From: Infirmifilum sp. NZ | Lineage (GTDB): Archaea > Thermoproteota > Thermoprotei > Thermofilales > Thermofilaceae | Length of the DNA stretch: 64,000 bases | NCBI RefSeq assembly: GCF_022693705.1 | Contig: NZ_CP094288.1 | Location: forward strand, 1,536,451-1,600,450 | Direction: 5' to 3' | Shown: piece by piece, positions 1-64,000 of the stretch | Numbering within the stretch: position 1 is the stretch's first letter | Layout of the letters: the number at the start of each line of letters is the position of its first letter | Notes under the pieces: model-generated | Told to the model about the DNA's origin: nothing | What the model saw: the letters and a program-made list of their open reading frames with translations, nothing else | Database searches by the model: none | Program-made: the position numbers and the translations under genes

Positions 1-456
1 GCCCTTCACCACGAGCGGAGGCCTAAGCCTGTAGACAGCCCCAGCCCCCGAGCCGTCCCCGACGACCACCGAAGCGGGCACGAGGCTCTCTCCCAGTAGC
101 TCCGCGAGCCCTGCCTTGCTCGACGCGACGACGACCTGCCCGTAGTCCGGAGCGATAACAGCGACCCGCCCGCGCCCCTTAACCCGCGAGAGCGAGAGGA
201 CGTCCAGGAAGTCCACAGGCACAACCACGTCGCCCCCAACCCCCTCAGCAACATCGAGCACAGCAAGCCCCCACTCGGCCCCGCCACGCGCAGCGCCCTC
301 CAGCACCACAACCCTGTCGAAAAGCCGCGAGTAGGCGAAGGGGTGCCTCCTGTGGGACGCGCCCACAACCTCAGCCCCAAGAGCCGCCCTTAGGGACCGC
401 GCAATCGCGAGAGCCTTGCGCGAGGCAATCGATGCGACGACAACCCTGTAGCCCAT
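1..456 (-). CDS. ATP-grasp family protein, N-terminal part, cut by window edge
   Basis: The minus-strand frame starts at an ATG (456-454) and stays open for 152 codons to the window edge, so only the N-terminal part is seen. It begins MGYRVVVASIASRK, a Rossmann-like pre-ATP-grasp domain. A second strand-rich stretch (VVVPVDFLDVLS, about residue 77) follows, and the visible part ends PPLVVKG, the usual first strand and Lys of an ATP-grasp fold. ATP-grasp enzymes join a carboxylate to an amine or thiol using ATP; the acceptor cannot be told here. The glycan genes downstream would fit a carbamoyl-phosphate-synthase-like or cell-surface ligase, but that is inference. The annotation rests on translating the sequence by eye. 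Confidence 0.72.
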   Translation of the reverse strand, partial: MGYRVVVASIASRKALAIARSLRAALGAEVVGASHRRHPFAYSRLFDRVVVLEGAARGGAEWGLAVLDVAEGVGGDVVVPVDFLDVLSLSRVKGRGRVAVIAPDYGQVVVASSKAGLAELLGESLVPASVVVGDGSGAGAVYRLRPPLVVKG

Positions 457-561
457 CACGACCAAGCCTGACTCCAAACCTATCAAGATAAAGTTAACCG
501 CACTACACTCCGGGCCGCAAGCAATACATCACCGCTCTAGGCGCCTAAACACCCATGCCCC

Positions 562-626
562 GGCCGCGCCTGCGCATTTACCCACCCCACCGGTCAGAGG
601 GCTCCCTTTCGAGGTTTTCATGGGTT
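562..626 (+). repeat. GC-rich dispersed repeat, copy A (divergent)
   Basis: It starts GGCCGCGCCTG, continues through a GGTCAGAGGG/CTCCC stretch and ends in the TCATGGG core shared with the copies at 54373 and 57968. This copy is the most divergent at its left end (TGCGCATT where the others have TGGCACAT). It lies in an intergenic region and interrupts no visible gene. Confidence 0.45.
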
Positions 627-866
627 GCCTACAGTGGGCGTGTCGCCCCGGCTGGGGTAACACTTTCCGTAAAGGAGAAGTCCCCGTGAGTGATTTCTCG
701 CGGAAAGGCGAGGGGTGATGAAGGCAAGCTGGCCTGGACGCTGCTAGGATGCAAATATTCGGTTACAGTGGCGAGCAGCTGACCGAGTAGCCTTGGAACC
801 CTCCTGTGTGAAGTCACTCCCCTGAAAAAATAAAGTCAGCACGGAGAGAGGGGGAGATGCACCAAG

Positions 867-875
867 GATATAAGT
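867..875 (+). promoter_or_regulatory. TATA-like box for the coiled-coil gene
   Basis: GATATAAGT lies about 35 bases before the GTG start at 906. A purine-rich GGAGAG at 898-903 could serve as a ribosome binding site, so this transcript probably has a short leader. Confidence 0.4.
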
Positions 876-905
876 ACCTTAACGCAGATAGTTAGCAGGA
901 GAGCT

Positions 906-1490
906 GTGGACATCCTCAGCGTACTTTCGGCCATCGGAGGGGTGGGAGGGCTCGCGACGATCATCGCCTTAGCCTACTGGCTGGGAGGCAAATTCCGGGA
1001 AATAGACCTGAAGTTCGCCAACATCGAGAAAAGATTCGAGCAAATCGACGAGAGGTTCACCGAGGTAGACCGGAGGTTTGAAGCCATCGACAAGAGGTTT
1101 ACCGGGGTGGACGAAAGGTTTGAGGCCGTCGAAAAACGGCTCGACGGCGTCGAGAGGGAGCTGAAGAGGCTTGAGGAGAAGCTTGACAGCAGAACCTCAG
1201 AGCTCGCCGAGAGGATCTCGGGGCTCGAAGCAATGGTGGGCAGGAAGCTCGAGAGGCTGGCCGTCTCGAACCCCTTCACTCGGGAGGGGTGGAAGAGGCT
1301 CGCCGACCTCCTAGACAAGAGCGAGAAGGAGGAGCTGAGCCTCGAGGAAGCCCAGGAGCTGCTGGAGCTGGCCAGGAAGGCCGTGAGGGAGTACGGGGAG
1401 CACCCCGAAGCCTGGAAGCTGCACATATACGCCTCGATGATGCTCGGCCTAGCCTACAAGAGGATGAAGGAGCAGAGGCAGCAGAAGTGA
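906..1490 (+). CDS. Membrane-anchored coiled-coil protein
   Basis: The 194-residue protein starts at GTG 906. A hydrophobic segment at residues 3-27 (GGLATIIALAYWLG) looks like an N-terminal membrane anchor or uncleaved signal. It is followed by a long heptad-type coiled coil at about 30-105, built from degenerate 7-residue units such as IDERFTEVDRRFEAIDKRF. The C-terminal third (about 125-185) is a predicted helical bundle with a weakly TPR-like look. Long KRF/ERF coiled coils of this kind are common in archaeal DUF1640-like or tropomyosin-like proteins, but no catalytic motif is visible. It resembles the coiled-coil parts of the nuclease-like paralogues near 44-61 kb without sharing their N-terminal module. 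Function is not known; a scaffold or tether at the membrane is inference. Confidence 0.7.
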   Translation: MDILSVLSAIGGVGGLATIIALAYWLGGKFREIDLKFANIEKRFEQIDERFTEVDRRFEAIDKRFTGVDERFEAVEKRLDGVERELKRLEEKLDSRTSELAERISGLEAMVGRKLERLAVSNPFTREGWKRLADLLDKSEKEELSLEEAQELLELARKAVREYGEHPEAWKLHIYASMMLGLAYKRMKEQRQQK

Positions 1491-1550
1491 AGCTCGAAGC
1501 ATGGAAAGGGGCACCGGAGCCCGGCCCAAGCCTACGGGTGTCTCCCGGCG

Positions 1551-2300
1551 TCAGATCTCGTTCGAGGCAACCATCCTGTACGCAGTCGCCATGTCCACGA
1601 GCTCGTACCTCGACAGCGCCTCAAGCACCCTCGGGTACGCGCGCCCGCCTCTCATGTAGATGGAGCTGTCGTGCCACAGCAGCGTGACCAGCCTCGCGCC
1701 CCGGCCCCTAAGCCTCTCGACGCAGCCGGCGATGAAGGGCACAACCCCCTCCTCGTCCAGCCGGTCGTACGTGAACATGTACGCGTCCATGAGCGTCACG
1801 GGGAACTCCACCACCCCCTCCACCTCGAAGAAGCCCGCGTTTCGCTCGTCGCAACCGCCCTTCGCGTACGAGACGCTGGAGTCGAACCTCACGCCCAGAG
1901 AGCGCAGAGCCGCGAAATCCGGGACCCGGAGGAAGTGGCCCCGCGTCCCCTCAACCCTGAAGCCCAGCCGCTCCATGAAAGCCTTCTCCTCCGCGACGCG
2001 CCCAGGGTCGTTGAAGTGTAGCCCCACGCTCCAACCCCTCCTGAGCAGCTCACCGATGACCCCAGCGTACTCCTCCACGGTCCCGCCGTCGTCGTAGAAA
2101 GCCCTGAAGAAGAAAGTCGACTTCACACCTAGCCCCTCCTCGACCTCTACCACCCTCGGCACGCCGAAGTACGGGTTGAAGCCCTCCCGCAGCACGCGCT
2201 CAACAACCCAGCCCTCAAACCTCTCCCTCCTCTCAAGCACGTGCCTAACCCCAGGCCCCCTAACCGAGTAGTCCACGTCGTGAGTCAAAACGACTATCAT
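1551..2300 (-). CDS. Polysaccharide deacetylase family protein (NodB-like)
   Basis: The 249-residue protein opens with MIVVLTHDVDY, the first metal-binding Asp motif of the NodB (carbohydrate esterase 4) fold. GLHFNDP at about 95 and LLWHDSS near 205 fit the later His-containing motifs. Length and motif order match the short archaeal polysaccharide deacetylases, which remove acetyl groups from N-acetylated sugars or related amides using a metal ion. No signal peptide is seen, so it probably acts in the cytoplasm. A CTTTTAACT box about 27 bases before the ATG suggests leaderless transcription. The flanking glycosyltransferase genes support a role in glycan modification. The substrate is not known, and some relatives act on non-sugar amides. 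Confidence 0.8.
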   Translation of the reverse strand: MIVVLTHDVDYSVRGPGVRHVLERRERFEGWVVERVLREGFNPYFGVPRVVEVEEGLGVKSTFFFRAFYDDGGTVEEYAGVIGELLRRGWSVGLHFNDPGRVAEEKAFMERLGFRVEGTRGHFLRVPDFAALRSLGVRFDSSVSYAKGGCDERNAGFFEVEGVVEFPVTLMDAYMFTYDRLDEEGVVPFIAGCVERLRGRGARLVTLLWHDSSIYMRGGRAYPRVLEALSRYELVDMATAYRMVASNEI

Positions 2301-2742
2301 CGCCTCGGGGAATTAATACAGAGTTAAAAGCCTTCTCCCCTGAAAGCGTTCTGAGAATCTTCGTAGTTGCATCCTACTAAAGAAAACGCTATGAAAACTA
2401 AAGCGATCACACTTGGCGCTGTAATACTACTCCCAGCAATGGGGAGAGGTTTCCTGCATACATGAACTAGCCTTTACAGTGGGAGGTAAAGTAGTCTTAA
2501 ATGATAAGCTCACTGCGGCGGACTCGAGCAATAAGGTTTTCTTTAAGCTTCAGAATCATAAGCTGAGAAGCTTAAAGCTTAAGCACCGTAAGCTCCGAAG
2601 GGATAGACCCAGGTATCCAGCATTATCTTAGGAGGCCCTTCTGCTTAATTAAGCATCTTGAGTATACTTAATGAAACCTCGGTGCTTTCATCAGGTTCTC
2701 AAGTAACATAAAAAATTTATTGTCTCAGTACTGCAGTCTTTG
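2301..2742. other. AT-rich intergenic region with AAGCT-rich stretch
   Basis: This gap lies between the divergent deacetylase and GT4 genes and marks the left edge of the first AT-rich tract. At about 2545-2610 AAGCT/AGCTT words recur many times, including CTTAAAGCTTAAG-like palindromes, but no regular unit length is clear. Promoters for both flanking genes sit at its two ends. No gene was recognised. Confidence 0.45.
2709..2721 (+). promoter_or_regulatory. TATA box, leaderless start
   Basis: AAAAAATTTATT is centred about 27 bases before ATG 2743, the spacing expected for an archaeal leaderless mRNA. It favours the ATG over the TTG one codon upstream. Confidence 0.5.
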
Positions 2743-3993
2743 ATGAAAGTTCTCGTCGTTTCAAACCCTTTCCCGGTGACAGGCGGAGGAGCTTATAGAG
2801 CTAAAAAGTCACTGCTAGAATACTGCTCGCGCGGCATCGATCCATACTTGCTCATACCCCCTATTGACCCCTGGAGCTATGATGTGAAAACTTTATCAGA
2901 GCTTGCAGTAAAAGGGGTAAGGATTCTTGGGTACTTGGGGCACAGACCTCAGTCAACCATCCCAAGGCGTGCATATCAACTGCTTTTCTTGCTCGCCCCT
3001 TCTTTTTTAGTCCGGGAAAACCCCAGGCTTGTACCTCGCGTGGATGCTGTTCTGTCGTGGCATGAAACTTGGGACTCGCTGTGGCTTGCTAATCGAATCG
3101 CCTCAGAGGAAGGGAACCCTTCAATCGCCATCCTGCAATTGCCAGCATTCTACGCGCTAAAGCATAGAGTGAGGGCGCTAAAAGTGGCAACCCGAGTTTA
3201 CTATGATTGCCTGTACGGGGGAATACGCGAGGAAATAAGGAAAACTTTAGCTCAAGCATTCCAGTCTTTCAGCGACGAATTATACGAACGCAGAGTTAAA
3301 AGTGTCTTAAATAACTATACGTTAGTTCTCGGTATCAGTAAAGCCGTGTGCCTCGAGATGGGTTTGGAGAAGTCTAATAGAGTTTTCTACATGGATCCCG
3401 GCGTCACACTTGATAAGGAAGACCTCATGCGAATTAGGGGCATTCGGGAGGGGTTTACTGAAAAGAAAGACTACCTAATTTTTGGCGGTAGACCCAGCGT
3501 CACTAAGGGCGTCGTGGAAGCCCTCCTAGCTTTCAGGAAAATAGCTCGAAGTTTCAACAATTACAGGCTTATCATTACCGGCAACATCCCAAGCCGCGAG
3601 GCAGCAAGACTCCGCAAATTCGCCGGAAGGCTCGGCATAGGTGATAAGGTTCTTTTCGCAGGCTTCGTTTCCAGAGAAGAAAGGCTCAGGCTCGTGCGGG
3701 AGGCAAAGCTCATGCTATACCCGAGCCACCAGGATGCTTTCCCGTACGCTGTGGCTGAAAGCCTCTTACTTGGCACACCAATCGTAGGGTACGATATCCC
3801 AGCCCTGAGCACCTACTACGGGAAATTGGAGGGTGTCAGGCTTGTCCGGGAGCTCGACGTCGATGCCATGGCTGACGAGGCTACAGATTTGCTGTCAGCT
3901 AGCAGGGTTAGCGTCGAAGCCCCTAGGCTTAGACCTTGGAATGAGATCATTCAGGAGGAGGTCAACCTTATAATGCACGCTATAGACAACTAG
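2743..3993 (+). CDS. Glycosyltransferase family 4 (GT-B fold)
   Basis: The 416-residue protein begins MKVLVVSNPFPVTGGGAYR, with the glycine-rich nucleotide-sugar-enzyme N-terminus. The C-terminal Rossmann half has FGGRPSVTKGV at about 245 and the donor-binding E-x7-E region (YPSHQDAFPYAVAESLLLG) around 330-348. This layout matches retaining GT4 enzymes that transfer a sugar from an NDP or GDP donor to a lipid-linked or growing glycan on the inner face of the membrane. Start choice: ATG 2743 with a TATA box 27 bases upstream. The gene is less GC-rich than the deacetylase before it. Donor and acceptor cannot be told from sequence. Confidence 0.85.
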   Translation: MKVLVVSNPFPVTGGGAYRAKKSLLEYCSRGIDPYLLIPPIDPWSYDVKTLSELAVKGVRILGYLGHRPQSTIPRRAYQLLFLLAPSFLVRENPRLVPRVDAVLSWHETWDSLWLANRIASEEGNPSIAILQLPAFYALKHRVRALKVATRVYYDCLYGGIREEIRKTLAQAFQSFSDELYERRVKSVLNNYTLVLGISKAVCLEMGLEKSNRVFYMDPGVTLDKEDLMRIRGIREGFTEKKDYLIFGGRPSVTKGVVEALLAFRKIARSFNNYRLIITGNIPSREAARLRKFAGRLGIGDKVLFAGFVSREERLRLVREAKLMLYPSHQDAFPYAVAESLLLGTPIVGYDIPALSTYYGKLEGVRLVRELDVDAMADEATDLLSASRVSVEAPRLRPWNEIIQEEVNLIMHAIDN

Positions 3994-4152
3994 CGGATTA
4001 CTTCGATTCTAACCCTCTCATCAGAGCTACAGCATTTTCTGCCTCGCCGTGCAGTCGATGAACTCCCATTTTTACCATGAAGGCATGCTCATCAAAATAA
4101 AACTTATCTCGTTTACAGTTAACCTATGGTTCATGGAACACACTCCGATTAG

Positions 4153-4775
4153 AGCAAAGCACCTTGTTCTCTTTGCCTTATGGGAGAAAGCGGAGGGCCT
4201 AGCCCTCGGGAGTATAAAATTTAGCTACGAGTGCACTGAGAGATTTAAATGTCGGCGAGGATTGGGAGCTCGTTGCTAGAGCTATAAAGCGCGGCGTTCT
4301 TGCACGAAGTATCCTCTCCTTTCCCTTTACCACAAACATGAAGAAGTCTCCCTCGAGCCTCGCAGAATCTAGGTATGTTAAAGGAAGGTTGAATTTTTAT
4401 GCAAGAAGGCTGAGGAATATTAGCGACGCTGTTAAAGGTTGTAACTTCACTCCGGCACAAGTGTATTACTACGAGCGGAAAATCACCCCCTCAGTTCTAG
4501 CCATGCTACTAGTCTCCTCGCTTGACAGCTTTGCGAATTCTATCAGGAGAAGTAACGGAAGTGAAGCCGCACAGGCTATAGTTTACCGGTACACAGATTA
4601 TTGCTTACCCGAAGATCTCGGCCTGCCACGGGAATGGTTTTTCGCATGGTGGGAGCGGGTAGATGTTTGGTGGCAAGCTGTTTTTCCTCAAATGCGAAAG
4701 ATCCTGAAAAAGAGCGGATGGGCTGAAATTGTTTTTCTCGCACAAAGCCGTTCGGTAGTTATGTTTAGAGACTGA
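4153..4775 (+). pseudogene. Decayed GT2-like glycosyltransferase remnant
   Basis: Two frames give consecutive pieces of one protein-like sequence. MGESGGPSPREYKI is read in one frame up to a TAG near 4222. LRDLNVGEDWELVARAIKRG then follows in the frame that continues through ATG 4338 to the TGA at about 4775. The GEDWEL word resembles the conserved acidic ED motif of GT2 enzymes. The 145-residue open frame at 4338-4775 (two aromatic-rich stretches near residues 100-112) may be the C-terminal part of the same gene and has no features of its own that I recognise. Upstream of 4153 the frame is closed by stops, so the catalytic N-terminus is gone. The alternative is a short unrelated gene at 4338-4775. 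Confidence 0.42.
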
Positions 4776-5119
4776 ATCTCATTAAAGAATGGTTGAAGCA
4801 GATCATGGTGAGTTACAGCAGAAGATGTTGAGAAAGCATAAAGAAGCTGAGGTAAAAAGATTCAAAAATTGCATTGGTGAACCGCGTAGATACTAGTGAA
4901 CGGGGGCAAGATGGTGCTATAGGTGATTTTCACTATTGTGTTCATACAGGATTTACTTGTTTACTCTAACTCTCAGAAAAGATTTTGAAGACATTCCCTA
5001 ATGCATTTCATAGCTTTTTTGAGGATAATAATTAACTTTACAATAGCTTACAAAACAAAGTATTGTAAGCTGAAGTGAGTATGTTTTAATACTTCAAATC
5101 ATTGCTTGAGTGTTAAGCT
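4776..5119. other. AT-rich intergenic region with promoter
   Basis: There is no open frame of note. The right part holds two nearby TATTGTAAGC/TAGCTTACAA words (5044-5070) that are inverted relative to each other, followed by the promoter of the next gene at 5083-5092. Decayed coding sequence is possible but was not recognised. Confidence 0.4.
5083..5092 (+). promoter_or_regulatory. TATA-like box before GT4 gene
   Basis: GTTTTAATAC lies about 30 bases before ATG 5120, fitting leaderless or very short-leader transcription. Confidence 0.42.
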
Positions 5120-6298
5120 ATGAAAGGTAGGGTTCTCCTTGTTCACGTCTTCTTCGATGTTTTAGGCGGCGCAGAGTTCCTTGCCCTGAACGCCGCGAAG
5201 GCTCTCAGAGAAGATGGTTATAGCGTAACTATACTTTCTTCTACACCTTTAGAGAGGGCTACAGTTCTGGAAAGATTTAACATTGATGTTACCGAGTTCA
5301 ATGTAGCTGTTAAGCAGCTTCCTGTTGCCTATAAGTTAGGGAGCGTGATGCGCGGAAGGTTTTCCAGGCTCAGGAGACTGACTGTCTACAAGAGGTTTTT
5401 CACAGAATACCTCAGTAAAGTAAGTGGGGACTACGACCTTGTTCTTGAGACGCAGAGCAACATCCCTTCTCCAACTGATATAAGTTACATCCACTACCCT
5501 GCCTGGGCGGACTTCCTCAAAGAGAAGGACAAATCACCTCACTGGAGGCTTTACGACTGGATTGTGAGACTCTATGCCAACTCTCTCAAGAATGAAATCA
5601 CTCCAGGTAGAGTGCTTACGAACTCATCTTGGACTGCCGCGCAAATATTCAAGGTCCATCACATCGTCGCCGACGTAGTCTACCCGCCCGTTGATGTGGA
5701 GTACTTCAGCAGAGTGTCCAGTAACGAGAATAGGGAGAAACTTATAGTCACTACCAGCAGGTTCGTTGCCGGCAAAATGCTTCACAAAGTAGTTGATGTC
5801 GCGGCGAAACTTAGGGACTACAACTTCGTCATTATAGGTTCCACCACCGAGCACTCGCAGAAAATACTTGAAAGCATAGAGCGAAAAATCAAGGAGCAAG
5901 GCTTGAACAACGTTATTCTAGAGACTAACTTACCAAGGTCCAGGGTGCTCGAGTACCTCGGGGCCGCCCGCTTTTACCTCCACCCAGAGTTTCCCGAGCA
6001 CTTCGGGATTTCGATCGTCGAGGCAATGGCTGCGGGTGCTGTACCTATCGTATACCGGGATGGCGGAGCGTGGCACGACGTAGTAAGCAGGGTTTCGGAT
6101 GTACTCGGCTACAGAAGCATAGAGGAGGTTCCGGGAATAGTAAAGCGACTTGAATCTAGTGCTGACTACGTGGAGCTTAGAAGGAAGAGCATGGAAGTTT
6201 CAAGGATGTTTACGTACGAGAACTTTAAAAGAAATCTCCTCGATAAAGTCGAATACGTGCTGAGGGTGAAGAGACTCGCGTCCAGCAGTAAACCCTAG
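5120..6298 (+). CDS. Glycosyltransferase family 4, Alg11-like
   Basis: The 392-residue GT-B enzyme starts MKGRVLLVHVFFDVLGGAE, with the GGAE loop near the N-terminus. SYIHYPAW at about 125 and VYPPVDVEYF around 195 recall the acceptor and linker parts of Alg11-type mannosyltransferases. The C-terminal donor site reads PEHFGISIVEAMAAGAVPI (about 294-312), with the conserved Glu pair. Alg11 relatives add mannose to lipid-linked oligosaccharides on the cytosolic face. That specificity is a family hint, not proof. It stands alone with its own promoter, followed by a 74-base gap. Confidence 0.85.
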   Translation: MKGRVLLVHVFFDVLGGAEFLALNAAKALREDGYSVTILSSTPLERATVLERFNIDVTEFNVAVKQLPVAYKLGSVMRGRFSRLRRLTVYKRFFTEYLSKVSGDYDLVLETQSNIPSPTDISYIHYPAWADFLKEKDKSPHWRLYDWIVRLYANSLKNEITPGRVLTNSSWTAAQIFKVHHIVADVVYPPVDVEYFSRVSSNENREKLIVTTSRFVAGKMLHKVVDVAAKLRDYNFVIIGSTTEHSQKILESIERKIKEQGLNNVILETNLPRSRVLEYLGAARFYLHPEFPEHFGISIVEAMAAGAVPIVYRDGGAWHDVVSRVSDVLGYRSIEEVPGIVKRLESSADYVELRRKSMEVSRMFTYENFKRNLLDKVEYVLRVKRLASSSKP

Positions 6299-6332
6299 TA
6301 ATGCGAGCACCGGCATTTACAGCGAACTAAAC

Positions 6333-6342
6333 AATATATTTT
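6333..6342 (+). promoter_or_regulatory. TATA box before GT4 gene
   Basis: AATATATTTT is centred about 35 bases before ATG 6373, in a short gap between two co-oriented glycosyltransferase genes. Confidence 0.45.
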
Positions 6343-6372
6343 CCCCGCCATCCCGTTCAAAAGGCGCGATAC

Positions 6373-7392
6373 ATGAAAGTACTTGTTATCTCCCCGACCT
6401 CCAACGGCATCGGTGGTGTGGCACAGCACGTCTCCAAGCTCGCCGAGAAGCTTCGGGAAAGGGGCTTCCTCGTCGAAGTGCTGTCATGCGGCAGGCTGCG
6501 ATGCGTGAGGAGAAAGGGCCTCTCGAATCCCAGCTTCACGCTGCTCTCCGCCGCGGCCTCCCTGGCCAGGCGGGGCGGCTACGACGTCGTCCACGCGCAC
6601 AACATCCCATCCGCGCCCGCCATGCGGCTGGCCGGTGGCTGGAAGGTTCTCACCCTCCACGGGGTGTTCTCAGACCAGATCTCCTTCCTCTACGGCCGGC
6701 CCCTGGGCGAGCTCGCGCGCGGCGTCGAGCGGGCCGCGTTGAGGTGGGCTGACGCGCTTACAGCGGTTTCGAGGGACGTCGCGAGGGCCTACGGGAGGAT
6801 GGGCTACCACGTCCACTACGTGCCGAACGCCATAGACCTGAAAGACCTCCCCTCCGATGCGACGCGCCTCTACGACAGGCAGGTGATCTACGCTGGCAGG
6901 CTCTCCAGGGAGAAGGGTGTCCTCGACCTGACCTTCACCTTCTTCCGGCACAACGTCGACGCGCACCTGGTCCTCGTCGGCGACGGCCCCCTACGTCCCG
7001 CTCTGGAGCGGCTAGCCGCGAGGAGCGGCAACATACACGTGCTGGGCTACAAGCCACGGAGCGAGGCCCTGAAGCTAGTCAAGGGAAGCGACGCCTTCGT
7101 GCTCCCATCGTATCACGAGGGGCTCAGCACAGCCCTACTGGAGGCGATGGCCCTGGGCGTTCCCTGCGTTGCTACAGCGGTTGGCGGGAACGTGGAGCTG
7201 CTCGGCGGCGGCGCAGGCGTCCTCGTGAAGCCGGGCGACATTCAGGGGCTCGCGGAGGCGGTCAGGCTCGTCCTCAGCGACGGGGGGCTCGCCCGAGAGC
7301 TCGCCAGGAAGGCCTACGAGAGGGTGCTCGCGAGGTACACGTGGGACATCGCTATCCAGCGGTACCTCAAGGTGTACACGGCCGGACTGTAG
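6373..7392 (+). CDS. Glycosyltransferase family 4
   Basis: The 339-residue protein begins MKVLVISPTSNGIGGVAQHV, with the GT4 acceptor-side GG loop. It has DVVHAHNIPSAPA near 72 and VPNAIDLKDLP in the inter-domain linker. The donor site is YAGRLSREKGV at about 175, followed by LPSYHEGLSTALLEAMALG near 245-263. It is a compact, complete GT4 enzyme of cytoplasmic or membrane-peripheral type. The gene is clearly more GC-rich than the AT-rich GT4 just upstream, so the two probably have different histories. Sugar specificity is unknown. Confidence 0.86.
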   Translation: MKVLVISPTSNGIGGVAQHVSKLAEKLRERGFLVEVLSCGRLRCVRRKGLSNPSFTLLSAAASLARRGGYDVVHAHNIPSAPAMRLAGGWKVLTLHGVFSDQISFLYGRPLGELARGVERAALRWADALTAVSRDVARAYGRMGYHVHYVPNAIDLKDLPSDATRLYDRQVIYAGRLSREKGVLDLTFTFFRHNVDAHLVLVGDGPLRPALERLAARSGNIHVLGYKPRSEALKLVKGSDAFVLPSYHEGLSTALLEAMALGVPCVATAVGGNVELLGGGAGVLVKPGDIQGLAEAVRLVLSDGGLARELARKAYERVLARYTWDIAIQRYLKVYTAGL

Positions 7393-7572
7393 CTAAGCGC
7401 TCGGCAACAACGCTCCTCAAACCCTGCTGGTACTATCCCGGGGCTCAATCCTTCACCTGTATACGATTGTCTAGGGAGCAAGCAGGCTTAAGCTCAAAGG
7501 ACGCCCAGCCCGCAACATCAAAGGCTCTAACCCGCGTAAATCCTAATCCATAACTCTCGATGCGGGGCGCGG

Positions 7573-8478
7573 TCAGCTGGAGCGTTGCTGCACCGCTTTC
7601 TCGATCCTTTCCGTCAGCCTGTACTCCATCCGCTTGAGGTAGAGGGACACTATCGCGAGCAGCATCGAGACGAAGCCCACGCTCACGAGCTGGAGCGAGA
7701 TGATCGCCCAGACGAAGTGCTCGACCCTCCGGAAGACGTACTCGTAGAACACCCAGAGGAGTATCGGAACCCCCGGCAGCAGCGGCACGGAGCCCAGGGC
7801 GAAGACGACGACCGTCGGGTTGTAGCGCCAGGCGAGCCTCACCGCGTCGAGCATGATCTGGAGCCCGTGGCGCCTGCCCAGCTTAGGCCTCCCCTTGCGC
7901 TCCCGGTAGCGGACTGGGACCTCGGTGATCCTGCGGGACGTGCTGGCGACGTGAGCGGCGACCTCGACCTCGACGCTGAAGCCCCTCCCCTCGAACCAGA
8001 CCTCTCTGAGCACGTCCGCCCGCACGAGGTACATGCCCGAGCATACGTCTGACAGTCTCGTGCCGAACAGGATGTTGAAGGTCTTCGTGATAACCCAGTT
8101 CCCGAAGCGGTTGAGTAGGGGTATGTTTTCCCTGCCTATCAGCCTCGCCCCTATAACCTCGTCGTAGCCCTCCGCGGCGCTGAGCATCGCACCGAGGTAG
8201 GACGCGTCGTAGGTGTGGTCCCCGTCTATCACTAGCACCCAGGGGGTCTCGACGAACCTCAAACCCGTCTTGACCGCGAGGGCCTTCCCCCTGCCCTCCT
8301 GTATCACAACCCTAGCCCCCTTCGAGGACGCTATCTCACGCGTCCTGTCCCTCGAGCCTCCGTCCACGACGACTATCCTACCGACGCCGTTGGCCCTGAG
8401 CTCGTCTATGACAAGCCCGATGCCCTCCTCCTCATCGAGCGTCGGCACAACCGCCGTGACGTCACCGCTGGACGGCAT
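7573..8478 (-). CDS. GT2 polyprenyl-phosphate glycosyltransferase, GtrB/AglJ-like
   Basis: The 301-residue protein has a GT2 catalytic domain: VVPTLDEEEGIGLV at the start, VVVDGGSRDRT near 36, and VLVIDGDHTYDASY, in which the DGD motif binds the metal-nucleotide. YRERKGRPKLGRRHGL at about 190-206 is typical of dolichyl-phosphate sugar synthases. Two membrane segments follow (about 222-243 and 255-283), as in GtrB and AglJ-type enzymes. The likely reaction is transfer of a sugar from an NDP donor to polyprenyl or dolichyl phosphate at the membrane. It lies 20 bases after the DUF1616 gene 8499-9083 and on the same strand, so they are probably co-transcribed. Confidence 0.85.
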   Translation of the reverse strand: MPSSGDVTAVVPTLDEEEGIGLVIDELRANGVGRIVVVDGGSRDRTREIASSKGARVVIQEGRGKALAVKTGLRFVETPWVLVIDGDHTYDASYLGAMLSAAEGYDEVIGARLIGRENIPLLNRFGNWVITKTFNILFGTRLSDVCSGMYLVRADVLREVWFEGRGFSVEVEVAAHVASTSRRITEVPVRYRERKGRPKLGRRHGLQIMLDAVRLAWRYNPTVVVFALGSVPLLPGVPILLWVFYEYVFRRVEHFVWAIISLQLVSVGFVSMLLAIVSLYLKRMEYRLTERIEKAVQQRSS

Positions 8479-8498
8479 TTCGATCCCCGACTCATAAA

Positions 8499-9083
8499 CT
8501 ACCTCTGTCTCGATTTATTTTTACGCTTGACCAGCTCGGTCTCGAGCCGAACAACAGCCAACTTCCTGTAGGCGGCGAGCACGCCGACCGAAGCTGTGAA
8601 CGCGTAGAGGGTGAGGGCTACAGGCGTCAGCCTTATCCCCCACGGGGTATAGTTCAGCAGCAGCCCCAGCAGGGGCACCACGGCCAGCGAGAGACCGATG
8701 GACAGGGCGAGGCGCTCCAACGGGCTGAGCTCGCGCTCCGAAGGGTAGAGGGCCTCGACGAGCACGTAGCCAGGCAGGTAGAGGACGAAGAGCGAGCCGA
8801 AAACGTACCTGAGGACGGTGAGCGCGGGCTGGGCCCAGCTGAGGTACACTAGAAGCAGTGTCGCGGAGGAGAGCGTCAAGGTTGACCAGAACCACAGGCT
8901 GTAGTCAAGCCTAGCCAGGTACCCCGCCAGGCTTAACGGCGGGGAGGGGTCCACGAGCTCCACGGCCCCCCTGGAGACCTCCTCGTAGACCTCCCTGAGC
9001 ACCCTGTAGCTCAGCTTCCCGCGAGACCTGGAAGCCGCGTACTCCTCTAGCGTAGCCACGCTAAACACCCGGCCTGACGACAT
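8499..9083 (-). CDS. DUF1616 membrane protein, N-terminal membrane part
   Basis: The 194-residue protein has four membrane segments between about 60 and 175. FVLYLPGYVLVEALYPSE and LERLALSIGLSLAVVPLLG match the signature of DUF1616, an archaeal and bacterial membrane family often next to glycosylation genes. The first 55 residues look soluble. In many DUF1616 proteins an extracellular domain follows the membrane part; here that domain appears to be encoded by the overlapping upstream gene 9061-9555 instead. Biochemical function is not known for the family. It overlaps 9061-9555 by 23 bases, so translation is probably coupled. Confidence 0.75.
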   Translation of the reverse strand: MSSGRVFSVATLEEYAASRSRGKLSYRVLREVYEEVSRGAVELVDPSPPLSLAGYLARLDYSLWFWSTLTLSSATLLLVYLSWAQPALTVLRYVFGSLFVLYLPGYVLVEALYPSERELSPLERLALSIGLSLAVVPLLGLLLNYTPWGIRLTPVALTLYAFTASVGVLAAYRKLAVVRLETELVKRKNKSRQR

Positions 9084-9555
9084 CCACGTAGAGGTGAGTC
9101 CACCTGCCCGTGTACACCCAACCGCCCTCGGTCGCGTTGTACACCCAAAGCTCGAAGATCAGGGCCGCCCTGCTCCCGTTGAAGCCCTGAGGCACGGCCA
9201 CGGACACCCTGAAGGTGGCGTTCTCGCCGTGGGCAAGCGCGCCCCTCCACTCGGCGATGGGCGGCTCGGGGGAGGGCGTCGAGTTAGAGGGGATGGTCCC
9301 GTTGGTCCCCACCCTGAAGACGACCTTGTAGTAGATCGGCCTGCCCTCGTGGTTGTACACGAAGACGCAGAGATCTATAGGCTGCCCCGGGATAACCCTC
9401 CTGGGATAGTCCCCTATCCTGCACTGGGCGTCGAGCAGCCCCAGCGCCGTGAAGGGCTCCTGAACTTCCGGGCGCAGAAGCTGGGCCGCTGCGAAAACCG
9501 AGGCCACCGTAACGACGGCCAGTATCACGGCGAAGACCTCCTCGTCCAGTATCAC
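9061..9555 (-). CDS. Membrane-anchored extracellular domain, DUF1616 C-terminal-like
   Basis: The 164-residue protein has one membrane segment at residues 6-25, then an outside beta-rich domain. That domain carries QCRIGDYPRRVIPGQPIDL and CVFVYNHEGRPIYYKVVFR, like the C-terminal domain of longer DUF1616 proteins, with several N-glycosylation sequons (NGT, NST, NAT, NGS). The start ATG overlaps the stop of the next upstream gene (9552-9986), and the end overlaps the DUF1616 membrane gene, making a tight three-gene unit. I read this as a DUF1616 protein split into two cistrons. Confidence 0.68.
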   Translation of the reverse strand: MILDEEVFAVILAVVTVASVFAAAQLLRPEVQEPFTALGLLDAQCRIGDYPRRVIPGQPIDLCVFVYNHEGRPIYYKVVFRVGTNGTIPSNSTPSPEPPIAEWRGALAHGENATFRVSVAVPQGFNGSRAALIFELWVYNATEGGWVYTGRWTHLYVDVVRPGV

Positions 9556-9986
9556 TCCCCACCACCCCTCCTCTTCTCGACGAGCCAGCCGCGGTGGAGC
9601 CTGAACCAGACGTACACGTACACCCGCGGGATCGCGAGGTAGGCGACTAGAGGGAGTGAGAGCACGAGCGCTGCCAGCGAGTACTTGGTCACGGCCTTCC
9701 TGAAGGACACTTCCTCCGCGGTGGCCTTCAGGGACTGCACCTCAGACGAGATGTTGTCGAGGAGGCTCGCGGCCTCGCTCGTCCGGTTCGCCTCGTAGAG
9801 CCTTATCGCCGCGTTAAGGCTCCTCGTCACGTTCGAGACGTCAACCCCCTTGCCGCTAAGGTACTCGAGATCCTTGATGATGGGTGAAACCCTGTCATCC
9901 AGAGGGTCGCAGAACGCCGGCACTACGGAGAGTACGAGTAGCATGAAGGTAAGCCAGAGAGCGCCGCGCAAGGTAAACACACCCAC
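9552..9986 (-). CDS. Secreted/membrane small protein of unknown function
   Basis: The 144-residue protein has a hydrophobic N-terminus (about 8-25, ending SVVPAFCD) that reads as a signal peptide. A helical, sequon-bearing outside segment with NVTRSL and EANRTSEAAS follows, then one membrane span at about 108-127 and a basic tail. The layout suggests a type I membrane protein with a short coiled-coil-like ectodomain. It is the first gene of the overlapping unit with the DUF1616 pair. A GAAATATTAG box about 25 bases before ATG 9986, inside the end of the ABC ATPase gene, suggests its own leaderless promoter. No family is recognised. Confidence 0.65.
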   Translation of the reverse strand: MGVFTLRGALWLTFMLLVLSVVPAFCDPLDDRVSPIIKDLEYLSGKGVDVSNVTRSLNAAIRLYEANRTSEAASLLDNISSEVQSLKATAEEVSFRKAVTKYSLAALVLSLPLVAYLAIPRVYVYVWFRLHRGWLVEKRRGGGE

Positions 9987-10002
9987 TCGGTTAAAAACCA
10001 GT

Positions 10003-10677
10003 CTAATATTTCTTTACTGCCTCCCTATCAACAATCCTGCCATCTAGAAGCGTAAGGTCTCTGTCCGACGGGAAGCTCGTAACAAGGTCGGTTGTAGTCA
10101 TGAGCACGGCCACCCCGATTTCGGCTGAGAGCCTTTTAAACAGCGAAACCACCAGTGCCTCTGAGTAGTTATCGAGGTTGGATGTGGGCTCATCCGCGAC
10201 GAGTAGCAAAGGCCTCTTAGCGACGGCTCTCGCCACGGCAACCCTCTGCCTCTGCCCCCCGCTGAGCTCGCTAGGCAGGGAGTCCGACAGGCTCTCGATC
10301 CCCAGGAGCCTTAAAGAGTTTTCTACGCGTACGCGCCTCTCACCCGGAGGTAAGCCCATGATCCTCAAAGGAAGCTCCACGTTCTCGTAGACCGTATAGG
10401 AGTCTATGAGCGAGAAGTACTGGTCAACGTAGCCGATATAGCTCAGCCTGACTCTAGAAAGCCTCCCATCATCAAAACCTGTAACATCGACACCGTTAAA
10501 CACCACGCGCCCCGAGTCCGGCTTAAGGATGAGGGCCGCTATCCGTGCAAGAGTGGATTTTCCCACCCCGCTCCGCCCCCTGACGACGACAAACTCCCCT
10601 GCCCTGACGCTCAGGCTGGCCCCGTCGAGCACTCTGGTATTGCCAAGAGACTTCGAAACGTTCTCTAAGCCAAGCAC
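10003..10677 (-). CDS. ABC transporter ATP-binding protein, LolD/MacB type
   Basis: All nucleotide-binding motifs are present: Walker A GRSGVGKST, a Q-loop region (YVDQYFSL), signature LSGGQRQRVAVARA and Walker B LLLVADEPTSNLDN. I start at GTG 10677 (VLGLENVSKSLG), five bases after the stop of the upstream membrane gene and behind a GGGAGG ribosome site. This gives about 224 residues, normal for a LolD-type subunit; the longer open frame from 10773 would run back into the upstream gene. It should pair with the two FtsX-like permeases at 12234-14268 to drive export or membrane extraction of a lipidated or peptidic substrate. The switch-loop position after Walker B reads TTTD, where His is more usual. 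Confidence 0.88.
   Translation of the reverse strand: MLGLENVSKSLGNTRVLDGASLSVRAGEFVVVRGRSGVGKSTLARIAALILKPDSGRVVFNGVDVTGFDDGRLSRVRLSYIGYVDQYFSLIDSYTVYENVELPLRIMGLPPGERRVRVENSLRLLGIESLSDSLPSELSGGQRQRVAVARAVAKRPLLLVADEPTSNLDNYSEALVVSLFKRLSAEIGVAVLMTTTDLVTSFPSDRDLTLLDGRIVDREAVKKY
10004..10016 (-). promoter_or_regulatory. TATA box inside the 3' end of the ABC ATPase gene
   Basis: Read on the minus strand, AAGAAATATTAGA is centred about 24 bases before ATG 9986. It would let the DUF1616 unit be expressed separately from the ABC genes upstream. Confidence 0.42.
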
Positions 10678-10681
10678 GATC

Positions 10682-12241
10682 CTAGCCTCCCGCAACGACA
10701 AACACCTCACCTGAGTCAAAGAGCCTGCTAAACCTGGGCAGTGAAGAGAGGAAAGGTTCCACTGGGTAAACACTCAAACCGCTCACATAGCCTTTGGAAA
10801 AGTAATCCCTCAGGACCACTGATGGGAACCCGGTCGGGAGCGCTCTACCTGCGTATGAGTAAGCTAGAACACTGCCGGTATCAACTCTCAAGACGCTTGC
10901 GCAGAAGTAGCTAACCTTATCGTCGCCGCCCAGGACACCACCCCTCACAAGCCCCAACACTCCCTTGAGGCTTTCGACCTCTGCTTCACTGTAACGCCAG
11001 TAGAAGGCGGGGCCGCCCCCGAAGCTTGAGAGCGTGACAAGGCTGAAGGCTGAGAGAGCAAGTAGAAGCAGCGAGAGAGCCACACCAGCCCTGATAACTC
11101 GCCTCCCAGCACTGGACAGCACACATGCGAGCACCCCTGCCGGGAGAGAGAAGTAGTTCAAAAACCTGTGAAGCATGGAAGCAAGCTCGGGCTTGGCGAA
11201 TAGCACGTAGAGGGAGAAAACGCTCGGCGGAAGGGAGAGAGCATACACCGCCGCCAACAGCTCCCTGCGGGGGAGCTTCCTCGAAACCAGGAAAATGAAG
11301 GGAGCGAAAGCAGGCGCCACATAGGGTAACAGCTCCCCGTAGTTTACACTGAGCCCTACAACAGCGGGCGTCCGCGACGAGAACAGTAAAAGTAGAAGCA
11401 CCAACACGCCAACAAGCCCCTCGACATAGCCAACCCTCGAGAACCTCAAGTACACGACAACGCCCAGCGTGAGGTAGCAGGCGTACAGAGCGAGCATAGC
11501 CGCGTCTGCGAACCCCAGCCTCAACCGTAACCCAGCACCACCGTAAGCCGTGTAGTACAGAAGGAAAAACCCCCCTGTTAAAAGCCCCAGCACGATGCTC
11601 CTAACCGGTCTAATAGGACACGGCTTCCTGTAGTAGCCAATAGCTTTCAAGCCTGTGCAAACTACAGCTAAGCTCAAAAACAGCGAGAAAGCCATAATCG
11701 AAGCCAGGTGATGGCTCAGAACCAGAGCTCCCATGAGCACCGTAGCCACCAGCACGTCCCGGCGCGAGCCGCGAGTGGTAAGGAGAAGCAAAGCGAAGAG
11801 AAACGGGTAGGCGTAAACCTCCTTGAGTAGAGAGGACGCGAAAACAGCGACTGACGGGTAAAACAGCCAAACCGCAGGCAAAGCCTCAGCAAGGCCACCC
11901 CGCCCGATGATGCGCTTAGCGAAAGCACCTAGCATCAGGGAAGACGACAAAAGCGAAGCCACAAGGAGGGAGAAGCTGTAGGTTAGCTCGACGCCAACAC
12001 CTGAAACCAGCGAGAACATAGCAGATGCTAGTATAACGCCAGGCCACCTGTTATTGTAACCATCAAAGGCGCGGTCATCCCATATTCTCAAGCTCGAGTT
12101 CGAAGCAATTCTCTCACTCGCCCTAATCAGCGGCCAAACGTCGGTCGAAAAGGGCTCACCCGTAATAAGGTAAGGGAGCAGGTGGAGTAGCAGGCCCGCG
12201 CAGAGAATCAATCCCAGAGCTGCGTGATGTAGCTTACTCAA
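10682..12241 (-). CDS. Multi-spanning membrane protein, GT-C-like
   Basis: About 520 residues with 10-12 predicted membrane segments. Near the N-terminus, after the first span, GEPFSTDVWPLIRASERI and DDRAFDGYNNRWPG form an acidic outside loop of the kind that holds catalytic Asp residues in GT-C glycosyltransferases. The C-terminal 90 residues are a soluble outside domain. I start at TTG 12241: GGAGGGGAGGTG sits immediately upstream and the TTG overlaps the stop of the permease gene. An ATG at 12286 would overlap more. It lies inside the ABC export cluster, so it may glycosylate or assemble the exported product, but that is inference. Confidence 0.68.
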   Translation of the reverse strand: MSKLHHAALGLILCAGLLLHLLPYLITGEPFSTDVWPLIRASERIASNSSLRIWDDRAFDGYNNRWPGVILASAMFSLVSGVGVELTYSFSLLVASLLSSSLMLGAFAKRIIGRGGLAEALPAVWLFYPSVAVFASSLLKEVYAYPFLFALLLLTTRGSRRDVLVATVLMGALVLSHHLASIMAFSLFLSLAVVCTGLKAIGYYRKPCPIRPVRSIVLGLLTGGFFLLYYTAYGGAGLRLRLGFADAAMLALYACYLTLGVVVYLRFSRVGYVEGLVGVLVLLLLLFSSRTPAVVGLSVNYGELLPYVAPAFAPFIFLVSRKLPRRELLAAVYALSLPPSVFSLYVLFAKPELASMLHRFLNYFSLPAGVLACVLSSAGRRVIRAGVALSLLLLALSAFSLVTLSSFGGGPAFYWRYSEAEVESLKGVLGLVRGGVLGGDDKVSYFCASVLRVDTGSVLAYSYAGRALPTGFPSVVLRDYFSKGYVSGLSVYPVEPFLSSLPRFSRLFDSGEVFVVAGG

Positions 12242-13337
12242 ACACCTCCCCTCCCAAAACGCCTGCAGAGGCGAAGACCCAGACAAGTACCACGCCCGCG
12301 GCCAGGACCATCGGTGAGGGAGCAGGCCTCACCACGAACCCGAAGAGCCTGAGACCCAAAGGCGCGTAGCACAGGATAAGGCCCGCCAGAACCCCGCCTA
12401 GTGCCGCGTAGGCAAGTAGCACTGCGACCAAGCCGGCCTTCAAGGACCTCGAGGATACACCAGTGTACCTTAACACGGCAAACTCCCTAGCCCGCGCCGC
12501 GAGCACAAACCCTCCAAGCATCAAGGCAGACACAGCCAGCGTCGCGCACACAGCCACAACCAGAGCTTGGAAAACCTCCACCGGGACTCCAAGCCTGTCA
12601 AGCGCCTCACCGGCGTAAGCCGAGTAAAGTTTCGCGCTGAAGTTGCCACCTGCACTCCTAACCGCCAGGACTACCCTCTCCCCGACGCCCTTCCCGTAGG
12701 GACCAGAACCGAGCGCCTCCAGCACTGCAGCGGCCCCCCTCTCAGAGCGGATTACGGCAACCGAAGCCTGAGACGACCCAAACCCGCGGATAAAACGGGC
12801 AGTCGTAAGGTCTGAGACGAGCATCCACGAGTAGGGCCACCCACTGGCGAGGCCGCAGACCCGGAGAACGTAAGGGAGGGAAGTGTAAGGCGAGTAGACA
12901 AGAATCTCTACCCCCTCGCGCGCGCCGAGCTCACGTGCTAAATCCTCCCCTACCAGCAAGCAGCCTTGTCGCGCGGAGCTGGCCGATGAGGAAACACTCT
13001 TGAGGGCCCCCTCCCCTAGACCCACTAAGATTACCGTTGAGTTCCTTAGCCTAACCAGCGCGTAGACTCTCTCCTCGATCTCAACGCCGGGAACGCTCCC
13101 GAGCCTTTCCCTTAGCTGGCCAACGTTGACGACGGAGGTGAAAGGTGCCAAAGAGATGCTCGTCACAACGACAGCCCCGGGGCTCCCGGCATCCACGATA
13201 CTATCGTAGAACCCGTAGACCCCGAATAGAAGCGAGCCTGAGGCGATGACTGCGAGCTCCATCAGCAGGATTTGGAGAAACACCAAAACGTGTAGCCTGA
13301 AACCCCAGACGCGGGCAACCTCAGCAAGCACCCTCAC
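12234..13337 (-). CDS. ABC transporter permease, MacB/FtsX-like
   Basis: The 367-residue protein has one N-terminal membrane span (about 17-45), a large outside domain, then three spans in the last 130 residues, the layout of MacB/FtsX (type VII) permeases. The last part shows AREFAVLRYTGVSSRSLK, equivalent to the coupling-helix motif that contacts the ATPase. It overlaps the next permease gene upstream (13321) and the GT-C-like gene downstream, so the four genes form one operon. The partner ATPase is at 10003-10677. Confidence 0.78.
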   Translation of the reverse strand: MRVLAEVARVWGFRLHVLVFLQILLMELAVIASGSLLFGVYGFYDSIVDAGSPGAVVVTSISLAPFTSVVNVGQLRERLGSVPGVEIEERVYALVRLRNSTVILVGLGEGALKSVSSSASSARQGCLLVGEDLARELGAREGVEILVYSPYTSLPYVLRVCGLASGWPYSWMLVSDLTTARFIRGFGSSQASVAVIRSERGAAAVLEALGSGPYGKGVGERVVLAVRSAGGNFSAKLYSAYAGEALDRLGVPVEVFQALVVAVCATLAVSALMLGGFVLAARAREFAVLRYTGVSSRSLKAGLVAVLLAYAALGGVLAGLILCYAPLGLRLFGFVVRPAPSPMVLAAGVVLVWVFASAGVLGGEVFE

Positions 13338-14268
13338 TTCTACCCACCTTGAAGCGTGTGACCAGGAAGCCTGAAAGAATAGTTACCACGACGTGCATGG
13401 TGAATGGCGCCAGCACTGTAGGCGGGGGGAGAGGCCTGGAGAACACGGTAAACCCGAAGAACCTCAAAGCCCAGAGAGCACCATGGGCGATCACGACGCC
13501 GGCGGCGACACCGTAGGCGGATGAGACGAGGATTACGCTCGCGAGAGACAGAAATACAGCGGACTCAAGCTCACCGAGCCCTAAACCCTGACCCCTCAGC
13601 ACTGAGATCTCCCGGGAGATAGACTCGACAGCCCTTGAGAAGGCTAGAGGGGAGGCCACCGCGAACGGGAGGAGTGACAGGAGTGCCAGAAGAAGCATGA
13701 GTCTCGAGAAGCCGGCACCGAGGTCACCGACCACCTCCAGCTGGGTCAAAGGCTGAGGGCAAAGCCTCAGCCCTCCCTCGCCCACGGTGAAGTTCACGAC
13801 GGCAAAGCTCCCTCCAAGGTACCTGCATTCAACGAAGCCCACAACGCCCACACTGTAAACCCCTAGGGGTGTTGAAAAGCGTATATCGCGACCAGCAAAG
13901 CTCTTCCAGGCTTCGACGCTTAGAAGAGCGCCGCTGGCGCCCCCGACAGCGTACGCGGCCTTGCAACCGTACATGCTGAGGAAGTCACCGGTATTCCCGA
14001 CGAGATAAACAGGTACGAGGCCTTCACCCCCGATCTGCGCGTAGGCAATCCTGGCCCAGATGCAACCAGGCCTCTGCTGAGCCGGGCCGAGAGTCGTTGT
14101 AGCTATTGTCGCGGCCTCTTGGGTCACAGCAACCGAGCCGACGAGGTAGATGGAGGACAGCGTAAGCGGCAGGGAAACAACCAGCAGGGCAACCCTGAGG
14201 ACCTCCCCCCTCGTGCACACCCCGATCAGGATCACCCAAGCTCTAACAATTCTGGCCAAATCAGCCAT
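13321..14268 (-). CDS. ABC transporter permease, MacB/FtsX-like, second subunit
   Basis: The 315-residue protein has the same one-plus-three membrane layout as its downstream neighbour, with SREISVLRGQGLGLGELES in the cytoplasmic coupling region before the last spans. Its outside domain is shorter and has paired cysteines (CIWARI, YGCKAA, VECRYL, LCPQPL) that could form disulfides. With the permease at 12234-13337 it would make a heterodimer. It is the first gene of the ABC operon, and a GTTTAAAGG-like box at about 14309-14318 is its probable promoter. Confidence 0.75.
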   Translation of the reverse strand: MADLARIVRAWVILIGVCTRGEVLRVALLVVSLPLTLSSIYLVGSVAVTQEAATIATTTLGPAQQRPGCIWARIAYAQIGGEGLVPVYLVGNTGDFLSMYGCKAAYAVGGASGALLSVEAWKSFAGRDIRFSTPLGVYSVGVVGFVECRYLGGSFAVVNFTVGEGGLRLCPQPLTQLEVVGDLGAGFSRLMLLLALLSLLPFAVASPLAFSRAVESISREISVLRGQGLGLGELESAVFLSLASVILVSSAYGVAAGVVIAHGALWALRFFGFTVFSRPLPPPTVLAPFTMHVVVTILSGFLVTRFKVGRSEGAC

Positions 14269-14462
14269 CCACAGAACTTCCCCCCAACCCTCCCACGAGC
14301 CCTCTCCCTTTAAACGTTACCTCACACACTCTGCTGAAAAGCCCGATGGACGCCAGCTTCCACTTGCACCTTAACCCATCCGAGCAAACTGTGACGCGCC
14401 ACGCAAGCATCACTAGCTGCAGCAAAACACTCGTAGCCCCCAGAGTGCGCGCTGAAAGAGTC

Positions 14463-15749
14463 TCATGCGGAAGTTTCAACAACCAGCATGCCCGGAGCCC
14501 CCTCCCCGCAGAGAAGCACACGGGCACCTGTCGAGGAAAGTTTTCCAAGGATTCTTCGAAAGCTGGCTTTTACTACCCCAGCCTCCGCCTCGCTACGGGC
14601 ATCCAGCCACGGCTCAGCCGGCACAACGAGGCTCAAAGTCCCGCCCTGCATGGAGACGCTGGAGGCGAGATCTAAAACCTCGCTAGTATTGTGGAGGAGG
14701 GTAGTAGCATACACGATGTTCCCGTGCGACAGCACCTTCGCCAGACTACTGCCTTCAAACCGTAGGCTTAAACCAGCTATTTCCTTCAAAACCCTGCGCA
14801 GCTCGTAAAACGTCGGGGGCTCAATAAACTCATACAAGTCCAGCTCGTCCGCGACCTTAGACTCCAAGACTCTGTTGACAACGTACGCGAGAACCCCGTG
14901 AGGGGAGCTGAAAGCCAGCAGCCGTCCCGATTCGACATCGTAAACACCCGAGGCACCCACACCCTGCGCTGTAAGCCCCACAGCCAGCGAGAGCACAGCC
15001 GAAGCCACAGCGTCGCAGGTGTACGGCCCGAGGCACCGCGTGTCGAAGGTCAACATAGGTTGGGAGCCAGCCCCCTCTCGAAACTCCTTGACGAACAGCT
15101 TCTGCCTCCTAGCTGTAGCCTTCCAGTCAATAAACTTCAAGTTATCGCCGGGCCAGTACTCCCTGCTCTCGACGTACTCCTCCGGAATAAACCTCGAGTA
15201 GATGACTTGAGGTGAGACGCCCCTCGGCGTGCGGCCTCGTAACCCCTCCCCAATCCCGAGCAAGGCGAGAGCCTGCTGTAGCCAGAAGAGCGTTGCGGGC
15301 TTGACGCGGAAGGAAAGGCCCACTGGAAACTCCTCCAGGAGCTCAAAAAAGCCGAGCCTGCTGGAAACCTTAACAACGAGGGCCTCAAGGCTGTACACGC
15401 CGCTGTGCCTGAAAACAGCCTCGAAGCGGTACAGCAGCACCTTCCCCCTAGCCTCCACCCCGCTAACCCTCAACCACTTAGGTAGCCCGACGGGCTCAAA
15501 CGAACCCCCAGCCACAACCTCGAAGCCAGGCCTCTCCCAAACCCAAACTTCCTGAAGAGGCGAGCCCCTTACATCTAGCACCAGCCCTCGAGAGGAGCGC
15601 ACGAGCCACGCAAAGTCGAGTAGGAGGGGGAGCGATGCCCCAGCGCCAATCAAGGCTAACAGCCGGTCTCGAAGGATAAGGGCTGAAGCCCAAAGGAAGA
15701 GCAGCATAGCCGTGAACGCGAAGCCGCGATCCGGGAGGTTGATCCTCAT
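14463..15749 (-). CDS. DUF58 protein
   Basis: The 428-residue protein has two membrane spans near the N-terminus (about 10-50), a beta-rich middle and the DUF58 signature REYWPGDNLKFIDWKATARR at about 198-217. A vWA-like C-terminal part follows. DUF58 proteins are encoded next to MoxR ATPases and are thought to be part of a chaperone or maturation system for surface or metal-containing proteins. Here the start overlaps the end of the MoxR gene, the usual arrangement. It is the last gene of the six-gene operon beginning at 20364. Confidence 0.87.
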   Translation of the reverse strand: MRINLPDRGFAFTAMLLFLWASALILRDRLLALIGAGASLPLLLDFAWLVRSSRGLVLDVRGSPLQEVWVWERPGFEVVAGGSFEPVGLPKWLRVSGVEARGKVLLYRFEAVFRHSGVYSLEALVVKVSSRLGFFELLEEFPVGLSFRVKPATLFWLQQALALLGIGEGLRGRTPRGVSPQVIYSRFIPEEYVESREYWPGDNLKFIDWKATARRQKLFVKEFREGAGSQPMLTFDTRCLGPYTCDAVASAVLSLAVGLTAQGVGASGVYDVESGRLLAFSSPHGVLAYVVNRVLESKVADELDLYEFIEPPTFYELRRVLKEIAGLSLRFEGSSLAKVLSHGNIVYATTLLHNTSEVLDLASSVSMQGGTLSLVVPAEPWLDARSEAEAGVVKASFRRILGKLSSTGARVLLCGEGAPGMLVVETSA

Positions 15750-16762
15750 ACCTTGGGGACCTCCACGCTCTTCAAAGCCTTCTCCACAACATCGAAGGGC
15801 GAAACGCCCTCAGACTGGAACTCCGGCTTCAAAACAACCCTATGAGCCAGAACGTACCTAGCAATGCTCTTAACGTCGTCCGGGATAACGTACCCCCTTC
15901 CCTCCAGGAGAGCCCAGGCCCTTGCCCCCCGGTAAAGCCAAATACTAGCCCTAGGCGAAGGACCCACGAGGACCTCGCTGGAACGCCTCACAAACCCGAC
16001 AAGGCTCACAATGTACCTCAAGATCTTCTGCGAGACATAAACCCTCTTCACCAGGTCCATGGCCCTGAGGAGCTCCTCCTGCCCGACAGAGGGCCTGAGC
16101 TTCGACGGGGCCTCGCCTGGAGCCTCCTCGAGCACAGACTCAACAGCGTCCGAGATCTCAACAACCATAGCCTCGATCCCCTCGTCGGGGTAGGAGGTAT
16201 GGTACCCGTAAGCGAACCGGTCTATAAGCACGGGTGTCAAGGGGTAGGTACCCTCTGTGCCGATGGGCATCTGCGTCGCGAGCACGAGGAAGGGCTTTGG
16301 AAGAGCGTACCTGGTGCCCTCAATGCTGACCTCCCTCTCCTGCATCGCCTCCAGCAGAGCACTCTGCGTCCTCGGAGGAGCGCGGTTCAGCTCATCAACA
16401 AGCAGGACGTTCGTGAAGACAGGCCCCTTCCTTAAAACCCACTCCCCTCTCCTCAAGTCGAAGTAGTACGTGCCTATAATGTCGCTCGGAAGAAGGTCGG
16501 GCGTCATCTGGACGCGCTTGAAGGAGCCTCCAATAAGGCTCGCAAAGACCCTAGCCATGCTAGTCTTACCGGTCCCAGGGGGCCCCTCGAGGAAGATATG
16601 CCCCCCCGTGAGCGTGGCTACCAGGAGTAGCCTCTTAAGGTCGTCGTAGCCCACGATATAGGCGTCAAGCTTGTTCAGGATCTCGGCTGCCCGACTCAGG
16701 AAAGCTTTCGCCTCAGCTACTAGAGCAGTTTCCCCAACGCTATTACCACCCTCCACTAACAC
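15746..16762 (-). CDS. MoxR-family AAA+ ATPase
   Basis: The 338-residue protein carries Walker A GPPGTGKTSMARVFA at about 60, a Walker B-like VLLVDELNRAPPRTQSALLEAMQE around 120, sensor 1 LATQMP, an arginine finger in LIDRFAY, and sensor 2 SPRASIWLYRGARA. This is the typical MoxR (RavA/MoxR) domain order and length. MoxR ATPases act as chaperones that remodel or load partner complexes, usually with DUF58 and vWA proteins. It precedes the overlapping DUF58 gene and follows the DUF4350 gene by 18 bases. Confidence 0.93.
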   Translation of the reverse strand: MLVEGGNSVGETALVAEAKAFLSRAAEILNKLDAYIVGYDDLKRLLLVATLTGGHIFLEGPPGTGKTSMARVFASLIGGSFKRVQMTPDLLPSDIIGTYYFDLRRGEWVLRKGPVFTNVLLVDELNRAPPRTQSALLEAMQEREVSIEGTRYALPKPFLVLATQMPIGTEGTYPLTPVLIDRFAYGYHTSYPDEGIEAMVVEISDAVESVLEEAPGEAPSKLRPSVGQEELLRAMDLVKRVYVSQKILRYIVSLVGFVRRSSEVLVGPSPRASIWLYRGARAWALLEGRGYVIPDDVKSIARYVLAHRVVLKPEFQSEGVSPFDVVEKALKSVEVPKV

Positions 16763-16780
16763 CCACCTCCAATGTTCATA

Positions 16781-17662
16781 TCAGCTAGGGATAACTCTTT
16801 TCACCCTCCTATAAACAAGGAGAGACACGACGTAAACGAGCAGGCCAGTCAGGGGAACGCTCACGTACCTCAACGTCGAACCGTACACCAAGCCTACAGC
16901 ACCAACAATCAGCGACCTCGCGTAAGTGTAGGTAGACCCGCTCCAAAGCCCGCCCAGGACGTAGACCCCCCTCTGGCCCAGCACGCTCCCTATCATCTCA
17001 TAGTTCCCTCCCATACTAAGCATCGAGTTTATAAAAATTGACGCGTCTGAGAGGACGACTACCCGGCCACGGCCCAGAGGCTCCTCGTAGGCCACGCAGA
17101 AAGGCCCGTAGGGCTCCCCCTCGTCGCGGACACCGTTCGAGTTCAAGTCGAGGTAGCTGAAAGGCGACGAGTAGGCCAGGCAAACCCCCCTCCCGTCAGG
17201 CTCCACGTAGCTGGCGTAGTTCAAGTAAAGATCAAAGCCACTGCCATTAACCCGTGAAACCGCTCTGGGGAGTAAAGGAGACCTGTACATGAAGACACCG
17301 TCCTCCAGAAGCGCACCACCTACGCGCGTAGAGACCCCGAGGGCCTCCAGGATAGAGTTCCCCGAGCCGAAGTCATCCGCGACGACGAGCAACCCGCCCT
17401 CCTCGACGAAGCCCCTCAGACCCGCGGCACCGGCGCCTGACAGGTTGAGCGAGGGTCCTACAATAACTAAGGCTGAGTCGCGAGGCAACCCTCCTATATC
17501 CGCGACGCCGACAACGCTGACGTTAAACGCCTGGCAGAAAGCCGTCAGGCCGTTCCAGAGAGGGTTGTCAGGTGAAAAGTCGTCTGTAGACGGGACAAGG
17601 GCAACCATCAAGACAAGCACGACAAGCGCCAAGCCTAAGCCGAGAAGAATATACCCCCTCAA
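16781..17662 (-). CDS. DUF4350 family membrane-anchored protein
   Basis: The 293-residue protein has an N-terminal membrane anchor (about 4-24) and a soluble outside domain with a GATase-like fold: ALVIVGPSLNLS, GLRGFVEEGGLLVVADDFGSGNSIL and GRGRVVVLSDASIFINS. One or two C-terminal spans follow and a basic tail. The order matches DUF4350 proteins that accompany MoxR/DUF58 genes. A calcium-like DLNSNGVRDEGEP loop lies near 172. It overlaps its upstream neighbour by four bases. Its role in the MoxR system is not established. Confidence 0.78.
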   Translation of the reverse strand: MRGYILLGLGLALVVLVLMVALVPSTDDFSPDNPLWNGLTAFCQAFNVSVVGVADIGGLPRDSALVIVGPSLNLSGAGAAGLRGFVEEGGLLVVADDFGSGNSILEALGVSTRVGGALLEDGVFMYRSPLLPRAVSRVNGSGFDLYLNYASYVEPDGRGVCLAYSSPFSYLDLNSNGVRDEGEPYGPFCVAYEEPLGRGRVVVLSDASIFINSMLSMGGNYEMIGSVLGQRGVYVLGGLWSGSTYTYARSLIVGAVGLVYGSTLRYVSVPLTGLLVYVVSLLVYRRVKRVIPS

Positions 17663-19446
17663 CCCCCACCACCCAGGGTGCTCACAAAAGCCCTTATGAT
17701 GCGCTCTATCAAAGCTCTCTCGCCCTCAAGCTGGCTGTAAAGCACCGCCTCAAGCCTCAGCATGAAGAACCTGATAGGATTCCACAGAGCCTCGGAAACC
17801 CTGCCTCTGACCGCTCCAAGGTACTCCCGAATAGTGTAGCTGGGCTCAAACCTGACACCGCTAAGCCTCTCCAGGAGCTCCACCAGAGACTGGAAAAGGC
17901 CCCTCAAACCATCCTCCCTGACCTCTCCGCCGCGCCTTGACGCCGCTCCCGCGGGCAAAGCCTCTTCAAGAGGGGGGCTCAGGGGACCACCAGAGGATCC
18001 CCTAGGGAGTAACGCGAGGGCAACAAACACCAGCACACCCCCTGCCACCAGGAAGACGAAAACGTTGTAAACCGGCAGCTCCAAACCCAGATCCACGGCC
18101 CTATACCCAGGATCCAGCGGGGAGACATGAAGCACTACCCTGAGCCTCCTATCCAGGTAGGTGTGAGGCACACTCAAGGAAACGTTGTAACCCTGAACAT
18201 AGGTGAAAACGCCTGGAGCAGTGTAAACGTTGAGCCGGGACTCCACGCTCGGCGAAATCGAGATAGCGTACGTGAAGCCAGTCAAAATGAAAGCTGGGGC
18301 ATTAACCTCAACGCTCGGCGTGAACCTTACCACACTCACCCTCAGGGTCACCAGGCCTGGTGCAATCACGCCCCTCGGGGAGCTGGCAACCCGGATGGTG
18401 TACGTACCCTCCCGGGCTGAAGCAGGGACAGGGATAGAGAAGCTGTACACCGAGCCGTTTGAAGCAAAGCTCGCGTTAAACCCGAACGGCCCCTCGACGC
18501 TGACCTCAAGCCCCTCGTCCGCACGCACGTGGAGAGAGAAGCTTCTCCCCGGCAGGCAAGTTTGGTTATCGAGCCACGCCTCGAGGCCCGGCTCGTAGAA
18601 GACAACCTTAACGTACACGTCCCGCGACCTCGCGTACTTGTAGAACCCATCCGACAAGAACTCCCCGTAGACCCTCACAGGGCTCTGGTAAACCCTCACG
18701 GGGATCCACAGCCTGAAGTAGCCCTCACCGTCGGTAACGGTGGTGTACCTCTCAGAGTCGAGGTACACGTACACGGTCTTACCCGGCACTCCAGACCCCT
18801 CTACGGAGGCAAGCCTCCCGCTGACACCCAGATACTCGCCGTACAAGACCTCACTGCTGGAGACCTCCAGCTCCAGGGAAGTCCCCACAGCGGTTTCGAG
18901 AGCCTCCCTGACCTTGTCGCGGAGGGCGACGTACCTCTCCTTCAACACGTCCAGCGGGTACCTGAGGTTCGACGTCATCTGGTCTAGCACGCTGCCCGGG
19001 AGCCCGAGGGAGCGCAGGACCTCCACAGCTGACTCAACGTACGAGTAGCGGATCTCCGCCACGCTCAAGCTTGTGGAAGCGTTCTCGAGCACGGTCAGCG
19101 AAGTCCCAAAGTCCCCCTTCACGTACAAAGCCTCCGCCAGGTCCAGCAGCGCCTTGCTCTCGTTGATCGCCCCCGTGTAGGAGTCAAGGAGCTCGCGCAA
19201 CCTCTGGTAGGCCGCCCTGTAGCGCTCAGGCACATAAACCGCAGAGGCGTTGGTGAGGATGTCCTTAGCAGATGCGATGTCGAAGCCCGCCAGGTACGAG
19301 GAGTAGGACAGGTACAGCCTGGCGAGAGCCAGAGCGTCGGGCCCCGACTCCGGGACCAGAGAGGGGTCGACGTGCCTGACCAGAAAGGGCTGAGCCAAGG
19401 CAGATAAGGCTAGGACGGCCAAAGCCAGGAGGAGAATACGCTTCAA
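17659..19446 (-). CDS. Secreted Ig-like/DUF4129-type membrane protein
   Basis: The 595-residue protein has a signal peptide (MKRILLLALAVLALSALAQP) and a helical N-terminal third. One or more carboxypeptidase-regulatory or Ig-like beta domains follow (GKTVYVYLDSERYTTVTD near 222 and a second set around 300-365), with many N-glycosylation sequons. A membrane span lies at about 462-482. The cytoplasmic tail has PSYTIREYLGAVRGRVSEAL, which resembles the DUF4129 domain found with MoxR/DUF58 and transglutaminase genes. It overlaps both operon neighbours by four bases. The outside part probably binds or presents a substrate for the MoxR machinery; that is inference. Confidence 0.72.
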   Translation of the reverse strand: MKRILLLALAVLALSALAQPFLVRHVDPSLVPESGPDALALARLYLSYSSYLAGFDIASAKDILTNASAVYVPERYRAAYQRLRELLDSYTGAINESKALLDLAEALYVKGDFGTSLTVLENASTSLSVAEIRYSYVESAVEVLRSLGLPGSVLDQMTSNLRYPLDVLKERYVALRDKVREALETAVGTSLELEVSSSEVLYGEYLGVSGRLASVEGSGVPGKTVYVYLDSERYTTVTDGEGYFRLWIPVRVYQSPVRVYGEFLSDGFYKYARSRDVYVKVVFYEPGLEAWLDNQTCLPGRSFSLHVRADEGLEVSVEGPFGFNASFASNGSVYSFSIPVPASAREGTYTIRVASSPRGVIAPGLVTLRVSVVRFTPSVEVNAPAFILTGFTYAISISPSVESRLNVYTAPGVFTYVQGYNVSLSVPHTYLDRRLRVVLHVSPLDPGYRAVDLGLELPVYNVFVFLVAGGVLVFVALALLPRGSSGGPLSPPLEEALPAGAASRRGGEVREDGLRGLFQSLVELLERLSGVRFEPSYTIREYLGAVRGRVSEALWNPIRFFMLRLEAVLYSQLEGERALIERIIRAFVSTLGGGG

Positions 19447-19706
19447 AAGCCGAGCACCTCGAGAACCCTGAGTGCGACCGCGACCGCGAAAGCCGCGAAG
19501 AGAGCGACAGCCAGGTAGTCCCTCGTGGCGCGCCTCGGCCTGAGCACCGCCTTCACGACGAAGTACTCGAGAGCATACATCGAGATGTAGGCGTCAACCC
19601 TGCCCTCCCCCAGCGAGTAGAGAGCCCAGAAGGTCGTGAAGATCATGAACGCGAGGAGGGTGTTAGCCAGATGCTCCCTCTCCACCAGCCCCACCCCTAA
19701 CGACAA
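19443..19706 (-). CDS. Small two-span membrane protein in MoxR operon
   Basis: The 87-residue protein has hydrophobic segments at about 15-32 and 66-83 joined by a loop with a conserved-looking RPRRATRDYL. The ATG at 19706 overlaps the upstream gene by 44 bases; a GTG at 19685 (VEREHLAN) would shorten the overlap. The four-base overlap with the next gene supports it being a real cistron. No family is recognised; small membrane proteins of this kind are usual in MoxR/DUF58 clusters. Confidence 0.6.
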   Translation of the reverse strand: MSLGVGLVEREHLANTLLAFMIFTTFWALYSLGEGRVDAYISMYALEYFVVKAVLRPRRATRDYLAVALFAAFAVAVALRVLEVLGF

Positions 19707-20364
19707 CCCTCCTCAAGCCCCCCTCCTCAACGTCGCTCACCACAGTGGCACTACCCCTGAGAACGGCCATCACGCTCCCGGCCACAATCCCGTATATGCT
19801 CCCGACAGTCGAAGTGAGCCTGTAAGGGCTGGAGGCCCTTCCCCCTCTAAACTCGACGAGAGCCTCCCCGCCGCGCTCAACGCACCGAACCCACTCTGCC
19901 AGCCCAAGCCTGTCCACAGCCACTTCCTCGACGAGGCCGCAGAAGTCACCCCCTCCGCCCGAAACAAGACCGCTCACAGGCGACTTGAGAGCAATAACCA
20001 CGTTATCACCCTCAACCCTCACGAAGAAGTCCGGCTTCTCAGCGGGCACGCTGGAGATAGGCTTCTTGGACACAAAAACGTACACCTCCCCGCCGTACGA
20101 CGCGTACAGGTTGTAGCTACCAACCCTGAAGAACTCGAGCGCCACAGCCATGTTCGTCAGCGAGGAGTCGACTAGCCCCAGAAGCTCCCTAGAGACCTCC
20201 AGGCGGGAGGGCGTCAAGGCCATGCTTGCACCGACAACCGCCAAGCCGATCCACAAGGCCACCAGAGGCACGAGGCCGAGGAGAAGGTAAGTGGCAACCG
20301 CTAGAGCGCAGCCCGCGACCACAAAGGAAACACCGAAGCCCTGGTACGCTGAGACCCTAGCCAT
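19663..20364 (-). CDS. Membrane protein of unknown function, first gene of MoxR operon
   Basis: I start at ATG 20364 (MARVSAYQGFG), giving 233 residues; GTG 20367 is an alternative. The longer open frame from 20487 runs through the promoter. Two close membrane spans (about 10-50) are followed by a soluble domain with EVYVFVSKKPIS, CGLVEEVAVD and a short GRASSPYRLT segment. The domain has no recognised motif. It is the first gene of an operon of six overlapping or closely spaced genes ending with DUF58. Confidence 0.6.
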   Translation of the reverse strand: MARVSAYQGFGVSFVVAGCALAVATYLLLGLVPLVALWIGLAVVGASMALTPSRLEVSRELLGLVDSSLTNMAVALEFFRVGSYNLYASYGGEVYVFVSKKPISSVPAEKPDFFVRVEGDNVVIALKSPVSGLVSGGGGDFCGLVEEVAVDRLGLAEWVRCVERGGEALVEFRGGRASSPYRLTSTVGSIYGIVAGSVMAVLRGSATVVSDVEEGGLRRVVVRGGAGGEGASG

Positions 20365-20395
20365 CACTACACTGAGAGCATACAAGCAGGCCGAG

Positions 20396-20409
20396 CTATT
20401 ATATTTTTT
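20396..20409 (-). promoter_or_regulatory. TATA box of the MoxR-DUF58 operon
   Basis: Read on the minus strand, AAAAAATATAATAG lies 32-45 bases before ATG 20364 and is the only AT-rich stretch in the divergent gap, so it is the likely promoter of the six-gene operon. Confidence 0.5.
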
Positions 20410-20524
20410 ACCCAAAGGCCACTCGCGAACAACTCCCGAGGCTCCGCGCGGAAGGGTGCTTGCGCAGGAGTCGTGAAGCCCGCCCATAGGCGCGCGGAAA
20501 GCCAGGGAACCCCCTCACAGAGTA

Positions 20525-20536
20525 ACTTTTTTACTT
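20525..20536 (+). promoter_or_regulatory. TATA-like box before broken GT-C gene
   Basis: ACTTTTTTACTT is centred about 28 bases before GTG 20559, the start that best fits a leaderless transcript for the membrane protein gene. Confidence 0.4.
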
Positions 20537-20558
20537 GAGCACGACATTGGAGCGGCGT

Positions 20559-22435
20559 GTGAGCAAAATGAAGGAGAGGCTCTGGCTCCTGACCGCCACC
20601 GCCCTCAACGCGCTAGGCCTCATGGCCGGCCTCCACGGAGTAGCCGTCTTCCGGGAAAACCCTAGCCTCGTCACGATGGTGCGCCTGGACTACCTCCTCT
20701 GGGCCGACTTCCTGCTATCCCTGGCGGCCGCGCTGATGAACGTCAAGGCCTTCTGGAGGACGCACAGCGTGGCCTCAACGTACACGCTCAACCTGGCTTA
20801 CGCCGCCCTCCTTGTCCTCGCCCGCCTAGCCTCAACCATCCAGTCCATGCTGGACTACGACCTGATGAACCCCCCTGTGGGCACGCTGCACACGCCCAGA
20901 GCCCTCCCCCTAGCCCTGCTCATAGTCCCCCTCTCAGCCCTCAACCTCGTACCCTCCCTGGCGCACCTCCTCCTATCCCAGCCCATCCTCCTCGCCGATG
21001 CCCCGGCGCTGCACAACCTGCTGGCCGCCGCTAGGCCCCTCCTAGCCGGGAAGCTGAGCCCGAACACGCCTCGAAGAGCCGTAACCCTAGCCTTCCTAAC
21101 AGCTTTCCTCCTGAGGCTCTACCCCGAGCTGAAGTACTGGCCCTGGCACATAGGCTGGGACACAGTCGAGTACACGGCCCACCTCCAGGACTTCCTCGAA
21201 AGGCTGAACCCGTTCACCGCCTACCACTGGATGGGCGCGATGAGGAACACCCCCCGCTCCTCGACATCCTCCTAGTCCTCCCCGCCAAGTTCGCAGGCGC
21301 GTGGCTCACCTTCAAGGCATACCCGCCCCTAGCCTACGGGGCCCTCGCCGCCGCCACCTGCGTCTACGCCGCGCGACTCTCAGGGGACTGGCGGAAGGGC
21401 TACGCCGCGTCGGTCCTCTCCTCCCTGTACATACTCAACCTCAGGATCTCCTGGGACTACTAGAGGCAGCACCTCGGAAGCATCCTCCTCGTCGCCACCC
21501 TGGCGGCCTTCGACACCGCGAACCCAGCCCCACTCGCCAAGGCATCCCTGCTCGTCCTGACCGCGATGTCCCACGAGGTCACGGCGTTCGCGGCGATAGC
21601 ACTCTCAGCCTACTGGCTCTGGGAAACCCTCAGCAGGCGTCGAAACCCCGCGGCACCGCTGCTAGCCCTTGCAGCCTCGACGCTCCTCGAGCTCTGGTAC
21701 TGGAAAGCCCCAGTGACGCCGAACCCCTACACCCAGCTGGCACCGCCAGGCCTCGTCCCCTACGACTACACAGACGAAGCCCCGCAAGCACTAGCCTACA
21801 TCGCGGCCGAGCTAGCACCCATACTGCTCCCCGCGTCCCTCACGAGGCACAAGCCGAGGTACACGGCAGTCGCCGCGATAGCCCTGCTCCTAGCCGGGGC
21901 CTCGCCGCTGATCGCACCCTACACCGCCGCCGCTACGTGGTACAGGTTCCTCATCCAGCTCTCACCAATCCTGGCGCCCCTCGCCTTCCTGAGTATGCTC
22001 GAGGCAAACCCTGACAGGAGGCTCCTCGCCGTAGCATTGGCCGTGACGGTGGCCCTGCCGTCAGCCTACTACCTCGCAGGCTCCCCAATGACCTCGAAGT
22101 ACACCTCCGCTATACGCGAGTTCCCCTACGCGATGGTTCCAGGCAACACGCCGCATGCCCTTGAGGACATGAACAGGACAGCCTGGCTGGTCGCATCCCT
22201 GAACCACACCCCCATAGTCGCAGACCCGAGCCCGGCCAGGTTTATACACCTCTACCTGAGAAACCCCACACCCCAGCAGCTAACCTGGCTCGACACAGCA
22301 ACCCTCACCTGCGCCTCCCTGCGGAAACCCCTAATCGTGGTGACCACAAGGGACCTCCCCCAGGGCTTCTGCAACGCCACAACAGTGCCCCTAAACCCCA
22401 ACGCCACCTTCAAAGCCTACCTCATCACCCCATAG
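20559..22435 (+). pseudogene. Broken GT-C-like multi-spanning glycosyltransferase
   Basis: Two in-order frames encode one membrane protein of about 625 residues. The first frame (from GTG 20559) ends with HIGWDTVEYTAHLQD, an acidic outside motif like those of GT-C enzymes, then shifts out of frame at a run of six C at about 21250-21255. Adding one C restores LLDILLVLPAKFAGAW in the next frame. That frame reads on to a TAG at 21461-21463 (in ISWDY-stop-RQHLGS), then continues open as SILLVATLAAFD and the 21566-22435 segment, with more spans and a soluble tail. Both lesions would have to be repaired for function, so I call it a pseudogene. A sequencing error could explain the homopolymer but not also the amber codon. 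Confidence 0.75.
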
Positions 22436-22477
22436 AAAAGCATATATTCTTTCAATAGAATAAATTTCGTCTTCCTT

Positions 22478-22909
22478 ATGGCGGGGAGCGAGCGCTCGGC
22501 CCTCTCTCGCGGGCAGTGTTCCTTTGGTGACGTCGACGTCGAGGTTACGCCGAGGCTCGTCCGCGCCGCCCTCACTAAAGCCAGGCGCTCAGGGATCTAC
22601 TGGAGGCTTAAGCCCGCGGAGAGGGCCCTGCTCGTGCTCGCATCTCGCCTACGCCGCATCAGGAGCCCCGTGCTCCGCGAAGCGCTCCTAGCCGTGCTCC
22701 AGAGGGTCTGGCCCCAGAAGGCCCTCGTCATCAGGGCCTACGAGCTGGGCCTCAAGCTCATAAGCCGGAAAGCCCAGCTAGCCCTGAGGCTGGGGATGAG
22801 GAGCGCGGCGGAGGGGCTCCTCAGCCTCGCGAGGGACGCAAGGCTAGCCATCCTCGCGGGGCTAAGCTACCTCAACACACCACCACTCTACAGGCCCTCG
22901 TTGCCGTGA
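22478..22909 (+). CDS. Small basic helical protein, unknown, paralogue of the 42.6 kb fragment
   Basis: The 143-residue, strongly basic, helix-rich protein contains DVEVTPRLVRAALTKARRSG at about 19-38 and an IYWRLKPAERALL continuation. A shortened relative with VRAALAKARRSGFYWRL lies at 42622-42807, on the far side of the AT-rich glycan island. A GCATATATTC box about 33 bases upstream is its probable promoter. It is followed within 30 bases by the flippase gene. No family is recognised; the charge suggests nucleic-acid or membrane-surface contact, but that is a guess. Confidence 0.6.
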   Translation: MAGSERSALSRGQCSFGDVDVEVTPRLVRAALTKARRSGIYWRLKPAERALLVLASRLRRIRSPVLREALLAVLQRVWPQKALVIRAYELGLKLISRKAQLALRLGMRSAAEGLLSLARDARLAILAGLSYLNTPPLYRPSLP

Positions 22910-22939
22910 GGCTTGAAGCGTAGAGCCGGGTAGGGGCAC

Positions 22940-24397
22940 GTGGAGCTCGAGGACTTCCTCAGGGGTACAGCGTGGCTCACAGCCGGCCAGCTAACCGCCA
23001 CCTTCATAGCCGGGCTCGCGTCGATAGCCATCGCGAGGATCCTCGGCCCCAGCGGCTACGGCCTCTACAGCCTCTCCATCTCCGCCGCAGGCCTCCTAGC
23101 CCTCCTCTCGTGGCTCGGCGTAGACCAGGCCGCAGTCAGGAAGGCCTCCCGAGACAGGCAGAGCTCGAAGCAGGTGCTCGACACAGCCCTGACGTTCGCC
23201 CTCCTAAACGCACTGGCAGTAGCCGCCGTCGGCCTCGCATCCTCTCAGCTCCTCGCTCAGGCCGTCGGGAGGCCCGAGCTCGCAGCGACGGTAGCCCTAG
23301 CCTCCCTCTCCGTAGCCCTGGCAATCCCGCTCGCCGCGGCCAACCTCCTCACGGCTGTGGGCAGGGCAGACGTCCCGGCGAAGGCGGGCGTCGCGCTCCA
23401 GCTCCTCAGGGCGGCCCTCGTCCCAAGCCTGGCGCTCGCCGCGGGCTACTACGGCGCAGTCACCGGGCACAGCGCAGCCTACCTCCTCGCCGCGCTCATC
23501 GCCCTAGCCCTCTACCGGAGGGCCACGGGCCCCTGGAGGCCCACCCTCACCGGCCTCAGAGAGCTCATCTCCTTCGGCGCGCCCCTCTGGCTCCCAGGGG
23601 TCCTCAGCACCCTGGTTGCCTTCGCCAGAACCGCCGCGACCGGCCAGCTCCTTGGGAACGCGGAGATCGGCGCCCTAGCCGCGGCGATGAACTTCTCGGC
23701 GCTCGCGGGCGTCCTCGTCACCCCCCTCTCCTCCATGGCCCTCCCCTACATCTCCTCCTCCAACGGCGGCGAGAGGCGAGCCCTCAGGCACGTCGTCAGG
23801 ACCTCAGCCCTCATCTCCGCACCGATAGCCGTCTACACCCTCCTATACGCGGAGCCCCTCGTCCAGGCGATCTACGGCGAAGCCTACAGCGCCGCTGCCC
23901 TCCCCCTCAGGATCCTCGCCCTCCAGTACCTCCTACCCCTCTTCGGCTCCACGGCCCTCACCCAGTACCTCGTCGCGCGGGGGGACAACAAGACAGTCCT
24001 CAAGGCCTCCATCGCCTCAAGCCTAACCCAGCTAGCCGCCATATACCCCCTCACCCTCTCCGCCCGGGCCCCGGGAGTCGCCGCCTCGATCATCCTCTCG
24101 CAGGCCGCGGGCCTCACGTACACCTATCTCAAAGCCCGGGAAAACGCCTTCGAGCCCACCCCCCTCCTACCAGCCCTCATAGCGGCCCTGCCCTCACTCC
24201 CCCTACTCCTAGCCGGAACCCACCCCCTCCTCAAGGCAGCCGCCGGGATGGCCGTCTACACAGCCAGCTACATCCTAGCCGCCCTCGCAACAGGCACACT
24301 CACCAGGGCCGAGGTCTCAACGCTCATCACCGCACTCCGCCCAGCAACCCTCAAGGCCCAACCCCCTCAACACCAGGGGCACAGCCCAGTGAGCTAA
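22940..24397 (+). CDS. Wzx-type polysaccharide flippase (MATE/MVF superfamily)
   Basis: The 485-residue protein has about 14 hydrophobic segments. The N-terminus reads LRGTAWLTAGQLTATFIAG and RILGPSGYGLYSLSISAAG, the signature of Wzx-like oligosaccharide flippases; APLWLPGVLS and YISSSNGGERRALRHVV lie mid-way. These proteins move lipid-linked oligosaccharides across the membrane. The position between glycosyltransferase loci fits export of the glycan made by the cluster. Start is GTG 22940. A second, shifted open frame of similar length (22972-24408) is a by-product of high GC. Confidence 0.88.
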   Translation: MELEDFLRGTAWLTAGQLTATFIAGLASIAIARILGPSGYGLYSLSISAAGLLALLSWLGVDQAAVRKASRDRQSSKQVLDTALTFALLNALAVAAVGLASSQLLAQAVGRPELAATVALASLSVALAIPLAAANLLTAVGRADVPAKAGVALQLLRAALVPSLALAAGYYGAVTGHSAAYLLAALIALALYRRATGPWRPTLTGLRELISFGAPLWLPGVLSTLVAFARTAATGQLLGNAEIGALAAAMNFSALAGVLVTPLSSMALPYISSSNGGERRALRHVVRTSALISAPIAVYTLLYAEPLVQAIYGEAYSAAALPLRILALQYLLPLFGSTALTQYLVARGDNKTVLKASIASSLTQLAAIYPLTLSARAPGVAASIILSQAAGLTYTYLKARENAFEPTPLLPALIAALPSLPLLLAGTHPLLKAAAGMAVYTASYILAALATGTLTRAEVSTLITALRPATLKAQPPQHQGHSPVS

Positions 24398-24456
24398 TCC
24401 TCAGTTAGCACTGGCCACGCGCCCCAGGCTCCAGGAGCTCGAGCGGCGAGCCGTCG

Positions 24457-24645
24457 GTGAGCGACGAGTACGCTCAGACCCTGCGCAAGAGGGCGCTGAG
24501 CGCGCTCAAGTGGGCGCAGAGAGCCTGCCAGGAGGGCGACTACGACACCTGCGCGCTGCCGGCGGAGTATGCGGCCCAGCTCTACCTGAAGAGCCTGATC
24601 TACCACGTCACCGGGGAGGTGCTTGAGGGTGGGAGGAGTGGATGA
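24457..24645 (+). CDS. HEPN-domain protein, short (probable N-terminal fragment)
   Basis: The 62-residue protein has the N-terminal two helices of a HEPN domain: LSALKWAQRACQEGDYD and EYAAQLYLKSLIYHVTGEV. The later helices and the R-x4-6-H motif are missing; the frame ends GGRSG-stop just before the MNT gene. It would normally be the toxin partner of the MNT protein encoded directly downstream (24647-24952). Because half the domain is absent I suspect a deletion remnant. Start GTG 24457. Confidence 0.6.
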   Translation: MSDEYAQTLRKRALSALKWAQRACQEGDYDTCALPAEYAAQLYLKSLIYHVTGEVLEGGRSG

Positions 24646-24646
24646 A

Positions 24647-24952
24647 ATGGTTGAAGGGGTCGTGAAGGCCATCAGGAGGCACATACCGGGTGCGAGGATA
24701 ATACTCTTCGGTTCCAGAGCGCGAGGAGACGCGTTGAAGGAGTCAGACATAGACCTCATCGTGGTGTCCAAGGCATTCGAGGGGATGGGCTTCACGGATA
24801 GAGCCACATACATTCTGAAGACCCTGTGGAGAGAGGGGGCGCTGCCGCCGGTAGACGTAGACCTGCTCTGCTACACGCCGGAGGAGTTCGAGGAGAGGAG
24901 GAGGGAGATAAGCGTAGTGAGTGAAGCGCTGAAGTACGGAGTAGAGCTCTAG
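24647..24952 (+). CDS. MNT nucleotidyltransferase-domain antitoxin
   Basis: About 101 residues with the minimal nucleotidyltransferase motif ILFGSRARGDALKESDIDLIVV: G-S, then D-x-D binding Mg-NTP. Partner MNT proteins neutralise HEPN RNase toxins, in studied systems by adding AMP groups. It starts just after the truncated HEPN gene. GTG 24638 is an alternative start behind the GGGAGG at 24630-24635; ATG 24647 is given here. The usual domain ends with EVSVVSEALKYGVEL-like sequence, as here, so this copy looks complete. Confidence 0.78.
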   Translation: MVEGVVKAIRRHIPGARIILFGSRARGDALKESDIDLIVVSKAFEGMGFTDRATYILKTLWREGALPPVDVDLLCYTPEEFEERRREISVVSEALKYGVEL

Positions 24953-25021
24953 CCGAGGACTGCAGTGAATCTGTAACGCCTCGAGGCGTCCGAATCTGCA
25001 GCGGGACCGGGGGATGAGGTG

Positions 25022-25465
25022 ATGAGGGTGGTTGACAGGGGGAAGCTGGTTGAAGTGCTTAGGAGGGTGGCGGAGAGGTATCCCCAGCTCAAGCTCATGT
25101 ACCTCTTCGGGAGCTACGCTGAGAGGAGGGCTGCGCCGGCGAGCGATATAGATATAGCCGTTGTAACAGCGAAGCCGAGCGTCATTCCGCATGTGGCGGC
25201 TGAATTGGCGGAGGAGCTCCAGATCCCCGAGGAGAAGATCTCCATCCTCGATCTGGAGTACGCATCGCCAGCACTCGTGGCGAGCATCCTGAAGAGGGGG
25301 GTCAAAATAGTGGACAGGGACGAAGGCTCTAAGCTGAAGCAGCTCAGCGAAAATGCTTACCCACAACCGAGCCGCGGATGCCCGAAGATGCAGAGCGGCT
25401 ACTCATCGATGCTAGCTCGGATCATGGCAGCCGCACAGGCTTCCCGGCGGGGGGTTGGCGCTTGA
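25022..25465 (+). CDS. MNT nucleotidyltransferase-domain protein
   Basis: The 147-residue protein has the MNT core: LMYLFGSYAERRAAPASDID, with G-S and D-x-D, and KISILDLEYASPALVASILK near 80-99, as in MNT proteins paired with DUF86-type HEPN toxins. The last 35 residues (after VDRDEGS) do not look like the family end and may come from frameshifted or recombined DNA. The stop overlaps the TTG start of the MNT-HEPN fusion gene. Start ATG 25022, with GTG 25019 directly before it. Confidence 0.72.
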   Translation: MRVVDRGKLVEVLRRVAERYPQLKLMYLFGSYAERRAAPASDIDIAVVTAKPSVIPHVAAELAEELQIPEEKISILDLEYASPALVASILKRGVKIVDRDEGSKLKQLSENAYPQPSRGCPKMQSGYSSMLARIMAAAQASRRGVGA

Positions 25466-26304
25466 TCAGGGTGTCTGACGAGGGCCTCGAGAAGCTCAGA
25501 GGCCTGGCCGCGAAGTACCCCAGCGTAGCGTTCCTGGCGATCACGGGCTCACTGGCAAGAAAGGGGCTCAGCACCCACGACTTGGACGTGGCGGTGAAGC
25601 TGAGCGAGAGAAGGGGGAAGTACGAAACGCTGGCATCCCTCCTAGCCGACATAGCCGGGATCCTGGGCATCCCGGAGGACCTCGTCGACGTAATAGACCT
25701 GGACCGGGCTGACCCCGAGGTCAAGGCCAGCATAGTCAGGAACTCCATCGTAATCATCGACAGAGGCTACTACGGAGAGCTGTTGAGGGAGGTGGACGAG
25801 GCCTTCAGGGAGTACGGCGAGTACAGGGAGCTCTCCATCAGGGAGTGGCTGCTATCGGAGGACCCCACATCGGTGGACCCAGCTGTCGTGAAGCGAAGGC
25901 TCGACTTCGTCAAGTCCGAGGCACGCTTCCTGCGGGAGGAGGTGCTCAAGAAACCCCTAGACGAGGTGAAAGGCTCACCGATCCTCAGCAGAGTCCTCGA
26001 GAGGGGCTACCAGCTCATCGTCGAGGCGCTGGTAGACGTAGCCAGGCATGTGGCTTCGTCCATGGGTTGGGGACCCTGCTTCACAGCGAAAGACTACGTC
26101 GAAAAGCTCGCCGAGCACGGTGTAATACCCGAAGAGTTGGCCAGCGAGCTCATCAAGAGGATAAGGCTGAGGAACATAATAATTCACCGGTACCTGGACG
26201 TGGACTACGACGAGCTGTACAGCGACGCACCCAGGCTCATAGCCGCGGCCGAGGAGTTCGAGAGGCACATAGCTAGGTTCCTCAGGAGGCGCGAGGGGCG
26301 GTGA
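25462..26304 (+). CDS. MNT-HEPN fusion protein (antitoxin and toxin domains in one chain)
   Basis: About 280 residues. The N-terminal half is an MNT domain (LAITGSLARKGLSTHDLDVAV near 26-46, with G-S and D-x-D). The C-terminal half is a DUF86-type HEPN domain with RIRLRNIIIHRYLDVDYDEL near 233-252; RNIIIH fits the R-N-x3-H active-site motif. I start at TTG 25462, which overlaps the TGA of the preceding MNT gene; an ATG at 25378 would overlap it far more. In most genomes these domains are separate genes, so a single chain is unusual. The likely role is self-controlled RNase toxicity. Confidence 0.75.
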   Translation: MIRVSDEGLEKLRGLAAKYPSVAFLAITGSLARKGLSTHDLDVAVKLSERRGKYETLASLLADIAGILGIPEDLVDVIDLDRADPEVKASIVRNSIVIIDRGYYGELLREVDEAFREYGEYRELSIREWLLSEDPTSVDPAVVKRRLDFVKSEARFLREEVLKKPLDEVKGSPILSRVLERGYQLIVEALVDVARHVASSMGWGPCFTAKDYVEKLAEHGVIPEELASELIKRIRLRNIIIHRYLDVDYDELYSDAPRLIAAAEEFERHIARFLRRREGR

Positions 26305-26730
26305 GCGCGCTGCGCACCGAGCCGCCGGCGGAGCGCGCCGGCAGGCCCTTCGTCGTGGTCCTCGCGAGGGACCGCAGGCACGTCGAAGAGAAGGCGGCGG
26401 AGCTCGAGCGCCTCGGCCTACCGTTCACCATCGTGTGTGGCGAGCGGCTAAACCACCAGCGCGTAGTCTACAGGGAGCCCAGGGGGAAGTGGGACACCAT
26501 AAACTTCGCCAGGCGGCTCGTCCCGAAGGACGCGGGCGTCGTCGTGCTCAACGACGTGGACACCAGGATCCACAACTTCTGGCACGCGCTCAGCCACCTC
26601 CACAGCGCCGACCTCGTCTACTGCAGGGTCGAGGTGACCCCAGGTGAAGTTCTACAGGATCGCGGTTCCAATCAGGGGGTTCAGAATCTTTCAGCGCGAG
26701 CTAACTTATAACCGAAGGAGAGGTAGCTAA
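26301..26730 (+). pseudogene. Frameshifted and truncated GT2 glycosyltransferase
   Basis: The first frame reads PFVVVLARDRRHVEEKAAEL, VVLNDVDTRIHNFWHALSHL and ADLVYCRVEVTP, the first half of a GT2 catalytic domain with its D-x-D. From about 26640 the similarity continues in the next frame as VKFYRIAVPIRGFRIFQREL and stops at TAA 26728. No acceptor-side half follows; the next GT4 gene starts 7 bases later. So this is a frameshifted N-terminal part. The start GTG overlaps the end of the MNT-HEPN gene by four bases, suggesting past translational coupling or recombination there. Confidence 0.6.
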
Positions 26731-26736
26731 AGCAGG

Positions 26737-27900
26737 GTGAGAGGCACGAACATACTCCTAGTCCCGCCCAACGACCTGATAAACAACGCCCTGCCGAACC
26801 GGCTTTACCACCTAGCCCGGCACTGGGCGGAGCGCCACAGCATCTACCTGCTGAGATACCCCAGCTACCCCATCTCGACAAGCATCGAAAGATTCCTGAG
26901 GCGCACAGACATCCTCCCCACCGCCAAGCCCGCCGGAAACCCCGGCACGTACTACCTCAAAAACGCGAAAGCCCTCTACGAGGCGCTGAAGAAAACCCTC
27001 GAGCGCGAGCCAGTAGAGGTCATCGTCCACGCGAACATCCTCCCATCGACGTTCGCCGTAAGGCTGGCCAGGAGGCAGGGGGTCAAGACAGTCTTCGACT
27101 ACCTCGACCACTACCCCGAGTCGGCGTCCGCCTACTACAGAAACAGGCTCGCAAAAAAGCTCGTGCACACGGCAGTCTACGCCATAACGATTTACAACCT
27201 GAGGAACAGTGACGAGGTGGTCACCGTATCCCACGCCCTGAAGCAACTCGTCGACAAGCACGCCAGGAGGCCAGCACACCTCATACCCAACGGCGTCGAC
27301 ACGAAGCTCTTCAAACCCACACCCAAGGAAACCGCGAGGAGAGAACTCGCCCTCGAGAACCACGACCCCATACTGCTCTACTACGGCTCAATCGCCGAGT
27401 GGATCGACTGGCAGGCACTACTCCAGCTCACAGCAAGGCTCAAGCCAAGACACCCCAAAGCACTCCTCCTCCTCGTAGGGAAAACCTACGGCCACCTAGA
27501 CCTCGAGATCAAGCAAAAAGCCAGGTCCCTGGGAGTAGAGGACAACGTCAAGCTCGTACCCCCACAGCCCCAGGAAAAGATCCCCACCTACATCTCAGCT
27601 GCAGACATAGTCTACGCGCCCTTTAAAAATATCCAAATGAACCTAGGCACACCTGTTAAGATTTTCGAATCTCTTTCCTGCTCTAGGCCTGTAATTGCAG
27701 CAGATCTTTATGAGTTCAAGCTGTGGTTTAAGGACTTTTTGCTGTACTACCGTGACATAAATGACCTAGAAAGTCTAACCCTACAGATTATCGACAACTA
27801 CGAAGAATACAGGAGCCTTGTGGAAAAGGCGAGGGAGTACGTCGAAATAAACTTCGATTGGAAAATCTTAGCACAAAGGTACGAGGAGGTTTTCTTATGA
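26737..27900 (+). CDS. Glycosyltransferase family 4, composition switches mid-gene
   Basis: The 387-residue GT-B enzyme begins TNILLVPPNDLINNALPNRLY. VFDYLDHYPESASAYYR lies at about 126, HLIPNGVDTKLFKPT is the linker, and LYYGSIAEWIDWQ starts the donor half. The donor Glu region is ADIVYAPFKNIQMNLGTPVK and KIFESLSCSRPVI at about 290-320. The first 870 bases are GC-rich like the upstream DNA; from about 27620 the coding sequence becomes AT-rich within one unbroken frame. The reading frame and motifs stay intact. It overlaps the 2-epimerase gene by four bases (ATGA). Confidence 0.84.
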   Translation: MRGTNILLVPPNDLINNALPNRLYHLARHWAERHSIYLLRYPSYPISTSIERFLRRTDILPTAKPAGNPGTYYLKNAKALYEALKKTLEREPVEVIVHANILPSTFAVRLARRQGVKTVFDYLDHYPESASAYYRNRLAKKLVHTAVYAITIYNLRNSDEVVTVSHALKQLVDKHARRPAHLIPNGVDTKLFKPTPKETARRELALENHDPILLYYGSIAEWIDWQALLQLTARLKPRHPKALLLLVGKTYGHLDLEIKQKARSLGVEDNVKLVPPQPQEKIPTYISAADIVYAPFKNIQMNLGTPVKIFESLSCSRPVIAADLYEFKLWFKDFLLYYRDINDLESLTLQIIDNYEEYRSLVEKAREYVEINFDWKILAQRYEEVFL

Positions 27901-29201
27901 GTTTAATGGTCGTCGCAGGTACGAGACCCGAGATAATCAAGCTAGCCCCCGTCCTATGGAACCTTCGACGCGAGGAGTACACCTTGGTGTGGAGCGGTCA
28001 GCACTACGACTACGAGATGAGCAAGGTCTTCTTTCAGGAGCTGGGAGTACCTGACCCCGACGTTGACTTAGGCGTCGGGAGTGGAAGCCATGCAGAGCAA
28101 ACCGCCAAGGCCATGATAGGACTAGAGAAAGTCATCAATGAACTCAGACCCAGAGTGGTCGTAGCGCTCGGCGACACGAACACGGCTCTGGCGGCAGCCC
28201 TCGCCTCCACCAAGTCACATGTACCCTTTGCTCACCTCGAAGCCGGCATGCGAAGCTGGGACAGAACAATGCCGGAGGAGATCAACAGAATAGTAGCCGA
28301 CCATATTGCAGACATTCTCTTCGCTTTCACACGGCTAGCCCAAATTTACTTGGTCCACGAGGGAATACCATACAGTAAGATCTTCGTAACTGGCAGTACC
28401 GAGGTCGACGTAATACGAAATTACGAAAGCGTAATCGATGAACGCGGCAAGGAATTAATCGAAGAGCATGGCTTAAACCCAGGAGAGTACGTGGTGGTCA
28501 CCGTTCATCGACAGGCTAGCACCGACGATCCGTCAACCCTTTCCCAAATAATCTCGGCACTAGTAGAAATTTCAAGAAAGTACAGGTTCAAGGTAGTTTT
28601 CCCAGTCCACCCCAGAACCAAGAAGGCCATACAGGCTTACAGCCTAGAGCAAGCACTCCAATCAGAAAACATTCTTCTACTACCACCACTCGGCTTCTTC
28701 GAATTCCTAGGCCTGCTTAAGCACGCCCGAGTCGTGCTCACAGACAGCGGCGGCGTACAAGTAGACACATGCACCTTCAAAGTACCCACCGTTATACTAA
28801 GGTACAACACAGAATACCCCGAGTGCATTGCCCTCGGAGTATCGGAGCTAGCAGGAACGCAGAAAGAAGATATACTATCCACCTTCGAGCGAGCCCTAAC
28901 AAAGAGAATAAGCAAATGCACGCAAAACCCATTAGGCGACGGGAGAGCCGGCGAAAGGATAGCTCGTATCCTCAATAAAGCAGACGTAAAAATCGAGGCG
29001 CCGGATCTAAGAACCTCGCCCCTCGTGCTTTACCGCTTAGTTGCCCAACCCCTCCCGGATGACCTAGTTCTAGCGTGGTACGACCGCCTCGGCTGTCCCT
29101 TGGCTCGCGAAAGCAGCCACTTCCTAGTGAGAAGAAAGCACGATCCACACCACTTTGATGAAACCATCTTTAGCATGTTCGAACAAAAACAAGAAAGCTA
29201 A
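27897..29201 (+). CDS. wecB: UDP-N-acetylglucosamine 2-epimerase (non-hydrolysing)
   Basis: About 434 residues from ATG 27897, which overlaps the GT4 stop as ATGA. Family motifs: VVAGTRPEIIKLAPV at the start, VVALGDTNTALAAALAS, HLEAGMRSWDRTMPEEINR, VTGSTEVDVI, VTVHRQAS, VFPVHPRTKK and LTDSGGVQVD. The non-hydrolysing enzyme interconverts UDP-GlcNAc and UDP-ManNAc, giving the precursor of ManNAc and ManNAcA residues. Typical WecB proteins are about 360-380 residues; here about 60 extra residues follow the usual end (from APDLRTSPLVLYRL). It feeds the glycan locus. Confidence 0.92.
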   Translation: MSLMVVAGTRPEIIKLAPVLWNLRREEYTLVWSGQHYDYEMSKVFFQELGVPDPDVDLGVGSGSHAEQTAKAMIGLEKVINELRPRVVVALGDTNTALAAALASTKSHVPFAHLEAGMRSWDRTMPEEINRIVADHIADILFAFTRLAQIYLVHEGIPYSKIFVTGSTEVDVIRNYESVIDERGKELIEEHGLNPGEYVVVTVHRQASTDDPSTLSQIISALVEISRKYRFKVVFPVHPRTKKAIQAYSLEQALQSENILLLPPLGFFEFLGLLKHARVVLTDSGGVQVDTCTFKVPTVILRYNTEYPECIALGVSELAGTQKEDILSTFERALTKRISKCTQNPLGDGRAGERIARILNKADVKIEAPDLRTSPLVLYRLVAQPLPDDLVLAWYDRLGCPLARESSHFLVRRKHDPHHFDETIFSMFEQKQES

Positions 29202-29377
29202 GTCATGCTTTCCCCACCGACAGTACTGATACTAAGCCACGAGTACCCCTACCTCTCTGAAGTAGAGGGTCATATACTTAGGAACAGTTAGTATGTCTTT
29301 TTTGGCATGAAATCAGAACGCATCGTTGCTAGCAAGGTTGATGAGAAGCATTATGTACTCCGTTCTAAGTGCATACC

Positions 29378-30283
29378 ATGACCTTAGTGAGCGTTATAGT
29401 TTCGACCAAAAATAATAGAATAACAATACCCTTCGTCTTAGATTCCATTAGAAGACTTTCTAAACAGTATATCGTTGAACTGATAGTAGTCGATGGGATG
29501 TCCGATGATGGAACGTACCAATTCGCCGCGAACTTTCTAGCTCAATTCAAGAACGACTTCTACAATGTCAAGCTTTTGCGCGACCCAGGAACCTCCCTCT
29601 CACTCTCACGTAACATGGGTTTCGTGCATTCAACAGGAGACTTTCTCGTATTCCTTGATGGCGACATGATCCTGCACCCCGAATTCGTAGAGAACTTCGG
29701 GAGAGTGCTCTCAGGCGAGTACGACGCCATCGCTCCTCGCCTTGAGGTTCTAAGACTCGAACGATTTACCTCGATCTTCAACGCGTTCATAGACGTAGTA
29801 TCCGAGGGAGAGCTGAACCTGAACAAGCCTTCCATAATTCCTCAAGCACGAATCTTCTCACGCAGAGCCCTAAGCAAGATACATGGCTATCCCCCGCTCT
29901 CCCGGTACTTCGGGGAAGACAGGTGCGCGACGGCCCTGGCAACGATTCAAGGCATGAAATACGTGTACATGCCCACGCTGAGGATAATCAAAGTCGATGA
30001 GCCCTCTTTCGCGGCGTACCTCAGAAAGCACATGAGATACGGGGAAGGAATAGAAAAAGACCTAACGAGCGGCGGAAGAAGAGTTCTCCGCGACTACATA
30101 GTTCTCAGGAGGCTAACTTACCTTAATCTAATCGCCCCATTGCTCTCAATGCTTTATGCACTAAGACTCCTGCGAGTTTCTCGCAGCGCCGGACTGGCAG
30201 ATTTCCTATCTGTATTTACGATGAAATATACCATTGACTTAGCAATGCTCATCGGAGAGATAAAAGGATTGATCAAACATTAG
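29378..30283 (+). CDS. Glycosyltransferase family 2
   Basis: About 301 residues with GT2 motifs: VSVIVSTKNNRITIPFVLDS, IVELIVVDGMSDDGTYQFAA, SLSRNMGFVHSTGDFLVFLDGDM, where DGD is the metal site, and a later SRYFGEDRCATALA holding the ED acidic pair. One or two weak hydrophobic segments near 245-265 could anchor it to the membrane. The start may be GTG 29369 or ATG 29378. AT-rich DNA. Probably transfers a sugar in assembly of the cluster's glycan. Confidence 0.84.
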   Translation: MTLVSVIVSTKNNRITIPFVLDSIRRLSKQYIVELIVVDGMSDDGTYQFAANFLAQFKNDFYNVKLLRDPGTSLSLSRNMGFVHSTGDFLVFLDGDMILHPEFVENFGRVLSGEYDAIAPRLEVLRLERFTSIFNAFIDVVSEGELNLNKPSIIPQARIFSRRALSKIHGYPPLSRYFGEDRCATALATIQGMKYVYMPTLRIIKVDEPSFAAYLRKHMRYGEGIEKDLTSGGRRVLRDYIVLRRLTYLNLIAPLLSMLYALRLLRVSRSAGLADFLSVFTMKYTIDLAMLIGEIKGLIKH

Positions 30284-30410
30284 ATGCTATTTGAAAGTTC
30301 TATACACGAATCTTCACACAGTAAAAATAACGCTACTGTCTCTAGGAGAATCAGGAAAATGCACGGCGCATAGGTGCCTTTGACTGGCACACATTTATAA
30401 AATAAGGTAT

Positions 30411-31097
30411 ATTATAGTTTTTTACGGCATTGATGGTAGTGGAAAATCCACGATAATACACTATCTTTCCAATGTTCTCAGAAAATGTTCATACAATGTT
30501 AAGGTCGTTAGGATGAGAGGTCATCATACAATAATGTATGTTCTTATACGATTTCTTTTCCGGATAAAGAGAATAGACTACAAATTTGCAAGAGGTAAGC
30601 CCCTGTACTTGAATTACATGGTATCAAAATATTTCAAAAGCAAAAAGTTCTATATTCTACTCGAAATTGCGGGAGTTTTAGTGTGGTTTATTGTGAAGAT
30701 ATTCCCTCTTGCAGTCTTGGCAACTTTATACAAGGACGAGATCTTAATTATAGCCGATAGGTATGTCCCTGATTTCGTAGTTTTGATGTCACTGACCTCA
30801 AAAATAAGTAACAACGACATGGTCAGGATTGCCCGTTTTTTAGAGAGGATCCAACCATTAAGGCCTCTCTACTTTTACGTTTATGCTGATCCCTCAATAG
30901 CATTAAAGCGAAAGTCTGAAGAACGATTAACCATGTCATTTTGCAATCTCATGGATACAAAATATCAGGCTTTAAATAAATTCATACATCCAGTGCTACT
31001 AATCGATACTACCAATAAGAGGCCTGTGGAAATACTTCCAATAATTATCAGAGAATTGAATAAACACGGTATTATATCGAGGTGCCCTGAGTCTTGA
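30411..31097 (+). CDS. P-loop kinase, thymidylate-kinase-like, with non-canonical start
   Basis: The frame contains FYGIDGSGKSTI, a perfect Walker A of the thymidylate-kinase type, at 30423-30458, upstream of the first ATG (30513). Going back from the P-loop the frame is open only to a TGA at 30381, and no ATG, GTG or TTG lies between. An ATT at 30411 would give M-IVFYGIDGSGKST, the normal family N-terminus, so I place the start there. Later motifs are ADRYVPDFVVL (lid region) and YADPSIALKRKSEER, giving 228 residues, normal for the family. Related proteins in archaeal glycan loci may phosphorylate a sugar or nucleoside. The next gene starts as TTG overlapping its TGA. Confidence 0.62.
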   Translation: MIVFYGIDGSGKSTIIHYLSNVLRKCSYNVKVVRMRGHHTIMYVLIRFLFRIKRIDYKFARGKPLYLNYMVSKYFKSKKFYILLEIAGVLVWFIVKIFPLAVLATLYKDEILIIADRYVPDFVVLMSLTSKISNNDMVRIARFLERIQPLRPLYFYVYADPSIALKRKSEERLTMSFCNLMDTKYQALNKFIHPVLLIDTTNKRPVEILPIIIRELNKHGIISRCPES

Positions 31098-32146
31098 ATA
31101 AGATACACAGAGATAATGTAGTGGCATTAAGAATCGTTGTAGATAATTGCATGGGAAAACTTAATCTAGAAGCGTTTCCAAGCATAAAAATCAAGGAAAT
31201 TTCTAGTAAGGTTTTCCAGATAGCTAAGGAAGGAAAAGTTTTATCATCTCTGCACACTTTGTTTGATTTATTTTCAGAAACTCATAGGTCGTATCTTAGG
31301 AAAAGAATAGAGCTAACACAGTTATACCTCAAACAGCTGAAAATGATAGCTGAAGAGCTAAACAGTAATGGAATAGAGTATTACGTTTTCAAAACCATTA
31401 AGCCCTTCCCCTACGATATGACTGATATTGATCTACTGTTTACTGATAAGGTCTCAATGCTTAAGGCTTCAACGATCATCATTGGAAAACTTGGGTATAA
31501 GGCAGTTAGCAAGGGAACCTATTCATTAACGCTTCGTAGAACGATAAATGGTTACGATATAGACGTAGATTTGCAACCTGGAATCTACGTTGGAACCCTT
31601 GGCTACATTAAAGTGATAAAGCTTAAGGAAGTAATCAGCGAATTAGGCTACTTCAAGGAAAGCATACATATTCTTAGACCAGAGCTAGAACTCGCAGTTA
31701 TAGCAGGACACTCTACCTTTAAGGATTTTTCAATAAGCTTAGCTAACGTTATGCATGCCGACTACATACTGGGAACAATTGATGAAGAAGCACTGCTATC
31801 CATACTTAGGTACAATATACATCTAGTTAAACCAGTTATAATAGTATATAGCATAGTTAATGCCTTAAAGAACGTTATTGAACTAAGTTCAGGTAAGAAG
31901 ACGATAAAGCCAGGGAACCACATTGAAGCATTGATTATAAATCAGCTCATGAAAGGCAGAGGCAACCTTGTTATACCACTTAAAGCATCTGTCGAAACCT
32001 ACTTGGATACGTTCCAAGCTTTTTTAAAATATCACGAGTATGGGAGTCTCTTAGAAATGATTAAATTACCTAGTTCTAGAGGAATAGGCATCCTATTTAG
32101 GAGAGTAAAATTGTTACCGTATGATAGTGATCCCATCAATGTCTAG
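31094..32146 (+). CDS. Nucleotidyltransferase family protein (NTP_transf_5-like)
   Basis: The 350-residue protein has EYYVFKTIKPFPYDMTDIDLLF around 95-116 and later YDIDVDLQPGIYVGTLGY. The D-I-D and D-V-D pairs fit the metal motif of the uncharacterised nucleotidyltransferases often placed in glycan loci (PF14907-like). The rest is helical. It starts at TTG 31094 over the stop of the kinase-like gene, so the two are coupled; kinase plus nucleotidyltransferase would fit activation of a sugar or polyol. The activated product is not known. Confidence 0.62.
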   Translation: MNKIHRDNVVALRIVVDNCMGKLNLEAFPSIKIKEISSKVFQIAKEGKVLSSLHTLFDLFSETHRSYLRKRIELTQLYLKQLKMIAEELNSNGIEYYVFKTIKPFPYDMTDIDLLFTDKVSMLKASTIIIGKLGYKAVSKGTYSLTLRRTINGYDIDVDLQPGIYVGTLGYIKVIKLKEVISELGYFKESIHILRPELELAVIAGHSTFKDFSISLANVMHADYILGTIDEEALLSILRYNIHLVKPVIIVYSIVNALKNVIELSSGKKTIKPGNHIEALIINQLMKGRGNLVIPLKASVETYLDTFQAFLKYHEYGSLLEMIKLPSSRGIGILFRRVKLLPYDSDPINV

Positions 32147-33362
32147 AAGGTTCAATATCGTTTACTCGCTTGAACCTAGGAACATACGAGATGTAAGTGT
32201 AGCATTTCTAACACTTGATTATTTTAACGATAATGTAATAGAGGGCCATCGAATTCTTTCTAAGAGAATTATTGATGCAGTTAAAAGAAATACGAGTTTA
32301 AGTACCTACATCTTCTCGCTGGAGACAGCACGAAATCTATTACCTCAAGAAAAGATCCATTTTAAACGACTTGTTCCAAGTGTTTGGGAGTGGATGACAT
32401 CAACATACAAGATTTTCGAGAAGTTGAAAACGGTTGATGTGGATATAGTTCATATCCTTTCATATAGTAGCGTCTTCCCAGCGCTTTTAAATAAATTGAC
32501 CCCGTCAAGAAGTAAAGACTTCAGAATAATCGCTCATATATATTATGGTCCAGATGCTTTTAAGCTTCTGCAATATAAATTTACAGAGCTTCTCCTTTTA
32601 ATGAAGTCTTTCGAAGCCGTGATAGCTACCTCTAAATTGCTTAAGGAATTTCTGGTAAAAAGAACAAAGCTAACAGATAAAATGACTTTCTACATTCCTC
32701 CCATAGTTCCAAAGAAGTTTTTTGATTTTGATTACAATTCATTAAGAAGTTCTACAGGAAAATACAAGAAACTCTTTGGACTTAAAGAAGATGATTTCGT
32801 AATATCTTACATCGGGCATATAACTCCTCAACGAGGCGTGTTCGAGCTTTTAAAGGCTTTTAATAAAGCACTAGGAAGTAATAGTCGTCTGAGACTAATT
32901 ATCTCACCCACTAACATAGTATATCAAGATTTATCGCTAGATTATCTTTCCATATTAGAAATGCTGATCAAAAAGTACGGCTTAAATCATAGGGTGCTGA
33001 TAGTCGAAAAACAAGACCCGATTCAACTATTCGCTATGTCAGATGTCCTTTTCTTAGGCTTCGATAAAACCTTCTTCTTTACTTTCCCCCCTTTAATAGC
33101 TTGTGAAGCGGTGGCAAGCGGAATGCCAGTCATCCTCAAGCAGTCTCCACTAGTATACGAGCTCTTTAGTACTGAAAAATCCTTACCGATTTACAAGGAT
33201 CTCGACGAGTTAACAGATATAATACTTGACTTAGCTGATAACAAAAATAGGCTCTCCGATATATCGCTAAGGGTTAAGGCCGAGGCAGTAAGAAAGTTTA
33301 TGCCAGAACAACTTGTTTCAAGATTATTAAAAGTTTATATGAGTTTAACAGGTGATTACTAG
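32121..33362 (+). CDS. Glycosyltransferase family 4, divergent
   Basis: The 413-residue GT-B protein has a variable acceptor half (VDIVHILSYSSVFPALLNKL near 110, AVIATSKLLKEFLVKRT near 175) and a donor half starting VISYIGHITPQRGVFELLKAF. The terminal region FPPLIACEAVASGMPVILK holds the E-x7-E equivalent (ACEAVASG). ATG 32139 is an alternative start. It overlaps the preceding gene by 26 bases and touches the next GT4 gene at the stop. AT-rich. Confidence 0.74.
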   Translation: MIVIPSMSRRFNIVYSLEPRNIRDVSVAFLTLDYFNDNVIEGHRILSKRIIDAVKRNTSLSTYIFSLETARNLLPQEKIHFKRLVPSVWEWMTSTYKIFEKLKTVDVDIVHILSYSSVFPALLNKLTPSRSKDFRIIAHIYYGPDAFKLLQYKFTELLLLMKSFEAVIATSKLLKEFLVKRTKLTDKMTFYIPPIVPKKFFDFDYNSLRSSTGKYKKLFGLKEDDFVISYIGHITPQRGVFELLKAFNKALGSNSRLRLIISPTNIVYQDLSLDYLSILEMLIKKYGLNHRVLIVEKQDPIQLFAMSDVLFLGFDKTFFFTFPPLIACEAVASGMPVILKQSPLVYELFSTEKSLPIYKDLDELTDIILDLADNKNRLSDISLRVKAEAVRKFMPEQLVSRLLKVYMSLTGDY

Positions 33363-34495
33363 TGAGGATAATCTATATAGGGCCAATGGATATTCCTATC
33401 CCCAGCGAAAAAGGCGCTGTAGAGGAAATAATATGGCAACTATCATTAAAGCTTTCTAGCAACGGTTTTAAAGTAAGCATATATAATCCTATAGCATCAA
33501 ATACGCTATCTAAAGTTTTCAAGAGCATTGTCTTACATGGTATTGATTGCGATAACTGCATTCTGCATTTTCACGATTTAATAGCATGCGGTAGCTATAG
33601 CTCTATAATTCGCTACAGCTACAAAAGTATTTTACTATCACTTCATTATCCCCCCTGGTTCGCTAGATCTAGTTTTCGCCACTTAGCACTACGTTTCCTC
33701 TTGAAGTATCTTAAATCTAGACAAACGATATTTGTTGCACCATCACGAGTAATCACAAACTGGATTAAAAGAAGAATAGGCGGCACTGCAGTATTCATAC
33801 CTAACGGGGTTGATACTTCAATTTTTAACCCGGTGAAAAGAAGCCTTGAAGTTCGAGAAAAAATGATTAAGGGCAAAGACGTAGATGTTTTAGTGTGTTA
33901 TGTTGCAAGAGTACATCCAAGTAAGAACCAGCTAGATCTTTTAAAGGCTGCTAGAATTCTTGTGTCTTCTGGTATTAAAAACTTTAGGCTTATATTCATA
34001 GGTCCTCTTCACGGACGATTCGGAAAACAGGGAGGAGAATTCAAATATTTTGAATCATTGCGCCAATATATTGAAAAACACAACCTTGAGAAATTTGTGG
34101 AGTTTTTAGGCGAGATCCCTCATCACGACGATGTGGCATCATATATGGCATCATGCGATATATATGTTCATCCATCTATAATTGAGGCGGCGGCCCCATT
34201 AGCAATATTAGAGGCTTTAGCGTCTGGATTACCTGTTGTTGCCTACAATCTAGTATACTATCTTGATTACCTGAAAAATCATGAAAATGCCATACTAGTA
34301 GATAAGGGCGATGTAAAGGCTTTAGCAGGGGCTTTAGAATCGCTAATAACCCAGCCTATACTAAGAAAGCACTTAGGGGAAAATGGGAGACGTTTCGCCG
34401 AAAGAGAGCTTTCATGGGAAAATATTGTGAAAAAGTACTATATCCCATTATATAATAAGCTCGAACAGAATACGTATTCCTCAGATCATGGCTGA
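33362..34495 (+). CDS. Glycosyltransferase family 4
   Basis: The 377-residue protein begins MRIIYIGPMDIPIPSEKGAV, has HFHDLIACGS, then AVFIPNGVDTSIFNPV as linker and VCYVARVHPSKNQLDLLKAA opening the donor half. The donor site is VHPSIIEAAAPLAILEALAS, with E-x7-E. Complete GT4 layout. It starts at GTG 33362 on the last base of the preceding gene and overlaps the next gene by eight bases; transcription as part of one long operon is likely. Confidence 0.86.
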   Translation: MRIIYIGPMDIPIPSEKGAVEEIIWQLSLKLSSNGFKVSIYNPIASNTLSKVFKSIVLHGIDCDNCILHFHDLIACGSYSSIIRYSYKSILLSLHYPPWFARSSFRHLALRFLLKYLKSRQTIFVAPSRVITNWIKRRIGGTAVFIPNGVDTSIFNPVKRSLEVREKMIKGKDVDVLVCYVARVHPSKNQLDLLKAARILVSSGIKNFRLIFIGPLHGRFGKQGGEFKYFESLRQYIEKHNLEKFVEFLGEIPHHDDVASYMASCDIYVHPSIIEAAAPLAILEALASGLPVVAYNLVYYLDYLKNHENAILVDKGDVKALAGALESLITQPILRKHLGENGRRFAERELSWENIVKKYYIPLYNKLEQNTYSSDHG

Positions 34496-35634
34496 GTCCG
34501 AAGACACCATAGCAGTCTTTACTTTTCCATTGCCTTCCCCAACCAATTATGCGCTACTAGCTAATCTAGCAACCATTCTTTCATGGGTATATAAACGAGT
34601 AATAATTATCACAGGCAGTTTTGTATCACATCTCCCTGATATAATAGGAGACTTAAAGTATTCTAATAAAAAATCTATTTACGTCTATGACTTTAAATAT
34701 AAGTTGCCCCCAAGAGGTGGCAATGCTAGTGTATTGACGAAGTTCTTCGCCTATGTTAGAATCCAGCTCAGCTTCATTGTTGCTGTGTTAAAGCTACGCT
34801 CTAATTTTAATACAGCGTTATTTTTCATCGGCGTTCCCGACATGCTTATGGTGTTGATCATTTTACGATTACTCAGAAAGAAGGTAGTAGTGTATTGATT
34901 AATAAAAAGATCCGTTCATGACTGGCCTTAGCCTTAAGTTAGCAATTAGACTATCTGATGCAGTTATTACAGAAATTATCGATCCGTCCTTCGAGGACCC
35001 GATTAAGTTGAGATACTCGAAAATAAGGCTACCGCTAGCACTAAGATTTATTGATGTAAAGAAGTTTAATATAATCAAGCAGATTACGGATAGATTCTAT
35101 GATATAGGTTTCGTAGGAAGGCTTGAACGAGAGAAGGGTATAGACCTATTAATTCCCGCCCTTAAATCCCTATACAAGGAGGGGCTAATGCCCCGTGTAG
35201 TTATAGTAGGAGATGGCAGTCTCAGAAATATAGTGGAAGCTTCATTATCGAACCTGCATGTTGATGTCATGTCGTATGTTCCTCATGAGAAATTACCTTA
35301 CATATATAATAAAATGAAGATCATAATTTTACCGTCGAGAAAGGAGGGTGTACCTACAGTTTTATTGGAAGCCCTAGCCTGCGGTGTCATACCAGTTGCC
35401 TCAAGAGTTGGAGGGATACCTTGGTTAATCCGGAAAGCTAATACGGGTATACTACTAGATGATCTTAGTTATCACAGTATCGCTAAAGCACTTAAATATC
35501 TACTAGGGCTCGACGTAATGAGGTTAAAGGAGATGTCTCAAAACGGTAGGAATTTCATTGAGAAGTTTTTAGTATTGGAGGAAGCAGTGAGGCGATACAG
35601 TTTAATTAAAAAAGTGCTAAAATACATACCATGA
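34488..35634 (+). pseudogene. Split GT4 glycosyltransferase
   Basis: Two neighbouring frames encode the two halves of a GT-B enzyme. The first (34488-34898) is an acceptor-side Rossmann half ending LRKKVVVY-stop (TGA 34896). The second (34918-35634) opens with LKLAIRLSDAVITEI and has IGFVGRLEREKGIDLL and LPSRKEGVPTVLLEALACGV, the donor half with E-x7-E. Reading through the TGA gives another stop within 40 bases, so at least two changes separate the halves. Possibly both halves are made and associate, but a decayed gene is simpler. The last bases overlap the start of the next gene. Confidence 0.58.
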
Positions 35635-37361
35635 AAATATTGGTAAAACCACTAGTATTCCTGCTTCTATCAACGAGTATAGTATTTCTGTTGGCTATTG
35701 GTGTTATAATTCAGATTCCTCTCATTGCGTATTTAGGTTTATGTCTACTTGGATTAAACATCATTCTTTCGATCATGTATGGGGAGCAACTAAAGCATTC
35801 TCTGCTAATTTTCATATTGGTTATATTATCATTTACTCTCGCCTTATCTTATGAAAGCATCTCGTATTACCCCCTTGGCGAAGATGTTCATTCCGAGTAC
35901 TACGTTTTGAAGAGCTTACTAAATAAAGATCATGTAGAGTTACTGAAAGAAGCTAGTATACCCGAATTATTATCGCCGCCCCCATATTATTACGAAATAT
36001 ACAGCTACATATTCTTCTCATTAATATTCAAGTACATTACAATGATGGATGAAGTGGTCATCATAAAATACATCTGGAACACTTGCATTTTAGGGTTAAT
36101 ACCGCTAGTAACGTATCTATATATTAAGAAGGCGACGGGCAATACTGCTTCTGCCTTGATCGGTAGCTACTTAATTATTTCTCAATCCACTTATGTGGTT
36201 ACATTGCATTCTACATCGAAAAATGTGGCAGGTCTCTTCATGCTTGGCTTACTGTTGTATTCATTTATGAGTTATTTAGGCGATCAAAGGTCACGGCGTC
36301 CTACTGGTGTCATCTTGATCCTCATTCTTATATCCTTTAATGGCTTTCACTATATGTCTTCGGGTATAGGGGCGTTAATAAGTTCTTTAGCCATAATACC
36401 TTTGCTTCTTACATACAAGTGGTATGGAAGTGAAGTGCCTTCCTCTCAAAAATTCGTTATGACTTTAACACTGCTCTGGATGATATCCTGGTTTCTAACA
36501 TATGCTCTTCTCACAAACAGTATTATTAAGCCACTTATAAATCTTGTTACAAACCTTTTATACTTAACACCTCTACCCCACGGTTATGAACTTATTAACG
36601 TTTCTTCCTTACCGACATACTTGAACTACTTAAGGTTGCTTGTAGATGCCCTGATTTCCCTTCTTATACTTATGGCTGGTTTAGATTCTTCTATAAACTT
36701 ATTAAGAAATAGAGGAGGTTTTATAGACTCTCTAATAGCAGTTGCAGCATGTTTGTTTTATATATCATCTGCCGCGGAAATATTCAAACTTACAACTATT
36801 GGTGTTGGACGTTTGTCCATAATCTACATACTTATTATCTCCCCCTATCTCTACAAATCTATTGTCACGATTTTCTTACGAAAAATTCCATTTAGGAGAT
36901 ATATGAAAAATACAATAATACTATTGACACTAGCAATAATTATAAGTACTAGAATAATGCTCTCAACAGGTGCGGTATCTTATGCCATGGGTAGTGTTGA
37001 GAGCAGTATTTTTCTAGATCCATTATATAGGTATAAAACAAGTGTAACCTACGCAGATATAAAATCGGCTGTCTTACTTAATGAGTACTATTCAGATGTG
37101 AAACCTGTTGTCTTAGATTTAAAGTCCATTGACGTCTTTCACTACGTTGAGAACCTAAGGTACTTTACTGTTAAGCTGCTTCCTTTGTCTGAAAACCGTT
37201 CTGAGCTAGGTTCTGACATAGTATATTTCAATTCGCATAATCTCCTCGTGGGCAAGATTCATGTCCGTGTTAACGTATTCATCGATTATAATGAATATCA
37301 TTATTTGAATGAAGTAAAGTCATTAGTGTTCAATTACGGATATTCTATTATCCTTTATTAA
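35631..37361 (+). CDS. Multi-spanning membrane protein, DUF2206/GT-C-like
   Basis: The 576-residue protein has about 12 predicted spans from residue 8 to about 435 and a soluble outside C-terminal part. After the second to third span it has YPLGEDVHSEYYVLKSLL, an acidic D-x-H-S-E-Y loop typical of DUF2206 and related GT-C-like archaeal proteins. A-LHSTSKNVAGLF lies near 190. GT-C enzymes transfer a sugar from a lipid carrier on the outer face. It overlaps the split GT4 gene by four bases. Function as polymerase or glycosyltransferase is inference. Confidence 0.65.
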   Translation: MKILVKPLVFLLLSTSIVFLLAIGVIIQIPLIAYLGLCLLGLNIILSIMYGEQLKHSLLIFILVILSFTLALSYESISYYPLGEDVHSEYYVLKSLLNKDHVELLKEASIPELLSPPPYYYEIYSYIFFSLIFKYITMMDEVVIIKYIWNTCILGLIPLVTYLYIKKATGNTASALIGSYLIISQSTYVVTLHSTSKNVAGLFMLGLLLYSFMSYLGDQRSRRPTGVILILILISFNGFHYMSSGIGALISSLAIIPLLLTYKWYGSEVPSSQKFVMTLTLLWMISWFLTYALLTNSIIKPLINLVTNLLYLTPLPHGYELINVSSLPTYLNYLRLLVDALISLLILMAGLDSSINLLRNRGGFIDSLIAVAACLFYISSAAEIFKLTTIGVGRLSIIYILIISPYLYKSIVTIFLRKIPFRRYMKNTIILLTLAIIISTRIMLSTGAVSYAMGSVESSIFLDPLYRYKTSVTYADIKSAVLLNEYYSDVKPVVLDLKSIDVFHYVENLRYFTVKLLPLSENRSELGSDIVYFNSHNLLVGKIHVRVNVFIDYNEYHYLNEVKSLVFNYGYSIILY

Positions 37362-37424
37362 TAAGCTCATTCTTCCGAATAAATGAGGCGAGAAATTGAT
37401 TATATGGTATGGTGATAATTATTT

Positions 37425-38525
37425 ATGAATGATGATCTAAAATTCGTAAAAATAGTTGTAGTTACTCCTTTTCCATTTATAGCTACCGAAATCGGTAATA
37501 AACTCGCTAGGAGAGGGTTATCAGTACTTGTTATCACATCCTCGAAAATTAAAGAATATAAGGAAGCAGAATTTGAGAAGGAAGTTAGGGTAATATTCCT
37601 AGGCAGGAATATGATGCTAGATTTAGTAAAAGCATTGGTTGCTCTTTTTTCTTTCAAGCCACATATAATTCTAATGTACAGCGGTGGTGGTGTACTTGGA
37701 TTACTGATGTTCCCACTAGTTAGAATATGTCAGATATTTTATGGGGTTTACACAGTTAGTTATGTTATGGAGCCTATTCCAAGAATAGGTATTAAAAATC
37801 CTCTCATAGCGTGGATTGAAACCGTATTAGAGGTGAAATTTGCCAATTTAATAATCACGGATGCGGAGAAACTTAAGCGTTTACTGTTAAGGTTTCATAA
37901 AATATCTCCTTCAAAAGTTGCGGTGTTTACAAATGAGTGGGACGCTCCTTATTTCTATAGATACAAAGTAAAAGAAGAAGGCGAGAAGAAATGGATACTA
38001 TTCTTTGGGACAGTCCAGGAATATAAGGGCCTGGAATATCTTATACGTGCCGAGCCTTTAATCACGGAAAAATATCCAGAAGTAAAAATAGTTATCGCGG
38101 GTAGTGGTCAGGAAAAATATTACTCTATGATAAGAGATAGGAGTAAGTATATATTACTCAACAAGTTTATAAGTTACAAGTTGGGAGCATGTCTTTTTCA
38201 AAAATCTATGATCATCGTATTGCCTTACACGATGGGTACAGTAAGTGGAATAATACCCGTTGCTTACGCGTTCAAAAAACCTATAATTGCAACAAGAGTG
38301 GGGAGTTTTGATGAAGTAATAGAACATGGAAAAACCGGTATACTGATCCCCCCTCAAAATCCTAAAGCACTTGCAGAAGCTGTAATAATGCTTTTAGAGA
38401 ATACAGAAATGAGGAAAAAACTGGGAGAAGCTGGTTTCTCTAAACTTAAATCAGAAATGTCATGGGATGTATTTATAGATAAATTTATGAAAACGGTGCT
38501 GAAGACATGGAAAAGCTCTTCATAA
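37425..38525 (+). CDS. Glycosyltransferase family 4
   Basis: The 366-residue protein has IVVVTPFPFIATEIGNKLA at the start, a hydrophobic KPHIILMYSGGGVLGLLMFP (about 83-104), WILFFGTVQEYKGLEYLI opening the donor half, and PIIATRVGSFDEVIEHGKTG with LIPPQNPKALAEAV near the end. The usual E-x7-E glutamate segment reads LPYTMGTVSGIIPVAYAF, so both glutamates are replaced. That could alter activity or mark a divergent subfamily. Complete, AT-rich, with a short gap on both sides. Confidence 0.76.
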   Translation: MNDDLKFVKIVVVTPFPFIATEIGNKLARRGLSVLVITSSKIKEYKEAEFEKEVRVIFLGRNMMLDLVKALVALFSFKPHIILMYSGGGVLGLLMFPLVRICQIFYGVYTVSYVMEPIPRIGIKNPLIAWIETVLEVKFANLIITDAEKLKRLLLRFHKISPSKVAVFTNEWDAPYFYRYKVKEEGEKKWILFFGTVQEYKGLEYLIRAEPLITEKYPEVKIVIAGSGQEKYYSMIRDRSKYILLNKFISYKLGACLFQKSMIIVLPYTMGTVSGIIPVAYAFKKPIIATRVGSFDEVIEHGKTGILIPPQNPKALAEAVIMLLENTEMRKKLGEAGFSKLKSEMSWDVFIDKFMKTVLKTWKSSS

Positions 38526-38582
38526 AAAAGCCACTATTGCAGACATATTTAAAATATATAATTTTTACAAGGAGATAAGTAG

Positions 38583-39002
38583 ATGCAAAAACATCATTAA
38601 GTATTACAGGAAGTATCCTCAGGGCATTCTGGGGGATATCTTTTCTTAGTAAGATTATTCCACAGTATATTAAATAAAAACACAATCTTGCTTCTGGTCT
38701 CAGGTCCCAGAGTAACGGGAATATGTCATGTCGACATATATGGAAAGGAGGGAATCCTTGGCATTGCCATTTTAGAGAGTTTTCAAGGTAGAGGTTTAGC
38801 GAAGGTTCCCCTACGCTACGCGATTAAACTCGCTAAAGAATTAGGGTTAGAAAGAATTAGATCTGTGGACATAGACAATTATCGGGCTATTTCTCTATAT
38901 AAGACTTTAGGCTTTAATATAATTAGGCGAATAAACAATTGCAGTCGTAGTTTTAGAAATAGCTTTGTTGATTGCTATGAAATGGAAATAAAACTTTTAT
39001 AG
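38583..39002 (+). pseudogene. GNAT acetyltransferase with early in-frame stop
   Basis: ATG 38583 follows an AAGGAG ribosome site, but its sixth codon is TAA (38598). The same frame then stays open to 39000 and contains GIAILESFQGRGLAKVPLRY (GNAT motif A, Q-G-R-G-L-A) and NYRAISLYKTLGFNIIRRI (motif B). Without the stop the protein would be 139 residues, a normal GNAT length. The only long ORF left (TTG 38688) lacks the N-terminal strands. It sits beside the gmd and perosamine-synthase-like genes, so it may once have acetylated an amino sugar. A sequencing error at the stop is possible. Confidence 0.58.
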
Positions 39003-39031
39003 CTTTTTTAACCATTGTTACCTTAGCGATC

Positions 39032-39039
39032 AAGAGAGG
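39032..39039 (+). promoter_or_regulatory. Ribosome binding site of gmd
   Basis: GAGAGGAG lies 8 bases before ATG 39047; with a CTTTTATAGC box at 38994-39003 the gmd transcript has a leader, unlike most genes here. Confidence 0.5.
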
Positions 39040-39046
39040 AGAAACC

Positions 39047-40108
39047 ATGGGGAAAAGAGCATTAATTACTGGCATTACGGGTCAAGATGGGGCTTATCTC
39101 GCTAAGCTACTCCTAGATAAAGGCTATGAGGTTTACGGCACTTACCGTAGGCTCAGCACTCCAAACTTTTGGCGTTTAGAATATCTCAATATATTCGATA
39201 AAGTAAATCTTATTCCTATAGATTTAAGCGATCATGGCTCAATAGTTGAGGCCCTAAAGATATCTGAGCCAGATGAAGTCTACCATCTAGCAGCTCAAAG
39301 CTTTGTCGAAGCTAGCTTTGAAACTCCTGTTGCAACTGGAGATATAACCGGTCTGTCTACGACGAGGATTCTCGAAGCTATCCGCCAAGTCTGTCCAGAA
39401 GCTAAGTTTTACAATGCAGCAACCAGTGAAATGTTCGGCAAAACTGGCTTGCTCAATGGCGGGAAGCCTCTCAATGAGAACGATGTTTTTAGGCCGATGA
39501 GCCCATATGCTGCCGCCAAACTTTATAGTTATTGGATTAGTAGAATTTATAGAGAAGGCTATAAAATATTTGCTGTAAATGGCATTCTATTTAATCATGA
39601 GAGTCCGTTGCGTGGTTTAGAGTTTGTTACACGTAAAATTGCGAACGAAGTTGCAAAAATAAAACTAGGTTTAAGCAAAGAGCTCAGGTTAGGTAATCTG
39701 GACGCTAAACGCGATTGGGGTTATGCTCCTGAATATGTTGAAAGTATGTGGCTTATGCTCCAGCAAGAGGAGCCGGATGATTATGTGATCGCTACAGGTG
39801 AGGCCCATAGTGTAAAGGAGTTTGTTGAAAAAGCGTTTGAAATTGCTGGATTAAACTGGGAGGATTATCTTAGAGTTGATAAGAGGTTTATGAGACCTTT
39901 AGATGTGCCATGCTTGGTTGGAGATTTTTCAAAGGCCGAGCATATGCTGGGCTGGAGGCCCAGAGTAAAGTTTGATAAGCTAGTAGAAATAATGGTCAAG
40001 GAGGAGATTAACCGCTGGTCCCGTTGGCTGAGGGGCGAAAAATTTCCATGGGATGCTCCAAACTACCCGAGTGAAAATAAAATATTCACGAGAGCCTTAA
40101 GGATGTGA
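39047..40108 (+). CDS. gmd: GDP-mannose 4,6-dehydratase
   Basis: The 353-residue SDR enzyme has NAD(P)-binding GITGQDGAYLAKLLLDKGY, YGTYRRLSTPNFWRLEYL, the substrate-binding YHLAAQSFVEASFETP, catalytic ATSEMFGKT and the Y-x3-K pair in PMSPYAAAKLYSYW, then ILFNHESPLRGLEFVTRKI and RDWGYAPEYVESMWLML. The enzyme converts GDP-mannose to GDP-4-keto-6-deoxy-D-mannose, precursor of GDP-perosamine, GDP-rhamnose and GDP-fucose. The aminotransferase gene starts 6 bases downstream, pointing to perosamine. Confidence 0.94.
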   Translation: MGKRALITGITGQDGAYLAKLLLDKGYEVYGTYRRLSTPNFWRLEYLNIFDKVNLIPIDLSDHGSIVEALKISEPDEVYHLAAQSFVEASFETPVATGDITGLSTTRILEAIRQVCPEAKFYNAATSEMFGKTGLLNGGKPLNENDVFRPMSPYAAAKLYSYWISRIYREGYKIFAVNGILFNHESPLRGLEFVTRKIANEVAKIKLGLSKELRLGNLDAKRDWGYAPEYVESMWLMLQQEEPDDYVIATGEAHSVKEFVEKAFEIAGLNWEDYLRVDKRFMRPLDVPCLVGDFSKAEHMLGWRPRVKFDKLVEIMVKEEINRWSRWLRGEKFPWDAPNYPSENKIFTRALRM

Positions 40109-40114
40109 AAGGAT

Positions 40115-41224
40115 ATGTATAAGTATCCGGTAGCGGAGCCCGAAATAGGCGAAGAGGAGCTTAAGAACGTTGTAGAAGCTGTTAGAAGCGGGTGGGTTAG
40201 CAGTACAGGAAAGTTCATCCAAGTGTTTGAAAATCTATTTGCCAGGTATGTTGGTGTTAAATACGGTGTAGCTACTTCAAATGGTACAGTAGCCCTACAC
40301 CTAGCCTTAGTTGCTTTAGGTATTGGACCGCATGACGAAGTCATTGTACCGGATTTGACATTTGCGGCAACTATAAATGCAGTATTATATGTTGGAGCAA
40401 AACCAAGTATAGTGGATATAGATCCAAATTACTGGTGTCTCAGTCCTAGCAGTATAAGGGAAGCAATAACTCCACGTACAAAAGCAATAATCCCTGTGCA
40501 CCTTTACGGTCATCCATGCGATATGGATGCAATCATGGAAATTGCGGAGCGCTATGGACTTTACGTTATTGAGGATGCTGCAGAAGCTCACGGTGCAGAG
40601 TATAAGGGTCGAAAGGTCGGTAGCTTTGGTCATGTCAGTTGTTTCAGCTTCTATGGTAACAAGGTAATAACTACAGGAGAAGGCGGAATGTGCTTAACCA
40701 ATGACAAGGAATTAGCAGAAAAAATGAAAATTTTAAGGGATCATGGAATGGATCCAAGGAAGAGGTACTGGCACAATGTAGTAGGCTTCAATTATCGTAT
40801 GACAAACCTCCAAGCAGCCTTGGGCGTGGCTCAACTGAGTAAAATAGAGAAGTTTATTGAAAAAAAGAGGAGAATAGCTAGATTGTATGCAGAGGAACTA
40901 TCCTCGGTGGAAGGCATTACATTGCATCCAGAAATGTCTTGGGCTAAATGCGTTTACTGGCTTTATTCAATATTAATAGATAGGAAGTTAAGCATATCAA
41001 GGGATAAACTCGCAGAGAAACTGAGGAGGTATGGCATTGAAACAAGAAACTTTTTCTACCCATTACATGAAATGCCACCATACCGAGGGTATGCAAATCT
41101 TTCGTACCCTGTATCAACAGATATCTCATGTAGAGGATTAAATCTTCCATCAAGCGTAAAACTTAATGACAAAGATATAGCTTATATCGCGCAAAAAATC
41201 AAAGAGGTCATAAAGGGATTTTAG
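40115..41224 (+). CDS. GDP-perosamine synthase-like aminotransferase (DegT/DnrJ/EryC1/StrS)
   Basis: The 369-residue PLP enzyme begins YPVAEPEIGEEELKNVVEAV, with SGWVSSTGKFIQVFE and VATSNGTVALHLAL. The PLP-binding Lys is in SFYGNKVITTGEGGMCLTN, ED in YVIEDAAEAHGAEYKG, and YRMTNLQAALGVAQL follows. This is a DegT/DnrJ/EryC1/StrS sugar aminotransferase, close in features to GDP-perosamine synthase (RfbE/Per). Position just after gmd supports transfer of an amino group to GDP-4-keto-6-deoxymannose. Other 4-keto sugars are possible. It ends the AT-rich island. Confidence 0.87.
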   Translation: MYKYPVAEPEIGEEELKNVVEAVRSGWVSSTGKFIQVFENLFARYVGVKYGVATSNGTVALHLALVALGIGPHDEVIVPDLTFAATINAVLYVGAKPSIVDIDPNYWCLSPSSIREAITPRTKAIIPVHLYGHPCDMDAIMEIAERYGLYVIEDAAEAHGAEYKGRKVGSFGHVSCFSFYGNKVITTGEGGMCLTNDKELAEKMKILRDHGMDPRKRYWHNVVGFNYRMTNLQAALGVAQLSKIEKFIEKKRRIARLYAEELSSVEGITLHPEMSWAKCVYWLYSILIDRKLSISRDKLAEKLRRYGIETRNFFYPLHEMPPYRGYANLSYPVSTDISCRGLNLPSSVKLNDKDIAYIAQKIKEVIKGF

Positions 41225-41365
41225 CTAACTGCTAAATTGGGCTAAACATGGCTGTGAGCACATCGGTATTGACCTTGCAATCAGGGTTACGGGATTCTGG
41301 AGCTGATACTATCGTTTATCGCAACGAATGTTGCAACACCTGTCATTAGCTCTAAGCATACATGG

Positions 41366-41794
41366 ATGGCTGGCGGGCTCCTGAGGGACTACGCGGAGGA
41401 TTTCGAGGTTGAGGGGGTGGCCGTGAGGGGGCTGGCGAGGGAGGCTGAGGTGGCCGTTGCGGCGGCCCACGCGGTGTACAAGGAGCACATGGTTCTGCTC
41501 ATCGACTGCCTGACCTTGGAGCGGTGGCTGTCGAGGAGGGCTGTGGAGGCTTCGAGGGAGCTGGGGGTTGAGAGGGCGCTCTGGGTGGCGCTCTCTGCGT
41601 GCAGGTCGATTCGGGCTGGGTCCGCTGAGGCTCCCTACAGGCTGCCGTTCCCGCTCCTGGCTGGGGTCTACGCGGAGAAGACTCTGGGTGATGCGTGGTT
41701 CAGGGGGACTCTGCCGAACGCTCTCAGGTACCTTGCGGGGAGGGAGGGGGCGGGCCGCGTACTGCTGTCGAGGCTGACTAGGAGGAGCTACTGA
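41366..41794 (+). CDS. Unknown protein; intact relative of the decayed copy at 43568
   Basis: The ATG at 41366 gives 142 residues, rich in Arg, Ala and Leu, with AAHAVYKEHMVLLIDCLTLE and LERWLSRRAVEASRELG, then PNALRYLAGREGAGRVLLSR near the end. The same frame is open upstream for about 28 codons (FIATNVATPVISSKHTW before the ATG), so the family may be longer and truncated at the island junction. A second, broken copy lies at 43568-43809. No family recognised. GC-rich again, marking the right edge of the AT-rich island. Confidence 0.5.
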   Translation: MAGGLLRDYAEDFEVEGVAVRGLAREAEVAVAAAHAVYKEHMVLLIDCLTLERWLSRRAVEASRELGVERALWVALSACRSIRAGSAEAPYRLPFPLLAGVYAEKTLGDAWFRGTLPNALRYLAGREGAGRVLLSRLTRRSY

Positions 41795-41806
41795 GCCCTC
41801 GGCGGG

Positions 41807-42544
41807 TTGCGGGTGGTTGGTGTGGCTTTGGGTGTTGAGGGTGTTTCTGTTGTCACGACTACGTTTAACGAGAGGGAGTATGTTGGGGTGTTTGTGGAGC
41901 GGGTTCGGGGTGCTTTGCGGGGTGTTCGGCACGAGGTGGTTGTGGTGGATGACTCGTCGCCTGATGGGACGTACTTGGAGGCTGCTCGGTGGGCTGATAG
42001 GGCTGTGTTGGTGCGGGGTGCTGGGCAGACGGGTGGGCTTGCGGTGGGGTTGGGGGTTGCGAGGTACCCGGTGGTGGTTACGCTGGACGTTGACCTTGAG
42101 AACCCGCCGGAGCTGATCCCGGTGCTTTTGAGGGAGTTCGCGGGGAGGGGGCTTGACCTGCTGGTGGCGTCGAGGGCGTGGCTGCCGCGCTTCTCGGAGA
42201 GGGTGGCGTCGGCGACTGTGGGTAGGGTTGTGGGGGTGGGGGACGTGTTCTCGAACTTCAGGGTTTACAGGCGGGGGCTGTTCGCGGGCTTCAGGCCTGT
42301 GCTGGGCGAGACCTTCGGCGGGGAGCTGCTCGCCTATGCTTGGGCGAGAGGGTTCAGGCTTGGGGAGCTGGTGTACGAGCCGCCCCCCAGGAGGGCTAGG
42401 CCGAGGATCGGGGGCAGGGTTAGGGCGAACGCGAGGATACTCGCGGCGACGGGGAAGCTACTGCTCTACCTGGCATCCCAGGGGGCTCCGCGGGCAAGGC
42501 TAGCGCGCGTGGTGGTGCGGGGACCCTGGCCTCGGCTCTTCTGA
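41807..42544 (+). CDS. GT2 dolichyl-phosphate mannosyltransferase-like
   Basis: The 245-residue protein has VEGVSVVTTTFNEREYVGVF, HEVVVVDDSSPDGTYLEAAR, PVVVTLDVDLENPPELIPVL with D-x-D, and ASRAWLPRFSERVAS. VYEPPPRRARPRIGGR sits where the product-loop of polyprenol monophosphomannose synthases lies. It has no membrane segment, like the short archaeal DPMS catalytic subunits. It would add a sugar to dolichyl phosphate. The start is TTG 41807. GC-rich and beyond the island. Confidence 0.78.
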   Translation: MRVVGVALGVEGVSVVTTTFNEREYVGVFVERVRGALRGVRHEVVVVDDSSPDGTYLEAARWADRAVLVRGAGQTGGLAVGLGVARYPVVVTLDVDLENPPELIPVLLREFAGRGLDLLVASRAWLPRFSERVASATVGRVVGVGDVFSNFRVYRRGLFAGFRPVLGETFGGELLAYAWARGFRLGELVYEPPPRRARPRIGGRVRANARILAATGKLLLYLASQGAPRARLARVVVRGPWPRLF

Positions 42545-42621
42545 GACGCTTTCCTGGCTCTGCCGGCAATCCACGGGAAGCCTCGGGGGAAGCAGAGGAG
42601 AAGCATAAATCAAACAGTCGG

Positions 42622-42807
42622 TTGAGTGCTCGATTCGCTTGTGGCGGGTGCGGGGCGCGCAGCTTGTTCCGCGTGCAGCGTTCCAGCGATGTCAGCGACG
42701 TTGAGGTTACGCTGGGGCCTGTCCGCGCCGCCCTCGCTAAGGCTAGGCGCTCAGGGTTCTACTGGAGGCTCTCCCTGGAGAGGGTCAGGGATGCTCTGGG
42801 AGCGTGA
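42622..42807 (+). pseudogene. Truncated paralogue of the gene at 22478
   Basis: The open frame carries DVEVTLGPVRAALAKARRSG and FYWRLSLERVRDALGA-stop, matching the N-terminal third of the 143-residue protein at 22478-22909, then ends early. The DNA match is clear at GTCCGCGCCGCCCTCGCTAA. The lost part is the C-terminal helices, so it is probably a remnant. It and its intact relative flank the glycan island (about 20 kb apart). Confidence 0.5.
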
Positions 42808-42927
42808 GTACAGGTTCTTCAAAGTGCTGGTTCGAGCTTCATAACCTGCTTCTCGCAGAACTAGCTTTCTGCGCTCGGCTTAAAAGTGCAGGCTAGTCGT
42901 CGTACTGGCAGTTACTGAGTTGTGGAA

Positions 42928-42939
42928 AGTTTATAAAAC
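42928..42939 (+). promoter_or_regulatory. TATA box before retropepsin-like gene
   Basis: AGTTTATAAAAC lies about 50 bases before the gene at 42988 and implies a leader with GGAG (42974-42977) as ribosome site. Confidence 0.45.
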
Positions 42940-42987
42940 TGCTTTTCTCCGCATGCAGAGGTAGGCTTCAACTGTGGAGTGGTTAAT

Positions 42988-43347
42988 ATGGGTTTTGTTT
43001 ATATTGACGTTATTGTCCATGGGTATAGGTCGTCGAGGAGCGTTAGGATGCTTGTTGATGCTGGCTCTACCTACATAGTCCTTGGATCCGATGTTATTGA
43101 GGAGCTCGGCCTCTACGAAACGCCTTATACAGCTGAAGTAACCCTAGCTGATGGGAGAAGAATTAGGACCAAGCTGTATCTAGCCGAAGTCGAGGTTAAG
43201 GGCAGAAGGGGGCCTACCTTCGTAGCCGAGCTGAATACACCGACACCCTTGCTGGGGGTTTACGCGCTTGAGGCTCTGGGCTTTAAAGTTAATCCAAGAA
43301 CAGGAGAGATAGAGGAGATATCACCGGAGGGAGGTTACCTGCTATAA
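42988..43347 (+). CDS. Retropepsin-like aspartyl protease (clan AA)
   Basis: The 119-residue protein begins MGFVYIDVIVHGYRSSRSVR and has the active-site motif MLVDAGSTYIVLGSDVIEEL, D-A-G-S replacing the usual D-T/S-G. The family end is present: LNTPTPLLGVYALEALGFKV with NPRTGEIEEI. Such single-domain proteins dimerise, each giving one Asp. Their cellular job in archaea is not known. I prefer ATG 42988 over GTG 42979 because relatives start with MGF/MGY. It is the only complete copy among five in the next 6 kb. Confidence 0.78.
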   Translation: MGFVYIDVIVHGYRSSRSVRMLVDAGSTYIVLGSDVIEELGLYETPYTAEVTLADGRRIRTKLYLAEVEVKGRRGPTFVAELNTPTPLLGVYALEALGFKVNPRTGEIEEISPEGGYLL

Positions 43348-43514
43348 GGGAGCGCATGAGGGATTTTAGAAGGGTTTACAGGAGTATGACCGGGGCCTGG
43401 CTTGAGCCTGGGGCTGCTTCGGGATCATTGGGAAGTTCTTTGAAGAAGGGAGGCCTGGCGGCGTGAGAGCCTAGACAGGAGCTTGGGCGCAGTGGGATTT
43501 ACCGAGGGTTTTCA

Positions 43515-43572
43515 GGTTATGTAGCTCTCGACTCTCTCCAACCTTCCCGTTGCCGGGTTCGGCCACATCCCA
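43515..43572 (-). pseudogene. C-terminal tail of a retropepsin-like protease
   Basis: Read on the minus strand it gives MWPNPATGRLERVES, like the ends of the retropepsin family (V-N/D-P-x-T-G-x-L/I). The 32-base core (43533-43564) recurs at 45811-45842 with two differences, inside another decayed copy. Nothing else of this copy is left. Confidence 0.38.
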
Positions 43573-43809
43573 CGCCGCATACAAGGAGCGGACCTTCACG
43601 TTGAACGAGTTCTTCACGGTTGAGAGATGGTTATCTGAGAAAACCGTAAGACTTGCCTAAGAGCTTAGGTGCGAGAATGCCTTAGATTCGCCTTAAGCCT
43701 GAATAGGAGAAATCTTACAAGAGCGACCTCGGAGTGCGTGCTGAAAGCCTTAACCAGCAAGCGTGCAGGCAAGCTGTTGATGTCGAAACCCGCGAGGGAG
43801 ACGTACTAG
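43568..43809 (+). pseudogene. Decayed relative of the gene at 41366
   Basis: One frame reads SHAAYKERTFTLNEFFTVER and ERWLSEKTVRLA-stop, matching AHAVYKEHMVLLIDCLTLER and ERWLSRRAVEAS of the intact gene. Further on, LKALTSKRAGKLLMSKPARE ends TY-stop, matching its C-terminus. Stops and a gap separate the pieces, so it is a pseudogene. Confidence 0.48.
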
Positions 43810-43901
43810 CGTCAAACTCGAGCATCTTGTAGTTCCTGGCCATTTCAAGAACCCTTGCACCAAATATGTAGCAGGAGGTCGTAACAACACGCGTACAGAA
43901 C

Positions 43902-43910
43902 GTTTATATT
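43902..43910 (+). promoter_or_regulatory. TATA box of nuclease-like gene
   Basis: GTTTATATT, about 33 bases before ATG 43939. Similar T-rich boxes precede the two paralogues at 46368 and 47267, and GAGTTGAGCGATGG is shared at the first two starts. Confidence 0.48.
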
Positions 43911-43938
43911 CCCTCATAACCATAATCGGAGTTGAGCG

Positions 43939-44610
43939 ATGGAGCTGGTGGAGCTTAAGTCGAGGGTTCTTAGGCTGTTGAGGGAGGATGAGGAGTTTAG
44001 GTACGCGGTAGCCGGTTTGATAGGCTTGGATGAGGTGCTGAGGAGGCTTGATCGCCATGAGGAGAGGATGGTTAAGCTGGAGGAGAGGATGCTTAAGGTT
44101 GAGGAGGAGCTCGTGAAGCTTAGGGAGGATATGATTAGGGGCTTTGAGAGGCATGATAAAGAGATAGCCGAGCTTAGACAGGAAATGAACAAGCTAAGAG
44201 AGGATATGAACAAAGGATTTGAGATTGTTAATCGTCACATATCTGCTTTAGGTGCAAGATGGGGAATATTGGCTGAAGAAGCATTTAGAGAAGGCTTGAG
44301 AGGGGTTCTTGAAAAAGAATTTGGATTTAAAGTTGAGAGGTGGAGTGCGTACGATGAGAAGGGTAGAGTATTTGGGTATCCAAGTGAAGTTGAATTAGAT
44401 GTTACGATTAAAGATGGAAAGATTATATTAATAGAAGTAGCATCTCACGTAAGAGCGTCAGATATATATGAGTTCAAGAGAAAAGCAGAGCTTTATGTAG
44501 AGAAAACTGGAAATAAGCCTGAAAAACTCATGGTAGTAACTCCGTATATAGAAGAAAAGGCGATAGAGGCATCTAAAAAGCTAGGAATTGAAGTATACAC
44601 GAAGGTCTGA
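43939..44610 (+). CDS. Coiled-coil PD-(D/E)XK nuclease-like protein (DUF3782-type), paralogue 1
   Basis: The 223-residue protein has three parts. Residues 1-35 are a helical module (LLREDEEFRYAVAGLIGLDE) shared by five genes in this window. About 36-105 is a coiled coil with KLREDMIRGFERHDKEIAEL-type units. The last 120 residues hold SEVELDVTIKDGKIILIEVA, with E-x-D then I-E-V as in PD-(D/E)XK folds, and a KAELYVEKTGNKPEKLMVVT end. DUF3782-like archaeal proteins are thought to be nuclease-like, but activity is unproven. 44014-44126 is identical to the paralogue at 46368. Confidence 0.76.
   Translation: MELVELKSRVLRLLREDEEFRYAVAGLIGLDEVLRRLDRHEERMVKLEERMLKVEEELVKLREDMIRGFERHDKEIAELRQEMNKLREDMNKGFEIVNRHISALGARWGILAEEAFREGLRGVLEKEFGFKVERWSAYDEKGRVFGYPSEVELDVTIKDGKIILIEVASHVRASDIYEFKRKAELYVEKTGNKPEKLMVVTPYIEEKAIEASKKLGIEVYTKV
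44014..44126 (+). repeat. 113-bp perfect repeat shared with 46443-46555
   Basis: The region coding for residues 26-63 of paralogue 1 is base-for-base identical to the same region of paralogue 2, within longer, nearly identical flanks (about 43939-44178 against 46368-46607). This is a recent duplication or gene conversion. Confidence 0.8.
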
Positions 44611-44660
44611 ACTCTTAGCTGGATGTGATCTAGTTGCTGGAGGTGTAGCACATATGTGCG

Positions 44661-44871
44661 GAGTTAAAGGCTGTCGCGGATACCAGTGCTACTTCCACTA
44701 AATTCCCGAATCCTTAGCCTCAGAGCTGGGGCTTCGGGTTGAATGTGAAGCGGAGGTGGGGTTGGGAGGTGGGAGGGTGGTGAGGAGGGGCTTGCGCTTG
44801 GCGAAGTTGAGGTGGAAAATGCTAGAAGACCTGTTCTCATAGCCATCGGCTGTGAAAGCGAGCTCTTGGCT
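44661..44871 (+). pseudogene. Decayed retropepsin-like protease
   Basis: Three frames in succession rebuild the family: ELKAVADTSATSTKFPN (active-site D-T-S-A), then LASELGLRVECEAEVGLGGG with RVVRRGLRLA, then GEVEVENARRPVLIAIG. Compare LVDAGSTYIVL and EVTLADGRRIRTKLYLAEVEV of the intact copy at 42988. A TAG and two frame changes break it. Confidence 0.52.
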
Positions 44872-44958
44872 ATGCGTGCTAGCCTGTTGCTAAGTTAATG
44901 TTCTTCACGTTTATCTGTACCAAGATCGCGGCATCCTAACCTTAGCTGGGTGAAGCAG

Positions 44959-44969
44959 TAAATTTAAGC
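44959..44969 (+). promoter_or_regulatory. TATA box of PaREP1 gene
   Basis: TAAATTTAAGC, about 34 bases before ATG 44998. Confidence 0.42.
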
Positions 44970-44997
44970 TGCGGCGATCATCGTATGCTGGAAGGCT

Positions 44998-45522
44998 ATG
45001 TCGTTAAGTGAGGCTGTTGCAATACCTAAGGTTATTGCTGACAAGGTTAGGAGCTTAGGTGCTGACCTGGAATCGTATGTTGTGGAGAAGCTTCTCCACG
45101 AGCTTAAGCTGGATCCCAACGATGAGGCTAGGGTTCACTTCGAACTCGCTGAAAAATATTTCAGGGAGGGCTCCGAGCTTGTGGACAAGGACTCTGCCCA
45201 GGCAAGCGAGAAACTGTATAAGGCAGCTGAGGAGGTCGTGAAGGCGTTAGCCTATAACCTGGGCTTAACCGAAATACTTGGAAGAGTTAGAGAGAGGGGT
45301 AGATGGACTGTGACCGACCTTGAGGTTGTTGCCCGCGAAGCCGCCAGGAGGATCGACGAGGAAATCTACATCGGTTGGGATAGAGCCAACTACCTACACG
45401 TATGGGGATTCCATGAGGGTAAACTTGATAAGGAAGCCGTTAAAGAGAGGCTACCATACATTGAGAGAATGATTAAAATATTAAGAGAAGCCTCGCAGAA
45501 GAGACCGCCAGGAAACCCCTAA
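44998..45522 (+). CDS. PaREP1-family HEPN-like protein
   Basis: The 174-residue protein has an N-terminal helix-turn region (PKVIADKVRSLGADLESYVV) and ARVHFELAEKYFREGSELVD, followed by ASEKLYKAAEEVVKALAYNL, RGRWTVTDLEVVAREAARR and ANYLHVWGFHEGKLDKEAVK. These are the family marks of PaREP1, a HEPN-like helical family expanded in Thermoproteales and often beside toxin-antitoxin genes. Its role is not known. It is intact, unlike copies at 53491 and 56052. Confidence 0.78.
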   Translation: MSLSEAVAIPKVIADKVRSLGADLESYVVEKLLHELKLDPNDEARVHFELAEKYFREGSELVDKDSAQASEKLYKAAEEVVKALAYNLGLTEILGRVRERGRWTVTDLEVVAREAARRIDEEIYIGWDRANYLHVWGFHEGKLDKEAVKERLPYIERMIKILREASQKRPPGNP

Positions 45523-45792
45523 CTTCACTTAGGGGGTGAATAGGTAAAAGGCCTAAATACTTCTGGATCCCCTTTAAGGTGGGAATGCTTCCCGGTGACG
45601 GAGCCCTGTGCTCTGAGCCTGCTGAGGATAGCCCATGGGTTAATGAGATCTATGGGATGAGGGAGCAGCGACACCCCCAGAACCTTCTAAGTTTATCTGC
45701 GGTATTGTATCTAGACTTAGCGGGCTTAAGGTTTTCGATACAAACAGATATTTCTACCCCCACTTACCTACGGGAAGGAGAGTGCTTGAAGC

Positions 45793-46211
45793 TCGCCTCA
45801 GCCCTGCTCTTCTCTCCAATCTTCCCGTTGCCGGTTTCGGCCCTATCCCCGCTCTCTCCAGGGTTTGAAGGCCTGGGATCAGGTGCTCATCCGATTTGTC
45901 TCTTCGGAGATCCTCCCTTACTTCTCTAGGTGTTTCGGCAACCGCTACAGCCTCGGACTTCAAGGCCTCACCTTCTAAGACGAGCTCAGGGGATCAGAGC
46001 CTCCGCTGCTTCGACTCCGTGGCCGGATACCGGTATAAGGCTTAGCCCCCGTGTACTCAACCCCGATGCGTTCCGCCAGGCTCCTGTCCACTGAGGCCAT
46101 CCTGGCCCCTGTCTCGACGAGAGCATTGCTCGCTATGTAGCTATTCTCTGACCCAATGAGCTTCACCGCTGCTCTTACTGTGACTAACCGTGAGCACCGC
46201 GCATCCGATCC
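45793..46211 (-). pseudogene. Decayed retropepsin-like protease
   Basis: On the minus strand VTVRAAVKLIGSENSY and ALVETGARMASVDRSLAERI give the N-terminal half; the active-site Asp is replaced by Glu (V-E-T-G). After a frame break LIPGLQTLERAGIGPKPATG and RLER give the family end (L-G-x-x-x-L-E-x-x-G...P-x-T-G). It faces opposite to the intact gene at 42988. Confidence 0.5.
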
Positions 46212-46367
46212 CTCGACCCCTTTATATACTCGTTGGCTTCGCAATTAGGGAATTCGTATGGGTTTTAGTAGTCATCATCAAGATCGAGGGCTTTTGTGAT
46301 AGGAAGTCATGACGGTCGTGCGTACGAAAGTTTATTATTTCCTTTTATACCTATGTAGAGTTGAGCG

Positions 46368-47126
46368 ATGGAGCTAGTGGAGCTGAAGTCCAGGATGCTG
46401 AAGCTGTTGAGGGAGGATGAGGAGTTTAGGTACGCGGTTGCGGGTTTGATAGGCTTGGATGAGGTGCTGAGGAGGCTTGATCGCCATGAGGAGAGGATGG
46501 TTAAGCTGGAGGAGAGGATGCTTAAGGTTGAGGAGGAGCTCGTGAAGCTTAGGGAAGATATGATTAGGGGCTTTGAGAGGCATGATAAAGAGATAGCTGA
46601 GCTTAGAGAAGATATGAAGAGAGGTTTTGAAAGATATGATAGGGAACTCGCTAAGCTCAGGGAGGATATGAATAAGGGCTTTGAGAGGTACGACAGGGAA
46701 ATCGCCAGGCTTAGAGAGGATATGAACAGGGGCTTTGAGCTTGTTAACCGTCATCTCTCCGCTTTAGGTGCAAGATGGGGGATAATGGCTGAGGATGCGT
46801 TTAGGGAGGGTTTGAGGGGGGTTCTTGAAAAGGAGTTGGGCTTGAGGGTTGAGAGGTGGAGTGCGTACGATGAGGCGGGTGAAGTTTTTGGGTACCCGAG
46901 TGAGGTTGAAGTGGATATTGCGGTGAAGGATGGAAAGATTATACTAATCGAGGTGTCGTCTCATGTAAGGGTGTCGGATGTGTACTGTTTCAAGAGGAAG
47001 GCTGAGTTCTACGCGAAGAGGACGGGGGAGAAGCCTGAAAGGCTCGTGATCGTCACCCCGTATGCGGAGGAAAGAGCGATAGAAGCTTCTAAAGAGCTGG
47101 GAATAGAAGTATACACAAAAGTCTAG
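46368..47126 (+). CDS. Coiled-coil PD-(D/E)XK nuclease-like protein (DUF3782-type), paralogue 2
   Basis: The 252-residue protein is a close duplicate of paralogue 1 with a longer coiled coil: four 18-residue units, REDMIRGFERHDKEIAEL, REDMKRGFERYDRELAKL, REDMNKGFERYDREIARL and REDMNRGFELVNRHLSAL, against about two and a half in the other. The nuclease-like end has SEVEVDIAVKDGKIILIEVS, with E-x-D and I-E-V. The extra units suggest expansion by unequal recombination. The T-rich TTTATTATTTCC at 46331-46342 is the probable promoter. Confidence 0.77.
   Translation: MELVELKSRMLKLLREDEEFRYAVAGLIGLDEVLRRLDRHEERMVKLEERMLKVEEELVKLREDMIRGFERHDKEIAELREDMKRGFERYDRELAKLREDMNKGFERYDREIARLREDMNRGFELVNRHLSALGARWGIMAEDAFREGLRGVLEKELGLRVERWSAYDEAGEVFGYPSEVEVDIAVKDGKIILIEVSSHVRVSDVYCFKRKAEFYAKRTGEKPERLVIVTPYAEERAIEASKELGIEVYTKV
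46443..46555 (+). repeat. 113-bp perfect repeat shared with 44014-44126
   Basis: Second copy of the identical block within the N-terminal coding part of paralogue 2; see paralogue 1. Confidence 0.8.
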
Positions 47127-47234
47127 TAAACTGTACAATCCGAGAAGCGTCGTGAAAATTCCAGGGCCTATGCGTATAACGGCAACGGTCGTCATCCTCC
47201 AAGGCTGGCTCTCAGGCTGCTTCAGCTTAGATAC

Positions 47235-47243
47235 GTTTTTATT
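47235..47243 (+). promoter_or_regulatory. TATA box, leaderless start of paralogue 3
   Basis: GTTTTTATT is centred 28 bases before ATG 47267. Confidence 0.47.
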
Positions 47244-47266
47244 CCCCTCACAGCTGGAGATTATAG

Positions 47267-47986
47267 ATGGAGCTGGTGGAGCTTAAGTCGAGGGTTCTTA
47301 AGCTGTTAAGGGAGGATGAGGAGTTTAGGTACGCGGTAGCCGGTTTGATAGGCCTTGATGAGGTGCTGAAGAGGCTTGATCGTCATGAGGAGGAGCTTGT
47401 AAAGCTAAGAGAGGACATTAACAGGCTCAGGGAGGACATGATCGAGGGATTTAAGAGACATGATGAGGAGATGGCGAGGCTTAGGGAGGACTTCAACAGG
47501 GCCCTTCAGGCTATTGACAAGAGGTTCGAGGTCATGGATAGGAGGCTTATGAGGGTGGAGCGGACGCTGGAGAAGCTCACTGTTGATGTGGAAGATGAGG
47601 CGAGATCCATTATAAGGTACAGGCTTAGGGAAGAGCTCGGCTTGGATATCGAGCTTGGGTCCCTGGTTCTTCCGGATCTTGAGATCGACATCTTCGGTGT
47701 AGCTGATGACTTGTGCGTTATAGGCGAAGCCACTGTGAGGGGTGGTGTGAGCGTGCTGGACAAGCTGCTGGAAAAGGCAGAGGTGTTGAGAAGCAGATAC
47801 CCGGATAAGCTGAGGCCGAAGACGATAATGGTTATTTACGTGTCGCTCGCGCTTCCGGAGCTCGTGGATGAGGCCAGGAAAAGGGGCGTATGGTTGCTGA
47901 AAGCCACAGGGGACTATTACAAACCAGATCTGACAACCCTAATCTCTAATATGCATGAAAGAGTGAAGAAGTTTGCCAAGTCTTGA
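47267..47986 (+). CDS. Coiled-coil PD-(D/E)XK nuclease-like protein, paralogue 3
   Basis: The 239-residue protein shares the N-terminal module (LLREDEEFRYAVAGLIGLDE) with paralogues 1 and 2, but its other parts differ. The coiled coil has EELVKLREDINRLREDM units, and the last 150 residues carry a different nuclease-like domain: LEKLTVDVEDEARSIIRYRL, LEIDIFGVADDLCVIGEATV with E-x-D and G-E-A, and LRPKTIMVIYVSLALPEL. Paralogue 5 (60611) has the same end. So the family mixes one head with different tails. Activity unproven. Confidence 0.74.
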   Translation: MELVELKSRVLKLLREDEEFRYAVAGLIGLDEVLKRLDRHEEELVKLREDINRLREDMIEGFKRHDEEMARLREDFNRALQAIDKRFEVMDRRLMRVERTLEKLTVDVEDEARSIIRYRLREELGLDIELGSLVLPDLEIDIFGVADDLCVIGEATVRGGVSVLDKLLEKAEVLRSRYPDKLRPKTIMVIYVSLALPELVDEARKRGVWLLKATGDYYKPDLTTLISNMHERVKKFAKS

Positions 47987-48016
47987 GCCTTTTGTGATGG
48001 CTGAGGAAGAAGCTTG

Positions 48017-48136
48017 GGGCTACATTACTACAGTATAATATTCCATGAAGACGCACCCATCACGCGTGATGTCGTAGACGACCTAGGGTTCTTCATGAAT
48101 TAGAGGTACGGAGAGCAACTTGATAGGGATCTTTAC
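48017..48136 (+). pseudogene. N-terminal remnant of an SDH-type serine protease
   Basis: The frame reads YYSIIFHEDAPITRDVVDDL GFFMN-stop-RYGEQLDRDLY and runs into the open frame at 48137, which starts VVLHTTGGDADAAYHIG. That is like the SDH/ClpP-class serine protease family (compare ALILHTPGG in the intact gene at 59541). The amber codon at 48101 and the missing catalytic part mark it as decayed. Confidence 0.45.
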
Positions 48137-48631
48137 GTGGTTCTTCACACTACTGGTGGAGATGCTGATGCTGCTTACCATATAGGTATTAGGCTTCAGC
48201 AGTATGTCAAGCAAGAGAAAAACCTCTTTTGCGATTATATCAACATTGTCAGGCTTGCGAAGCTGCTGGATGACCTGGTCGTGGCTAGGATTGCCGATGA
48301 CTTGGTGGAGAGGGGTTACAACCCTGCGACGCTTCACCACACCTTGAGGCGGCTGGTGGAGTACGGGTTTGTAAACCTCGTGGAGTACAACGGTGTCAAG
48401 TACTACCATTTGACGGGGCTTGGAGCCGAGCTTCTCAAGGTTTTGAAGAAGGCGGTAGTACATAAAGTTGTGAGGATGCTCGAGGGGAGTGGTGTCAGGT
48501 GCAGGGTGTGGTGGGGCGACAGCGAGACTAGAGCTGTTAGGCCCGTGATTCATGTCGATGGGGTGGTGAATCTACCGCCAGATGTGAGGGGTCTAGTGGA
48601 GCTCGAGGTGGTTAGGAGCATTGATGGTTGA
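48137..48631 (+). CDS. Chimeric ORF: protease remnant joined to winged-helix-like domain
   Basis: The 164-residue frame starts with VVLHTTGGDADAAYHIGIRL, the first motif of an SDH-type serine protease. From about residue 36 it continues as INIVRLAKLLDDLVVARIAD, YNPATLHHTLRRLVEYGFVN and VEYNGVKYYHLTGLGAELLK, a winged-helix DNA-binding domain. The Ser-His-Asp site of the protease is absent. The joint (FCDYINI near 34) probably arose by deletion. Whether the ORF is expressed cannot be seen. Confidence 0.45.
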   Translation: MVLHTTGGDADAAYHIGIRLQQYVKQEKNLFCDYINIVRLAKLLDDLVVARIADDLVERGYNPATLHHTLRRLVEYGFVNLVEYNGVKYYHLTGLGAELLKVLKKAVVHKVVRMLEGSGVRCRVWWGDSETRAVRPVIHVDGVVNLPPDVRGLVELEVVRSIDG

Positions 48632-48752
48632 GGGAGGGGGGAAAGAGGTTAACTGTGCTCTGAAGGTCATGGATGAGGTCTCCCGCAAAGCGAAGCCTGG
48701 GAAGACTCTAGCCGAGATCATCAGGGAATTCAGGGACTGTAGGCGGGGGTGA
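48624..48752 (+). CDS. Small VapB-like protein, possible
   Basis: The 42-residue frame overlaps the end of 48137-48631 and ends in GTGA. EVNCALKVMDEVSRKAKPGK and TLAEIIREFRDCRRG look like the end of an archaeal VapB antitoxin. The next frame from GTG 48749 reads SLVPGAGAITKWFARRG, reminiscent of a PIN start (L-D-A/S-S-A-x-x-K-W) with the Asp lost, then breaks down by about 48890. I read the pair as a decayed vapBC module, with low certainty. Confidence 0.3.
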   Translation: MVEGGGKEVNCALKVMDEVSRKAKPGKTLAEIIREFRDCRRG

Positions 48753-49136
48753 GCCTTGTTCCTGGTGCAGGGGCTATTACTAAGTGGTTCGCTAGAAGAG
48801 GAGCCATCTACCCGAGGCTGGTGATCGAGTTTCTGAAAGCGGCGTCTATGCGGTTCGGCCACCTGAGAGGGTTATCGCTGAGGCTCTGAGGGACTTGTAG
48901 AAGACTTGGAGCGCAGGTCATAGGGAGGTGTTTGCGATACTGAACGCTGAAGAGCTGGCGGCGGTGCGCGGAAATGCGCTTCGACTTGAAAAGTAGGGCG
49001 TCAGCTAGCATGCAGAGCAGTGCCTTAGGTAAGGTCCGACCTCCCTAATGACTCCTACTGTTGCCTAGGTGCGAAGGAAGACGCCCAGAGAAACGCTTAA
49101 ACAATCCGCGAGGAAGGGCGCAGATGCTCATAGTGC

Positions 49137-49262
49137 TGGTAGCGCTTTAACCTTCTTTAGCTGCCTCGTCGCAGGGTCTACCTCCAGCCTGAGGCCCTCC
49201 AGAGCGTCGACCCCGGGCACTTCCGTGTCGCCCTTCTTGGCGAAGAGGACGATTTAGTCGCC
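49137..49262 (-). pseudogene. C-terminal remnant of a retropepsin-like protease
   Basis: On the minus strand IVLFAKKGDTEVPGVDALEG and LRLEVDPATRQLKKVKAL match the end of the intact copy (LLGVYALEALGFKV and NPRTGEIEEI). A stop closes the frame just before it and no active site is left. Confidence 0.48.
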
Positions 49263-49354
49263 TTCTCTCAGTGTTTGCATAGGCTACAGGGGCTCATTTT
49301 TAAGGCTTAAATCGAGGTGTTTAGGTTTAAAGGTTAGAGAGTGCTGGTAGGCGG

Positions 49355-49858
49355 GTGAGCCCCGTGTCTATGGTGCTTGCCGAGAGCATTGCAAGGAGGA
49401 TTAGGGTGGAGGCCGAGAAGCGTGGCGCGAGCCCTGAGGAGTATATTTTGGATCTCTTGGTCAGAGAGATGGATCCAGGGGAGGGGGCTGTCGAGTACTT
49501 GGAAGCCGCGCGTAGCCTGGTTAGGCAGGCTTGGAGGGAGCTCGAGAAGGGTGACTTGAGGCAGGCCGGCGAGAAGGTCTGGGGTGCCTGTGCTCTGGCT
49601 ATTAAGGCGCACGCGCTCGCGAGAGGGGGGCGGAGGATTGAGTCCCACAGGGATCTCTGGCTGTACAAGGACGAGGTTGCCAGGGAGCTGGGGGAGTGGG
49701 TTAGGACGGCCTTCCTGAAGGCGGACTCCATGCACAGGAACTTCTACGAGGGTCTGGCCACGAAGGAGGACGTCGAGGACTCGTTGAGAGAGGTTGAGAA
49801 GCTGGTGTCAGCCATCAGCGAGCGAGTCGAGGGGCAGCACCGAGAAACGGCCACCTAG
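49355..49858 (+). CDS. PaREP1/PaREP8-family HEPN-like protein
   Basis: The 167-residue protein begins MSPVSMVLAESIARRIRVEA with a PEEYILDLLVREMDPGEGAV linker, then YLEAARSLVRQAWRELEKGD, RQAGEKVWGACALAIKAHAL and ESHRDLWLYKDEVARELGEW. SMHRNFYEGLATKEDVEDSL is the family end. Intact second family member. A GTTTAAAGG box at 49325-49333 is centred about 26 bases before GTG 49355, consistent with leaderless transcription. Role unknown, as for PaREP1. Confidence 0.76.
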   Translation: MSPVSMVLAESIARRIRVEAEKRGASPEEYILDLLVREMDPGEGAVEYLEAARSLVRQAWRELEKGDLRQAGEKVWGACALAIKAHALARGGRRIESHRDLWLYKDEVARELGEWVRTAFLKADSMHRNFYEGLATKEDVEDSLREVEKLVSAISERVEGQHRETAT

Positions 49859-49882
49859 GCGCGGGGTAGAGCTTGGCCCGGA

Positions 49883-50289
49883 TCAGCTCTCCTGAGGGGC
49901 TTTCCTGCCGAACAGATGGTGCTCCTCGTTCACGGCCTTCAGTAGGAGCTTCTCTAGCAGTAGCGGTTGCCCCTCCTTCAGAACCTTCTCCGCGAACCAC
50001 GGTGGGGCCTCGTGAGTACTGCTACGTCGATTGGGTAACCCAGTTTCTCCTCTAACTCCCCCTCGAGCCTCAGCTTGTAGTCTAGGAGGTCTCCCTCCGC
50101 CGCCACGTACACGGCCACGTCTACGTCTCTGAAGGGGTAGCCCTTCAGGAAGGATCCATATAGGATAGCTAGCCGAACCTCTTCGTGCTTTTCAAGCCCC
50201 CTCCTAAGCTTCCCGAGAAGCTCCTCCCTCTCCCGAGGCTTCAGCCTGAAGAACCTGAAACGCTCCCTCTCCTCAAGCTCCAGAGGCAT
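49883..50289 (-). pseudogene. Frameshifted MNT antitoxin
   Basis: The frame from ATG 50289 has AILYGSFLKGYPFRDVDVAV (G-S...D-x-D) and GYPIDVAVL, then runs off as TRPHRGSRRRF. One base lost at about 50022 restores NEAPPWFAEKVLKEGQPLLL in the next frame, which continues to a TGA at 49883-49885. It overlaps the broken HEPN gene upstream, so the whole pair is dead. Confidence 0.6.
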
Positions 50290-50690
50290 ACCGCTCAACC
50301 TCCTCGACGAACCCCCTCACCAGCCTAATACCCTCCTCTTTAACCTCCCTGTATACCCTTGCGTCATCGACCTCCCAGTACCTATGCACGATCAAGTTCC
50401 TCAGCCTGACCAGCTTAATCATCCCCCGCCCGCATCCCTTGACAGTACACCACGCTCTGCGAGCTTCCCAAATACCTGTACGTTCCTTCAGCTTCCTCAC
50501 TGAGCCGCTCACGGAGTATGTGTAGCCCTATCGATGTTGCTGCTTCAACTATCTCCACCACGCCGAGGCGCAGCGTATACCTATTTCTCACATTACCGAT
50601 GAATTCGCTTAAGTTTGATGAGACGGGACTCTCCACTACTCTGAGGGGCTTCTTAACCTCTTCTAAAAGCCTTGAGGCTCTTTCCCTATC
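50273..50690 (-). pseudogene. Frameshifted DUF86-type HEPN toxin
   Basis: Two frames carry one HEPN: SHADRERASRLLEEVKKPLR and TLRLGVVEIVEAATSIGLHI in the first, then LVRLRNLIVHRYWEVDDARV with the R-N-x3-H active-site motif in the second (to 50273). The break is near 50430-50470. No canonical start is seen at its beginning. Its MNT partner is also broken. Confidence 0.6.
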
Positions 50691-50742
50691 TGCGTGACTT
50701 GCAACTCCGCTCGAGAGTAGCCGTACAGCCTAATGTACCTAA

Positions 50743-50752
50743 GATTTATAAG
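50743..50752 (+). promoter_or_regulatory. TATA box, leaderless toxin-antitoxin operon
   Basis: GATTTATAAG, centred about 29 bases before ATG 50777; supports that short start over the longer open frame from 50672. Confidence 0.5.
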
Positions 50753-50776
50753 GTATTCTATACCTTGACATCATGG

Positions 50777-50953
50777 ATGGCTAAGGTCATTGAAGCTATA
50801 TACGAAGGGGGTGTCTTAAAGCCCTTGGAGAAGCTTAACATCCCTAACGGTGTACGTGTGCGTATACGCATCGAATGTATGTACGGACTGCTGAGGGATT
50901 GGAAGATAGATGCGCAGAAACTTAAAGACGAGCTTAGGAGTATCCATGGCTGA
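50777..50953 (+). CDS. DUF104/AF2212-type antitoxin
   Basis: The 58-residue protein MAKVIEAIYEGGVLKPLEKL, then NIPNGVRVRIRIE, is the classic short beta-rich DUF104 antitoxin. It occurs with PIN toxins, whose gene starts 5 bases downstream. It probably also represses its own promoter, as antitoxins of this kind do; no operator is visible. Confidence 0.83.
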   Translation: MAKVIEAIYEGGVLKPLEKLNIPNGVRVRIRIECMYGLLRDWKIDAQKLKDELRSIHG

Positions 50954-50958
50954 GGGCG

Positions 50959-51336
50959 TTGCCTCGCTACTACGCTGATACCTACGCACTTATAGAAATA
51001 CTTCGCGGTAATCCAGCATACGAGAAGTATGCTGAGGAAGAGCTCATCACAAGTGAGTTTAATTTACTTGAACTAGCCTATGCATTGGTGCGAGATTACG
51101 GAGTGGATAGAGCGCTGGTGGTATTGAGCATAGTTAGAGCTACTGTAGATATAGTTACACCTACAAATGAAGACTATGTTGAAGCTGCCGCATTACGCAT
51201 AAAACTCAGGCAGGAGGGGAGAAACCTATCTATCATAGATGCTTTAGGCTATGCTCTAGCCAGAAAGCATGGAGCGTTATTTCTAACAGGTGATAAAGAG
51301 TTCAAGGATCTTGAAGGAGTTGAATGTATAAAGTAA
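50959..51336 (+). CDS. PIN-domain toxin (VapC family)
   Basis: The 125-residue PIN protein has RYYADTYALIEILRGNPAYE (first Asp), TSEFNLLELAYALVRDYGVD (Glu), LSIIDALGYALARKHGALF (Asp) and LTGDKEFKDLEGVE (last Asp), so the four acidic residues are present. VapC toxins cleave RNA with Mg. Start TTG 50959. Partner antitoxin directly upstream. Confidence 0.88.
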   Translation: MPRYYADTYALIEILRGNPAYEKYAEEELITSEFNLLELAYALVRDYGVDRALVVLSIVRATVDIVTPTNEDYVEAAALRIKLRQEGRNLSIIDALGYALARKHGALFLTGDKEFKDLEGVECIK

Positions 51337-51632
51337 TGCCTTTCGCGCTCGATTCGTTACAATTAATGATGATTCTTGCTGTTGAAGAAATTTAAGACAA
51401 TGACCTTGCAGAAGCCTCACCAATGATGCGGACGAGTTATCTATTTCGAAACCCATGAGTGAAATTATGAACACTAACGAACCTTATGAGGCATTCAAGA
51501 GATCCTGGAGAAGCTGCTCGGGCGGGGGATCCGGGGGAATTCACGCAGGAAAGGTATTTTTGGGCGTTCGCCTCTGTTCAAGCGGGCTGTTAGCTCATGG
51601 CTCTGATCCGCGTGTAGTGGGGGTGGACTGCT

Positions 51633-52025
51633 TTGGCTAGGTTCGAGGAGCACCGGTACCTTGTAGAGAGGTCCAGGAGGTTCTTTGAGACGGCTCTCAT
51701 GCAGATCGAGAGGGGTTTCTACGACCTAGCGGCTTTCAGCCTCGAGCAGTCCCTCCAGCTGTTCCTGAAGGCCTGCCTCCTGAAGCTGGGGGTCGACCCC
51801 CCTAGGACTTGTAGCGTCAGGAGGCTGCTGGAGCTCGTAGCCGAGGTGAGCGGTAGGGATGAGGTTAGGGAGCTCCTCCAAGGATTCGCCGTCGAGTTAG
51901 GCGCCCTCGAGGACGCCTACATATCGTCCAGGTACGTGGGCAGGGAGTACACTAGGGAGGAGGTTGAGCTGCTCAGGAGGGTTGTTGAGGAGGTTGAGAG
52001 GGTTGTCGGAGAGGCTTCTTGTTGA
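51633..52025 (+). CDS. HEPN-domain toxin-like protein
   Basis: The 130-residue protein has VERSRRFFETALMQIERGFY, LAAFSLEQSLQLFLKACLLK and LEDAYISSRYVGREYTREEV, the HEPN layout. Where relatives have H in P-R-x-H-S-V-R-R-L-L this one has C (PPRTCSVRRLLELV), so the active site may be altered. It overlaps the MNT gene by 23 bases. Start TTG 51633. The pair looks otherwise intact. Confidence 0.73.
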   Translation: MARFEEHRYLVERSRRFFETALMQIERGFYDLAAFSLEQSLQLFLKACLLKLGVDPPRTCSVRRLLELVAEVSGRDEVRELLQGFAVELGALEDAYISSRYVGREYTREEVELLRRVVEEVERVVGEASC

Positions 52026-52323
52026 AGAGGCTAAGCGACGCGCGGAGGTCTTCAGGAACCTCGAGGAGCGCCTCAGGGTTATCGCTGAGGTAGTCAGGGA
52101 GATGGACCGGGACGCCAGGGTTTACCTCTTCGGGAGCGTGGCCGAGGGCAGGCACCTTCTGTCGAGCGACATCGACGTGCTGGTGGTCACGAGGAGGTCG
52201 CCGGGTGAGGTGCTCGCGAGGCTCTGGGAGAAGGGCATCGGAGACCCCTTTGAGGTGCACGTGGTAACCGAGGAGATGCTCGAGCTGTACCGGCGGAGGG
52301 CGAGGCTCGTGGAAATAGCTTAA
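52003..52323 (+). CDS. MNT nucleotidyltransferase-domain antitoxin
   Basis: About 106 residues from TTG 52003, which overlaps the HEPN gene; ERLLVEEAKRRAEVFRNLEE is the first helix. The core VYLFGSVAEGRHLLSSDIDV has G-S and D-x-D, with VVTRRSPGEVLARLWEKGIG following. It would neutralise the HEPN partner by nucleotide transfer. Complete. Confidence 0.75.
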   Translation: MSERLLVEEAKRRAEVFRNLEERLRVIAEVVREMDRDARVYLFGSVAEGRHLLSSDIDVLVVTRRSPGEVLARLWEKGIGDPFEVHVVTEEMLELYRRRARLVEIA

Positions 52324-52518
52324 TGAGCACTGTCAGGTAGGGCGCTACCTCCGGTGCGGCGAAGGCTCTTTTCACTGGCCTTAGCTGCTTTAGGCGCTAC
52401 AATAGCCTGCTCAGGGCGACTCTCTTGGGCAGGAGGTGTGGCGCTTCGATCGAGGCGTAAGTAGCTTTCGCTGTTCTCTCACCGGGTGCCTGCCAGCTTC
52501 GTTCTGACGCTTGAAACC

Positions 52519-52530
52519 CTATAAATATCT
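52519..52530 (+). promoter_or_regulatory. TATA box of vapBC-like pair
   Basis: CTATAAATATCT is centred about 31 bases before the ATT proposed as start of the antitoxin at 52556. Confidence 0.45.
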
Positions 52531-52555
52531 AAACCTACGTATCTACTGACGGTGT

Positions 52556-52846
52556 ATTGCCCTGGCTAGGAAGATCAAGGTCACCCTCTCACTCAGGGAG
52601 GATGTCGTCAGGAGGGCTAAGAGTAGGCTTGCGATGGAGGGTAGGAGTTTCAGTGGTGTTGTAGAGGAGCTCTTGCGGATGTACGACGAGTTGAGCTTCC
52701 TCGATGAGCTCTGCGGGAGACTGGGCCTTGAGAGCAGGTTTTATACGGACTCGGAGGTTGTAGCAAACAGACCCTCGGGGCTTAGGGCTGAGGAGGTGGC
52801 GCGCGAGGTCCGGGATGGGCGCTCAGAGAGCCTACCTGTACACTAG
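52556..52846 (+). CDS. VapB-like ribbon-helix-helix antitoxin
   Basis: The frame gives ALARKIKVTLSLREDVVRRA, the ribbon strand and helix of a RHH antitoxin, then SFSGVVEELLRMYDELSFLD and a toxin-binding tail. Upstream of this the frame is open only to a TGA at 52547, and no ATG, GTG or TTG precedes ALARK. ATT 52556 or CTG 52562 are the options; ATG 52634 would remove the strand. It overlaps the PIN gene by 32 bases. Confidence 0.6.
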   Translation: MALARKIKVTLSLREDVVRRAKSRLAMEGRSFSGVVEELLRMYDELSFLDELCGRLGLESRFYTDSEVVANRPSGLRAEEVAREVRDGRSESLPVH

Positions 52847-53255
52847 CGCCGCCGTCGAGAGGTACGTGACCGAGGAGGGAAGTTCGCGGGTCGACGCGCT
52901 CTACAGAGAGGCTCATGCCGGGAACCTCATGATCGGCTTCTCGGTGTGGAACATAGGTGAAGTTGCCGTCGTTTTAGACAAGTATGAGAAGAGGGGTGTC
53001 ATAGGGGATGCTAGAGAGGTCTTCGCGAGGTTCATCGGCGAGACGAGGCTTCTCGCAAGGCTTAACCAGCTGAGGCTGGTGTCGCTGAAATACGACGCGC
53101 TCGCCAGTGCTATAGGCTACGTGTTCAAGCACGGGATCTACATAGCCGACGCTGTTCAGCACGCATCGGCTAGAGGGTTCGACGCCTTCTTGACTTACGA
53201 TAAAAGGCTGGCCAGGCTGGCTGAGGTAGAAGGGTTGAGACTATATCCGGGGTAA
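52815..53255 (+). CDS. PIN-domain toxin, first Asp replaced
   Basis: The 146-residue protein has AYLYTSAAVERYVTEEGSSR where PIN proteins have D-T/A-S-A: the Asp is Tyr here. Later acids stay (VWNIGEVAVVLDKYEKRGV; HGIYIADAVQHASARGFDA; LTYDKRLARLAEVEG). With the first acid lost, catalysis may be weak or absent. ATG 52815 overlaps the antitoxin gene. A family in which this Tyr is normal is possible. Confidence 0.7.
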   Translation: MGAQRAYLYTSAAVERYVTEEGSSRVDALYREAHAGNLMIGFSVWNIGEVAVVLDKYEKRGVIGDAREVFARFIGETRLLARLNQLRLVSLKYDALASAIGYVFKHGIYIADAVQHASARGFDAFLTYDKRLARLAEVEGLRLYPG

Positions 53256-53490
53256 ATAAGCACATGGAGTCGCCAGGAGAAGGATGAAGTCCGCTTAAGA
53301 GACATTGCTTCATGCAGCTAACTTTGTCGGAAAACTCCTGGATCTCTCAATGTGAATGCTGACTAATAACACGAGGAGGGTGAGTGACCGTCGTAAGTAC
53401 TCCTGGGAGAAATTATGGGAAGCTTAAAAGCATGGCTGAGGCGCGGGGCGGTCAGCGGAGGGCTACGCGAGGGGCCTAGTAGCCGAGTAG

Positions 53491-53844
53491 GTCAACCCGG
53501 GCAACCTGGCTGAGTTCTACTGGGAAGCCGCGGCGGTATTAATGAAGCAGGCTAGGGATAAGCTCGCCAAGGGCGAATTCAGGCAAGCTGGTGAAAGGCT
53601 CGAAGCGCCGTAGCCCTCGCGCTGAAGAGCTTAGCCTACGAGCGGAAGGGTGTAAGGCTTTTAGGTCACGGTTAGCTCCGGGAGTACGTGAGGGGCTTGT
53701 AGAGGAGACTGGTGATGAGGAGCTCGGTAGGCTTTGGATGTCGGTTAGTCCCATGCATGTGAGTTTCTGCGAGGGCTGGGCGATCCGGAAGCACGCCGAG
53801 GGGTTGTCGAGGACACCGAGAGATTCATGGAAAGGATAAAGTAG
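53491..53844 (+). pseudogene. Decayed PaREP1-family gene
   Basis: Pieces in several frames give NPGNLAEFYWEAAAVLMKQA, RDKLAKGEFRQAGERL, ALALKSLAYERKGVRLLGH and SPMHVSFCEGWAIRKHAEG, matching PaREP1 (compare YLEAARSLVRQAWRELEKGD and SMHRNFYEGLATKEDVED at 49355). At least three frame changes. A relic ending with a TAG at 53842-53844. Confidence 0.55.
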
Positions 53845-54060
53845 CTCATATAAGTTCCTCTCTTCCAGCCCCACCAGTACCCTTCAGGTCCTCATAATCT
53901 TCGCCCGGATGGAGTCTCACCGTTGACTCCTGCGCCATTGGAATCTGGATAGCGTTGCCCGGCGACCTCCTGAGATGGGCTCCTCAGAAGGGTGAAGAGA
54001 GCTGTGAGTAAGGCGCGGCCTGTGGATTGGATCTGTTACCTGTAAGCTTCAAGATGATTA

Positions 54061-54097
54061 TGTTTATTGTTTATATTGTTTATAATGTTTATAATGT
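54061..54097 (+). promoter_or_regulatory. Four TGTTTAT repeats before a vapBC pair
   Basis: TGTTTAT occurs at 54061, 54068, 54077 and 54086 (steps of 7, 9 and 9 bases), about 30-65 bases before ATG 54129. The stretch could hold a TATA box, an operator for the RHH antitoxin, or both. Nothing like it precedes the other TA pairs. Confidence 0.45.
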
Positions 54098-54128
54098 AGA
54101 CTTGTATACTATATTCGAAGTGATCTGT

Positions 54129-54344
54129 ATGCGTAACAGAGATAGTACAACCATCAGGATCTCCAGGTCAACGCTCAGAATGCTGGAGCGTGAACGCCAA
54201 AAGATGGGTGTAAAATCCCTCGACATGGTCATACGGGAGCTCGTGGTGAGGAAGAGGAAGGGGGTTTTGGAGGAGGTCTTCGGCATCGACAGGGGAAGGG
54301 TGAAACCGTTCACCGAGGAGGATCGCGGTGAAGATCGTGGTTGA
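54129..54344 (+). CDS. VapB-type ribbon-helix-helix antitoxin
   Basis: The 71-residue protein MRNRDSTTIRISRSTLRMLE has the RHH strand and first helix, GVKSLDMVIRELVVRKRKGV the second, and a short tail. Its toxin, starting at GTG 54328 within the antitoxin end, is cut after 15 codons by the repeat at 54373. The longer open frame from 54027 would run through the promoter. Confidence 0.72.
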   Translation: MRNRDSTTIRISRSTLRMLERERQKMGVKSLDMVIRELVVRKRKGVLEEVFGIDRGRVKPFTEEDRGEDRG

Positions 54345-54375
54345 CTCCTATGCATGGATAGAGCTCTTCACTGGC
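54328..54375 (+). pseudogene. 5' end of a vapC toxin gene cut by a repeat
   Basis: GTG 54328 starts MKIVVDSYAWIELFTG, a perfect PIN-toxin start with its first Asp. At 54373 the sequence changes to the GC-rich repeat (GGCCGCGCCTGG) and PIN similarity stops; no other vapC part is found downstream. Confidence 0.65.
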
Positions 54376-54435
54376 CGCGCCTGGCACATCTGCCCGCTTC
54401 ACTTTTCTGAGGACCCCCCTTTAGGGGTGTCATGG
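54373..54435 (+). repeat. GC-rich dispersed repeat, copy B, cutting vapC
   Basis: It starts GGCCGCGCCTGGCACATC, has a CCCCCCTTTAGGGG hairpin and a GTCATGGG end, all shared with copy C at 57968. The following 140 bases stay GC-rich and hairpin-rich (CCGCGTCGCCGCGGGC) and end near GACCGGGGTGGG. The inverted form of that end, CCCACCCC-GGTCAGAGGG, is in copy A. So the unit may be longer and have inverted ends. Confidence 0.55.
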
Positions 54436-54602
54436 GTCGCCCCTTTTCGGGGCGGGCCGCGTCCTAGCGGCCTTCAGCCCGCGTCGCCGCGGGCACATCC
54501 CCTCTTCGCGCCGCGCGGGGCACCCACCCACGGCCCTCTGACCGGGGTGGGAACTGGTGACACTCACTACTCCACCTGGTTAAGGGGGCTTATCTCCTTT
54601 TC

Positions 54603-54746
54603 GCTTTAAAGGCTGAAAGTGGAAACAAAGCTGGGTACTACCTGAAGTTGCTGGACTACGGCTTCCTGAGGAGGAGCCCCCACCACGCAGGCGTCACCGT
54701 TTCCGTTACCGAGAAGGCGCTGTGGGTGCTGGCGCTTGGCGAGTAG
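54603..54746 (+). pseudogene. C-terminal remnant of a winged-helix gene
   Basis: The frame reads KAGYYLKLLDYGFLRRSPHH and AGVTVSVTEKALWVLALGE-stop, the wing half of a winged-helix protein (Y-L-x-x-L-x-x-x-G-F-L...V-T-E-K). No N-terminal half; the GC-rich repeat lies immediately upstream. Confidence 0.42.
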
Positions 54747-54852
54747 CACTGCGGTCGCAGGCCCTCTCCGTCAGGTAGACGTAGCGTGTGTTGCCGACCA
54801 CCGTCTCCCCGACGAAGCTAGCCGAGCGGAGCCTCTCGAGGGCGCTGGCCAT
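54706..54852 (-). pseudogene. Remnant of an opposite-facing winged-helix gene
   Basis: The minus frame from ATG 54852 gives MASALERLRSASFVGETVVG and NTRYVYLTERACDRSAT, again the recognition helix and wing of a winged-helix protein. It faces the fragment at 54603 tail to tail. No other part is present. Confidence 0.38.
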
Positions 54853-55029
54853 GGTAGCTGGTGTTCCTCATGCCGAAGGCTTTGGTGTGGAGCTTGGGCT
54901 GAGGAGGCCGGGGTGTAAGCCTGCTGCGGGGCATTGTCGCGCGCCCGGGTAGCTTTCCATGGTATTGAGGGGCCGAGGGGGTGAGAGGCGAGGTAGCTGG
55001 GCGCGGTTGCGGCTGAAGCATTATAGCAG

Positions 55030-55039
55030 GTTTTTATAG
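55030..55039 (+). promoter_or_regulatory. TATA box of nuclease-like paralogue 4
   Basis: GTTTTTATAG, about 44 bases before ATG 55079; GAGGTAAGG may act as ribosome site. Confidence 0.42.
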
Positions 55040-55078
55040 AACCCTTCTTATTGGTAACGTGAGGTAAGGGTTAAGGGT

Positions 55079-55831
55079 ATGGGCTCTGACCTGAAGCTTG
55101 AGCTGCTAAGGCTGCTGCGAGAGGATGAGGAGTTCAGGCTAGCGGTGGCTGGCCTGCTGGGCCTCGGCGAGATCCTCGAGGAGCTCAGGAAGCTCAGGGA
55201 GGACTTTAATGCCTTCGTGCGGGAGAGCGCGAAGAGGTGGGAGGAGAACGCTAGAAGATGGGAGGAGAATGCTAAGCGGTGGGAGGAGAATGAGAAGAGG
55301 TGGGAGGAGCTCAACAAGAGATGGGAGGAAAACGCGAGACTGTGGGAGGAAAACATGAGGAGATGGGAGGAGAACGCTAAGCGGTGGGAGGAGAATGCTA
55401 GGAGATGGGAGGAGGCCGACAGGAAGTTCAGGTGGCTTATGACGGCCTTAGCGGAGATCAGGGACTCGCTTGGCGGCGCCTTTGAGTACTACACGGCCAA
55501 CGTGGTGAAGGCTTTGCTCTCCGAGAGAGGCTTCATATGCGGTGTTAGGGTGAACGTCACTCTGCCTGTGGACGGGTTCAGGGAGGTGGATGTCTTCTGC
55601 CCAGAACCCCTAGTGGTGGGCGAGGCCACGACGTCTCTCAGAACCATAGAGGAGGCGGAGCGGGAGCTAGCGAAGCTGCTGTCGAACGTGGAGGCCGCGG
55701 AGAGGTTCACGGGGAGGAAGGCCTACGTGAAGGTCTTAGCTGTGGAGACAGCGCCGGCCGACGTCGTTGAGCACCTCAGGAGAAGGGCTGCGGAGCTGAA
55801 CGTGTACCTCATAGTGGGTAGGGAGTACTAG
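55079..55831 (+). CDS. Coiled-coil PD-(D/E)XK nuclease-like protein, paralogue 4
   Basis: The 250-residue protein has the head LLREDEEFRLAVAGLLGLGE and then a striking tandem heptad stretch (about 50-115), KRWEENARRWEENAKRWEEN and so on, about nine 7-residue units with Trp at a fixed position. The tail has ALAEIRDSLGGAFEYYTANV and FREVDVFCPEPLVVGEATTS, with E-x-D and G-E-A as in PD-(D/E)XK folds. This tail differs from those of paralogues 1-3. Translation as a fibre-like coiled coil before a nuclease-like domain is clear; activity is not. Confidence 0.75.
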   Translation: MGSDLKLELLRLLREDEEFRLAVAGLLGLGEILEELRKLREDFNAFVRESAKRWEENARRWEENAKRWEENEKRWEELNKRWEENARLWEENMRRWEENAKRWEENARRWEEADRKFRWLMTALAEIRDSLGGAFEYYTANVVKALLSERGFICGVRVNVTLPVDGFREVDVFCPEPLVVGEATTSLRTIEEAERELAKLLSNVEAAERFTGRKAYVKVLAVETAPADVVEHLRRRAAELNVYLIVGREY

Positions 55832-56051
55832 CCGCCGGCCTAGCTTCTCGCCAGCTTCTTCCCTAAGTTAGTCCTGTTGCCGCGGTTAGTCGAGTAAGCT
55901 GGCAGGCTCTCTGCAGCGGCGTTGGTTCGAACCAGTCTGCGCCCCGGCGTATCTGCTCCTCCACTAATACGATGCCCCTTCTCGGTTTGTCATAGGCTCA
56001 GCGCCTTCGGCTAGCCCTGCCACGCCCCCCGGTCAGGCAGTCATCGGGGTG
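55832..56051. other. Gap with repeat copy D
   Basis: No gene. Copy D of the repeat lies at 55961-56010. A GTTGGTTCGAACCAG word at 55921 is palindromic and recalls a tRNA T-arm, but no tRNA folds around it. Confidence 0.4.
55961..56010 (+). repeat. GC-rich dispersed repeat, copy D (partial)
   Basis: CCACTAATACGATGCCCC, TTCTCGG, TTGTCATAGGCTCAGCGCC and TTCGG match the right half of copy C (CCCCCTCTTCGGGGTACTC, ATGGGCTCCGCGCCTTCGG). The left end GGCCGCGCC is missing. Confidence 0.4.
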
Positions 56052-56266
56052 CTGCCGAGACACGATCTCTCTGATAAGACTTTGAAGGGTCTTTGGGGGC
56101 GATGGTCCAAGGGCAGATCCCTAGAGGAGCTTGCCAGTGAAGCTGTACTAGGGGTTCTCAACGCGGAGGATCGCAAAAAGCTGGACTTTACCTGAAACTC
56201 TGTGAAAAGTACATGCGCGAAGCTGGGGAGATCTTGGCTAAGGGGGCTGCTCTCATGCTTCAGTAA
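56052..56266 (+). pseudogene. Decayed PaREP1-family gene
   Basis: LPRHDLSDKTLKGLWGRWSK and RSLEELASEAVLGVLNAEDR in one frame, then LYLKLCEKYMREAGEILAKG in the next, ending ALMLQ-stop. This is the N-terminal half of PaREP1 with one frame break; the rest is gone. Confidence 0.5.
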
Positions 56267-56526
56267 AAGCTTGGAAGCCTTAACTGAGGACAGCGGTTTT
56301 CCCGTTAAAGGTCTTTTAAGGTCTCTGCATGCTTCTTGGTGTTCTTAAGCTACTCAGACCTTTTCTCGTAGCTGGCTTTTAGCCGCTTCGGGTTTTCCAG
56401 TCTACAATTCTGTAAAGGGGAATAAAAACGGTAGGGTGGTTAAAGGACGTAGGGATTCCTCCTTAAGTCTACTATAGGGGTATCTTATACAAGGCAACAT
56501 TAATATATACCGGATGGTAGTCTGGA

Positions 56527-56769
56527 ATGGTGAGCTATTTGGGTAGGCTTGTGAACGTATCTGTGAAGGTTCCGGAAGAGCTGAGGGAGTTGATGCGGCA
56601 AGTGAATGTTAACTGGAGTGAGTACCTTAGGGAGGTGATAAAGGCAAGAATAAGGGAGGAGCTTGCAAAGGAGGCATCAAAAAAGCTTGATGAGATCCAA
56701 GCTAGAGCTGTGAGGGTGCCGACAGAGGTTGTTGTGAGGTGGCTGAGGGAGGAGAGAGAACGAAGGTAA
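56527..56769 (+). CDS. vapB: VapB-type antitoxin
   Basis: The 80-residue protein has RLVNVSVKVPEELRELMRQV and NVNWSEYLREVIKARIREEL, the family RHH or AbrB-like DNA-binding head, and a long helical tail (ARAVRVPTEVVVRWLREERE) that holds the toxin. ATTAATATATACC is about 24 bases upstream, fitting leaderless transcription. Its stop lies inside the start of the VapC gene. Confidence 0.82.
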   Translation: MVSYLGRLVNVSVKVPEELRELMRQVNVNWSEYLREVIKARIREELAKEASKKLDEIQARAVRVPTEVVVRWLREERERR

Positions 56770-57209
56770 GGTTAGTGGTAGATGCAAGTGTTGCTGTAAA
56801 ATGGATTATACCCGGTGAGCCTTGGGAGAAAGAGGCCAAAGCATTAAAGAATGGTATCGTCCTTGGCCGGTTAGAAGCGTATGCACCCGAGCTTATAGTT
56901 TATGAGCTTGCCTCGGCGATATCTAAAGCTGTTAAGAGCAAAGTCCTAGAACCACAGGATGGAGCCGAAGCCCTCAAAGCTGTTGGCTTCCTTGGAATAA
57001 ACCTAGTCCAAGTATCCTGGCAGGAGGCCGCTGAGATCCTCGGGTTAGCCACCACCACGGGATTAACAACATACGATGCAACGTATCTCTGGCTTTCGAA
57101 GAGGTTAAAAGCCAAATTGGTCACAGCGGATGAAGAGCTTAAACGAAAAGGAGAAGTCGTTACGGATACGATTTTACTGGCTGAGCTAAAGTTCCCGGCA
57201 GAACAGTGA
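56739..57209 (+). CDS. vapC: VapC-type PIN toxin
   Basis: The PIN protein has RLVVDASVAVKWIIPGEPWE (first Asp), YAPELIVYELASAISKAVKS (Glu), TTGLTTYDATYLWLSKRLKA (Asp) and LVTADEELKRKGEVVTDTIL (last Asp). All are in place, length 156 from GTG 56739. GTG 56775 is a shorter option but cuts the first strand. It overlaps VapB by 31 bases. Complete pair. Confidence 0.86.
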   Translation: MAEGGERTKVRLVVDASVAVKWIIPGEPWEKEAKALKNGIVLGRLEAYAPELIVYELASAISKAVKSKVLEPQDGAEALKAVGFLGINLVQVSWQEAAEILGLATTTGLTTYDATYLWLSKRLKAKLVTADEELKRKGEVVTDTILLAELKFPAEQ

Positions 57210-57439
57210 TGTGGTAATTTAAGAGGAGAGCACATTAATAAGATCCTTCTTGGAATGCACGAGCTCGAAAACGGCATAAGGTAACATCCTGGCCCTGCAA
57301 GGCGTCGTAAGCGCTTTGGAAGAATTGCTGGGAGCCGAGGCGCCAAGGTGTGTCTCTGTAGCGGTGAGTTGTTTAAAGTGTGTCGCCCTGACTTCGCTTA
57401 CGGGAAGTCTGGAAGCTCTTTGCCTGAGCGTTTTTACGG

Positions 57440-57851
57440 CTAAGTTGCGTCGCTGGGTATTACTATCGTTGTCTCTGTTCGCCTTAACCCCCTTTTCTTC
57501 AGCTCCTCGTAGGCATCCAGGAGTCTTCCGTACTCCTCTGTCGCGTACAGCACCTTCCCCTCCTCTAGCGCGTCCACGATCAGCGGGTTGCACTTCTTGA
57601 GCATGGCGAGTGCCTCCTCCAGCGTGTAGGGGTGCGGCTCAACCTCTATCGGTATATCTCCCAGCGCTTCAAGTACCCTGCCGACCCTGTCCAGGTACTT
57701 TTCCTTGAAGTCTGATATGATTAGCAGGTCAAAGTCGCTCCAGGGCTTCCAGTCGCCCTCGCTCTTGACCCAAACAGTAAGACGGCTTTGGCGCCGAACT
57801 CCCTCCGGAGCCTTTCCATGACCTCTTCCAGCTCTCTCTCAACCCCCACAG
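57440..57851 (-). pseudogene. Frameshifted MNT gene
   Basis: The first frame has VERELEEVMERLRREFGAKA and VLLFGSRAR, then shifts. One missing base at about 57757 restores GDWKPWSDFDLLIISDFKEK (second half of the MNT motif), EVEPHPYTLEEALAMLKKCN and the family end RRTETTIVIPSDAT at 57440. Paired with the broken HEPN gene upstream. Confidence 0.6.
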
Positions 57852-57967
57852 CGTATCACCTTCTCCGCGTACTCTAGTATTTTCCTAGCGGCCTCTAAAG
57901 CTCTCCGCGAGCTCTCTTCGTCGTATGCCTCATGAGTAGTTCCAGCCGGGTGTGCGTTCGGGTACCT
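57839..57967 (-). pseudogene. C-terminal part of a HEPN gene, cut by a repeat
   Basis: ARYPNAHPAGTTHEAYDEES and RRALEAARKILEYAEKVIR are the last helix and family end of a HEPN protein. On its N-terminal side the sequence changes at once to the repeat GGCCGCGCCTGG (57968 on). A possible earlier part, AEVWESVARRLELTGLVKVL, lies beyond it at about 58095-58160. Confidence 0.52.
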
Positions 57968-58030
57968 GGCCGCGCCTGGCACATCGATTCCTTCACTGAT
58001 CCGGGGCCCCCTCTTCGGGGTACTCATGGG
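57968..58030 (+). repeat. GC-rich dispersed repeat, copy C, cutting a HEPN gene
   Basis: Starts GGCCGCGCCTGGCACATC, then CCGGGGCCCCCTCTTCGGGG and TACTCATGGG. Its first 18 bases equal copy B; the hairpin and end are close. Further right, CTCCGCGCCTTCGG is shared with copy D. As in copy B, it directly abuts a broken toxin-antitoxin gene. Confidence 0.55.
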
Positions 58031-58405
58031 CTCCGCGCCTTCGGTCCGCCCCGCCAACCTGCGCCCACTAGGGGCTGTGCGGCAGGGCTGCCTCAGGCGC
58101 CACAACACCTTAACGAGTCCCGTCAGCTCGAGCCGCCTGGCGACGCTCTCCCAGACCTCCGCTTACCTCGACTATCATGGCTAAGCGCGCGAGGAGGGTT
58201 ATAAGCGTTCACAGAGGCTGTGGCTGATGGGAGCCGAGGAGGCGTGTAGGTGTTGCTCGGCCACCCACCAGCAACCCCCTCTCTAGTCCGCTCGAAGCGA
58301 GGGAATTAATGGGTCGAAAACGGGAAGAAAAGGGAGAAGGGTTAAAAGACTATCAGTACGCGTCGTAAGCTTTAAGCGCGTTGGCCGCGCTTTTTCCTCT
58401 AAAAG

Positions 58406-59356
58406 GTGTGCTTGCAGGTGGGTGGGAAGAGAAGGGGGGTGCTGCTCGCCGCTTTGGTGGGGGCTGTTGTAGCTTTTGCGCTGGGCTACCTCTACTGGTA
58501 CGGCTTCAGGGCTCCCGGTGAGGCTGTGAAGCCTGAGGTGGTGGGTGTTGAGCTTTCGTGGGGTGGGGTGAACGACAGCGTGACCGAGGTGCTGGCTAGG
58601 GTTGTGGTCTACAACCCAAACCCTTTCCAGATAGAGGTCAAGAGGGTGACATTCGACTTGTACATGAACGGCTTAAGGGTGGGGTCAGGTGAGTGTGGAG
58701 GTTACGCTTTGGCTGGCAGAGGGAACACTACGATAACTCTGAGGGGCTTCCTGGACAACGAGAAGATTCCGGAGTGGTTTGTATCTCACGTGTCGCGGGG
58801 GGAGAGGACGGAGATCAGGGTAAGTGGAGTGGCTGTCATAGACTTGAAGCTAGCGGAGGCCTCCTACCCGTTTGACAAGGAGTTCACCTTCAAGACGGAC
58901 CTCCTCTCGGGGCTGAACGTGACGGAGCCCCAGGAGGTATCGCTGGGGCCGCTGGTGCTGTTTCTGAAGGAGCTCGAGACCAGATGGGGTAGCGTGGGAC
59001 CCGAAGGGGTCGAGGTGAACCACAAGCTTGTGCTGTTTAACCCTCAGCCGCTCCCCATCCCTCTGCCTGTGATCGAGTACAAGGTGTACGTGAATGGCGT
59101 GGAGGTGGGAGAGGGCTCGACGCGAAGAATCGTCGTGCTGAGCCCAGGGAAGGACACCGTGCTACTCTTCACAACGAGCCTGAACCCAAGCTTCCTCAGC
59201 AGGTGGTGGGTGACGCATATCAGGAACGGGGAGCGGACGAGGCTCGTAGTGGAGGCTTACTCTACGGTAGAGGTGGCGGGGGAGAAGTACAGCTTCGAGG
59301 TGTACAGGCTGGAAAAGCTCATCGAGACAAATATACTTGGAGGGCTCCGCCCCTGA
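58406..59356 (+). CDS. Membrane-anchored LEA14/WHy-type protein
   Basis: The 316-residue protein has a basic N-terminus and one membrane anchor (about 11-31), then two repeated outside domains of the LEA14/WHy type: VVVYNPNPFQIEVKRVTFDL with YMNGLRVG, and again KLVLFNPQPLPIPLPVIEYK with VYVNGVEVG. Both have the N-P-N/Q-P-F/L turn. LEA14-like proteins are beta sandwiches of unclear function, often linked to stress or membrane protection. Start GTG 58406, with GCTTTAAGC about 32 bases upstream as a possible TATA box. Confidence 0.8.
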   Translation: MCLQVGGKRRGVLLAALVGAVVAFALGYLYWYGFRAPGEAVKPEVVGVELSWGGVNDSVTEVLARVVVYNPNPFQIEVKRVTFDLYMNGLRVGSGECGGYALAGRGNTTITLRGFLDNEKIPEWFVSHVSRGERTEIRVSGVAVIDLKLAEASYPFDKEFTFKTDLLSGLNVTEPQEVSLGPLVLFLKELETRWGSVGPEGVEVNHKLVLFNPQPLPIPLPVIEYKVYVNGVEVGEGSTRRIVVLSPGKDTVLLFTTSLNPSFLSRWWVTHIRNGERTRLVVEAYSTVEVAGEKYSFEVYRLEKLIETNILGGLRP

Positions 59357-59519
59357 GCTTCGGGCACTTTTCTCTGCCCGCTTAGGGCTTGAGTCCCGGT
59401 GGTAGCCTGCTGGGACTTGCCTGAGAACCGCGAAGAGGTTCTCGCCGACGAGGCGCGGCTGTTCAGGTGCGGGTGTTGCGTTTTCAATTTAGCTCACCGC
59501 AGGGCCCCTGGGCTGCGAA

Positions 59520-59532
59520 GGTTTTTATTTTT
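59520..59532 (+). promoter_or_regulatory. TATA box of SDH-type protease gene
   Basis: GGTTTTTATTTTT, 9-21 bases before ATG 59541 and 33-45 before TTG 59565; it would favour the later start. Confidence 0.42.
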
Positions 59533-59540
59533 CCACGTTG

Positions 59541-60431
59541 ATGGGGGTACGTGGGTGTCTTGGTTTGGACGGCTTCTCGGATGTGGTGTCCCTGCTGTTC
59601 TGGCTCTTGATGCTGTACGTTTTCGTCAACCCGCAGTTGGCGATGAGGGCGCTAACTAACGCGAGGATGAGGGTCATAAGGCGTATCGAGGAGAGGTACG
59701 GCTGGAGGGTTGTGACGCTTATCCACAGGCAGGAGACGGTGAGCTTCTTCGGGATACCGGTGTACAGGTACATAGACGTGGACGACTCCGAGGCCGTTAT
59801 AAGGGCTATAAGGTCCACTCCGCCCGACATGCCGATAGCGCTGATCCTGCACACCCCCGGTGGACTCGTCCTGGCCGCGGCGCAGATCGCGATGGCCTTG
59901 AAGAGGCACCCTGCCCGTAAGATCGTCATCGTCCCGCACTACGCGATGAGCGGCGGCACCCTGATCGCCCTCGCGGCTGATGAGATATACATGGACCCGG
60001 ACGCCGTCCTCGGGCCCCTCGACCCGCAGATCCAGACGCAGATGGGGGTTCTGCCGGCGCCGAGCATCGTGAGAGTCGCGAGGGAGCGGGGGGACAAGGC
60101 GTCGGACGAGATGCTGGTGTACGCCGACATAGCCGAGAAGGCGCTCAGGGAGGTTCAGGGCATAATAGTCTCTCTGCTCGACGGGAAAATGCCCAGGGAG
60201 AAGGCCCTCGAGGTCGCGAAGAAGCTGACCGAGGGCGGATACACCCACGACTACCCCATAACCGTGGAGGAGGCCAGGAGCATGGGGCTTCCCGTAAGGA
60301 CGGACGTGCCGCCGGAGGTGTACGCGCTGATGGAGCTTTACCCGCAGACACACCAGCAAAGGCCGGGCGTTGAGTACATACAGAGACCCCTATACCCCGC
60401 TAGGGCGGGAACGGAGCGCCCTCAGCGTTAA
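59541..60431 (+). CDS. SDH/ClpP-class serine protease, membrane-anchored
   Basis: The 296-residue protein has an N-terminal span (about 14-32, VVSLLFWLLMLYVFV) and a ClpP/crotonase-fold protease domain: IALILHTPGGLVLAAAQIAM, IVPHYAMSGGTLIALAADEI (catalytic Ser in M-S-G-G) and DPDAVLGPLDPQIQTQMG. It matches the SDH-type (PF01972) archaeal membrane proteases. Function unproven; membrane-protein quality control is likely. TTG 59565 is an alternative start. A decayed relative is at 48017-48236. Confidence 0.87.
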   Translation: MGVRGCLGLDGFSDVVSLLFWLLMLYVFVNPQLAMRALTNARMRVIRRIEERYGWRVVTLIHRQETVSFFGIPVYRYIDVDDSEAVIRAIRSTPPDMPIALILHTPGGLVLAAAQIAMALKRHPARKIVIVPHYAMSGGTLIALAADEIYMDPDAVLGPLDPQIQTQMGVLPAPSIVRVARERGDKASDEMLVYADIAEKALREVQGIIVSLLDGKMPREKALEVAKKLTEGGYTHDYPITVEEARSMGLPVRTDVPPEVYALMELYPQTHQQRPGVEYIQRPLYPARAGTERPQR

Positions 60432-60610
60432 AGCGCTACCGGCACCCTTTCTCTCCACCCCCTACAGCCCCCTATGCGGCTCTCTACACAAAATATCAGG
60501 TTTTTGAGCTTGGCGCTGTTTTTCCCTTACTCGTCGGCTTGGCAACTGGGACCTACCCCCGCTAGGCTTATTAATTTTTTAAGCCGTAGCAACTACTAGC
60601 TAGCAGGGCT

Positions 60611-61261
60611 ATGGCTTCGCTCAGAGAGGAGTTCCTGAAGCTACTGGAGGAGGATCGAGAGTTCCGGTACGCTGTGGCAGGCTACCTTGGGGTGCTCGAG
60701 CTCCTCAAGAGGCTGGACGCATTGGCTGAGGAGCAGGAAAAAATCTGGAAGGAAATCAAAGGCATCAGGGAGGAGATTAAGGCTATCAGGGAGGAGCAGA
60801 AAATGCTTAGGGAAGACTTTAACAGGGCTATTCGGGCTTTGGACAGGAGGCTTGTGAGAGTGGAGCGCACCCTTGAGAAGCTCACGGTAGACATAGAGGA
60901 GGAGGCGAGGTCAATCATCAGGCACAGGCTTAAGGCTGAGCTGGGCTTAGACGTAGAGCTCGCCCCCCTCGTCCTCCCAGAGCTGGAGGTCGACGTCTAC
61001 GGCGTGTCCGGCGATGTGTGCGTCGTTGGCGAGGTAGCGGTTAGGAGCGGGCTGGGTGAGCTGCGCAGGCTCCTGAAGAAGCTCGAGCTCCTGAAGAGCA
61101 GGTACCCGGAGAAGCTGAGGCCTAAAACGGTACTGGTCATCTACACTTCCCTCGCGCTACCGGAGCTCGTCGAGGAGGCAAAGGCGAAGAACGTGTGGGT
61201 TTTGAAGGCGACGCAGGACTACTACAAGCCGGACTTCGCAAAAACGCCCGGAGACCCATAG
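60611..61261 (+). CDS. Coiled-coil PD-(D/E)XK nuclease-like protein, paralogue 5
   Basis: The 216-residue protein has the head LLEEDREFRYAVAGYLGVLE, a short coiled coil (KEIKGIREEIKAIREEQKML) and the same tail as paralogue 3: LEKLTVDIEEEARSIIRHRL, LEVDVYGVSGDVCVVGEVAV (E-x-D, G-E-V) and LRPKTVLVIYTSLALPELVE. TTATTAATTTTTTAAG at 60568-60583 is the probable promoter. It lies alone, 13 kb from paralogue 3. Confidence 0.75.
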   Translation: MASLREEFLKLLEEDREFRYAVAGYLGVLELLKRLDALAEEQEKIWKEIKGIREEIKAIREEQKMLREDFNRAIRALDRRLVRVERTLEKLTVDIEEEARSIIRHRLKAELGLDVELAPLVLPELEVDVYGVSGDVCVVGEVAVRSGLGELRRLLKKLELLKSRYPEKLRPKTVLVIYTSLALPELVEEAKAKNVWVLKATQDYYKPDFAKTPGDP

Positions 61262-61420
61262 CTCTCCCCCCAGCACGGCGTGACCGCGTCGCAGCAGGTG
61301 AAAGTGCATTTCAGTTAGCGAAACCAGTGTTGGTTTGACTGCTTTCAAATCGGCGAACAGCTTCACTCATCGAAATCCTGCTCGCAGGAAGGTTTAATAG
61401 CGAGGCCCAAGCAGTAAGTA

Positions 61421-61657
61421 ATGGAGATGCTCGAACTAAGGGCGCGTGTGTCGCTGGAGGACGTGGAGGAGGCTAGGAGGGTTAGGAGGGAGCGCGCTGA
61501 CTGGGTTTTTATCGAGAGGCAGCCGCCCAGGGTTAGGGCGGCCCTGAGGTACTACGTCGAGACGGGAGACATGTACGTGGCTTCGAGGATAGCGGGTTTA
61601 ACTGTCGAGGAGTTTAACGAGCTCAGAGTGAGGGCTAGGATACCGAATGTCGGCTAG
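61421..61657 (+). CDS. Antitoxin-like protein, upstream copy
   Basis: The 78-residue protein has EEARRVRRERADWVFIERQP and PRVRAALRYYVETGDMYVAS, then GLTVEEFNELRVRARIP. The middle (61465-61572) is identical in DNA to the second copy at 62247-62354. The short helical design and four-gene spacing suggest the antitoxin for the PIN gene that overlaps its end. GGTTTAATAG is about 27 bases before the ATG: leaderless. The family is not one I can name. Confidence 0.68.
   Translation: MEMLELRARVSLEDVEEARRVRRERADWVFIERQPPRVRAALRYYVETGDMYVASRIAGLTVEEFNELRVRARIPNVG
61465..61572 (+). repeat. 108-bp perfect direct repeat, first copy
   Basis: Identical to 62247-62354. Both lie inside antitoxin genes, in the same reading frame, flanking the PIN gene. 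Confidence 0.85.
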
Positions 61658-62204
61658 GTTCGCGATAGCTGATACATGCTTTGTAATCGACTGGGCCCGC
61701 TTTCGGCACAGGGATCTAATCTTCAGGGTTTTCAGCACCGTTTTTGTACCCGAGTCAGTTCTAAGGGAGATAAAATCCGAGAACACCGTCGAGTGGGTTG
61801 CCTCCTCCCTCGCCGCAGGAGGGATGTCTGTGTACACGGAAACACCAGACGAGCTCGAGGAGGCTAGGAGGCTCGTTGAAGAGTCGAGGAGGCTTAGGTT
61901 AGCTGTGCCCGTGGACCTGCCCGAGGCCCTCTGCTTGGTGGTTGGGAGAAGGAGGGGCTACACCGTGCTGACGGAGAACAAGGGTGCAATAATGGCCGTG
62001 GACTTCCTGGAGCCCTACGCGAGCGTCATCGTCTGGAGAGCCCTCGAGCTTCTCGTCGCGGCGGTGAGGGAGGGCGCGCTCAAAGTGGACTGCGCAGAGG
62101 TAGGCGCGCTCTTCGAAGCCTACGAGGCTGATACGGGGCACTTCTTCCCAAGGAGAGATTTAGCCAAGGCACTGGAGCTGGTGAGGGGTGAGGTCTGTGG
62201 GTGA
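61647..62204 (+). CDS. PIN-domain toxin between two antitoxin copies
   Basis: The 185-residue protein begins FAIADTCFVIDWARFRHRDL (Asp), then TVFVPESVLREIKSENTVEW (Glu), VDLPEALCLVVGRRRGYTVL and TENKGAIMAVDF, a PIN-like order with extended C-terminus (about 60 residues more than VapC). ATG 61647 overlaps the upstream antitoxin, and its end overlaps the downstream one, so all three are translationally coupled. Likely a Mg-dependent RNase toxin; the C-terminal part is unlike standard VapC. Confidence 0.74.
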   Translation: MSARFAIADTCFVIDWARFRHRDLIFRVFSTVFVPESVLREIKSENTVEWVASSLAAGGMSVYTETPDELEEARRLVEESRRLRLAVPVDLPEALCLVVGRRRGYTVLTENKGAIMAVDFLEPYASVIVWRALELLVAAVREGALKVDCAEVGALFEAYEADTGHFFPRRDLAKALELVRGEVCG

Positions 62205-62439
62205 AAGTAGTATAGAGGAGAAGAAAAGGAAGTGGGCTGAGCTCGAGGAGGAGGCTAGGAGGGTTAGGAGGGAGCGCGCTGACTGGGTTTTTATCGAGAG
62301 GCAGCCGCCCAGGGTTAGGGCGGCCCTGAGGTACTACGTCGAGACGGGAGACATCAGGAGGGCCGCGCTGTTCGCGGGGCTCGACTTAGAGGACTTCCGG
62401 GAGCTCCTCAGGAAGGCGAAGATACCGGTAGTTGTGTAG
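62188..62439 (+). CDS. Antitoxin-like protein, downstream copy
   Basis: The 83-residue protein shares EEARRVRRERADWVFIERQP and PRVRAALRYYVETGD with the copy at 61421, but its first 20 and last 30 residues differ (IRRAALFAGLDLEDFRELLR). Start GTG 62188 or 62197 overlaps the PIN gene end. The different ends suggest it is not just a relic; it may bind the same toxin or another one. Confidence 0.65.
   Translation: MRSVGESSIEEKKRKWAELEEEARRVRRERADWVFIERQPPRVRAALRYYVETGDIRRAALFAGLDLEDFRELLRKAKIPVVV
62247..62354 (+). repeat. 108-bp perfect direct repeat, second copy
   Basis: Identical to 61465-61572; see the first copy. Confidence 0.85.
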
Positions 62440-62596
62440 CACGCGGCCCGGCTCCGAAAGCCTTGAGCCTCAGTGATTACGGAGAAAAATTCGCGACGCG
62501 CCTCATGCTCCGCTACCGCTAACCGCTACGTTAACCTCTCTCAGAACCTGCACTACGCTGCAACCCCGCAGGGCTCTCAGGCCGGGGATCGGTACT

Positions 62597-63607
62597 TCAC
62601 TGCATCTTACGCGCTTTGAGAACATCCGCGACCTCAGGGTTCACCGGGAATCTAGGAGCCTCGCCATGTAGGACTCTGAGTATCTCCTCTGCCGCTGTGA
62701 CCGCAAGCCTCACTCTGCACTCAACGGTGTTTGAAGCTATGTGAGGGGTCATTGTTAAGTTTACATCGTCGCCTAGCGTCAAGAGGGGGTCGTCGGGCGG
62801 GAGGGGTTCGCGCTCGAAAACATCGAGTCCCGCGCCGGCGATCCAGCCCTCCCTTAGGGCTTTGGCAAGGGCTTGCGTGTCGATGATGGCGCCGCGGGAG
62901 GTGTTGACGAGTATTGCTGTGGGCTTCATCATCCGCAGCTCTCTCTCGCCGATCATGTGGTATGTCTCCGGGGTTAGTGGCACGTGAAGTGTTACGAAGT
63001 CAGACTCCCTGAGCAGGTACTCTAAGTTGTGGAACTCGACGCCCAGCTCTCTCTCAGCGTTCTCTCTCCTCACCTTGTCGTAGTAAATCACCCTCATTCC
63101 AAAGCCTTTAGCTCTCCTCGCCACAGCCTGGCCGATTCTCCCAAGCCCGATGATCCCAAGGGTCTTTCCCCAAACGTCGAAGCCCATGAAGAGGAAAGGG
63201 TTCCTGGATACCCACTTCCCCGACTTAATGTACTGCGTAGCTGGGTGGACTTTCCTCGCAAGGCACAGCAGGTGAGCAAAAGCCATGTCAGCCACAGTCT
63301 CAGAGCTAACCGGGGCTATTGTAACCCAGATTCCACGCTGGGTCGCCGCTTGCACGTCAACGTTATCATAGCCTATGCCGTGCCTAGCTATCACCCTCAG
63401 CTTTCCCGCACTCTCGATAACTTTACTAGTGACGGGCTCCACGTTCAAGGAGACGAGAAGGCCGTCGGCCTCCCTAACCGCCTCGATCAGTTCCTCCTCG
63501 GTTCTAGGGGGTTCACTGAAGACGAAGACTTCAGCCTCCCTCTGGAGCAACCTGATACCCTCCTCGCGGATAGGCGCCGTCACAACAACCCTGTACCTCC
63601 TCCCCAT
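62597..63607 (-). CDS. D-2-hydroxyacid dehydrogenase (phosphoglycerate-dehydrogenase-like)
   Basis: About 336 residues from ATG 63607 (MGRRYRVVVTAPIREEGI). Motifs: VIARHGIGYDNVDVQAATQR, GKTLGIIGLGRIGQAVARRA (NAD-binding G-x-G-x2-G), VTLHVPLTPETYHMIG, ILVNTSRGAIIDTQALAKAL with catalytic Arg, GAGLDVFEREPLPPDDPLL with Glu, and LTMTPHIASNT with His. It reduces or oxidises a 2-hydroxy acid: phosphoglycerate, glyoxylate or lactate cannot be told apart. ATG 63631 is an alternative start. Housekeeping-type gene. Confidence 0.92.
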   Translation of the reverse strand: MGRRYRVVVTAPIREEGIRLLQREAEVFVFSEPPRTEEELIEAVREADGLLVSLNVEPVTSKVIESAGKLRVIARHGIGYDNVDVQAATQRGIWVTIAPVSSETVADMAFAHLLCLARKVHPATQYIKSGKWVSRNPFLFMGFDVWGKTLGIIGLGRIGQAVARRAKGFGMRVIYYDKVRRENAERELGVEFHNLEYLLRESDFVTLHVPLTPETYHMIGERELRMMKPTAILVNTSRGAIIDTQALAKALREGWIAGAGLDVFEREPLPPDDPLLTLGDDVNLTMTPHIASNTVECRVRLAVTAAEEILRVLHGEAPRFPVNPEVADVLKARKMQ

Positions 63608-63824
63608 CCCATAGCCGCCGAAAGCACTCACAACGGTGAACTCTATAAGCTTGACACCTAACCCGTAAGCTTGTTCCTTAAGGCAAGCCTCATCAGTGCA
63701 TGCAGCCCCCTTACGCTTTTAAAAAGCCATCAAATCACCTCGTCGTTTTAAGGTACGCTCGGCTACTAGTTGAAAGCTCCAGGTCACCGAGAGTGCGGGA
63801 AAATCATTTCAAGGAGGTTACCTT

Positions 63825-64000
63825 TTATGCTCGAACAGCTCTGTGTATCTTCGCCTTAATGTCCCCGATTTCCTGCTGGGACTTGAACCTCAGCCTAGCC
63901 GCAAGAGCAGGGACTCTTTCGATTAAGACTACGCCTCCCAGCGCTCTAACACGGAATTGGGGTGGGGCGTAATCCACTACTCTCACGTCCACTGGTATGC
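63825..64000 (-). CDS. MNT nucleotidyltransferase, C-terminal part, cut by window edge
   Basis: The last 57 codons of a minus-strand gene read IPVDVRVVDYAPPQFRVRAL, GGVVLIERVPALAARLRFKS and QQEIGDIKAKIHRAVRA-stop. V-D-V-R-V-V-D-Y-A-P is the family third strand, and the following pieces fit MNT proteins. The catalytic G-S and D-x-D lie outside the window. Confidence 0.55.
   Translation of the reverse strand, partial: IPVDVRVVDYAPPQFRVRALGGVVLIERVPALAARLRFKSQQEIGDIKAKIHRAVRA

Follow-up and report, generated by a model that had tools for sequence, protein, structure and literature searches.

A candidate Shine-Dalgarno-led CUG start for a dTMP-kinase-like gene in an archaeal glycan cluster

Where does translation begin in a gene whose conserved N-terminus is preceded by no canonical start codon? 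The question is raised by a P-loop kinase gene in the 64,000-nucleotide stretch of Infirmifilum sp. NZ DNA analysed here (the window), whose frame is open from an in-frame TGA onward and ends at 31097. An earlier note on this DNA had placed the motif GIDGSGKST in that frame and had found no ATG, GTG or TTG between the TGA and the P-loop; the translated frame and a codon listing bear out both statements (Table 1). The 14 codons before the P-loop read CTG GCA CAC ATT TAT AAA ATA AGG TAT ATT ATA GTT TTT TAC, none of them canonical, the first P-loop glycine is GGC at 30426, and the earliest in-frame ATG lies past the P-loop, so that a gene call restricted to ATG, GTG and TTG starts at 30513 and loses the P-loop. 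In a three-frame listing, frame 0 holds GTG 30374 and TTG 30380 and is closed by TAA 30398, and the third frame holds TAA 30403 and TAG 30415; the other two frames do not rescue a canonical start unless the frame changes. Five codons of the stretch are near-cognate starts (CTG, ATT, ATA, ATT, ATA), and the first of these, the CTG directly after the TGA, went unmentioned in the earlier note. Our leading but tentative reading, held with less than even confidence and favoured over a dead gene, is that the kinase is translated, probably weakly, from this non-canonical CTG.

Table 1. Features around the start of the kinase gene, in window coordinates.
Feature	Position	Strand	Basis or remark
dTMP-kinase-like P-loop kinase ORF, read from CTG	30384..31097	+	237 codons plus stop; open frame, PF02223, fold
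In-frame TGA directly before CTG	30381..30383	+	Codon listing, three-frame listing
CTG, favoured start candidate	30384..30386	+	AGGTG at register -11
AGGTG, Shine-Dalgarno match to 16S tail GGATCACCTCCT	30372..30376	+	16S tail, register profile
ATT, start proposed in the earlier note	30411..30413	+	Present; SD and TATA spacing unfit
TATA-box-like TTTATAAA	30394..30401	+	3 matches in the window against 0.48 expected; TATA profile
P-loop GIDGSGKST	30426..30452	+	Translated frame
First in-frame ATG, after the P-loop	30513..30515	+	ORF listing
Nucleotidyltransferase-like gene	31094..32146	+	Weak PF14907 match below cut-off; TTG start overlaps kinase stop; recurrent kinase neighbour

Beyond its start, the protein is predicted to have an otherwise intact dTMP-kinase-like fold. 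It just reaches the cut-off of PF02223 (Thymidylate_kin; 27.8 bits against 27), scoring best over the P-loop region, and falls far below that of the dTMP kinase equivalog TIGR00041 (38.7 bits against 83.25). An AlphaFold2 model built on nine aligned sequences has a mean pLDDT of 80 and a pTM of 0.78, and its best PDB matches are dTMP kinases, with that of S. tokodaii at the top (4rzx, E 3.6e-7). In the model, strand 1 spans residues 7-14 counted from the CTG and the P-loop (residues 15-23) follows directly, while residues 1-4 of the CTG-start version have a pLDDT below 50. Eighteen columns are invariant among the nine aligned members, including the P-loop, E94, R126 and D130.

The case for CTG 30384 lies in what stands upstream of it. 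We profiled starts in 236 long ORFs of this genome, taken from 16 stretches of 20 kb and the window, with the first canonical codon of each ORF taken as its start, which makes the profile noisy. Matches of at least 5 nt to the tail of the 16S rRNA, GGATCACCTCCT as taken from the genome itself, peak at register -12/-11 (28 of 63 such matches), GGTG peaks at -12 and -11 (9 and 17), TATA peaks at -30 to -24 (28 together), and 100 of the 236 starts have no Shine-Dalgarno (SD) match of 4 nt. CTG 30384 has AGGTG at -11, the genome's preferred spacing, and no in-frame ATG, GTG or TTG upstream of the conserved N-terminus, as an SD-led CUG start should. Its distance to the P-loop glycine is 14 codons, at the upper end among relatives (13 in L019, 15 in L058).

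An SD at this strict spacing precedes the first canonical codon in 28 of 236 ORFs (in 37 of 236 if every canonical codon among the first 40 is considered). Among interior CTG codons it precedes 27 of 2104; for interior codons of any kind the figure is 932 of 70999, about 1.3% per codon. We spotted the AGGTG match ahead of these controls. It spans no more than 5 nt and could have fallen before any of five near-cognate codons; at the interior rate this puts the chance of such an SD closer to 6% than to 1%. When the local sequence was shuffled by dinucleotides, a near-cognate codon gained such an SD in 145 of 20000 shuffles, and in 192 of 20000 when the upstream part alone was shuffled. Upstream of the first canonical start, strict SDs precede 2 of 39 CTG codons, which is not above the 2 of 38 for ATA (0 of 31 for ATT, 62 of 2558 for any codon), and CTG starts therefore show no sign of being common here. 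The TATA-like box lies downstream of the CTG; if that box is a promoter, its mRNA would not contain the CTG. The predicted fold of 30340-30440 was not better than that of shuffles (z 0.58).

Two further observations concern CTG codons and leaders in this genome. A 29-codon ORF (30284-30373) follows immediately on the stop codon of the upstream glycosyltransferase gene and overlaps AGGTG at its end, an arrangement that could permit termination-reinitiation at CTG 30384. Elsewhere, on the minus strand of L095 (~8475 of the reverse complement), a CTG in frame, led by a strong SD (GGAGGGGTGA) and five codons upstream of the earliest canonical start, is another possible CTG start.

Published work indicates the scale of such events. 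Two reports on aIF1 of S. solfataricus describe the factor as favouring discrimination against non-canonical starts (PMC6237735, PMC8211752). In a reconstruction of ancestral starts, 61,358 AUG codons gave two switches to CUG and one to AUU, 5,080 GUG codons one to each, and 2,468 UUG codons one to CUG (PMC5622118). Titles and the beginnings of abstracts yielded no demonstrated archaeal start at AUU, CUG or another non-AUG codon. In our judgement, use of the CTG and death of the gene are rare events of similar size.

To place the start among those of its relatives we surveyed a phylum-wide sample, in which 65 kinase matches at E 1e-12 or better were found in 50 of 398 genomes. A readable P-loop frame was present in 62 of the 65, the window gene included; the matches in G028, G134 and G074 have no intact P-loop frame and were left out. 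All 61 other relatives carry an in-frame ATG, GTG or TTG upstream of the P-loop, so that the CTG itself is not conserved in this sample; every canonical codon was counted as a candidate start where a relative has several. A canonical codon lies at most 15 codons upstream in 59 of the 61 (45 codons in L070, 62 in L075), and in L006/L012 the candidate is TTG. Outside the 65-match sample, L007 (G025:C60, minus strand, upstream of ~1170), from a 52%-complete genome of another family of the order, has no ATG, GTG or TTG over the 38 codons before its P-loop. Its only upstream CTG is 21 codons before the P-loop and has no SD at -12/-11, and so lends no support to a conserved codon. We consider it improbable that this glycan-cluster kinase family tolerates or uses starts other than AUG, GUG and UUG to hold synthesis low, with the window gene (CUG plus SD) and L007 as independent instances.

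Closer comparisons returned little. No DNA match to 30230-30520 was found in any of the 16 other genomes of the family (E 0.01), a protein search gave no relatives of the kinase in viral contigs, a first scan of genome contigs with the single window protein gave no relatives, and megablast of 29369-32146 against plasmids gave nothing. The same-species genome G013 does carry a kinase, 31% identical, ~22 kb further on in the contig that holds its DNA matches to the window. Those matches, within window 24000-31000, reach 90-91% only at ~24.16-24.64 and 26.35-26.68 kb, with one additional match of 70% at 27.9-28.3 kb.

The surroundings of the kinase suggest how it came to this position. The preceding gene encodes a glycosyltransferase and has a GC content of 47.5%, and GC stays low from the kinase to ~41 kb. 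G322, a genome from another family of the phylum, holds a cluster of similar make-up, in the order kinase (26% identical), glycosyltransferase, split GT4, large ORF and GT-GNAT fusion, after which come genes related to the GDP-mannose dehydratase (84%) and the DegT-type aminotransferase (75%) of the window; the large ORF of G322 has no detectable similarity to that of the window. Judged by the GC content and the G322 match, the kinase seems to head a glycan block that moved horizontally, and the junction region before it could be the place where a start was lost. We also observed that the 90-91% matches to G013 end at ~26.7 kb and that a second fall in GC comes at ~30.3 kb; window ~26700-41200 is probably a strain-variable glycan island.

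We considered the split GT4 gene of the block (34488-34898 and 34918-35634) as a sign of decay and rejected it, as G322 has the same two-ORF split. There, in L041, the halves lie at 7320-7751 and 7767-8519 and are 27% and 37% identical to those of the window, and the break falls at the same place in both archaea, after ...VVVY and ...IVWY; shared by two archaea so distant, the split looks conserved and not a break. A different picture is given by the GNAT acetyltransferase region (window 38503-39002), the frame of which is broken between ~38503 and 38648; the G322 counterpart (L041 10280-11983) joins GNAT and the glycosyltransferase before it in a single ORF.

The rival explanations divide into other start codons and no start at all. 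The earlier note proposed ATT 30411, which gives MIVFYGIDGSGKST, as the normal family N-terminus, with a dead gene as the alternative. The dichotomy between a non-standard start and a dead gene holds up, but the ATT itself is poorly supported by SD, TATA and strand 1, and we regard it as a very unlikely start. AUU starts do exist, as the switches from one ancestral AUG and one ancestral GUG attest (PMC5622118), and in L053 the sole canonical start is likewise five codons before the P-loop glycine; the candidates of the relatives, however, mostly lie 6-13 codons before it, so the claim of a normal N-terminus holds in part. When the alignment is extended by two residues, Met1 of T. maritima Tmk aligns with the TAT before ATT 30411. 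Upstream of the ATT there is just AGGT (4 nt) at 30405, at register -5 against the genome peak of -12/-11, and the TATA-like box would begin at -15, a position used by none of the 236 starts, so that neither an SD nor a leaderless promoter stands at the right distance. The SD misfit only lowers the standing of ATT 30411, since 100 of 236 starts here do without a 4-nt match, and a start there would also cut three residues off predicted strand 1, which begins earlier. A leaderless transcript from the TATA-like box would be predicted to start at ~30420-30426, where there is no start codon. Nor can a mutated first codon, as the earlier note had it, be placed at 30413 in particular, because the stretch holds five near-cognate codons. 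We give a comparably slight probability to a present or former start at one of the remaining codons (ATA 30402, ATT 30393, ATA 30414, GTT 30417). ATA 30402 stands 8 codons before the P-loop glycine, a distance common in the family, and is one transition from ATG; GTT 30417 is preceded by AGGT (register -11) and TATA (-21). Against them, neither ATA 30402 nor ATT 30393 has a properly placed SD, and starts at 30414 or 30417 would drop four or five of the eight residues of predicted strand 1.

The most serious competitor of the CTG, though the less probable of the two, is a dead or dying gene, in which the canonical start has been mutated away or cut off at the junction of the AT-rich block and the kinase is unmade or yields a P-loop-less fragment from ATG 30513. 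In its favour, GC falls over the intergenic region, from 47.5% in the preceding gene through 40% in 30284-30383 to 36% in the kinase, and the same block carries the acetyltransferase region whose frame is disrupted when set against G322, where GT and GNAT form one ORF. All 61 sampled relatives keep a canonical start. Of the nine aligned members the kinase has diverged furthest: it has lost 10 of 28 residues that do not vary among the other eight, against 0-8 of 28-36 for each of the eight when counted equally. Against this, the 223 codons from the P-loop glycine on contain no internal stop, the P-loop and other invariant residues are retained, the neighbouring genes of the block are mostly long open ORFs, and an SD stands at the correct spacing before CTG 30384. 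Internal stops, frameshifts and loss of catalytic residues, by which a pseudogene would be recognized, were not found in the kinase, and loss of the start alone would look the same as an alternative start. A sequence error is unlikely: a wrong base or one-base indel in 30374-30400 would hide a canonical start, for example by parting GTG 30374 or TTG 30380, both in the adjacent frame and open as far as 30398, from the kinase frame. The frame changes in the acetyltransferase region could be errors too, but the genome is one contig of 1.83 Mb, estimated to be 99.9% complete. We also tried to rescue a start with an indel in the T6 run that precedes the P-loop and rejected this on the three-frame listing, in which each of the other two frames is stopped shortly upstream with no start codon beyond the stop.

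Returning to initiation at CTG 30384, we picture the gene as belonging to a dTMP-kinase-like family found in archaeal surface-glycan clusters and as having probably arrived with the AT-rich glycan block. The SD AGGTG, 7 nt upstream, would set the ribosome on the CTG, and initiator Met-tRNA would read CUG through a first-position mismatch to give M-AHIYKIRYIIVFYGIDGSGKST. Both the transcript containing 30372-30386 and the use of CUG are steps that we infer.

If the CTG (or the ATT) is used, gene finders limited to ATG, GTG and TTG truncate the kinase to a piece that lacks the ATP site, and the gene would offer a direct test of the strictness of archaeal aIF1 against non-canonical codons. If the kinase is dead, it would be one more sign of post-arrival decay in horizontally moved glycan blocks. 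Whichever reading holds, a single gene is at stake and not a new kind of system.

Set against prokaryotic non-AUG initiation at AUU and CUG, the window gene likewise combines a near-cognate codon with an SD; its CTG is a candidate from sequence, whereas known cases such as E. coli infC are demonstrated and conserved. If it is used, this would to our knowledge be the first SD-directed CUG initiation in a crenarchaeon. With the thymidylate kinase superfamily (PF02223; TIGR00041) the protein shares the P-loop, the D-R-Y stretch and the fold, and its structural neighbours are the dTMP kinases of Sulfolobus tokodaii, Thermus and Aquifex. Unlike dTMP kinase proper, it is encoded in a glycan cluster beside a nucleotidyltransferase, a location that probably points to another substrate. 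Among the kinase members of glycan-cluster pairs that we looked at, the window gene and L007 alone have no canonical start. Of 29 kinase loci fetched, 22 (L004, L005, L007 and L033 among them) have a nucleotidyltransferase relative in the neighbourhood of the kinase, often directly beside it, a count in which two of the loci supplied query sequences and the genes are not adjacent in some. As in the kinase and nucleotidyltransferase pairs of archaeal glycan clusters (L004, L005, L033), the nucleotidyltransferase-like gene of the window lies directly downstream of the kinase, and this recurring neighbour places the kinase in a recurrent two-gene module.
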